From Sphingobacteriales bacterium (GTDB lineage Bacteria > Bacteroidota > Bacteroidia > Chitinophagales > JADJOU01): a stretch of 33,026 nucleotides of DNA. This document shows, piece after piece, positions 1-33,026 of the stretch. Position 1 is the first letter of the stretch. Each line of letters opens with the position of its first letter. Location: contig JAJTHM010000034.1 in the NCBI GenBank assembly GCA_021297855.1, forward strand, positions 1-33,026, given 5' to 3'. The notes beneath the pieces are model-generated. The model was not told the DNA's origin. It ran no database searches and was given only the letters and a program-made list of their open reading frames with translations. The position numbers and the translations under genes are program-made.

Positions 1-115
1 AGATGCGAGAAAATGTAGAATCATTTATGAAAGAAAGAAAGAAAAATAAAAAGCAAGTGCAAAAATACTTTCACGCAAAGCACGTCAGATATGCAGCTTA
101 GAAATTATAGTATCA

Positions 116-3100
116 CTAAATATCTAAACGATTAATAAATACGTTTGTGTTTCCATTATTACCTGCTGTTGTAACATTTGAGGTATTGGTACTGATGGCA
201 ATACCCGCTGAATTACTAAAGCTTGTATTGGCTAGTGATATATTAATATTCGAATTCGTCACAAAATTACTATCCGCTGTTGTGACTAAATGAACACCCA
301 CTCCAAAATTTACGCTTGTATTATTGATAGTCAAACTATCCAAAGTGATATGTTTAACCGTGATCAATCGAATTGTATGTTGAAGATTTGAGACTGTTGG
401 ATTGAACGTAATGGTCTCTCTCGTCGTATTTCCAGAGATTCGCAAATTATTTGTTCTATTCAATCCAGGTATCATGCCATTGAACGTGATTTGCTCATTG
501 TAAGGACCAGATCCTGCATCAATTCTCAAGACCACCGGGCCAGCCATTCCACAAGAATAAACTGCATTGACGGCACCTTGAACTGAGGTGAAATTGCTTT
601 GACTCTGAGGCAAGTTTTTATTGATGGTAAATGTTCCACTGAATGGTGTACAGAAACTCGTTGTAAATGTATCATTCACATTATTTAAATCAGACAATGT
701 ATTTACATTACCAGTGAATGCTCTGAACAAATTATTACCACCTGTTGTGAAGGTATATGGTGTGGTAAATGTCAATTGAAGCGTATCACAAGGTGCGATA
801 TTCAAGCCGGTAAATGATTGAGATGTTACTGCACCATTCACACTGTAATTGGCATCTAAACTGGTTATATTTGAACTTCCATTATTCAATACTGTAATTT
901 TAATCGAATAAGGTGAGCCCAATGCAACAGCTGATGTAGCAGGTGTTCGAACTGCAATAACAGCAGCATCTCGAGCACTAGCATTGAATTCATCTGCACC
1001 CAAATCAGGAGTTGTTGATCTTGATGTATTGTCAATATCTTGAGGTACAAGTGCAAGGACATTTGCTCCAGCATCTGCGATACAAGGAGTCGTCGTATGC
1101 AAATCTGTTGGCGATACAAATGTGACTTCTTTATTTAAGCCACCTGTTTCAAAACTTGCAATTCCGACTGTTGCAGCGGCTTTCCACCCTGCATAATTGG
1201 CATACAACCCACCATTGTAATAAGCAAAGTTAGTATGGCGCGTATAGAAATCATTATTTGTATAAACAATACTTGTTCCAGAATAGATAAAGGCAGCATA
1301 GCCAGAACCTGTGACTGTTCCATTCCCCGTATTTTGGAAAATATTATTCTTAATATTGAGAAAAGATAAACCACTACCTAAATACAATGCATATGAACCC
1401 CCATTGGAAGTATTGGTCATGCTAATCGTATTGTGCATGATGTCCACATAATTCGAACTATTGGCCATATAAAGTCCATAAGCAGTAGAAGTGGTACCTC
1501 CTACTTGTATCATATTATTCGCAATCAAACCGCGAACTGGGTCTGAAGTATTCACATTGAAATATTGCAATTGTATCCCATAGAAACTAGACGAAGAACC
1601 AGAAGTTGAAGTATAAATAATTTTATTTTTCGTCAATACAGGAGCCTTCGGAGACCAAAACATATATATTCCAGAATAGCCTCCTACTGGAGATGTTGAA
1701 GTGATGGTATTACCAGTAACGGTGCATGAATCATGATAATTCGTTTGAATTCCATATTGATACATATCGCTGATGATATTATTGGCAATAATCAATCTAT
1801 TACTATAAACACTCGTATTACTATACATATCTACTCCAGCGTAACCATTAGAAATTGTGTTTCCGATAATATTGATATTATTATTTGTGGTGGAGTTTTG
1901 ATAGACACCTCTGTAATATGTATTGCCAATAACAGGGTGCGTAATGATACAATTTGTTATACTATCAAAATCGCTACCCGCTTTGACATTTATACCAAAA
2001 CAAGTAGATGCGAGGTTATTGATAAAAGTCATTTTATCAAAGGTCACATAGTCAACCCCATTCAACTCAACAACGCCTTGCGAATTTGCAGTAGTTGTGC
2101 TCACGATACAAGCAGCAGCATTTCCTGAAGCTGATTGAAACTTCACTGTTTTAGAAGGAGAAGTACCATTGATGGTATTTAAAACTATTTGCTCATTATA
2201 TGTTCCATTGGCGACATTGAATAAAACAGAACTTCCAATTCCACCACAATTTAAATTTGCTGTAGCAGCTGCGAAAGAGGTGAAATTCGTTGGCCCACTT
2301 CCACTCGGATTGATGGTGTATGTTCCATTCAAGGCAGGACAAAGTGTCCATTGCGCAGTATCATTTGAAGGAGCTACATCAGATACTCCATTTGGTGAAG
2401 TCGTATATACTTTCAAATTAGACGTACCCGCACCGAAAGTATATGGATTTGTTAAAGTTAAAGAAACCGTTGCACATGGAGCTAAAGAACCTGCCCAAGC
2501 TTGACTTACCACTGTTCCACCATTTACTGTATAATTAATATTTGCAGATGTGATTGTGTTTCCACCAAAGTTTTTCAAAGTTACGTTGATACTCTGACTA
2601 CCTGAAGCCAATGGGAAATTTGGCGAATTGATCAGCGACACACCTAAATCATTATTTGCAACAGTACTCATTTCATCAGCTCCCATATCGGGCGCAGAAC
2701 CTCTAGCATGTCCTTCAAAGTCTGTTGAAACCCCTAAGTTTGCTCCATTATTACAAGGGTTGGTAACGTGTAAATCGGTAGCAGAAACAAAAGAAGGATT
2801 GACATTGATAGAATTTAAACCCCCACCAGTTGGATAAGCATTTGCATAATTGCTCGCTGTATAATTCACCCCAGTTATCTGAACGAGATTGGCAGAAGAA
2901 GGGTTGAAATAGTTATTATCATTCAAGGTTGTTACGGCAGAATTTGGGGTTATTATTAAAGGAATAAATCCAGCAGCAGTGGGCTTATTTGTTGCCAAAA
3001 TATTATTTCTCAGATTATTATTCGATCCACTTTGAACATTGATACCAGCATTGGTACCCGAAGTCGTGATTAAATCCATATTCACGGTATTGTGGTACAC

Positions 3101-6100
3101 ATTCCAGTTTGATGAACTCTGCACGAAAATACCTGAAGTTCCGGATGTATAGGTAAATCCATTAATCATATTATTATATACAAAGCCCTGGTTTGAAGCA
3201 CCACCATTAGAGCTGGTAAAGTATAATCCATACTGGCCAGTTCGAAGGATGCTATTGCCAATAAATTCATGATAATTTAATCCAGATGGATTAGCACTAG
3301 AAAGATATACTGGAATTGTACTTGTAATAGAATTTCTCGTATTAACAGTATTGTAATTGAATTTAATTGTCTGCGCATTTTGGCAGAAAATTCCATACTG
3401 ATATGCATCAACAAAATTATTATAGGTAAAATACAAGGTATTGTTTCCGTTATTCGTAATAGAATAAACGCCATAAAATCCGTGTCTAATGGTAGAAGAA
3501 TCAATTCTATGATTGTTTGCGATGGTACTTAGTGTACCGAGCGAGGTAGTGCTTCCATTGATTACTACAGATGTAAAATTGCTAGTAGTAGAAGTTGTTC
3601 CATTACCCGTCATATCTACAATACAATTATTCAATCGATTATTGACTCCATTCATAAAGTGCACGGTCCAAGCCTCAGATGCACCAGAACTTCTAATAGT
3701 CATATTTCTAAAGAAGACATTACTGCAATTATTGAATCTCAATACATGAGATAAACCTGAGCCAGAAGCGCCTGTAGCAAAAGTCAAAATCCTCGTTGCA
3801 GCATTTCCACTTCCTCCGTCAAACGTGATGGTGTTCGTCACTGAAGCTCCTGTTATGGCAGGAATGCTCACTTGCTCGGTATAAGTACCCGAAGCCACTT
3901 GGAAAATGATAGGGCTTCCAATTCCACAACCTTGCATAGCGGTGATGGCTGCACCAAATGTTGTAAAATTCGTTGGGCCTGGCGTTCCGCCAATGGTATA
4001 CACACCGCCCATTCCCACACATCCACTGCTATAAGCCGTATCATTTGTCGCATTCGGGTCAGCACCTCCATTTGGAGCATTGGAGAACGCCTTCATGGTA
4101 AATGATCCTGTAAAATTATATTGTTGAGCGCCTGTAAATACAATCGTATCAGAGGCGCAAGTCGCCAAACTTCCCGTCCAAGCTTTCGTTTGAACCGTGC
4201 CATTGATATTATAAGATACATTGGCAGAAGTCAACGTTGTAGAACCAATATTTGTCAATAAAACCTTGACATCCTGTAAACCAGGTGAAGCGACGCCATT
4301 GGCTGGAGATGTGATAGCGGAAACTCCTGCATCCAATCCAGCAGGGTGGTGATCTGCACCTACATCCGTTATGCCACATCTGTTCAAATTGTCAATATCA
4401 TCCGTAACAAAAGGACTCACAGGGACAGGTCTCAAATTCACACCGCTATTGATACGCAAATTAGTCGATGAGAAAAAATTTGGATTAGCCACTAGAGATG
4501 CAGGATCATAAGTAGCTCCCATACCTGTTTTCCATGCTGCAAAGGTGGCGTAATTGGTCGCGTTTAAACTTCCAAAATTTGTTGCTCCAGTTCCCTGAAA
4601 ATAGACGTTCGAATCGATTTTTACATTGGCGGCTGTATTGTTATCAGAAAAAATACATTGTCCTGCATTGGTTCCATTTCCTGAATTTGCGACAATATTG
4701 AATTTAAATTCTTGTAGTGGAGAATAACAACATCCCCATTGAAGATATACAGCAGGAGTAGCCGTAGACCCAGAGGTTACATTAAAGGTATTGTGGTAAT
4801 ACCGCGCATGAGAATAAGAAGCAAACAAACCATAAGCTGTACCTGTGCCTGAACCAATTTTGATGAAATTATTAGAAACAATTGGATAAATCACAGGAGA
4901 GGTATTCGTGCCATTCACATAATTCAAATACATTCCCGTACCATTGTTGGCAATATTGATATTGTTTTTACTGATTGTCGTGAATTGACTTGCGCTATTG
5001 GCTTGTACACCTCCATTAGACACAAACAATCCATAAAAAGTATTCGCCGTAGAAGTCGTAATCGTATTTCCTGAAAAATTAAAATTGATATGGAAATTCA
5101 AATACGTTGCATAGGCACTTTGTTGGGAGAATGTATTATTGGTAATGGTCGTATTATAGGTGTAATATGGACTATAACTACCATTATAATATATACCATA
5201 AGAACCATTGTTAAAGGTACATTGATTAATGGTATTATTATCATCACCTTGATTCAATTGAACAGCATTATTATTATTGGCATAGATAATTGAATATTGT
5301 TGACTGGTTGAACTTGTATTGGCACCATTGAAAATGATATTCTGGAATGTATTGAATCTAGAATTATTCAATTGCCAAATAATATACGAACCAATTCCAG
5401 TATTTGAATTCGTCATCGTCATATTTTGGAACCGAGTATAATCCGCACCATTCATATAGACTACGTAATTATTGGCTGCAAGGGTTGCTGTATTGAACTG
5501 CAAATTCACAGAAGAAGCAATTCCACTAGCCGATTGGATAGTCACTGTATTGACTGCAGATACCCCTGGATATTGTTTCAATTCAAATTGCTCCGCATAC
5601 GTTCCAGCAGCTACATTGACTGTAACTGGACCCGTAATACCACAATTATTTAATCTTGAAGCTAAGCTAGAGAAATTGACAAAATTAGTGGCACTTGCGG
5701 GCAATCCCGGATCTATTGTGTATGTTCCAGCAGTTAAAGGTTGACAAACGACATTATTGACAAATGTATCATTGAATATAAATGCATCAACTCCTCCGTT
5801 AGGAGCATCCGTCCATGCGATAACCGTATCAAAAGCCCCTGTGAAATTATATTGATTAGCACCTGTAAAAGTAACATTGGCAGTTGCATTATTTGCGATA
5901 GAACCCGTCCAAGCAACTGTTTTAACAGAACCGTTTACACCTACTTTATAACTAACATTGGCTGAAGTAATCGTAGTTGCACCGTGGTTTTTAATTTGAA
6001 TAATGACGTCTTGCGTACCAATAGTCATTGGAGCTACTGGAGTAACCACAGACGCTGCCCCAATATTCAAGGCTGGAATATTGTATTCATCAGCGCCAAC

Positions 6101-6217
6101 ATCCACCGTTGAAGATGGAGAAAGCGGTCTAGTATCTCCATCGATATCCGAAGTCACTGCACCAATATTAGTTCCCCAATTACTTAAACTAGAAGACAAG
6201 GAATGCAAATCTGTCAA
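116..6217 (-). CDS. Giant beta-helix repeat surface protein, C-terminal portion (broken gene)
   Basis: The 2033-residue frame has no enzyme motif. It alternates blocks rich in Asn, Thr and Ser with turns such as YNEQI, NNxI and YGIY, typical of right-handed parallel beta-helices, and shorter linkers ending NDT that look like immunoglobulin/CARDB-type domains. Linkers follow a GADE-like motif, seen near 6090, 4345, 2670 and 990. Such proteins are usually secreted adhesins or cell-surface proteins; that role is inferred. The first codon here is TTG (ATTTGACAGATTTGC context), but the frame stays open upstream to about 6478 and continues the protein of 6421-10011, so this is not a true start. The last residues (NVFINRLDI) break away from the matching internal unit at about 140, and no C-terminal sorting domain follows. 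I treat it as the 3' part of one interrupted, truncated gene. Confidence 0.8.
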   Translation of the reverse strand: MTDLHSLSSSLSNWGTNIGAVTSDIDGDTRPLSPSSTVDVGADEYNIPALNIGAASVVTPVAPMTIGTQDVIIQIKNHGATTITSANVSYKVGVNGSVKTVAWTGSIANNATANVTFTGANQYNFTGAFDTVIAWTDAPNGGVDAFIFNDTFVNNVVCQPLTAGTYTIDPGLPASATNFVNFSSLASRLNNCGITGPVTVNVAAGTYAEQFELKQYPGVSAVNTVTIQSASGIASSVNLQFNTATLAANNYVVYMNGADYTRFQNMTMTNSNTGIGSYIIWQLNNSRFNTFQNIIFNGANTSSTSQQYSIIYANNNNAVQLNQGDDNNTINQCTFNNGSYGIYYNGSYSPYYTYNTTITNNTFSQQSAYATYLNFHINFNFSGNTITTSTANTFYGLFVSNGGVQANSASQFTTISKNNINIANNGTGMYLNYVNGTNTSPVIYPIVSNNFIKIGSGTGTAYGLFASYSHARYYHNTFNVTSGSTATPAVYLQWGCCYSPLQEFKFNIVANSGNGTNAGQCIFSDNNTAANVKIDSNVYFQGTGATNFGSLNATNYATFAAWKTGMGATYDPASLVANPNFFSSTNLRINSGVNLRPVPVSPFVTDDIDNLNRCGITDVGADHHPAGLDAGVSAITSPANGVASPGLQDVKVLLTNIGSTTLTSANVSYNINGTVQTKAWTGSLATCASDTIVFTGAQQYNFTGSFTMKAFSNAPNGGADPNATNDTAYSSGCVGMGGVYTIGGTPGPTNFTTFGAAITAMQGCGIGSPIIFQVASGTYTEQVSIPAITGASVTNTITFDGGSGNAATRILTFATGASGSGLSHVLRFNNCSNVFFRNMTIRSSGASEAWTVHFMNGVNNRLNNCIVDMTGNGTTSTTSNFTSVVINGSTTSLGTLSTIANNHRIDSSTIRHGFYGVYSITNNGNNTLYFTYNNFVDAYQYGIFCQNAQTIKFNYNTVNTRNSITSTIPVYLSSANPSGLNYHEFIGNSILRTGQYGLYFTSSNGGASNQGFVYNNMINGFTYTSGTSGIFVQSSSNWNVYHNTVNMDLITTSGTNAGINVQSGSNNNLRNNILATNKPTAAGFIPLIITPNSAVTTLNDNNYFNPSSANLVQITGVNYTASNYANAYPTGGGLNSINVNPSFVSATDLHVTNPCNNGANLGVSTDFEGHARGSAPDMGADEMSTVANNDLGVSLINSPNFPLASGSQSINVTLKNFGGNTITSANINYTVNGGTVVSQAWAGSLAPCATVSLTLTNPYTFGAGTSNLKVYTTSPNGVSDVAPSNDTAQWTLCPALNGTYTINPSGSGPTNFTSFAAATANLNCGGIGSSVLFNVANGTYNEQIVLNTINGTSPSKTVKFQSASGNAAACIVSTTTANSQGVVELNGVDYVTFDKMTFINNLASTCFGINVKAGSDFDSITNCIITHPVIGNTYYRGVYQNSTTNNNINIIGNTISNGYAGVDMYSNTSVYSNRLIIANNIISDMYQYGIQTNYHDSCTVTGNTITSTSPVGGYSGIYMFWSPKAPVLTKNKIIYTSTSGSSSSFYGIQLQYFNVNTSDPVRGLIANNMIQVGGTTSTAYGLYMANSSNYVDIMHNTISMTNTSNGGSYALYLGSGLSFLNIKNNIFQNTGNGTVTGSGYAAFIYSGTSIVYTNNDFYTRHTNFAYYNGGLYANYAGWKAAATVGIASFETGGLNKEVTFVSPTDLHTTTPCIADAGANVLALVPQDIDNTSRSTTPDLGADEFNASARDAAVIAVRTPATSAVALGSPYSIKITVLNNGSSNITSLDANYSVNGAVTSQSFTGLNIAPCDTLQLTFTTPYTFTTGGNNLFRAFTGNVNTLSDLNNVNDTFTTSFCTPFSGTFTINKNLPQSQSNFTSVQGAVNAVYSCGMAGPVVLRIDAGSGPYNEQITFNGMIPGLNRTNNLRISGNTTRETITFNPTVSNLQHTIRLITVKHITLDSLTINNTSVNFGVGVHLVTTADSNFVTNSNINISLANTSFSNSAGIAISTNTSNVTTAGNNGNTNVFINRLDI
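140..560 (-). repeat. Direct repeat copy 1 (unit D), close copy of 6962-7380
   Basis: This stretch matches 6962-7380 at roughly nine bases in ten by eye, for example around the PYNEQITFNGMIPGLNRTN coding segment. Similarity stops sharply at about 140, where this copy runs into an unrelated tail and a stop codon. Confidence 0.75.
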
Positions 6218-6420
6218 ATCGTTATTGAATTGTGGTGCTTGCCATTTGCAAGAAGAAGTATTCGGACCAGATTGGCATGATCCTAAACTGGCTTGTATCC
6301 ATTGGTTCGTATTATAGTTAGAGCAACTAAATAATGCTTGTGAAGCAGTTGAATTAGACCCCCAAATATTGTTATTTAAAAAACTACTGAAAGGATTAGA
6401 ATTTGTATAATAAAAATATC

Positions 6421-9400
6421 CTACAGCGCTAATATTATTAGTAGCAGTAAATGTATTAAACCAGTATGCGTTGTAGCACTATTTTGATTCATATTAAATG
6501 CGTTGCCATTCCCTAGATTCACTACATGAATCGTATTATGCCAGAAATCGATATTCCTGAATTGAGTCTGAGTATATACACCAGATGGGTTTGTATTATA
6601 GAACATACCTCCTATCATATTGTTTGAAATTTCAGAACGCACAGTGCCAGTTCCATTTTGGAAATTAGTATTAGCGAGAAATATCCCGTACTGTCCAACG
6701 CGATTGATTTTATTTTTCTTGAGCTCAAACCGCTCTGTATAACGTAAATCCATCCCAAATGAATTGACATTACTAGACAACATATTGTCAATTGTATTTC
6801 CATTAATTTTGGTTGAATCTTGATTATACCAATATATTCCATAATATGCTTGACCTAACAATCTATTATTCGTCACCTCATTTTTTTTGCAGAATACAGT
6901 AGTACTCGTGCCCACAGCTGAAATTCCAAAATAGCCTCCTGTGATGGTATTGTTATCCAACACGTTATTATTTCCATTATTCCCAGCTGTTGTAACATTG
7001 GATGTATTGGTACTGATCGCAATACCTGCAGAATTGCTAAGGCTCGCGCTCGCCAAAGAAATATTGATATTCGAATTCGTCACAAAATTGCTATCCGCTG
7101 TGGTGACTAAATGAACACCCACTCCAAAACTTGTACCCGTATTATTAATAGTCAAACTATCCAAAGTGATATGCTTCACGGTGATCAATCGAATCGTATG
7201 TTGAAGTGTTGCAACTGTCGGATTGAACGTAATGGTCTCTCTTGTCGTATTTCCAGAAATTCTCAAATTATTCGTTCTATTCAATCCAGGTATCATACCA
7301 TTGAACGTGATTTGCTCATTGTAAGGACCAGATCCTGCATCAATTCTCAGAACCACTGGGCCTGACATACCACATGAATAAAGTGAGTTCACCGCTTGAG
7401 AAACGGAGGTGAAATTACTAGAGCTAAATGGTAAATTTTTATTAATGGAATACGTTCCACTATAAGAAGTACAAAGATTAGCAATCAGCGTATCGTTAGT
7501 ATTGTTTCCGTCTGCATTGCTAGTATTGATCAAACCATTAAAAATTTTCAAAGCATTCGATCCAGAAGCTGTCAAGGTCAATGGACTTGTGAATGTCAAG
7601 GTAATCGTATCACATGGCAAAAGAGTCAATCCAGTGAAAGATTGAGAAGTCGCCGCACCGCCATTGACAGAATAACTCATATCCAAAGCCGTAATGGTTG
7701 TACTTCCATTATTTCTGACAACTGTTCTTATTGTATAAGGTGCAGCAAGAGCGAAAACTGATCCTGTAGGAGAAGTCATCAATTGGGTAGCTACATCAAA
7801 AGGAGCAGTTGTAAATTCATCACAGCCCAAATCTGGAGTGGTGGTTCGAGCTTGTCCGTCATAATCATCTAACACTTTGTTAACAGAAGGCGAAGTCGAA
7901 GTGTAATTATACCCAATGTCCGCGATACACGGCAGCGTTGTATGCAAGTCCGTCGATGAAGTAAAAGTCACTTCTCTGCTCACACCTGCTGCTTCAAACC
8001 CAGGTATACCTCCTGCAGCCGCCGCTTTCCATGCGGCATAATTAGCATATGACGTACCATTGTAAAAAGCAAAATTCGAATTTCGAGTATAGAAGTCATT
8101 ATTATTATAAAACATCTGTGTTCCAGGATATATAAAAGCAGCATAGCCACTTGTTGTGCCGTTTCCTATATTTTGGAAAATATTGTTTCGCACCGTATCA
8201 TAAGCGAAACCGTTATTCATATAGAGCGCATACGAACCATTTGCAACCGTATTGGTCATATTCACCGAATTGTGGATGATGTCAGAATAGTTGCAAGAGT
8301 TTTGCATAAAAATTCCATAGGCAGTAGCGAATGTACCACCCACCTGTATCATATTATTCGCAATTAAGCCTCTAGTGGGATTTGAAGTGTTCACATTGAA
8401 AAACTGTAAATTCATCCCATAAAAATTTCCTGTGGTAGTATAGGTAGAAGTAAATACAATTTTATTTTTCGCTATAATCGGCCCTTTTGGAGACCAATTA
8501 GCATAAATGCCCGAATAACTGCTATTTGCAGAACTGGAAGTGATTGTATTTCCCGAAATAATTACAGAATCTTGATAGTTACTATATATTCCATTATAAT
8601 ACGATCCATTAATTGAATTATTACTGATGACATTTCTATTTGAAGTGGTAGAAGTATTTGAATTTAGAAACACGCCATATCCAGCACCATTAATGGTATT
8701 GCCATTGATCGTATTTCTATTATCAATTGTATTGTTCTGATATACTCCATTGCCATTGACACCACTGGCAGCCATATCGATGATACAATTGGAGATTGTA
8801 TTGAAATCGGCCCCATTTTGAATCCAAACACCAAAACAAGTTGAAGTAAACGTATTTCTGATTATAACTTTATCGAAAGTGATAAAATCCGCTCCATTTA
8901 AGTTGATAATCGCTTGTGAACTAGGCGTTAAAAAACTGATAGTACAATTCGCCGCTACTCCAGAAAGCGATTGGAACCTAATCGTATTGGTAGCACTAGC
9001 TCCTATGATAGGAGGAATTTGAATTTGCTCATTATAAGTTCCATTGGAAACATCGAAAGTGACTGGACCACTGACCCCGCCGCAAATCAAATTATTTACC
9101 GCAGCTGTGAAGGTAGTAAAGTTTGTAGGACCGCTTCCTGAAGCATTAATAGTATATGTGCCGCTCATGGCTATGCATGAAGTATACCTAGCCGTATCAT
9201 TGGTTGGGTTTGCATCTGCCACTCCATTTGGTGCGGTCGTGAATACACTGAGATCATTAGAACCATTAATTATGGTTACATTCGTTGAAAAAGTAAAACT
9301 AGCACTCGCACATGGATTTAAAGGAGATCCTGAATACGCTTGAGTAACTAATGTTCCATTGTTTAATCGATAGTTGACATCGAAAGAAGAAACTACATTG

Positions 9401-10011
9401 TTTCCTAAGTTTCTAATAACTACCGTTACTGATTGGCTACCCGCAACCAATGGGAATGCTGGCGCTGAAATGCTCATGACTTGAATGTCGTTGCTTGGCA
9501 CAGATACAATTTCATCTGCTCCAATATCTGGGGTGCTAGCTCTGGTTTCTCCATCATAATCCGTTGTTATACCTAATCCAGTTGCGCCATTGAAACATGG
9601 CTGAGTGGTATGGAGATTGGTAGAACTCACAAATGCTGGATTGTCAATATAAGAATTGGCCCCTCCGTTCGCAGGAGAAGCTGTTTTATAATTGGAAGCA
9701 GTTAAATTGACATTATTAATCTGCAATAAATTAGGAGACGATGCATTGAAATAATTATTATTATTTAAAAAAGTAAACATCCCAGTAGTGTTTACCCACA
9801 CAGGAAACATGCTGGTTCCTGAGGTAGCAGAAATTCCAATATTATTATTTCTGCAATCTGTAAAACTACTATTGGCATTATATATACCCGCTGTAGTTCC
9901 TGATGTAGCTATTAAATTACAATTTATGCTATTGTGGTACAAATTCCATCTACTAGAGGAGTTTAAAAATATTCCACCATAGCCAGATGTGTTTCTAAAA
10001 CCTGTTATCAT
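6421..10011 (-). CDS. Giant beta-helix repeat surface protein, N-proximal portion (broken gene)
   Basis: The 1196-residue frame has the same architecture as the frame at 116-6217: beta-helix blocks separated by immunoglobulin-like linkers after GADE/GCDE motifs near 9510 and 7820. The apparent start ATG (10011) lies in the middle of a beta-helix unit. Unit similarity continues upstream in this frame to about 10090 (GRYGVYATSSAG matches GQYGLYFTSSNG of the unit near 3200), so the true start is missing. There is no signal peptide. The ATG overlaps the TGA of the upstream frame as ATGA, but this falls inside the conserved NNM turn, so coupling is probably accidental. The last ~15 residues (after NMNQNS) are a frameshifted tail rich in Leu and Ile. 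The correct continuation is in the frame that leads into 6217-116. Confidence 0.8.
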   Translation of the reverse strand: MITGFRNTSGYGGIFLNSSSRWNLYHNSINCNLIATSGTTAGIYNANSSFTDCRNNNIGISATSGTSMFPVWVNTTGMFTFLNNNNYFNASSPNLLQINNVNLTASNYKTASPANGGANSYIDNPAFVSSTNLHTTQPCFNGATGLGITTDYDGETRASTPDIGADEIVSVPSNDIQVMSISAPAFPLVAGSQSVTVVIRNLGNNVVSSFDVNYRLNNGTLVTQAYSGSPLNPCASASFTFSTNVTIINGSNDLSVFTTAPNGVADANPTNDTARYTSCIAMSGTYTINASGSGPTNFTTFTAAVNNLICGGVSGPVTFDVSNGTYNEQIQIPPIIGASATNTIRFQSLSGVAANCTISFLTPSSQAIINLNGADFITFDKVIIRNTFTSTCFGVWIQNGADFNTISNCIIDMAASGVNGNGVYQNNTIDNRNTINGNTINGAGYGVFLNSNTSTTSNRNVISNNSINGSYYNGIYSNYQDSVIISGNTITSSSANSSYSGIYANWSPKGPIIAKNKIVFTSTYTTTGNFYGMNLQFFNVNTSNPTRGLIANNMIQVGGTFATAYGIFMQNSCNYSDIIHNSVNMTNTVANGSYALYMNNGFAYDTVRNNIFQNIGNGTTSGYAAFIYPGTQMFYNNNDFYTRNSNFAFYNGTSYANYAAWKAAAAGGIPGFEAAGVSREVTFTSSTDLHTTLPCIADIGYNYTSTSPSVNKVLDDYDGQARTTTPDLGCDEFTTAPFDVATQLMTSPTGSVFALAAPYTIRTVVRNNGSTTITALDMSYSVNGGAATSQSFTGLTLLPCDTITLTFTSPLTLTASGSNALKIFNGLINTSNADGNNTNDTLIANLCTSYSGTYSINKNLPFSSSNFTSVSQAVNSLYSCGMSGPVVLRIDAGSGPYNEQITFNGMIPGLNRTNNLRISGNTTRETITFNPTVATLQHTIRLITVKHITLDSLTINNTGTSFGVGVHLVTTADSNFVTNSNINISLASASLSNSAGIAISTNTSNVTTAGNNGNNNVLDNNTITGGYFGISAVGTSTTVFCKKNEVTNNRLLGQAYYGIYWYNQDSTKINGNTIDNMLSSNVNSFGMDLRYTERFELKKNKINRVGQYGIFLANTNFQNGTGTVRSEISNNMIGGMFYNTNPSGVYTQTQFRNIDFWHNTIHVVNLGNGNAFNMNQNSATTHTGLIHLLLLIILAL
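6461..6481 (-). other. Frameshift joining the two parts of the beta-helix gene
   Basis: The upstream frame runs NAFNMNQNS and then becomes a short hydrophobic tail ending at 6421. In another frame the sequence continues from 6478 with YNAYWFNTFTATNNI and on without a stop through to 116. A TAG at 6479-6481 limits the shift to the bases just after it. Loss of a single base in this stretch would restore one frame. There is no slippery heptamer, so a mutation or a sequencing error is more likely than programmed frameshifting. Confidence 0.75.
6962..7380 (-). repeat. Direct repeat copy 2 (unit D'), close copy of 140-560
   Basis: This is the partner of 140-560 at an offset of about 6.82 kb in the same orientation. 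Here the beta-helix continues past the homologous point (NNNVLDNNTITGGYFGI), which shows what the truncated copy at 140 would be expected to encode next. Confidence 0.75.
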
Positions 10012-11507
10012 ATTATTGGCGCAGATATTGCTCGCTGCGACTTGTCCGGCTGAAGATGTAGCATAAACTCCATATCGTCCGATGTCTGGATAGACGATAG
10101 CTGAGAGATAAATGCCAGAGTGCGCAGATTTTCTGTACTTTGATTTAAAATGGGACCGAATTCGGAGATGAAAATAGGTATAACTCTAGCCATATCTCTC
10201 GCCTGGACTGCATCCACGATATTGAAGTACTTCGTGCAGATCTCCATTTCTTGACTAGCTATTGTCATCGTTTTTCTCATCTTCTCATCTCCTAGTTCAT
10301 ACATGGTTTGATTGAAACTGGCTAGGGCTTTGAGATAAAGGGTGAGATAGTTATTGAAATCTCGAACGGTGTTGAGTTTAAAATTATGGTTTTTAATGTA
10401 ATCGTGAATCTGATTGAGTTGTTCTACGATTGAAATCAATTGTTGCATTTTCATAAGACTTTGTTGAGCCGAATTCGCCTTAGTTATACTTATGAAATCT
10501 CGCAGTTCTGGTATTTGTATGAGCTGCTGATAGAGCAGTGCATAGAAAAAACGCAATTCGGTTTTATCTAATTCTATACGCCTATTTAGTTTTAAATTTT
10601 GAAAACTCACCCAATAGTCCATTCCTTTGCTCGTATTTAAACTAGCCTCCGATAGCAGGTCTATGACATTCAAAATTCTATATGCATTGGAGTCGCTGGA
10701 ATAGGTTTCATTGGTCAGAGAATGTATCAACTTATCGAGTGCATATCCATTTCGCACATTCGTGATAAAATGATGGCTTAGTTTGAGTATGTCTTTCGTT
10801 TTATTTATATCGACAGACGTTGAAAACAAAGAGGGCGAATGTATGACCATATTGATAGGTAAGTTTTCCATATCCATCAATGCAGACTGCCTGAGCACCA
10901 TTAAATCAGAGGTATAGTAGGATTGACCTCCGCCCGCGTATAAAGTATGAATATATTGAAATGATTTTGGAAACAAGTAGCGGCACAGATTGGAATCCTT
11001 CGCATTGGTTATTTTTGCAAAAATTTGATTGATACCAATATGCAAGACCTCTTGCTTGAATCGGGAAGCCATAAACGTCGAAACTCCATTGATGGCGGCA
11101 GCTTCCCAACTGATCGCTTGGTTGGACGATTTCCCTTCGGTAGAACTAGGATGATAAACTGCAACTGGTGAGTTCGGCTGATTATAAATAGTACTTATGC
11201 GTCGACTTTTACTGCCACTAGCGGAGGTTGATTTTTGACTTGAAATTTGATGGATAGAATACATTTTTATTTCCAAAGGACTTAAAAACGGATTGCGTTG
11301 AATATCCTGTGTATCAATCCCATATTTCTCTAGAATGAGGTAAAAAGCCGCATATAAATTTTGATTATTGCTATCCAACAATCGTGCGTTTTGCTTATAA
11401 ATTTTAGTTAGTTCTAAGGCATCTAAGTAGGTATTTTGCTTATTGTAGATCTGCGCATTAGCTAAAAAACTAAAAAACAAAAGAAGGTGACCACAAATAA
11501 TTTTCAT
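10008..11507 (-). CDS. Secreted protein of unknown function, probably truncated at its C-terminus
   Basis: The protein has 499 residues. It begins MKIICGHLLLFFSFLANAQ, a clear signal peptide with cleavage expected after NAQ. The rest is mainly helical, with a polar Ser-rich loop around residues 95-130, a segment ISWEAAAINGVSTFMASRF, and helical stretches up to EFGPILNQSTEN. From memory it resembles the N-terminal half of a long Bacteroidota secreted/outer-membrane protein family whose members continue well beyond a SDEV-type segment, here TSDDMEFML. The final residues, HLQPDKSQRAISAPII, do not look like that family. The gene therefore seems to be cut where it meets the beta-helix gene. A -7 element lies about 30 bases upstream of the start. 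No function can be assigned. Confidence 0.75.
   Translation of the reverse strand: MKIICGHLLLFFSFLANAQIYNKQNTYLDALELTKIYKQNARLLDSNNQNLYAAFYLILEKYGIDTQDIQRNPFLSPLEIKMYSIHQISSQKSTSASGSKSRRISTIYNQPNSPVAVYHPSSTEGKSSNQAISWEAAAINGVSTFMASRFKQEVLHIGINQIFAKITNAKDSNLCRYLFPKSFQYIHTLYAGGGQSYYTSDLMVLRQSALMDMENLPINMVIHSPSLFSTSVDINKTKDILKLSHHFITNVRNGYALDKLIHSLTNETYSSDSNAYRILNVIDLLSEASLNTSKGMDYWVSFQNLKLNRRIELDKTELRFFYALLYQQLIQIPELRDFISITKANSAQQSLMKMQQLISIVEQLNQIHDYIKNHNFKLNTVRDFNNYLTLYLKALASFNQTMYELGDEKMRKTMTIASQEMEICTKYFNIVDAVQARDMARVIPIFISEFGPILNQSTENLRTLAFISQLSSIQTSDDMEFMLHLQPDKSQRAISAPII
10040..10100 (-). other. Junction between two truncated coding sequences
   Basis: Two unrelated reading frames overlap here. 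One is the end of the secreted protein gene from 11507 (SSIQTSDDMEFML, then an unusual tail). The other is the start of beta-helix similarity in a different frame (DIGRYGVYATSSAG). The beta-helix frame is closed by a stop about 85 bases further upstream and has no start codon before it. Both genes look incomplete at this point, so this is either a recombination junction or an assembly join. Confidence 0.6.
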
Positions 11508-11539
11508 TTCTTTGGATTTATCTAGTTCAAAACTACAAT

Positions 11540-11547
11540 CAAATATA
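11540..11547 (-). promoter_or_regulatory. Putative -7 element (TATATTTG) for the secreted protein gene
   Basis: The minus strand carries TATATTTG, matching the Bacteroidota TAnnTTTG consensus. It ends 32 bases before the ATG at 11507. No clear -33 TTG was seen, so this is a motif match only. Confidence 0.45.
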
Positions 11548-11764
11548 CTAAAATGTGAAAAATTGTTGAGTTTGGCTGATTTTAGAATGTGAATCCCATT
11601 TTACTATAAAGAAATCTTTGCTAGTCGATAACCCCCACTAGCAGAAATACAGCCCATCTAGGATTGCTAGGTTTTCTGTGCGAGGCTATGAAGAAAAATA
11701 TATAAATCGGTATCAAAAAATAGATAATGAACTGGTCAGTATATATTAGGCGGCATAGATACAC

Positions 11765-11917
11765 CACTCTGGCACAAGCATTAGTGAGGAACGAACCCTG
11801 CTTGTCGGCAGACAGGGGTACATGTGACCATAAAGGCAAAGAATAAATGTTAAAGAAAATAAATAGAGGGTATATCTTGGACACAAGTACCGCTTCGCTA
11901 ATACTTGCGCCAGATGG
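11765..11917. repeat. Inverted pair of REP-like palindromes
   Basis: The plus-strand segment starting CTCTGGCACAAGCATTAGTG at about 11767 is matched on the opposite strand by 11881-11917, which reads CATCTGGCGCAAGTATTAGC on the minus strand. Each can fold on its own: CACAAGCA pairs with TGCTTGT, and ACACAAGTA with TACTTGCG, with mismatches. The 11795-11817 part can also pair CCCTG with CAGGG. Two inverted copies about 70 bp apart resemble a REP/BIME arrangement. Confidence 0.6.
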
Positions 11918-12011
11918 AGTTTAAAGTCTTGCGATTACTCCTGAATCAAATCAACAGAAAACTTACTTACCAAAACAAAGATGGTCGAGGTGAATTCCTG
12001 CTTATTTGTAA

Positions 12012-12122
12012 ATTATACCATTTATGAAATAAAAACAAACCAATGGAATTCTGGTATAATACCGTGATAGAAGTAGTTTTGGTTATTTTTATTGACCAAT
12101 TACTAATTCTTATACGGTATTA
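12012..12122. repeat. Two consecutive inverted repeats upstream of the 12160 operon
   Basis: ATTATACCA at 12012-12020 is perfectly complementary to TGGTATAAT at 12052-12060. TAATACCGT at 12057-12065 is perfectly complementary to ACGGTATTA at 12114-12122. The two share bases, so they could form alternative hairpins or be operator-like sites just before the promoter at 12148. Confidence 0.4.
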
Positions 12123-12147
12123 GATAAATAAGTGCTAAACAAAGAAG

Positions 12148-12155
12148 TATATTTG
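12148..12155 (+). promoter_or_regulatory. Putative -7 element (TATATTTG) for the 12160 operon
   Basis: TATATTTG fits TAnnTTTG and ends only four bases before the ATG at 12160. Transcription would then begin at or very near the start codon, giving an almost leaderless mRNA. No good -33 TTG is visible. Confidence 0.45.
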
Positions 12156-12159
12156 CTTC

Positions 12160-12882
12160 ATGTTCAAGCGGATTTTTTCTCTTTTCATTTTAAGCTGGCT
12201 ATTCAACTCAGTCTATAGTCAAGAAACCGCTATCAAGGACTTTGATATTTTAGAGCATTCTATTCATCTTCCATACGAATTCAAAGACTGGAGATACAAA
12301 CAGAGCTTGGGTTTCTCCTTAATTTACCTCCCAAAAGATTGGTTGGAACAAGCCTATAGTCTGCCTATGTTGTATTATAAATCTAATTTCTTCTTGATTA
12401 AAGGCTTTGCCATCAATACTGATATTCGCACGATACTGGCAGCTTCGGATATAGCCATAGGTCCATCGTGGAACATAAAACTAAGCAATAAACTCTTTTT
12501 GGGTTTAGGCTACCAAACTTCCTATGGACTGGGGATGCTCTATGACCTCGGCTATGACAATACCTTGACCGTCTGGGGGCATAGACCTTATCTCAAGCTA
12601 GGTTATTTATGGCACGATTTGACATTTACATTGAAAGGAGGGGTAGATTTCTCTAATAAAATTCAATTTGAAGCAGGGAGCACAAGCCTTTCTGGCAATA
12701 TAGAATCACTCAATGGATATCACGTTTCCTTATTTTTAGAACAGAGAATGTTTAAAAATAAATCCTTTTCCATCGGCTATACAAGCAATATTATGAAATT
12801 TCATATTCTAGGTTGGCCGGCATTTAACTATACGAAAAATATGTATCACATTCCTGAATTGACCGCATTGTTTAATTTCTAA
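12160..12882 (+). CDS. Outer-membrane beta-barrel-like protein
   Basis: The 240-residue protein opens with a signal peptide, MFKRIFSLFILSWLFNSVYS, with cleavage before QET. The mature part alternates hydrophobic and polar residues in short strands rich in Gly, Tyr and aromatics (LFLGLGYQTSYGLGMLYD, YLKLGYLWHDLTF) and ends in Phe, as expected of a small outer-membrane barrel. No specific family is recognised. The gene is the first of three in line: the next starts one base after this stop region, and a second barrel protein follows. This suggests a cell-envelope unit built around the lipoprotein phosphodiesterase. The start is supported by the signal peptide beginning exactly there. The function is unknown. 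Confidence 0.7.
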   Translation: MFKRIFSLFILSWLFNSVYSQETAIKDFDILEHSIHLPYEFKDWRYKQSLGFSLIYLPKDWLEQAYSLPMLYYKSNFFLIKGFAINTDIRTILAASDIAIGPSWNIKLSNKLFLGLGYQTSYGLGMLYDLGYDNTLTVWGHRPYLKLGYLWHDLTFTLKGGVDFSNKIQFEAGSTSLSGNIESLNGYHVSLFLEQRMFKNKSFSIGYTSNIMKFHILGWPAFNYTKNMYHIPELTALFNF

Positions 12883-12883
12883 T

Positions 12884-14140
12884 ATGAAAACACGTTTAGC
12901 TTTATATTCATTCATTATATTTCTCCTTTTTGGATGTACAAAAAATGAATATAGCTTCAATCCAGAATATGATAAAACTTATCTAGCTGGCACTACTCCA
13001 TTACCTTTAGAAATTAGACCGCTATTAATCGGCAACTATTCTAGTACTGGTAATTCAGGGGGATTGGGCAATAAGTTTGTTCTCCTTTGGAAGCAGAACA
13101 AACTTTCCATATTTTCTAATGTAAATGGAAACTATGCCGTGCTAGATGTTGGTGTAAACTATGCTGATTCTTCGATTAAAATGGCTGGCTACTGGCGATC
13201 CCCTTTAAACCGAGAAGAGGGTAAAATTTATTTAACCCTCTCTAAACAGGATGGTGCCGATGATATATTGGCAAAGAAATTTACTGTTGTCAAATGGAAG
13301 GGCCAAAATATAAATCTTGAGGGTAAATCGAGCGGTGATATAGAGTTGACATTCGAACGATACTTCTCCAATAAAGTTTTAAATAATGTCAAATTTTCCA
13401 ACATAGCACATAGAGCGGGTGGCAGAAATTCAGATAATATTCCTTTTGCAGAAAACTCAATAGAATTAGTAAAACGAGCCTCGGAAATGGGTGCTAATGG
13501 CGTAGAGATTGATATCAAGCTAACCAAAGATAATGTACCCATCGTCTATCATGATGATGATATCAATATACGTCTTACCCAAAAAGGGCCTGTTGTCGGG
13601 GATATAAATGATTTCAACTATGCGTTTCTGAAACGATATGTGAGATTGGTCGATGGACAGACTATTCCCACTTTAGAAGATATGATCAATACCATTATTG
13701 ATTCTACTGACATTAAGTTTGTCTGGCTAGATAACAAAGGTGGCAGCGAGCGCTTTTTCAGCTATACCCTACCTATCATGTATAAGGCCCTTCTCAGAGC
13801 CAAAGGAAAAAACAATGATATCGTTATTCTCAATGGACTGCCCACTGAAGAAATAGCCACAGAATTTTTGAAAGTACCCAATAGCAGAGAAAGACCCAAT
13901 CTCTGTGAAATAAGTTTTGAAAAAGCCAAAGAACTAAACTCAGCTGTCTATGCGCCTAGATGGACATTGGGAACCTTAGATGCTGAAGTCGCAGAAGCCC
14001 ATAGTAGAAATATGAAAGTGATTACATGGACGGTTGACCTTAGCTCAGTCATGAGGAAGTTTATTTCCATAGGAAATTTTGATGGTATATTGACGAACTA
14101 CCCATCTATACTCGCTTATGAATTTTACTCTCAGGAATAA
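12884..14140 (+). CDS. Lipoprotein with glycerophosphodiester phosphodiesterase domain
   Basis: The protein has 418 residues. The N-terminus MKTRLALYSFIIFLLFGC is a lipoprotein signal with the lipobox Cys at residue 18, so the protein should be anchored in the cell envelope. Residues about 20-165 form a region I do not recognise. From about residue 173 a GDPD TIM-barrel begins. NIAHRAGG carries the first catalytic His (about 176), ENSIE follows, then EIDIKLTKDNVPIVYHDD carries the Glu-x-Asp metal ligands and second His. FDGILTNYP near the end is typical of the family. Members hydrolyse glycerophosphodiesters to glycerol-3-phosphate and an alcohol with a divalent metal, usually calcium or magnesium. 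The substrate here is not known. The stop TAA shares a base with the next ATG, so translation is probably coupled. Confidence 0.88.
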   Translation: MKTRLALYSFIIFLLFGCTKNEYSFNPEYDKTYLAGTTPLPLEIRPLLIGNYSSTGNSGGLGNKFVLLWKQNKLSIFSNVNGNYAVLDVGVNYADSSIKMAGYWRSPLNREEGKIYLTLSKQDGADDILAKKFTVVKWKGQNINLEGKSSGDIELTFERYFSNKVLNNVKFSNIAHRAGGRNSDNIPFAENSIELVKRASEMGANGVEIDIKLTKDNVPIVYHDDDINIRLTQKGPVVGDINDFNYAFLKRYVRLVDGQTIPTLEDMINTIIDSTDIKFVWLDNKGGSERFFSYTLPIMYKALLRAKGKNNDIVILNGLPTEEIATEFLKVPNSRERPNLCEISFEKAKELNSAVYAPRWTLGTLDAEVAEAHSRNMKVITWTVDLSSVMRKFISIGNFDGILTNYPSILAYEFYSQE

Positions 14141-14688
14141 TGTATAAGATTTTTGTTTTATTTTTCTTAATAGCGCCTCAGTTTCTAAAATCTCAAAAAG
14201 ATTTCAGTTTTCAATTGGCTGCTGGACCGAACTATTATTTCAATAACTTAGAAATATTTAAAGAAAACCTAGAACCTATCAACTATTCTATCTATTCTAA
14301 ACTCATGTGGAATACGAGGTATAGATTATCCTTTGGAATCGAATCTGGCTATATTAGACTGTATCGCTTAAATGATTTTGCTACAGGTCTCAATTCAGAG
14401 ATTACCATGACCGCAATTCCAGTCCATGCTGCTATTGAAATGAAATTTAGCTCAAAACTATACGCCACATTTAGTTTTGGGCCTAGTTTTTTTAGAAATA
14501 ATATTATTTCCAATAAAGGCGAACAATCAACCCATACATTTTCTACCGCAGATATTAGCTTTGGATTGGGTTATAGACATACATTTAAAAATCACTTATT
14601 CATTGGTGCGGAATCTAAATTTTACTACTCTTCCAAATCGGAGGATCGAAATTTAGCCTTACCTGTTTTTGTTGGGATTAATTTTTAA
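14140..14688 (+). CDS. Outer-membrane beta-barrel-like protein (porin-family fold)
   Basis: The protein has 182 residues. MYKIFVLFFLIAPQFLKSQ is a signal peptide. The rest shows the strand-turn pattern of small eight-stranded barrels: FSFQLAAGPNYYFNN, YRLSFGIESGYIRLY, LYATFSFGPSFFRNN and a closing strand ending in Phe (PVFVGINF). It resembles the outer membrane protein beta-barrel domain common in Bacteroidota. It starts within the stop codon of the phosphodiesterase gene (TAATG) and is the last gene of that unit. Its convergent neighbour, ung, begins its 3' end 47 bases away. No ligand or specific role can be inferred. Confidence 0.72.
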   Translation: MYKIFVLFFLIAPQFLKSQKDFSFQLAAGPNYYFNNLEIFKENLEPINYSIYSKLMWNTRYRLSFGIESGYIRLYRLNDFATGLNSEITMTAIPVHAAIEMKFSSKLYATFSFGPSFFRNNIISNKGEQSTHTFSTADISFGLGYRHTFKNHLFIGAESKFYYSSKSEDRNLALPVFVGINF

Positions 14689-14735
14689 ATAAAGTAAGAA
14701 CGCGCCTACGATGCGGGTTCCTACGAGACATATTC

Positions 14736-15404
14736 TCACCAAACGATTTCATTCTCTCCACTTTCCTTTAAATACGCATTGCATTTTTTAAAGACGTCCG
14801 AACCGAAAAATCCTCTATGCGCGGAAAATGGAGAAGGATGTGCGGCGCAGATTATTTTATGTTTATGAATATGAATCAAGGGAATTTTTGTTTGAGCAAA
14901 ATTACCTAAGAGAATAAACACAATACCTTGTTTTTTATTAGAAATTTCGGAGATGACAAAATCTGTAAACAATTGCCAACCGTATTTCGCATGACTCGCA
15001 GGCAGATCCTTCTCGACAGTCAAAACTGAATTAATCAATAAAACGCCTTGCGCAGCCCAGTCAGACAAATCTGTGCTTCGTTTCGCATTAAAATTTGGGT
15101 ATTCTTGTTTAAGCTCTTTAAACATATTTCTCAAAGAAGGCGGTGTCCGAATACCCTCATGAACCGAAAAAGAAAGCCCATTGGCCTCCCCTGCCCCGTG
15201 ATAGGGGTCCTGACCTAGCAATACGACTTTTAGTTGATCGAAATCACATAAATCAAAGGCACGAAAAATATCATTTATAGGAGGGAAAATAGTTTTACCC
15301 TCCGATTTTTCTATATCTAATTTGGCTATTGAATTCTGAAATAAACCCAGTTCAAGTGCTTGTTGAAAAATAGACGACCAGTTATTTGAAGGGAAATTAA
15401 TCAA
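14736..15404 (-). CDS. ung: Uracil-DNA glycosylase, family 1
   Basis: The 222-residue length is normal for the family. It removes uracil from DNA that arises by cytosine deamination or dUTP misincorporation, starting base-excision repair in the cytoplasm. The water-activating motif GQDPYHG is at residues 64-70 with catalytic Asp66. LLINSVLTVE around 122-131 holds the conserved Asn. The DNA-intercalation loop HPSPFSAHRGFFG begins at His189; the usual Leu in HPSPLS is Phe here. All catalytic residues are present. The start is the ATG before INFPSNNW, the usual N-terminal context. A TAGATTTG -7 element lies about 50 bases upstream at the edge of a MITE-like repeat. Confidence 0.96.
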   Translation of the reverse strand: MINFPSNNWSSIFQQALELGLFQNSIAKLDIEKSEGKTIFPPINDIFRAFDLCDFDQLKVVLLGQDPYHGAGEANGLSFSVHEGIRTPPSLRNMFKELKQEYPNFNAKRSTDLSDWAAQGVLLINSVLTVEKDLPASHAKYGWQLFTDFVISEISNKKQGIVFILLGNFAQTKIPLIHIHKHKIICAAHPSPFSAHRGFFGSDVFKKCNAYLKESGENEIVW

Positions 15405-15450
15405 GTGATACCATTTATGTATTAAATATGAATCAATTATTTCTTATACA

Positions 15451-15575
15451 GTATTACAAATCTATGTCGTTTAGTTAGTATTTGGTTCGTGGGGACCCGA
15501 ACCATTGCAGTTCGCCAAGCTGCTTGTCTCACGCAGCATTCATATTTCCTATCTAAACGACATTGTATTGCAAAT
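15451..15575. repeat. MITE-like element with terminal inverted repeats and flanking direct repeats
   Basis: ATGTCGTTTAGTTAG (15464-15478) and CTATCTAAACGACAT (15549-15563) are complementary at 14 of 15 positions. Between them are two smaller hairpins: GGTTCG...CGAACC (15484-15503) and GCTGC...GCAGC (15519-15537). Immediately outside are near-identical direct repeats, GTATTACAAAT (15451-15461) and GTATTGCAAAT (15565-15575), which could be a decayed target-site duplication. There is no coding capacity. Confidence 0.55.
15457..15464 (-). promoter_or_regulatory. Putative -7 element (TAGATTTG) for ung
   Basis: The minus strand reads TAGATTTG, which fits TAnnTTTG, 53 bases upstream of the ung ATG. 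It sits at the left boundary of the inverted-repeat element at 15464-15563, so any upstream promoter half would lie inside that element. Confidence 0.4.
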
Positions 15576-15604
15576 TAATAATGAAAAATTAATGTATAAA
15601 AAAT

Positions 15605-15612
15605 TACTTTTG
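15605..15612 (+). promoter_or_regulatory. Putative -7 element (TACTTTTG) for the aminotransferase gene
   Basis: The site matches TAnnTTTG and leaves a leader of about 100 bases before the ATG at 15714. The leader contains ATACCG near 15625 and a complementary CGGTAT near 15675, plus two TATCTAAGA repeats. No clear -33 TTG was seen. Confidence 0.35.
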
Positions 15613-15713
15613 CAAAACTAATTATACCGTACCGAATGTATCTAAGATATTTTATCTAAGAAAATTCATGGTCGGTATTATATTTTTATTTTTTTTAAAG
15701 TATATAAATTCTT

Positions 15714-17027
15714 ATGTCAAATCAATCAAAAATGAAAGCAGAGTTTCCAAATATTAGCAAGTCACTCGAAATGTACGACAGAGCCAAGAAGCTCATGCAT
15801 CCTATTACACAAACATTAGCCAAAGGTCCAGGTCAGTTTACCTTTGGAGTATCACCAATATATGTAGAGCGCGCTAAAGGTTCTAAAATATGGGATGTCG
15901 ATGGCAATGAGTATCTTGACTACTGTATGGGAATAGGTCCCATTTCTTTGGGTTATGGCTATAATAGAGTGAACAATGCTATTAAGGAACAATTAGAAAA
16001 AGGAATTACCTTTTCATTGATGCATAGATTAGAGCTAGAAGTAGCAGAGAGATTGCACGAAATTATCCCGAATGCAGAGAGTATTCGTATCACCAAGCAA
16101 GGAGCAGATGCATGTAGCGCTGCAGTGCGAATAGCGAGAGCATTTACCAAAAGAGATAAGGTGGCTGTATGTGGCTATCATGGCTGGCATGACTGGTATA
16201 TTGGCACTACCACACGTGACGCAGGAATCCCTCAGGCAGTCAAAGATTTAACGGTCACGATTCAGTATAACAATATCGAAAGTGTCAAGGCAGTAATGAA
16301 GCCTGATTTAGCTTGTTTGATATTAGAACCTATCATTTTCGAAGAACCAAAGGATAATTTCCTGCATGAAGTTCAGGCACTATGCAAAGCCAATGGAACG
16401 CTTTTGATATTCGATGAAATGTGGACAGGATTCAGATTGGCATTGGGCGGTGCGCAAGAATTTTTCGGCATTAAACCAGACCTAGCTGTCTATTCCAAAG
16501 CCTGTGCAAATGGTATGCCAATCGCTTTCTTGACAGGTAGAGATTATGTGATGCGTCTATTCGAATCCGATGTATTTTATTTCACCACCTTCGGTGGAGA
16601 GGCATTGTCTCTTGCTGCTACACTAGCTACATTGGATGAAATGAAAGAAAAAAATGTACCTCAATTTTTAGCTTCCCAAGGACAAAAAATCAAGGATGGA
16701 TTCAATGCCTTGAGAGAAAAACATGGTATGGCGGATTATATTACGATAGGTGGTTATCCTTGTCGTTCCATAGTCAATTTTACGGAGAAAGCAGGCGATG
16801 CACTTGTTTTAAAGACTTACCTCCAACAGGAGATGATTAAGCGCGGTATCCTCTGGTCTAGCTTCCACAATATGTGCTTCTCCCATAGCGATGCCGATGT
16901 ACAACTAACGTTAGATGCATACGATGATATTTTCCCTACGTTCAAACAACTCATCGAGTCTAATTCTGTCGCTTCGGCTTTGAAAGGACAAGTGGTAGAG
17001 GCGGTGTTTAGGAAGGTGAAGTATTGA
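15714..17027 (+). CDS. Class-III PLP-dependent aminotransferase (glutamate-1-semialdehyde aminomutase-like)
   Basis: The protein has 437 residues. WDVDGNEYLDYCMGIGPISL near residue 62 is the typical entry motif of class-III aminotransferases. ITKQGADACSAAVRIAR is the phosphate-binding region and YHGWHDWY follows. LLIFDEMWTGFR carries the cofactor-binding Asp (about 234), and YSKACANGMP carries the Schiff-base Lys (about 262). TTFGGEALSLAA completes the active site. It is closest in style to the aminomutase-like proteins used in sugar or surface-polysaccharide pathways. The HemL signature around the Lys (GGGMP) is replaced by ACANGMP, so it is probably not the haem-pathway enzyme. The amino acceptor is unknown. 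The gene stands alone on its strand and is followed by an inverted-repeat intergenic region and a SnoaL-like gene. Confidence 0.87.
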   Translation: MSNQSKMKAEFPNISKSLEMYDRAKKLMHPITQTLAKGPGQFTFGVSPIYVERAKGSKIWDVDGNEYLDYCMGIGPISLGYGYNRVNNAIKEQLEKGITFSLMHRLELEVAERLHEIIPNAESIRITKQGADACSAAVRIARAFTKRDKVAVCGYHGWHDWYIGTTTRDAGIPQAVKDLTVTIQYNNIESVKAVMKPDLACLILEPIIFEEPKDNFLHEVQALCKANGTLLIFDEMWTGFRLALGGAQEFFGIKPDLAVYSKACANGMPIAFLTGRDYVMRLFESDVFYFTTFGGEALSLAATLATLDEMKEKNVPQFLASQGQKIKDGFNALREKHGMADYITIGGYPCRSIVNFTEKAGDALVLKTYLQQEMIKRGILWSSFHNMCFSHSDADVQLTLDAYDDIFPTFKQLIESNSVASALKGQVVEAVFRKVKY

Positions 17028-17032
17028 AATCT

Positions 17033-17243
17033 AGTTACAAGTTTTGAGTTAGTAGTTTTAAGTTAACTTTAAACTAATCATAATCTATTTTGAAATGCGC
17101 TGTATTGAGTTTAATTGTCTATATATTATGTTCTTTAATTTTTAAGAACATCAATTGTGTTAAAAAAAATTTAGGTTCTTAAAGACTAGAACCAATGCAT
17201 TATAAAACAACTTAAAACTTATAACTTCCAACTTAAAACTAAC
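17033..17243. repeat. Intergenic element bounded by imperfect inverted repeats, with internal hairpins
   Basis: The left end holds AGTTTTGAGTTAGTAGTTTT and AAGTTAACTT. The right end (about 17209-17243) holds ACTTAAAACTTATAACTTCC and ACTTAAAACTAAC, which is roughly the reverse complement. Inside are two perfect stems: ATGTTCTT/AAGAACAT (17128-17151) and GGTTCT/AGAACC (17174-17193). It fills nearly the whole gap between the aminotransferase and SnoaL-like genes. The hairpins could serve as terminators, and the whole could be a small non-autonomous element. Confidence 0.45.
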
Positions 17244-17246
17244 CCT

Positions 17247-17612
17247 ATGTCTCCCAAAACTCTTATCCGGCAGTGGGTTGAAACCTTTAATAGAATAGAT
17301 ATAGACGGCTTAGCGACTATGTATCACGAGGATGCTATCAATCATCAGGTAAATACCGAACCATTGCATGGTCTTGAAGCCATTCGGAATATGTTTATTG
17401 AAGAATTTTCCAAAGCGAATATGGTATGTGAAATAGAAAATATTTTCGAAGATGGCAACTGGGGCATGCTCGAATGGAAGGACCCCGATGGGTTAAGAGG
17501 GTGTGGATTTTTTCAATTCAAAGACGATAAAATCATTTTTCAACGAGGTTATTGGGATCGTTTGAGTTTTTTACGAATACATAAACTACCACTGCCGATA
17601 AACTTGCATTGA
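17247..17612 (+). CDS. SnoaL-like / NTF2-fold protein
   Basis: The protein has 121 residues, the usual length for a single NTF2-like cone. IRQWVETFNRIDIDGLATMY is the first helix pair, HEDAINHQ carries the pocket His/Asp residues, and GLEAIRNMFIEEF is the third helix. Strands GNWGMLEWKDPDGLRGCGFF and KIIFQRGYWDRLSFL complete the fold. The family includes polyketide cyclases, ketosteroid isomerase-like proteins and many small-molecule-binding proteins. The sequence does not say which reaction, if any, this one catalyses. The start is the ATG after the inverted-repeat element, giving the standard N-terminal helix. No partner gene is evident. Confidence 0.8.
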   Translation: MSPKTLIRQWVETFNRIDIDGLATMYHEDAINHQVNTEPLHGLEAIRNMFIEEFSKANMVCEIENIFEDGNWGMLEWKDPDGLRGCGFFQFKDDKIIFQRGYWDRLSFLRIHKLPLPINLH

Positions 17613-17916
17613 TTTAAAATTCATTACTATTCATATAAGTTTGTGCTGCTAATAATTAAGCTGCCCAAACTTAGTAGATATTTATGTATAGTCTAACATA
17701 CAAAGCGATATCTATTTTTATGAATCAAATTGCCTTATAATTGCCTAATTTTCTAGATTTTACAATTAAATAATATACGTCTTAACAAAAAACCTTATTA
17801 AAAATACGAAAAATGTTAACAACGTCACAAAATTAAATGAAAAAAGCCTAGACAGCAGTGTCATTCAAACTACATTTGTTCTCATATTTATTTTTAAAAT
17901 CTAAATTATAAACAAC
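17613..17916. other. AT-rich intergenic region with a promoter near its right end
   Basis: About 300 bp lies between the SnoaL-like and porin-like genes. No open frame or strong repeat was found. The only feature I can support is the -7 element at 17871-17878. Confidence 0.55.
17871..17878 (+). promoter_or_regulatory. Putative -7 element (TACATTTG) for the porin-like gene
   Basis: TACATTTG matches TAnnTTTG and leaves a 38-base AT-rich leader before the ATG at 17917, a normal spacing for Bacteroidota. Confidence 0.5.
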
Positions 17917-18495
17917 ATGAAAAAAATTATTTTATCAATTTTCGCTCTAGCTACTTTAGCTGTAAATGCACAAGAAGTATCTGGTATAGCTAAAGGAAAT
18001 GTCGCTTTGACTGCAGGATTAGGTTTTGACAATTATACAAAAACCGCTGGTCTAGTAACTACAAAGCACACGGATATTTCTTTCAGTCCAGCAGTAATGT
18101 ATATGATTCAAAATAATTGGGGTATCAGAGGTGGTTTCTCTTATTTAAATCAAAAAACAGAGGTTGCTGGTGTTAGCGCATCAAATTCTTTGTTTGGATT
18201 CGATGCAGGTGCAAGATATTTCTTCACTCCAGCTAACAGATTGTCTTTCTACCTAGATGGTGGTATTTCTGGAAACTTCCCTACAGGAGTAACTAACATT
18301 GGTGTAAACTTCAATCCAGGTTTCCACTATTTCATTCACAACAATTGGTCATTAGGAGCTAACTTGAATTTGTTAAGCCTTAATGTATCTGCTCCAACAG
18401 GAGGTGATGCGACTACACAGTTTAGAGTAAATCCAATAACCAACATTACGGATTTCAAATTTACATTGATGTATGTAATCAAGTCTAAGAAATAA
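17917..18495 (+). CDS. Porin-family outer-membrane beta-barrel protein
   Basis: The protein has 192 residues. MKKIILSIFALATLAVNAQ is a textbook signal peptide. The mature protein has eight or so amphipathic strands separated by Gly/Asn turns: GNVALTAGLGFDNY, FSPAVMYMIQNNWGIRGGFS, FDAGARYFFTPANRLSFYLD, NPGFHYFIHNNWSLGAN and DFKFTLMYVIKSK. This is the pattern of the OmpW/OmpA-like outer membrane protein beta-barrel family, without a peptidoglycan-binding domain. It has its own promoter and a strong terminator 22 bases after the stop, so it is a single-gene unit, possibly highly expressed. The function beyond membrane location is unknown. Confidence 0.83.
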   Translation: MKKIILSIFALATLAVNAQEVSGIAKGNVALTAGLGFDNYTKTAGLVTTKHTDISFSPAVMYMIQNNWGIRGGFSYLNQKTEVAGVSASNSLFGFDAGARYFFTPANRLSFYLDGGISGNFPTGVTNIGVNFNPGFHYFIHNNWSLGANLNLLSLNVSAPTGGDATTQFRVNPITNITDFKFTLMYVIKSKK

Positions 18496-18517
18496 CAATA
18501 AACTTTATTGCATTTTT

Positions 18518-18548
18518 AAAGACCGAGCCTAGGCTCGGTCTTTTTTTT
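18518..18548 (+). terminator. Rho-independent terminator after the porin-like gene
   Basis: A perfect 26-base palindrome (each arm AAAGACCGAGCCT or its complement) is followed by a run of eight or so T. On the minus strand the downstream T-run is shorter, so it may also stop the nuo transcript coming from nuoF. Confidence 0.93.
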
Positions 18549-18593
18549 GTCTATAACTTAATGTGAAATAGCGGAACGCTTTCAAAAATGATA

Positions 18594-19958
18594 TTACGCC
18601 CCAGCCTGCGCCGCAGGCACTGGTCTCACATCTGCATAAGTATGCATGCCGAAATTCTGAGTCATACAAAGCTGAGGATTTTTGACATGCCATTCGAATT
18701 CATCTCTAAAATGACGGAGAGCAGCAGCTACAGGCCATGCAGCGGCTTCACCTAGAGGACATATCGTGGTACCATCAATTGACTTTTGAATATCCCATAA
18801 AAGGTCTATATCTGACATGGTGCCGTGTCCATTTTCAATCTTATGCAATACCTTTTCTAACCAACCTGTGCCTTCGCGGCATGGACTGCATTGTCCACAA
18901 CTTTCGTGATGATAGAATCGCGCAAAATTCCATGTATTACGCACAATACACTGATCTTCATCATAGAGCATAAATCCTCCTGACCCAAGCATAGTTCCCG
19001 TTTCAAACCCACCATCATTTAAACCTTCATAAGAAAATAGTCGATCTTCGCCTGCGGCTGTTTTACAAACTAAATTAGCCGGAAGTATTGGCATAGAACT
19101 TCCACCTGCGACACAGGCTTTCATTCTCTTGCCATTAGGAATTCCGCCTAGCCATTCATCCGAATAGATAAAATCTTCCATCTTCATCCCGAGTTCTATT
19201 TCATATATACCAGGTTTCTTGATATTCCCAGAAGCCGATATTAATTTCGTCCCTGTACTTTTCCCTATACCTATTTTAGCATACTCATCCCCACTCATTT
19301 CGATAATAGGAACAACCGCTGCTATAGTTTCTACATTATTGACTACCGTAGGGCACTGATAAAGTCCTTTGACAGCTGGGAATGGTGGCTTCATACGAGG
19401 ATTTCCACGCTTGCCCTCTAAGGCTTCTAAAAGAGCGGTTTCTTCTCCACAAATATACGCACCCGCACCTGGCGTCACATATAACTCACAGTCGAAACCA
19501 GTTTTTAAAATATTCTTTCCTAACCAACCAGCATTCTTGGCTTCGGCAATGGCTTTTTCTAAAATATCTACTATCCACATATACTCCCCTCGGATAAAAA
19601 TATGTCCAACATTGGCACCAAGTGCAAAGCAAGAATTAATCATTCCTTCTATCAATAGATGTGGAAGTTTTTCCATGATATATCTATCTTTAAAAGTACC
19701 AGGCTCTGATTCGTCTGCATTGCAGACGAGATAGCGAGGAACTCCCTCAGGCTTAGCGAGAAAGGACCATTTCATCCCTGTGGGAAAACCAGCACCCCCT
19801 CGACCTCTCAGTCCCGATTTCTGAACCTCAGAGACAATCTCTTCGGGTGTCATCTTCAAAGCCTTTTCTGTAGAAGCATAGCCGCCGTTTTTTCTATAGA
19901 CTTCATAAGTCTCTATTCCTGCGATGTGGGCGTTTTTAAGTAGTAGTTTGCGTGACAT
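18594..19958 (-). CDS. nuoF: NADH-quinone oxidoreductase subunit F (NADH/FMN-binding)
   Basis: The protein has 454 residues, within the family's usual range. NuoF takes electrons from NADH to FMN and passes them to the N3 iron-sulfur cluster at the tip of the complex I peripheral arm. GLRGRGGAGFPTGMKW (49-64) is the NADH-binding glycine-rich loop and CNADESEPGTFKDR (79-92) the FMN site. CGEETALLEALEG is the conserved nucleotide-contact region. ESCGQCSPCREGTGW (about 350-362) supplies three N3 cysteines, with the fourth in TICPLGEAAAWP. All are present. It is the last gene of the nuo cluster, four bases after the TOPRIM gene stop. No nuoG follows; the next feature downstream is the palindromic terminator at 18518. 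Confidence 0.97.
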   Translation of the reverse strand: MSRKLLLKNAHIAGIETYEVYRKNGGYASTEKALKMTPEEIVSEVQKSGLRGRGGAGFPTGMKWSFLAKPEGVPRYLVCNADESEPGTFKDRYIMEKLPHLLIEGMINSCFALGANVGHIFIRGEYMWIVDILEKAIAEAKNAGWLGKNILKTGFDCELYVTPGAGAYICGEETALLEALEGKRGNPRMKPPFPAVKGLYQCPTVVNNVETIAAVVPIIEMSGDEYAKIGIGKSTGTKLISASGNIKKPGIYEIELGMKMEDFIYSDEWLGGIPNGKRMKACVAGGSSMPILPANLVCKTAAGEDRLFSYEGLNDGGFETGTMLGSGGFMLYDEDQCIVRNTWNFARFYHHESCGQCSPCREGTGWLEKVLHKIENGHGTMSDIDLLWDIQKSIDGTTICPLGEAAAWPVAAALRHFRDEFEWHVKNPQLCMTQNFGMHTYADVRPVPAAQAGA

Positions 19959-19962
19959 ATTG

Positions 19963-20637
19963 TTAATTTGACTTTAAATTTAAATTGTCTTCAAGAAATT
20001 TGCATAGTGATTTTAGGTGATTATTCTCTTCAAAATTATATTCCCAAAGTCCATCATCGGAATAATCCCGTTTTGTTTTTTTATTCTGGTAGAATCCAGT
20101 CCTATAATTTTCAAATAAATCCACATAGGAATAAACCATTCCAGCCGACTTCGGAATTTTTAATTCATATCTAGCTTCATTTTTCGACTGTAAACAGCCA
20201 TAGAGATTATTCCAACATTCAATAAAAAATCTTTTATCGGGCTTGATGCAACTCATATAAAAAGATTCTAAATCCCCATTGTCAGAATCATTGGGAAGCA
20301 AATAGATAGAGTAGTTAATATTTTTTTTCGTCGCTTTAATTAACTCTGCAAAACCAACCTCTATTTCTTTTTTTCTTTTTGTGTACCCACCTAGATTTGA
20401 TGTATTATCTGCATCAAAAATAATTAGATTTTTCCCGCTAGATTCTATTCTATAAATTTCTTTTAAAGCTACTTGTTTAAACAAACCTTGCCATCCATTA
20501 CAATTAATAATACAATCCTCAAGTGCTAGTCCGTTATAAGGGAAACTTATATTGTAATGAATTTCCAAAATGGTAGCAATCATTTTTTGGTCTGTATTCC
20601 CTTCAACAAATATTTTATTTAAACTAAAATCTAACAT
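19963..20637 (-). CDS. TOPRIM-like protein (DUF3226 type), partner of the adjacent AAA ATPase
   Basis: The protein has 224 residues. FVEGNTDQK near the N-terminus carries the TOPRIM Glu (about 12). LIIFDADNTSNLGGYTKRKK has the paired Asp residues (75 and 77). LLPNDSDNGDLESFY follows with an acidic pair typical of DUF3226. TOPRIM domains bind metal and cut or rejoin nucleic acids; in OLD and PARIS-type systems they are the nuclease effector. Here the ATG overlaps the stop of the ATPase gene (TAATG), so the two are translated as a pair. The C-terminal third (about 150-224) is Lys/Asn-rich and unassigned. A defence role is inferred from the domain pair, not shown. The gene lies between nuoE and nuoF, to which it has no known functional link. 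Confidence 0.78.
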   Translation of the reverse strand: MLDFSLNKIFVEGNTDQKMIATILEIHYNISFPYNGLALEDCIINCNGWQGLFKQVALKEIYRIESSGKNLIIFDADNTSNLGGYTKRKKEIEVGFAELIKATKKNINYSIYLLPNDSDNGDLESFYMSCIKPDKRFFIECWNNLYGCLQSKNEARYELKIPKSAGMVYSYVDLFENYRTGFYQNKKTKRDYSDDGLWEYNFEENNHLKSLCKFLEDNLNLKSN

Positions 20638-21767
20638 TATGCTCCCCTTAAGTTAGTATTAGAAATTAAGCCAGCCTTTATATTCTCATAACTTAATGTA
20701 GAAGCATAAACTTTTCCATTATGCTCCTCCATCTCTATCAATCTCCCCTTTTCCTCCATTCCCAATTCCTCCAATGCCTGAGCATAAGCCTCAATACACT
20801 CTTGAGAGTGAGTGGTGGCGAAAATTTGGATATTGAGCTTAGTAGCTAACATTAAAAATTCTTTCCAAAAAATCTTTAATCTAGAAAAATGAATACCTGT
20901 ATCAATTTCATCAATTAAAAAATAATTAAACCCATTTTTTTTAGCGTAATAGACTTCTATTAAATACCTTATAATTTTCTGAACTCCATCACCAAATCTT
21001 GTAACATTAACAAAAAGACCTTTTGAAGATTTTGTTGCGATAAAAATCATTTCATCGCTGTCATTATTAATCTTTTGAATATTGATAGCAATAATATCAG
21101 GTATAATCACAATTTTGATTATTGAAACTATTTCCTCATAATCAAATGCAGTCAAATTCAAAAGCTCTATTTGCGATAGTTCTTTTATAAATTTATTTAA
21201 ATCTCTTTCGTAAAAATTACGAAACTTAACTATAGGTTTGTATAACTTGGATTCAAACTTTCTATCTTCTCTGTAATAATCATCTTCATACATAAACTGT
21301 ATCTCAGGCTTCACATTAGACTTATCTATTCGAATCCAATATTTATATTCAATACCATCCATGAAATAAGGCGTACTTACAAAAAGATCTTTGTCTTCTT
21401 CCTTAAGTCTAAAATAATCAATATCTGTAAGAATTACTTTTTGACTATTAAAAACTAATGTAAGTGGCAGTTCTTCTTTGTTTTTGAGTAGATTAAAATA
21501 ATTAAATTTTGGAATAATTGGATTTTTTGAATATTTATTCTCAGCGTGATGATGTATATGTTGATCACATAATAAACTATGAAACTTAAAGACTAGGTCA
21601 TTATTACTTTTTAAATTTAGACTTAATGCCTCCAGCAAACTCGTCTTCCCCACATTATTATCCCCCGTAATCAAATTAAACTGACCGATGTCATTGACGA
21701 CAAGGTGGTCAAATTTCTTGAAATTTGAAACCTCAAAATGGGTAATAAACTCGCTTTGGTCAGGCAT
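20637..21767 (-). CDS. AAA ATPase of the OLD/ABC-like type, paired with a TOPRIM protein
   Basis: The protein has 376 residues. FEVSNFKKFDHLVVNDIGQF leads into Walker A GDNNVGKT (35-42), the arrangement seen in SMC-like AAA_15/AAA_21 ATPases. A long middle region, visibly AT-rich in codon use, holds a helical/insert segment. RFGDGVQKIIRYLIE looks like the signature region. FLIDEIDTGIH (about 281-291) is Walker B with the D-loop, and FATTHSQE (about 315) is the H-motif. All ATPase motifs are intact. Relatives with a fused or separate TOPRIM domain include OLD nucleases, Gabija GajA and PARIS AriA; the separate downstream TOPRIM gene fits the two-gene layout. It begins 10 bases after the DUF4349 gene, inside the nuo operon. 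Confidence 0.82.
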   Translation of the reverse strand: MPDQSEFITHFEVSNFKKFDHLVVNDIGQFNLITGDNNVGKTSLLEALSLNLKSNNDLVFKFHSLLCDQHIHHHAENKYSKNPIIPKFNYFNLLKNKEELPLTLVFNSQKVILTDIDYFRLKEEDKDLFVSTPYFMDGIEYKYWIRIDKSNVKPEIQFMYEDDYYREDRKFESKLYKPIVKFRNFYERDLNKFIKELSQIELLNLTAFDYEEIVSIIKIVIIPDIIAINIQKINNDSDEMIFIATKSSKGLFVNVTRFGDGVQKIIRYLIEVYYAKKNGFNYFLIDEIDTGIHFSRLKIFWKEFLMLATKLNIQIFATTHSQECIEAYAQALEELGMEEKGRLIEMEEHNGKVYASTLSYENIKAGLISNTNLRGA

Positions 21768-21777
21768 TCTATTCTTT

Positions 21778-22599
21778 CTACTTATTAAATATATTCAGAC
21801 TAATTTTTTTCTTCTTGATTAGGATAAAAACACCTAGTGCTACTAAGAAAAATGGCAACAACTCTATTATCCATAAAAAGATAGTAAAAATATTGTCCCA
21901 TCCTTCTGTAAAGGAATTCTTCAATTTTGTAAAATAATTATTGGATAGTTTACTTTCTTTATCCAGAATAGTGATTTCAAACTGACTAAATTGTGTATTA
22001 TTATTTAGGAAACGTTGACGACCTTCTACTCTTTCTATGCTGCCTCGCACCTCACTGAGTTTAGCTTCTATTTCTAGCATGTCTTTTATAGTCTTGGCTT
22101 GTTTGACCAATTGTAAATAACGAAGCTCTAATTCTTTTTGTGCCTTTACTTGTGATTCATTGTCGATAAACTCTTCAGTCACATCATCGCTAGAAACACT
22201 CTTGCTAAGTAAGACGCCTCCATTTTTTTCTATTTCTAAGAGTACGGCATCAAATTTTTGAAATGGAACTTTAAAATTAATTTTATACTCCGTTATCTGA
22301 TCTAATTTTGTTTGATTATTCGAAATAATGTAACCCTGATTTTTAGCTACTAATTGCGTTAAACTTCGCACATTTTCTTCAGGATTATCGGACTCGAATG
22401 TAAGGAATGCATTTTTTATAATTTTTCTGTCATAGGTATTTAAATTACTAGAATTAACTGTAGCCTTATTTGGAATAGGGCTATTCAAAGTGATAGCATC
22501 TGCAACTGCCATTTCTGAAGCACCCATATTGGCAGCACTTTCATCTGCTCTATTGCACGATACCAAATAAATAAAAAAAAGAAAAATTAATTTTTTCAT
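21778..22599 (-). CDS. DUF4349 lipoprotein
   Basis: The protein has 273 residues. MKKLIFLFFIYLVSC is a lipoprotein signal with the lipidated Cys at 15. After a short variable stretch the DUF4349 domain begins around DRKIIKNAFLTFESDN. It includes LVAKNQGYIISNN, then a long coiled-coil-like segment (KAQKELELRYLQLVKQAKTI through VRGSIERVEGRQRFL), and a C-terminal transmembrane helix around WIIELLPFFLVALGVFILI with a Lys-rich tail. The function of DUF4349 is not established; it is a common envelope protein in Bacteroidota. It starts four bases after the nuoE stop, so it is in the operon, but nothing links it to complex I chemistry. Confidence 0.85.
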   Translation of the reverse strand: MKKLIFLFFIYLVSCNRADESAANMGASEMAVADAITLNSPIPNKATVNSSNLNTYDRKIIKNAFLTFESDNPEENVRSLTQLVAKNQGYIISNNQTKLDQITEYKINFKVPFQKFDAVLLEIEKNGGVLLSKSVSSDDVTEEFIDNESQVKAQKELELRYLQLVKQAKTIKDMLEIEAKLSEVRGSIERVEGRQRFLNNNTQFSQFEITILDKESKLSNNYFTKLKNSFTEGWDNIFTIFLWIIELLPFFLVALGVFILIKKKKISLNIFNK

Positions 22600-22603
22600 A
22601 AAA

Positions 22604-23119
22604 TTACTTCTTAGTTCTCAATTCTTCTATCAATGCATCTATTTTCTCGGGGGTCAAATGCTCTCTATAGCTTTTTCCTAATTGCAACATAGGCGCATAT
22701 CCACAAGCTCCCAAGCACTCCACTTCTTTAATGGTAAACAAACCATCGGCTGTGGTTTCTCCTGTCTTAACTCCCAATTTCTTACAAGTATAATCTATCA
22801 AACTTTCTACACCTGCTGTAGCACACGTAGCCGTATGACAAAACTCAAGCATATATTTCCCAACGGGCTTCAAGTTGTACATAGAATAGAAACTAGCTAC
22901 CTCATAGACTTCTATTGGCTTCAAATTTAAAATTTCAGCTACATAATTCATTGTATTGACACTCAACCAACCTCCAAACTCAGCCTGTGCCAAATGCAAA
23001 ACGCGAAGGATGGCACTTTTTTGTTTGCCCTCGGGATACTGGGCTATGATACGCTGCACTTCTTGCAAAGTCTCTGCTTTGAATTGTGGTTTTTCTGGGG
23101 CTTCAGTTACTTTTACCAT
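22604..23119 (-). CDS. nuoE: NADH-quinone oxidoreductase subunit E ([2Fe-2S], N1a)
   Basis: The protein has 171 residues, normal for NuoE. It has an N-terminal helical part (YPEGKQKSAILRVLHLAQAE) and a thioredoxin-like domain binding the N1a [2Fe-2S] cluster. Cluster ligands are Cys94 and Cys99 in FCHTATCATAG and Cys135 and Cys139 in ECLGACGYAP. All four are present. NuoE pairs with NuoF in the NADH dehydrogenase module. In most operons nuoF follows directly. Here a DUF4349 gene and an ATPase/TOPRIM pair (about 2.6 kb) separate them, and a small membrane-protein gene precedes nuoE. Confidence 0.96.
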   Translation of the reverse strand: MVKVTEAPEKPQFKAETLQEVQRIIAQYPEGKQKSAILRVLHLAQAEFGGWLSVNTMNYVAEILNLKPIEVYEVASFYSMYNLKPVGKYMLEFCHTATCATAGVESLIDYTCKKLGVKTGETTADGLFTIKEVECLGACGYAPMLQLGKSYREHLTPEKIDALIEELRTKK

Positions 23120-23127
23120 ACTTATTT

Positions 23128-23460
23128 CTATTTGATATTCTGTAAGTTTAATTCGATAAAATATTGCATACTTGCATCTTTAATCTTTCTAAAAATAAAA
23201 GTAAAGAGCATTATATATAACAGCTGTGATAAAATCCTTTCTAGATTTAATCCGTTTTCATTAATAGATTCTTTAAGATAAAAAAGAACTGCGAAAATGA
23301 AAATACTCGCAGCCATATATTCACTATTCCATAAAAGTAGAAATAAAATAGCGACAAGAGGTCTAGAGTAGGTTGCATTATCTTTCACTATCCACGGCAA
23401 CATCAACCATGATAGTCCGAGTCCTATAAGAAAAAATAAAATGCTAATTATTTCTGACAT
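23128..23460 (-). CDS. Small membrane protein of unknown function inside the nuo operon
   Basis: The protein has 110 residues with about three hydrophobic segments: IISILFFLIGLGLSWLMLPW, PLVAILFLLLWN with YMAASIFIFAVLFYL, and LLYIMLFTFIF. Short charged loops lie between them and the C-terminus is polar (MQYFIELNLQNIK). No conserved family is recognised. It is tightly packed, 5 bases after nuoD and 8 before nuoE, so it is probably translated. It is not nuoK, nuoJ or nuoH: it lacks their conserved acidic residues and expected order. It could be a lineage-specific passenger gene or an accessory membrane subunit; the sequence does not decide. Confidence 0.6.
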   Translation of the reverse strand: MSEIISILFFLIGLGLSWLMLPWIVKDNATYSRPLVAILFLLLWNSEYMAASIFIFAVLFYLKESINENGLNLERILSQLLYIMLFTFIFRKIKDASMQYFIELNLQNIK

Positions 23461-23465
23461 TCTTT

Positions 23466-24674
23466 TTATGCATCTAATTCTCCTGCGATTACATTCATAC
23501 TACTCATGGTTAAGATAGCATCACTCAATACGGAACCTTTAATCATTTCTGGATAGGCTTGATAATATATAAAGCAAGGTCTGCGGAAATGCAATCTATA
23601 TGGACTGCGGCCTCCATCACTTTGAATATAAAATCCTAATTCTCCATTTCCTCCTTCAACAGGGAAATAAACTTCCCCTTTAGGCATCGACACTTCTCCC
23701 ATGATGATTTTAAATTGATAAATCAATTGTTCCATTTTTGAATAAACATCTTGCTTAGGAGGCAAGAAGAAGTCAGGAACATTTGCGTGCGTTTTACCTT
23801 CTGGCAAATTCTCATACGCATTTTTCATCAATTTAAAACTCTGACGAATCTCTTCTTGTCGAACAGTAAATCTATCATAGGTATCTCCATTGACTCCTAC
23901 GGGAACGGTGAAATCAAAATCTTCATAGCTTGAATAAGGATGGGCTATTCTCACATCATAATCTACACCGGTAGCTCTCAGATTAGGTCCTGTAAAACCA
24001 TACTCCAGTGCTCTTTCTGCTGAGATTGGTCCTGCGCCAATACAGCGATCCATAAAAATTCGATTGCGTTCTAATAGAGAATTGAACTCTTCAAAAGCCT
24101 TAGGGAAATCCTGAATAAATTCTTTTATTAATTTATGAAACCGTGGAGAGAAATCTCTATCAAATCCTCCAATTCTTCCCATATTGGTAGTCAAGCGAGC
24201 GCCCGCCACCTCTTCGTACATATCATAGATTTTCTCTCTCCACTGCCAGATATAGGTAAATCCTGTCAAGGCACCGGTATCCACTCCTATCACAGAGTCA
24301 CAAATAATATGATCTGCTATCCTTGCCATTTCCATGAGGATAATGCGCATATAATCGACCTTTTTAGGCACTTGAATTTTTGCCAATTTCTCCACCGCCA
24401 TCGTATAACCAATATTATTGATAGGCGAAGAGCAATAGTTCAATCTATCCGTCAGAGTAGTGATTTGATAATAGGCACGGTGCTCCGCAATTTTTTCAAA
24501 TGCTCTATGTATATATCCAATCGTAGGCTCCGAACTCAATATTTTCTCGCCATCTACCTTGAGTACATTTTGAAATATACCATGTGTAGCAGGGTGCGTA
24601 GGGCCGAGATTCAGCGTGGCTATTTCGCCATCAAAATTATCATACATTTCAAAACTAGAATTTGCAGTGCTCAT
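23466..24674 (-). CDS. nuoD: NADH-quinone oxidoreductase subunit D (49-kDa)
   Basis: The protein has 402 residues, full length. NuoD forms the quinone-binding cavity of complex I together with NuoB. LNLGPTHPATHGIF (21-34) is the conserved loop with the quinone-site His, and IGYIHRAFEKIAEHRAYYQ (52-70) is the typical helix. NYCSSPINN, GARLTTNMGRIGG, GAGPISAERALEYGFTGPNLRA and the C-terminal DAILTMSSMNVIAGELDA are all in place. It is not fused to NuoC, unlike in Escherichia coli. It starts just two bases after the stop of the Uma2-type gene. Its position fits the usual A-B-C-D-E order if the accessory genes are removed. Confidence 0.97.
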   Translation of the reverse strand: MSTANSSFEMYDNFDGEIATLNLGPTHPATHGIFQNVLKVDGEKILSSEPTIGYIHRAFEKIAEHRAYYQITTLTDRLNYCSSPINNIGYTMAVEKLAKIQVPKKVDYMRIILMEMARIADHIICDSVIGVDTGALTGFTYIWQWREKIYDMYEEVAGARLTTNMGRIGGFDRDFSPRFHKLIKEFIQDFPKAFEEFNSLLERNRIFMDRCIGAGPISAERALEYGFTGPNLRATGVDYDVRIAHPYSSYEDFDFTVPVGVNGDTYDRFTVRQEEIRQSFKLMKNAYENLPEGKTHANVPDFFLPPKQDVYSKMEQLIYQFKIIMGEVSMPKGEVYFPVEGGNGELGFYIQSDGGRSPYRLHFRRPCFIYYQAYPEMIKGSVLSDAILTMSSMNVIAGELDA

Positions 24675-24676
24675 CT

Positions 24677-25276
24677 TTATTTTTCTTTAAATATTTCTTT
24701 TACTTTAAAATCTAACTCTGGAAAAAGTGGACTAATTATTTTTTCATCTTCGATCAATGGTTTATGGTTTTGATATCTTCCTTTCACTAACTGATACACT
24801 ATAACCATTTTTTGATTAGGCTCCACTATCCAATATTCCTTTACTCCCGCCTCTTCATATAAATCAAACTTAACTCCCATTTCCTTTTTACTATTTCCTG
24901 GACTTAGGATTTCTACCACCAAATCTGGCGCGCCAAATGCACCTCTATCATCCAGTTTTGACTTGTCACAAATGACACACAAATCTGGCTGAACTACAGT
25001 ATAGACTTCATTGTCAGGAGTCGATTTCTTTTTATTTAACAAACGCACATCAAATGGTGCAGAATACAAATTACAGGGATGATTTTGAAATTTATACCAT
25101 AACATACCTGTAAGATTCAACGAGACGACTTGATGAAACCTATTAGGTGCAGGACTCATCTCCATAATTTTACCTTTAAATAACTCCACTCGCTCCTTTA
25201 ATTTCCACAAAAGATAGTCCGCATAACTATACGTTGCGTTCATGTCTAATTGAGAAAGTCGAGTAATCGTTGCCAT
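24677..25276 (-). CDS. Uma2-family PD-(D/E)XK nuclease-like protein
   Basis: The protein has 199 residues. TYSYADYLLWKLKERVELFKG and IMEMSPAPNRFHQVVSLNL are typical Uma2 N-terminal elements. VQPDLCVICD is followed by GAPDLVVEILSPGNSKKEMG, the PD-(D/E)XK-like core with Asp118 and Glu122 and Lys136 in VKFDLYEEAGVKEYWIVEP. The active-site pattern looks intact. Uma2 proteins are very common in Bacteroidota and cyanobacteria and often spread as copies. Their biological role is unclear, and no partner methylase is near. It sits between nuoC and nuoD, 38 bases after the nuoC stop and two before nuoD, so it appears to be a passenger in the nuo operon. Confidence 0.87.
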   Translation of the reverse strand: MATITRLSQLDMNATYSYADYLLWKLKERVELFKGKIMEMSPAPNRFHQVVSLNLTGMLWYKFQNHPCNLYSAPFDVRLLNKKKSTPDNEVYTVVQPDLCVICDKSKLDDRGAFGAPDLVVEILSPGNSKKEMGVKFDLYEEAGVKEYWIVEPNQKMVIVYQLVKGRYQNHKPLIEDEKIISPLFPELDFKVKEIFKEK

Positions 25277-25314
25277 TCGTTTATATTCTATTTTCTAATC
25301 TTCTAAAATCTAGT

Positions 25315-25815
25315 CTATCTACCAAAATATTTATCCTCCTTGTCATCTCTTGTGCCATCTTCGAGTCTATACTCTTTGCGCATAGGGAAATAATCCATAT
25401 CATCTACATTGAGTATTCTTCTCAAATCAGGGTGCCCTTCAAATTCAATTCCAAAGAAATCATACTCTTGTCTTTCCATCCAATTGGCAGATGGGAACAA
25501 ACCAGTTACAGAATTGATTTTTGGGTTTGTAATAGGGAAATAGGATTTTAATCGCAGACTATATCCTGAGACCAAATTCTTCACTTGATACATGACTCCT
25601 AGTTCTGCTCCGCTATGGTCAGGAAAGTGCAAACCACAGAGCGTAGTCAGAAAATTTAACTTCAAGCTAGGTTGATTCTTTAAAAACTCCAAAACTGCAT
25701 AAGCAGAATTACTTGGTACATCGACAATGAGGGTATCATAATCTAATTTTGAGCTAAGAATTTTATCTCCGAATTGAGCTTTTAGCTCATTTAAAACTTC
25801 TTCATTATTAAGCAT
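25315..25815 (-). CDS. nuoC: NADH-quinone oxidoreductase subunit C (30-kDa)
   Basis: The protein has 166 residues, typical of an unfused NuoC. It is a structural subunit of the complex I connecting module and has no cofactor. The conserved C-terminal motif is clear: NWMERQEYDFFGIEFEGHPD followed by LRRILNVDDMDYFPMRKEY. The N-terminal part (DTLIVDVPSNSAYAVLEFLK) is the usual alpha/beta portion. The ATG is four bases after the nuoB stop, so B and C are the only pair in this cluster that remain directly adjacent. The Uma2-type gene follows after 38 bases. Confidence 0.94.
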   Translation of the reverse strand: MLNNEEVLNELKAQFGDKILSSKLDYDTLIVDVPSNSAYAVLEFLKNQPSLKLNFLTTLCGLHFPDHSGAELGVMYQVKNLVSGYSLRLKSYFPITNPKINSVTGLFPSANWMERQEYDFFGIEFEGHPDLRRILNVDDMDYFPMRKEYRLEDGTRDDKEDKYFGR

Positions 25816-25819
25816 ATGA

Positions 25820-26368
25820 TTATTCGATATTATACGATTCTAGTAATTTTTTATACTCAGGCATTTCTCTTCTACGAAGAGATTCTGATTTTGAAAGTTC
25901 TTGTATTTTCATCACTCCCTCTATAATCTGCTCTGGTCTTGGTGGACAGCCTGGGACATAAACATCTACTGGTATCACGCGGTCTATTCCCTGCAGTACA
26001 GAGTAGGTGTCGAATATACCCCCACTGCTGGCACAAGCACCTACAGCAATTACCCAACGCGGCTCTGCCATCTGTTCATAAACTTTCCTTAAAATCGGAC
26101 CCATCTTCTTCGCGATTGTTCCCATGACCATAAGCATATCCGCTTGGCGTGGAGAGAAGCTTAGACGCTCAGAACCAAAACGAGCCAAATCATAATTGGG
26201 GCCCATAGTGCTCATAAACTCTATACCACAGCATGAGGTGGCAAATGGAAGCGGCCAAAGAGAGTTAGCTCTTGCCAGTCCAATGGCTTCACTGAATTTT
26301 GTCAACATAAAACCCTCCCCTTTAAAGGATTCAATTTGTTCAATTTTTATTTTATCTAGTTGGTTCAT
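25820..26368 (-). CDS. nuoB: NADH-quinone oxidoreductase subunit B (N2 cluster)
   Basis: The protein has 182 residues, normal length. NuoB carries the terminal [4Fe-4S] cluster N2 that reduces quinone. The ligands are visible: the tandem Cys46-Cys47 in FATSCCGIEFMSTMGP, Cys112 in VGACASSGGIFD, and Cys141 in VPGCPPRPEQII. RLSFSPRQADMLMVMGTIAKK is also typical. The C-terminal 30 residues are charged and variable. Upstream, 70 bases of AT-rich sequence with GAGATATGA repeats separate it from the four-helix-bundle gene. Confidence 0.97.
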   Translation of the reverse strand: MNQLDKIKIEQIESFKGEGFMLTKFSEAIGLARANSLWPLPFATSCCGIEFMSTMGPNYDLARFGSERLSFSPRQADMLMVMGTIAKKMGPILRKVYEQMAEPRWVIAVGACASSGGIFDTYSVLQGIDRVIPVDVYVPGCPPRPEQIIEGVMKIQELSKSESLRRREMPEYKKLLESYNIE

Positions 26369-26384
26369 TTTTTTATATGAGATA

Positions 26385-26859
26385 TTAGATTCGAGATATG
26401 AGATATGAGTTAATTGTTATTGTTCATTATTAGGTTATTTACTTAGACATTAGCGAATTTTTAAAACCATATATCATCTTTTGAATTTCAATATTCATCT
26501 CCAGCAATGACTGTATTTTTTCTATTTCAAGCATATTTAATTCTACTACTAATATTAATTGAGTAAACAATTCATACGAAGACCCGTTAGCTATACCTAG
26601 AAAATGATTAAATTCACTAGGATTGTTTCTACCAGCTCCTTCTGCTATATTTGAAGGAATAGAGATGCTGCTTCGTCTGATTTGATCAATCAACCCATAT
26701 TTTTCTTCTTTGGGCAACAATGGCAAAATCAAATAAACCTCTTTTACTAATTGTATAGATTTTTTCCAAACTATTAAATCTTCTAACTTATGCATGTTTA
26801 AATTTCTTTACAGATCCACTTTCCAAACATAGCTCTATTATCTCTCATCTCAAATCTAA
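26385..26859. repeat. Imperfect inverted repeats flanking the four-helix-bundle gene
   Basis: TTAGATTCGAGATATGAGA at 26385-26403 matches the reverse complement of TCTCATCTCAAATCTAA at 26843-26859 (one mismatch and a two-base insertion). Similar GAGATATGA-type sequence extends on both sides. The repeats enclose the four-helix-bundle gene and nothing else, the layout expected of a small inserted unit. Confidence 0.6.
26439..26795 (-). CDS. Four-helix-bundle protein (23S rRNA intervening-sequence family)
   Basis: The 118-residue length is standard for this family. MHKLEDLIVWKKSIQLVKEV is the first helix, LPKEEKYGLIDQIRRSSISI the second with the conserved QIRRSS, followed by PSNIAEGAGRNNPSEFNHFL and SYELFTQLILVVELNML. 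The family was first seen in intervening sequences of 23S rRNA genes, but most members are scattered single genes of unknown role that behave like passengers. Here it separates nuoA from nuoB, with unusually long gaps on both sides (79 and 70 bases). These gaps hold matching inverted repeats, which suggests the gene arrived as a small unit. Confidence 0.92.
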   Translation of the reverse strand: MHKLEDLIVWKKSIQLVKEVYLILPLLPKEEKYGLIDQIRRSSISIPSNIAEGAGRNNPSEFNHFLGIANGSSYELFTQLILVVELNMLEIEKIQSLLEMNIEIQKMIYGFKNSLMSK

Positions 26860-26874
26860 CTTCTCTAATCTCAT

Positions 26875-27231
26875 TTACTTATTCCAATCTAAAACTCCTT
26901 TCTTAATGACATAGTAGAATCCGCATAGAAAAAATGCTACGAATAGGAGCACTGCATAAAAACCTTGCCAACCCATTTCTAAAAAATTAACGGCATAAGG
27001 ATAGAAAAAAACTACCTCCACATCAAATAATACAAACAGTATAGCAACTAGAAAATATTTGACTGAAATTGGAAAACGAGCATCTCCTTCACTCTCAATT
27101 CCACATTCAAAAGCTTCATTCTTCGTTTTAGAGTACCTCTTGGGACCTAGAAAATGTGTACCAACAAGAGTCATAACAACAAATCCAATGGAAACGACAC
27201 TTGCTAATAAAATTGGAATATACGAATTCAT
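26875..27231 (-). CDS. nuoA: NADH-quinone oxidoreductase subunit A (membrane)
   Basis: The 118-residue protein has three transmembrane helices: IPILLASVVSIGFVVMTLVG, YFLVAILFVLFDVEVVFFYP and GFYAVLLFVAFFLCGFYYV. The loop NEAFECGIESEGDARFPISV carries the conserved Glu and Cys (Cys43). FDVEVVFFYPYA has the acidic pair Asp70/Glu72. This is the standard NuoA, which links the membrane and peripheral arms of complex I. It is the first gene of the nuo operon, with a TAGATTTG -7 element 21 bases upstream of the ATG. Confidence 0.96.
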   Translation of the reverse strand: MNSYIPILLASVVSIGFVVMTLVGTHFLGPKRYSKTKNEAFECGIESEGDARFPISVKYFLVAILFVLFDVEVVFFYPYAVNFLEMGWQGFYAVLLFVAFFLCGFYYVIKKGVLDWNK

Positions 27232-27252
27232 TCGAAAAAAAAATTATATCCG

Positions 27253-27260
27253 CAAATCTA
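27253..27260 (-). promoter_or_regulatory. nuoA: Putative -7 element (TAGATTTG) of the nuo operon
   Basis: TAGATTTG on the minus strand matches TAnnTTTG and lies 21 bases before the nuoA ATG, with an A/T-rich leader and no Shine-Dalgarno sequence, as is usual in Bacteroidota. No clear -33 TTG was found. Confidence 0.5.
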
Positions 27261-27376
27261 GTTAATCTCAAGAAAACTAGTTGGGTTTTCTTCGTTGATT
27301 TTAGCCATAATTAGTAGAGGTTTAACAAGATTTATATAGAACCCAGATTCCAGTGCACAGTTAGCCCCAAAGATTT

Positions 27377-27384
27377 TATCTTTG
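27377..27384 (+). promoter_or_regulatory. Putative -7 element (TATCTTTG) for the DUF2752 gene
   Basis: TATCTTTG matches TAnnTTTG and is 22 bases before the ATG at 27407. It is divergent from the nuo promoter about 120 bases away. Confidence 0.45.
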
Positions 27385-27406
27385 CAAATCAAAGGCATAA
27401 GGTTGG

Positions 27407-27718
27407 ATGAATCATAGAAATAGACTTATCACATGGGGTAAACTGACCGCAATGGTTACTTTGCCGATAGTTTTATTCCTTTTGCCAAAAACCTTTTTTG
27501 ACCAAGGTCCAACCTTGTGTATATTCACGCTGATTACAGGCATTAACTGCCCTGGCTGCGGGACCACTCGCGCCTGTATGCGACTCATTCACTTTGACTT
27601 TCAGGGTGCTTGGGACTACAATAAAATGAGTTTTCTGCTGTTTCCTGCTCTTGCTTTTTTGTACGCTCGATTCTTTGTACTAAATTTTAAACGCCTAATC
27701 CAACAGCACAAGACCTAG
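27407..27718 (+). CDS. DUF2752 membrane protein
   Basis: The protein has 103 residues. The hallmark CPGCGTTRA (48-56) is complete and precedes RLIHFDFQGAWDYN, the usual second motif. A hydrophobic helix lies on each side (TAMVTLPIVLFLLP and MSFLLFPALAFLYARFFVL). DUF2752 proteins are small inner-membrane proteins of unknown biochemical role, common in Bacteroidota. The two Cys could bind a metal or be redox-active, but this is not established. It is transcribed divergently from nuoA and is followed by a separate promoter for the next gene. Confidence 0.9.
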   Translation: MNHRNRLITWGKLTAMVTLPIVLFLLPKTFFDQGPTLCIFTLITGINCPGCGTTRACMRLIHFDFQGAWDYNKMSFLLFPALAFLYARFFVLNFKRLIQQHKT

Positions 27719-27731
27719 AAGTTGAAAAAAC

Positions 27732-27761
27732 TTGTATTGTCAAATTTTTTAGTTATATTTG
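27732..27761 (+). promoter_or_regulatory. Putative Bacteroidota promoter (TTG, 19 bases, TATATTTG)
   Basis: TTG at 27732-27734 is followed after 19 bases by TATATTTG at 27754-27761, a good match in sequence and spacing to the -33/-7 consensus. The ATG is 19 bases further on. This is the best-supported promoter in the window. Confidence 0.6.
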
Positions 27762-27780
27762 CAACAAGTTCAAGCAGACA

Positions 27781-28074
27781 ATGAAGAAACTTTACGTTTT
27801 TTTTGGATTATTCGCGACATTGATGTCCTTCACCTTTCTCGAAAAGGATGGAATCAGCAGTTTGACTATATTTCCACAGCCGATTGTCAAAAAAGTTAGA
27901 GTTCAATGTGATATAGATCTCAGAAAGGTAGAGGTTTATAATCTTCTAGGAAATAAGGTTATGGAGCGTGATGGTCAAGGGGAATTAGACTTCACTGATC
28001 TGCCAAGTGGGTATTATTTGATAAAAGCCTACTCAGATAAAGGCGACATAGTAAAAAGAGTTCAGAAGAACTAA
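27781..28074 (+). CDS. Minimal T9SS sorting-domain protein
   Basis: The protein has 97 residues. MKKLYVFFGLFATLMSFTFL acts as a signal peptide. Almost everything after it is a type-A C-terminal sorting domain of the type IX secretion system: LTIFPQPIVKKVRVQCD, RKVEVYNLLGNKVMERDG, LDFTDLPSGYYLIKAYSDKG and VKRVQKN follow the usual P(Q/N)P...L.G..V......G.Y.....G motif order. Normally this domain is about 70-90 residues at the end of a large cargo protein. Here there is no cargo. It could be a decayed remnant, a small surface protein or a decoy. It has its own promoter, and the next gene begins five bases after its stop. Confidence 0.8.
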   Translation: MKKLYVFFGLFATLMSFTFLEKDGISSLTIFPQPIVKKVRVQCDIDLRKVEVYNLLGNKVMERDGQGELDFTDLPSGYYLIKAYSDKGDIVKRVQKN

Positions 28075-28079
28075 AGTCC

Positions 28080-28967
28080 ATGTCTGTTTTTAAAAGATTG
28101 ACTCTTCCAGGATTTGAGAGAGTGCCGATTCATAAAGTTTTGGGTTTAGTCATCAGAGAGATTCGATCTCCTATTATGATTCTGCGCGCCAAAGCAATAG
28201 CCTACAGCTTTTTCTTAGCGATTTTTCCTTCTATTGTATTCTTATTTAGCCTCCTGTCCTATCTTCCTAGGAATAGAGAGCTTACTGAAAACATACTGGG
28301 ATATCTCAATAGAATGTCGCCCAACCAGCAAATGATTGAACTATTTAAACCAATTATCCATGAGGTAATGAATGGGCCGAAGGGAGGCATTTTATCCCTT
28401 GGATTCTTACTCATCATTTTTTTTATGAAAAATGGTGTGGTGACCATGATGCAGTCATTCAATGTGCATTTTGAAATTCGCTCTGGCAAATTGTTTATCA
28501 AAAATCAGATTCTATCTATAGTCATTACCATAGTAGTCTTAGTATTGTTCGTACTCACCATAGTGCTGCTTGTACTAGGAAAATTAATCATGCAAAAACT
28601 CTTTGATTTTTTTGGCTATGACGGTAATACCTTAGTCCTTCTTATTGATTTATTAAGATATAGCATAAGTATTGCATTAAACTTTTTGGTAATTTCTATT
28701 CTATATTATTTGGGTCCAATCCTAAGACCAGAGCGATTTAAAGTATTTACTCCAGGATCCATTATTGCTACTACGATGATCGTACTGGTCTCCTTATTGT
28801 TCTCCTATTATATCAAAAATTTCGACAACTACAACAAAGTCTATGGGTCACTAGGTGTGTTAATTTTTATGCTGATTTGGCTATATTGGAATGCATTAGC
28901 CATACTTATTGGCTATGAAATGAATCGAAGCATCGATATATTAAAGTCTAAACGGAGAAAAAGATAA
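28080..28967 (+). CDS. YihY/BrkB-family inner-membrane protein
   Basis: The protein has 295 residues with about six transmembrane helices. LRAKAIAYSFFLAIFPSIVFLFSLLSYLP is the characteristic first helix, followed by GGILSLGFLLIIFFMKNGVV, SIVITIVVLVLFVLTIVLLV, ALNFLVISILYYLGP, FTPGSIIATTMIVLVSLLFS and YGSLGVLIFMLIWLYWNALAILIGYEMN. The last is the family's most conserved stretch. The family was once called RNase BN in error; its true role is unknown, with transport or envelope functions suggested. It follows the T9SS mini-gene by five bases and is probably in the same transcript. A hairpin follows its stop. Confidence 0.93.
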   Translation: MSVFKRLTLPGFERVPIHKVLGLVIREIRSPIMILRAKAIAYSFFLAIFPSIVFLFSLLSYLPRNRELTENILGYLNRMSPNQQMIELFKPIIHEVMNGPKGGILSLGFLLIIFFMKNGVVTMMQSFNVHFEIRSGKLFIKNQILSIVITIVVLVLFVLTIVLLVLGKLIMQKLFDFFGYDGNTLVLLIDLLRYSISIALNFLVISILYYLGPILRPERFKVFTPGSIIATTMIVLVSLLFSYYIKNFDNYNKVYGSLGVLIFMLIWLYWNALAILIGYEMNRSIDILKSKRRKR

Positions 28968-28970
28968 AAA

Positions 28971-29041
28971 CATTCGTCTTATAACGAATGGAACTTTAAC
29001 TGGCCTAATAATCTGGCCTGAATACCTATCGCCTTGGTATT
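28971..29041. terminator. Hairpins between convergent genes, possible bidirectional terminator
   Basis: CATTCGT (28971-28977) pairs with ACGAATG (28984-28990), and AATACC (29021-29026) pairs with GGTATT (29036-29041). Neither is followed by a long T-run, so termination is plausible from position only. Confidence 0.35.
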
Positions 29042-30287
29042 ATAACTTTAAAAGATTTTCCTTGGATGCGATTTTATATAGTTCATATAAACAAAGTACT
29101 ATGACTATAAAAAAAAGTAGCGCGATAAATTTGCTGTCAAAAATGAGAACACTATAGTTTTGAAAAGACAAACTCTTTAAAACAGCTTCTACATTGAGGA
29201 GATAAGCAAGACTAGCTAAAAAACCAATAGTCCATTTTTTGGCAATCATGGAATAAAGCACCAGGAAAATGATCGCTGCATAGGCATAACGTTCGTGCAT
29301 TTGGGTGCAAAAAAAGAAAAAAATAAGAGGTAGAACACCCCAGCTTAGTAGCGCCATATTCAGATTCAACTCGTTCACACTTCTTTTTAACAGTCTTTTC
29401 AAACTCCATGAGAATATAGGGAATAAAGCAATAGTGCTAGAGATAAAAAAAAGTGTCAACCCCCACTGTTTGTAGGTAAAGAAATAAAAAATCTCTGAGT
29501 CTTTTAGCCATCTCGCCTCACTGCCAATAAAAGTAAACCAAATGTTATAGGCATTGGCCGAAATATAAGGCTGACTATCTACTAGTGTAGATATGACCCG
29601 CCATATATCGCCAATTTTACCAGATAATATAAAAGGTAAAAAAATGGCAAACTGGAGAAGTACTAAACAGCAGATATCTACTATGATAGTTTTAATTTTT
29701 TTACCCCAATACACAGGAAGTAGCATAAAAAAAATCACTGGAGTAAAAATGATCGCCTGATATTTAAAATTAAGAGCTAATAAAAAAGAGATCAATCCAA
29801 AACGCGTATTGCCCTTAAGTATAAAATACAAACTCATGAGCATAAAAAATGAAATAAACTCATCTACTTGACCCCACACCAGTGTATTATGCAGCACAGC
29901 TATGTTGAGCAGATAGAAAATTCCATTTTGAATATTTATTTGTGGAGCCAGCCTATAAAGAAAGTGAAAGACCATGTAACTACTGCCAAGATGAATCATG
30001 AACATGATTAATTTGAAGTATTTAATATTTAAAGCCACTTCTTCGATTGTATCCTTGGATAGTGAAAAAAAATATAAAATATATTGGAATGCTGGCAGAT
30101 ATTCCGTATCGGAATTGTAAACATTCATCAGTCCGTGAGTCTTGATGTAGCTCATCCACCTGAGCCAGCAAATAATATCGCCGTCGTGGCTACGTTCTGG
30201 AACGATAAAAAGTAATACTGAAAAAAGCAAACTGGCAAAAACAATATATTGCTTTTGCCAGTCATCTAATTTAAATTTAAAAAACAT
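29040..30287 (-). CDS. Polytopic membrane glycosyltransferase, GT-C type
   Basis: The protein has 415 residues and about ten hydrophobic segments. ERSHDGDIICWLRW (31-44) after the first helix carries the acidic pair placed in the first periplasmic loop of GT-C enzymes. LVWGQVDEFISFF and CTQMHERYAYA are motifs I associate with the GT-87/mannosyltransferase-like group, which uses polyprenyl-phosphate sugars. The acceptor and sugar are unknown; glycan or lipid modification is inferred. Its ATG shares one base with the recA stop (TAATG), so it is probably made from the recA transcript. No other polysaccharide genes are nearby. Confidence 0.75.
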   Translation of the reverse strand: MFFKFKLDDWQKQYIVFASLLFSVLLFIVPERSHDGDIICWLRWMSYIKTHGLMNVYNSDTEYLPAFQYILYFFSLSKDTIEEVALNIKYFKLIMFMIHLGSSYMVFHFLYRLAPQINIQNGIFYLLNIAVLHNTLVWGQVDEFISFFMLMSLYFILKGNTRFGLISFLLALNFKYQAIIFTPVIFFMLLPVYWGKKIKTIIVDICCLVLLQFAIFLPFILSGKIGDIWRVISTLVDSQPYISANAYNIWFTFIGSEARWLKDSEIFYFFTYKQWGLTLFFISSTIALFPIFSWSLKRLLKRSVNELNLNMALLSWGVLPLIFFFFCTQMHERYAYAAIIFLVLYSMIAKKWTIGFLASLAYLLNVEAVLKSLSFQNYSVLIFDSKFIALLFFIVIVLCLYELYKIASKENLLKL

Positions 30288-31333
30288 TATTTAGACTTTT
30301 CCGTCTTGGTCTCTGAGATTTCTTCTGCAGCAGGCGAAGCACCACCAACTTTTAATTTAATTTTTGCTTCAATTTCTTTAGCTACTTCAGGGTTGTCGGC
30401 TAAGAATTGTAAAACTGCATCTCTACCCTGTCCTATCTTAGTGCCATCATAGCTATACCATGAGCCACTTTTTTCTAAAATTTCTAACTCGGTACCAAAG
30501 TCCACAATTTCACCCACCTTTGAAATTCCAATACCATACATGATATCAAACTCACATACTTTAAAAGGTGGCGCTACTTTGTTTTTTACCACTTTTACTT
30601 TCGTTCTGTTTCCGATTAGTTCACCTTCTTTATCTTTGATTTGACCTATTCTTCGAATATCCAAACGGACAGAAGCATAATATTTTAATGCATTACCGCC
30701 CGTTGTCGTTTCAGGATTGCCAAACATAACGCCAATTTTCTCCCGCAGCTGATTGATAAAAATACAACAACTATTTGTTTTACTAATTGAACCCGTCAAT
30801 TTTCTCAATGCTTGAGACATTAATCGCGCATGAAGTCCCATCTTGCTATCTCCCATCTCGCCTTCCAACTCACTTTTTGGCACTAGGGCAGCTACAGAGT
30901 CTATCACACATACATCGATAGCGCCACTTCTTATCAAATGATCTGCTATTTCTAATGCCTGTTCTCCATTATCTGGTTGAGATATGAATAGATTACTAGT
31001 ATCTACACCCAAGGCTTCCGCATAGGTTCTATCAAAAGCATGTTCTGCATCGATAATAGCACATATTCCTCCTTTCTTTTGAGCCTCCGCTATTGCATGA
31101 ATAGCCAAGGTCGTCTTACCCGACGATTCCGGTCCGTAAATCTCTACAATTCTTCCTTTTGGATACCCCCCAATGCCCAGCGATATATCCAAGCCGATGG
31201 AGCCTGAAGGAATCGTATCGACGGATACTACTTTGGCATCTCCAAGACGCATAATGGTCCCCTTTCCATAAGACTTCTCTAGCGCGCCTATGGTGCTTTC
31301 TAATGCTTTTAATTTCTGTGTTAAATCTGACAT
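30287..31333 (-). CDS. recA: Recombinase A
   Basis: The protein has 348 residues, typical length. RecA forms ATP-dependent filaments on single-stranded DNA for homologous recombination and repair. Walker [10 protein letters not shown] is at 67-75 and Walker [10 protein letters not shown] follows. [20 protein letters not shown] covers the Gln-containing switch and the L2 DNA-binding loop, and [11 protein letters not shown] is conserved. The C-terminal tail is short and acidic/Lys-rich ([12 protein letters not shown]). No inteins or breaks are seen. A TATATTTG -7 element lies about 100 bases upstream; no LexA-like box was recognised. The GT-C gene overlaps its stop. Confidence 0.98.
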
Positions 31334-31434
31334 ATTCGTTGTTTTTTTTTGTTTTTGAATTACCTAGCTGATTGAAACAAAATTAATCTATTTCCAATGG
31401 ACAGAATCTATTATTTTTGTTAAAATCAACGATG

Positions 31435-31442
31435 CAAATATA
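31435..31442 (-). promoter_or_regulatory. recA: Putative -7 element (TATATTTG) for recA
   Basis: TATATTTG on the minus strand fits TAnnTTTG and gives a leader of about 100 bases before the recA ATG. The spacing to the nearest upstream TTG is short, so this rests on the -7 match. Confidence 0.4.
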
Positions 31443-31558
31443 AAAACTCAGAGTGACAAAAAATGGCGCTTTGCTTAATAAATAATTAGTAATGTCTAAT
31501 ACATCAATAAACAACGATATAGTTTCTCACTCATTATTAGACAAATAGCCAAATTTAC

Positions 31559-32410
31559 ATGCTAGTATTCAATACGGTAGAAGATATTCAATACCATATC
31601 TATGATTTAAAAAGCAATGGTAAAACCATAGGCTTTGTGCCTACTATGGGTGCACTCCATGAGGGTCATCTATCCCTCATCCGACGCTCTAAAGCTGAAT
31701 GCGATATCACCGTCGCCAGTATATTTGTGAATCCCACACAGTTTAATGATCAAAAAGATTTTGACAAATATCCTCGTATGAATGAAGCGGATAGTCAGAT
31801 GCTGGAAAAGTCTGGATGTGATGTATTATTTCTGCCGGATGTAGTAGAGATGTACCAAAATTCTTTACTAGAAGTTCAACCTTTTGATATAGGTTATCTA
31901 GATACTATCTTAGAAGGAGCTAAACGACCAGGTCACTATCAAGGGGTAGCTACCATTGTAGAAAAACTATTTCTATCTGTCCTTCCTGACAAGGTGTTTA
32001 TGGGCCTAAAAGATTTCCAACAAGTCAAGGTCATAGAAAAACTGGTTAGAGATAAAAATATGCAGATAGAAATCATAGGCTGTCCTACGTTGAGAGAAAC
32101 CAATGGACTAGCTATGAGCAGCCGAAATATGCGCCTTTCTGAAGATGGCAAACAAAAAGCAAGTGATATCTATCAGGTCTTAGTGTATATCAAAAAACAT
32201 CGAACAAAAGACAACCCAGAACGAGTCTTAGCCCAAGCTAAAGAAATGATAGCCTCGAAAGGCTACTGGAATCTAGAGTATCTAGAATTGCGCCATGCGC
32301 ATGACCTCTCAGAAATAGACATGGAGCAGTGGCAGGAAGGAGTGAATTATGTCGCCCTGTATGCTGGATGGCTAGAAGGGGTGAGGCTGATAGATAATAT
32401 GAGTTTATGA
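31559..32410 (+). CDS. panC: Pantoate--beta-alanine ligase
   Basis: The protein has 283 residues, full length. It joins pantoate and beta-alanine with ATP via a pantoyl-adenylate, the last step to pantothenate (coenzyme A precursor), in the cytoplasm. VPTMGALHEGHLSLI (28-41) has the HxGH nucleotide motif (His34, His37). IFVNPTQFNDQKDFDKYPR, KRPGHYQGVATIVEKLF, MGLKDFQQVKVI and RETNGLAMSSRN (the KMSKS-like loop) are all present. The ATG at 31559 gives the standard N-terminus. It is divergent from recA. No panB or panD is in the window, and non-coding repeats begin just after its stop. Confidence 0.97.
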   Translation: MLVFNTVEDIQYHIYDLKSNGKTIGFVPTMGALHEGHLSLIRRSKAECDITVASIFVNPTQFNDQKDFDKYPRMNEADSQMLEKSGCDVLFLPDVVEMYQNSLLEVQPFDIGYLDTILEGAKRPGHYQGVATIVEKLFLSVLPDKVFMGLKDFQQVKVIEKLVRDKNMQIEIIGCPTLRETNGLAMSSRNMRLSEDGKQKASDIYQVLVYIKKHRTKDNPERVLAQAKEMIASKGYWNLEYLELRHAHDLSEIDMEQWQEGVNYVALYAGWLEGVRLIDNMSL

Positions 32411-33026
32411 ATGATTTTAACGCAAAGAAAGGAAGGTTTCGCAAAGCAAGCAAAGGTTATACCCTAAGACACCACCTATTCTCTGCGTCTCTGTTTGCCA
32501 ATAGACAAGTCTGCTTTGCAGTCAGAAAGGTCTGCGGTAAAAAACTTTGTGGAACTCCATGTTAGCACCTTGTGAAACTTTATGCTCCAACCTCCATTAA
32601 ACTTTTAAACGCAAAGTATGCAAAGTTTAACGCAAAGCTAGCAAAGACACTACCCAATTAAACTCCGCGTCCTCTGCGCCTCTGCGGTAAAAAAATTCAG
32701 GAAGCTCTGTGCCTCCTCTGTGAAGAGATAATGCTCAGCGGGGTCAACTCTTCAACTTTTTATAGCAGAAGTATGTTAGCACTTTGTGAAACTTTGTGCT
32801 CCAACCTCCATTAAACTTTTAAACGCAAAGTATGCAAAGTTTTTCGCAAAGCAAGCAAAGACACTACCCAATTAAACTCCGCGTCCTCTGCGCCTCTGCG
32901 GTAAAAAAACTTCGGGAAGCTCTGTGCCTCCTCTGTGAAGAGATAATGCTCAGCGGGAGAGTCAACTCTTCAACTTTCTGGAGAAGGAGTATGTTAGCAC
33001 TTTGTGAAACTTTGTGCTCCAACCTC
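32411..33026. repeat. Tandem array of a roughly 214-bp non-coding repeat (cut by the window end)
   Basis: The motif AAACGCAAAGTATGCAAAG recurs at about 32608 and 32822 (offset 214), followed each time by the same series: AAGACACTACCCAATTAAAC, CTCTGCGCCTCTGCGG with an A-run, CTCTGTGAAGAGATAATGC and TTTGTGAAACTTTGTGCTCC. A diverged first copy begins near 32419. Copies two and three are almost identical by eye, and the third runs off the end. No frame is conserved. The short GCAAAG and CTCTGCG words are typical of extragenic repeats seen in many environmental Bacteroidota. Confidence 0.75.

Follow-up and report, generated by a model that had tools for sequence, protein, structure and literature searches.

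The analysed stretch of DNA (33,026 bases; hereafter the window) is the entire contig C102 of a 3.1-Mb genome (G000) that consists of 134 contigs and is 99.97% complete. It carries the remainders of two genes, an open reading frame (ORF) of 499 residues and a giant beta-helix gene, together with a conserved flanking block. The following features were found.

1..130, no strand assigned: insertion-sequence end interrupting the giant gene; the same end was found at 18 further contig ends
119..6451, minus strand: continuation of the giant gene in a second beta-helix frame (2111 aa), with an extra module block that the same-genus genome G002 lacks
131..138, minus strand: TTATTAAT, an 8-base target-site duplication whose second copy lies at the end of contig C15 (L021)
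6452..6470, minus strand: frameshift in the giant beta-helix gene; the homology changes frame mid-domain
6469..10080, minus strand: beta-helix segment without its head, matching the G002 ortholog collinearly over residues 567-1773 at 71% identity
10008..11507, minus strand: 499-aa ORF, the 5' two thirds of a Bacteroidota exported-protein family, C-terminal domain missing
10011..10058, minus strand: residues 484-499 of the 499-aa ORF (HLQPDKSQRAISAPII), which are beta-helix DNA read out of frame
10059..10083, minus strand: junction block, suiting both families in different frames, with TSDDMEFML (499-aa family) and IGRYGVY (beta-helix)
12160..17027, no strand assigned: flanking block coding for a 240-aa protein, GDPD, OMP, UDG and an aminotransferase, syntenic in three same-genus genomes

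The 499-aa ORF begins with a signal-peptide-like sequence (MKIICGHLLLFFSFLANAQ) and its C-terminal end reads ...SSIQTSDDMEFMLHLQPDKSQRAISAPII. A family profile built without this ORF matched it with 81 bits, with an envelope of residues 1-484 out of 499 and coverage of model positions 25-444 of 659; the N-terminal two thirds with the family profile match are present. The ORF shares with the other members of this exported Bacteroidota family (~630-1120 aa) the signal-peptide-like start, the N-terminal two thirds and the S-D/E-D/E motif, but lacks the C-terminal domain common to the homologs. Using the ORF as a single-sequence query, only two weak relatives were retrieved, one of them of 675 aa (G229). 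The search with the family alignment, which includes the ORF itself, recovered it at E 1e-270 and detected the family in 23 of 395 genomes, the window genome counted. A query with the 502-aa sequence of a distant homolog was dropped, as it missed even the known window copy, and the family alignment was used instead. The family (window 10008-11507, homologs L085-L107) and the C-terminal domain that its members share had no match in Pfam or NCBIfam, and none in the PDB when searched with the family alignment (an 11-sequence profile).

In a preliminary description of the locus it had been proposed that the ORF loses its family sequence after TSDDMEFML, and the comparison with homologs agreed with this. 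Family homology ends at residue ~479-483 (nt ~10073-10059): the ORF tracks the family through TSDDM, probably up to L483, and then reads HLQPDKSQRAISAPII, so that residues 484-499 do not fit the family. Past the F..V..A.(S)(D/E)(D/E) motif, the homolog ORFs run into E..ALP.GS..KR and a conserved C-terminal stretch. Every homolog ORF spanning the breakpoint goes on, for roughly 110-185 residues more, and none ends here; the one copy without the stretch is cut by the end of its locus. A natural end of the 499-aa protein at this point was therefore rejected. The family-alignment search found neither the C-terminal domain beginning with ALP.GS..KR elsewhere in G000 nor any second family match in this genome. 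Since the same query detects the C-terminal part alone in other genomes (E 1e-20 or better), the domain is missing and not moved to another binned contig.

An intact ortholog of the giant gene (P0004, 4058 aa, reading frame open throughout) is carried by the same-genus genome G002. With its signal-peptide-like start, a GEVED domain, CARDB and beta-helix modules and a T9SS sorting tail matching TIGR04183/PF18962, P0004 has all the domains of the T9SS-exported right-handed beta-helix giant surface proteins of Bacteroidota (GEVED, CARDB, Beta_helix, Por_Secre_tail). The window copy resembles this group by its CARDB and beta-helix modules and by its C-terminal end, located on C15, but differs in having no signal peptide and no GEVED N-terminus, and in its extra module block, its frameshift and its insertion sequence. 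On the minus strand the beta-helix frame has no stop between 10185 and 6421, and homology begins at G20 of P0002 (nt 10080), which corresponds to residue 567 of the ortholog. From 10185 down to the ATG at 10011 this frame contains no ATG, GTG or TTG, which bears out the earlier claim that beta-helix similarity sets in in another frame with no start codon upstream. Sequence 5' of nt 10083 in this frame is DNA of the 499-aa gene read out of frame, and over 10011..10058 the frame reads TSSAGQVAASNICANN, in agreement with the G002 ortholog. An intact beta-helix start in this frame was rejected, as there is no start codon and the homology begins mid-ortholog. Beyond paralogous modules, no counterpart of ortholog residues 1-566 was found in the G000 assembly. 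Both partners are incomplete and joined where the preliminary description had placed their fusion, one lacking its C-terminal domain and the other its first 566 codons.

The two truncated homologies meet within ~25 bases and overlap shortly, with nt 10080-10071, perhaps 10083-10059, belonging to both. Among 22,949 null windows, 1 reached the family score of TSDDM, and among 9,220 none reached the beta-helix score of GRYGVY; the two tests are not independent, as both frames use the same bases. Chance resemblance at the junction is unlikely on either side. Read by eye, other GxYG sites in the matching frame do not yield S-D-D-M. From these alignments we infer that the two genes had some 5-20 bases in common at the breakpoint; the shared block 10059-10083 is short and partly forced, as the two frames overlap on the same bases. 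The junction contains no Ns, and no second copy of its DNA was found in G000, where the best secondary match of the region was a paralogous module (97 bases, 70%) and all others were short matches at chance level. The literature yielded nothing specific.

The giant gene is broken at three places, namely at the junction, by the frameshift near 6452-6470 and by the insertion sequence at the left end of the contig. Residues 692-2091 of the 2111-aa frame resemble residues 174-1591 of the G002 ortholog at 53%. A direct repeat of ~507 bases (window 138-640 and 6959-7461, 84.6% identical) lies inside the gene; recombination between its two copies would delete the extra module block and yield a G002-like layout. 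The insertion-sequence end at the left of the window was found at 19 contig ends of G000 and its opposite end at 18 (37 contig ends in all), corresponding to ~18-19 copies of the element (window 1-138; L021 10099-10237). The element appears to use one near-invariant AT-rich target, with TTATTAATAA on the right side in 18 of 18 copies examined. The shared lengths measured from its contig ends were 139-142 bases in every case; these overlaps imply a de Bruijn assembly with a final graph word of k ~141.

Contig C15 (10,237 bases) starts with the opposite end of the same insertion sequence, and TTATTAAT flanks both sides. It aligns with residues 1610-4058 of the G002 ortholog at 85% and, joined to the window by this putative linkage, would extend the gene to residue 4058, the end of the C-terminal sorting tail. 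Synteny links the two contigs as well, because C15 carries a DEAD-box gene whose ortholog in G002 adjoins the flanking block with the 240-aa gene. Judged from the insertion-sequence flanks and this synteny, C15 most probably continues the giant gene of the window. In the window genome the giant gene is a decaying pseudogene.

The gene order differs between the congeners. In G002 the giant gene lies between the GlnRS and flavin reductase genes (L033 3733-15909), whereas in G000 its neighbours are the DEAD-box gene and the 240-aa gene; by this comparison of gene orders it has changed locus between the two. The GlnRS and flavin reductase genes of G000 are adjacent, with a gap of ~7 bases and no giant gene (L081 6660-6668, G000:C129). 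The giant gene was not detected in the same-genus genomes G001, G003 and G004, one of which is only 62% complete. The synonymous difference to G002 (pS) was 0.45 for the C15 part (L021 2745-10154) and 0.60 for the window part (6469-10080), below the 0.70-0.82 of four other, neighbouring genes. The lower pS hints at horizontal transfer of the giant gene, though constraint on the codons of so repetitive a protein could explain part of the difference.

We regard the junction as probably a real recombination scar, left in a decaying giant gene by a deletion through illegitimate recombination at a short shared sequence, or, as a less likely variant, by a replacement when an already headless fragment arrived. 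A deletion would have removed the C-terminal domain of the 499-aa family gene together with the first ~566 codons of the giant T9SS-type beta-helix gene. The two minus-strand remainders would then have been joined out of frame at ~5-20 shared bases by slippage, annealing or end joining. The outcome is not a fusion protein: the first ORF picks up 16 junk residues and then a stop, and the second has neither its start nor its signal peptide. Both remainders lie on one strand and in the order that a deletion leaves. The arrangement resembles bacterial pseudogenes formed by deletion between short direct repeats in its one-strand remainders, its short shared sequence and the loss of the intervening DNA; it differs from them in that the parental gene order and the parental sequences are unseen, and the deletion is deduced. 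A single deletion presumes that the two genes were once neighbours, and in no other genome was the family found next to a beta-helix gene within the ~1.5 kb of flanks covered. Also counting against a deletion are the short and partly forced nature of the shared block, the different locus of the giant gene in G002, which would allow for replacement on arrival, and the fact that the join is known from assembled sequence.

Misassembly at repeats in Porphyromonas gingivalis is the subject of one paper (PMC5771137). Of the two explanations given in the preliminary description, a recombination in which the surface gene lost its start stands as the best reading. A misjoin at repeated sequence was unsupported and is unlikely: the junction is single-copy, contigs broken at repeats overlap by 139-142 bases, as expected for k ~141, and neither missing half was found in the assembly. 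Another kind of artefact is also unlikely, in which two loci with a word of ~20 bases in common were connected during an early small-k round of the metagenome assembly and their other arms dropped out. The overlaps at k ~141 are typical of iterative-k short-read metagenome assembly and would fit such a process, the length of the shared block is close to that of a small starting k, and both ends of the giant gene sit in an assembly with many breaks. However, the junction DNA is single-copy, both orphan arms would need to be absent from a genome that is nearly complete, and a real deletion would be selectively neutral in a gene that is independently broken twice.

It is likewise unlikely that the beta-helix gene had already lost its head when it arrived by horizontal transfer and that its insertion into the 499-aa family gene wrecked both. 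The different loci in G000 and G002, the failure to detect the gene in the three other congeners, the empty GlnRS/flavin reductase site of G000 and the pS of the giant gene relative to its neighbours would all suit such a replacement. It would place the C-terminal domain of the 499-aa gene beyond the beta-helix gene, but none was found, so that an extra deletion would be needed, and just ~260 bases separate the giant gene from the next gene on C15. We give little credence to a further possibility, that of a modular and mobile surface cassette: lineages would trade the start and the modules of the giant gene by recombination, and the junction would be a silent or transitional state and not terminal decay. 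A working two-gene arrangement, in which the 499-aa protein has its natural end here and translation of the beta-helix protein is coupled to it through the ATGA overlap of stop and first in-frame ATG (10008-10011), is hardly credible, given that beta-helix homology already begins 5' of that ATG and mid-domain, the predicted product has no signal peptide, the homologs of the 499-aa ORF do not stop here and the beta-helix gene is broken again downstream.

Under the deletion reading, the event looks real, well bounded and of an ordinary, known kind, namely gene decay after recombination rather than a working fusion. One species would have lost a very large surface-protein gene of which a congener keeps an intact copy at another locus. 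An automatic annotation would predict two proteins at the junction, neither of them a functional unit. If instead the exchange of modules were true, the locus would allow the shuffling of surface-gene modules to be tested in an uncultured genus. Elsewhere in the window, a run of minus-strand ORFs (18594-26795) has a strongly negative GC skew that reaches -0.28 per kb, and direct repeats with ~214-base spacing (32415-33026; units with GCAAAG and CTTTGTGAAACTTTGTGCTCCAACCTC) reach the right end of the contig.
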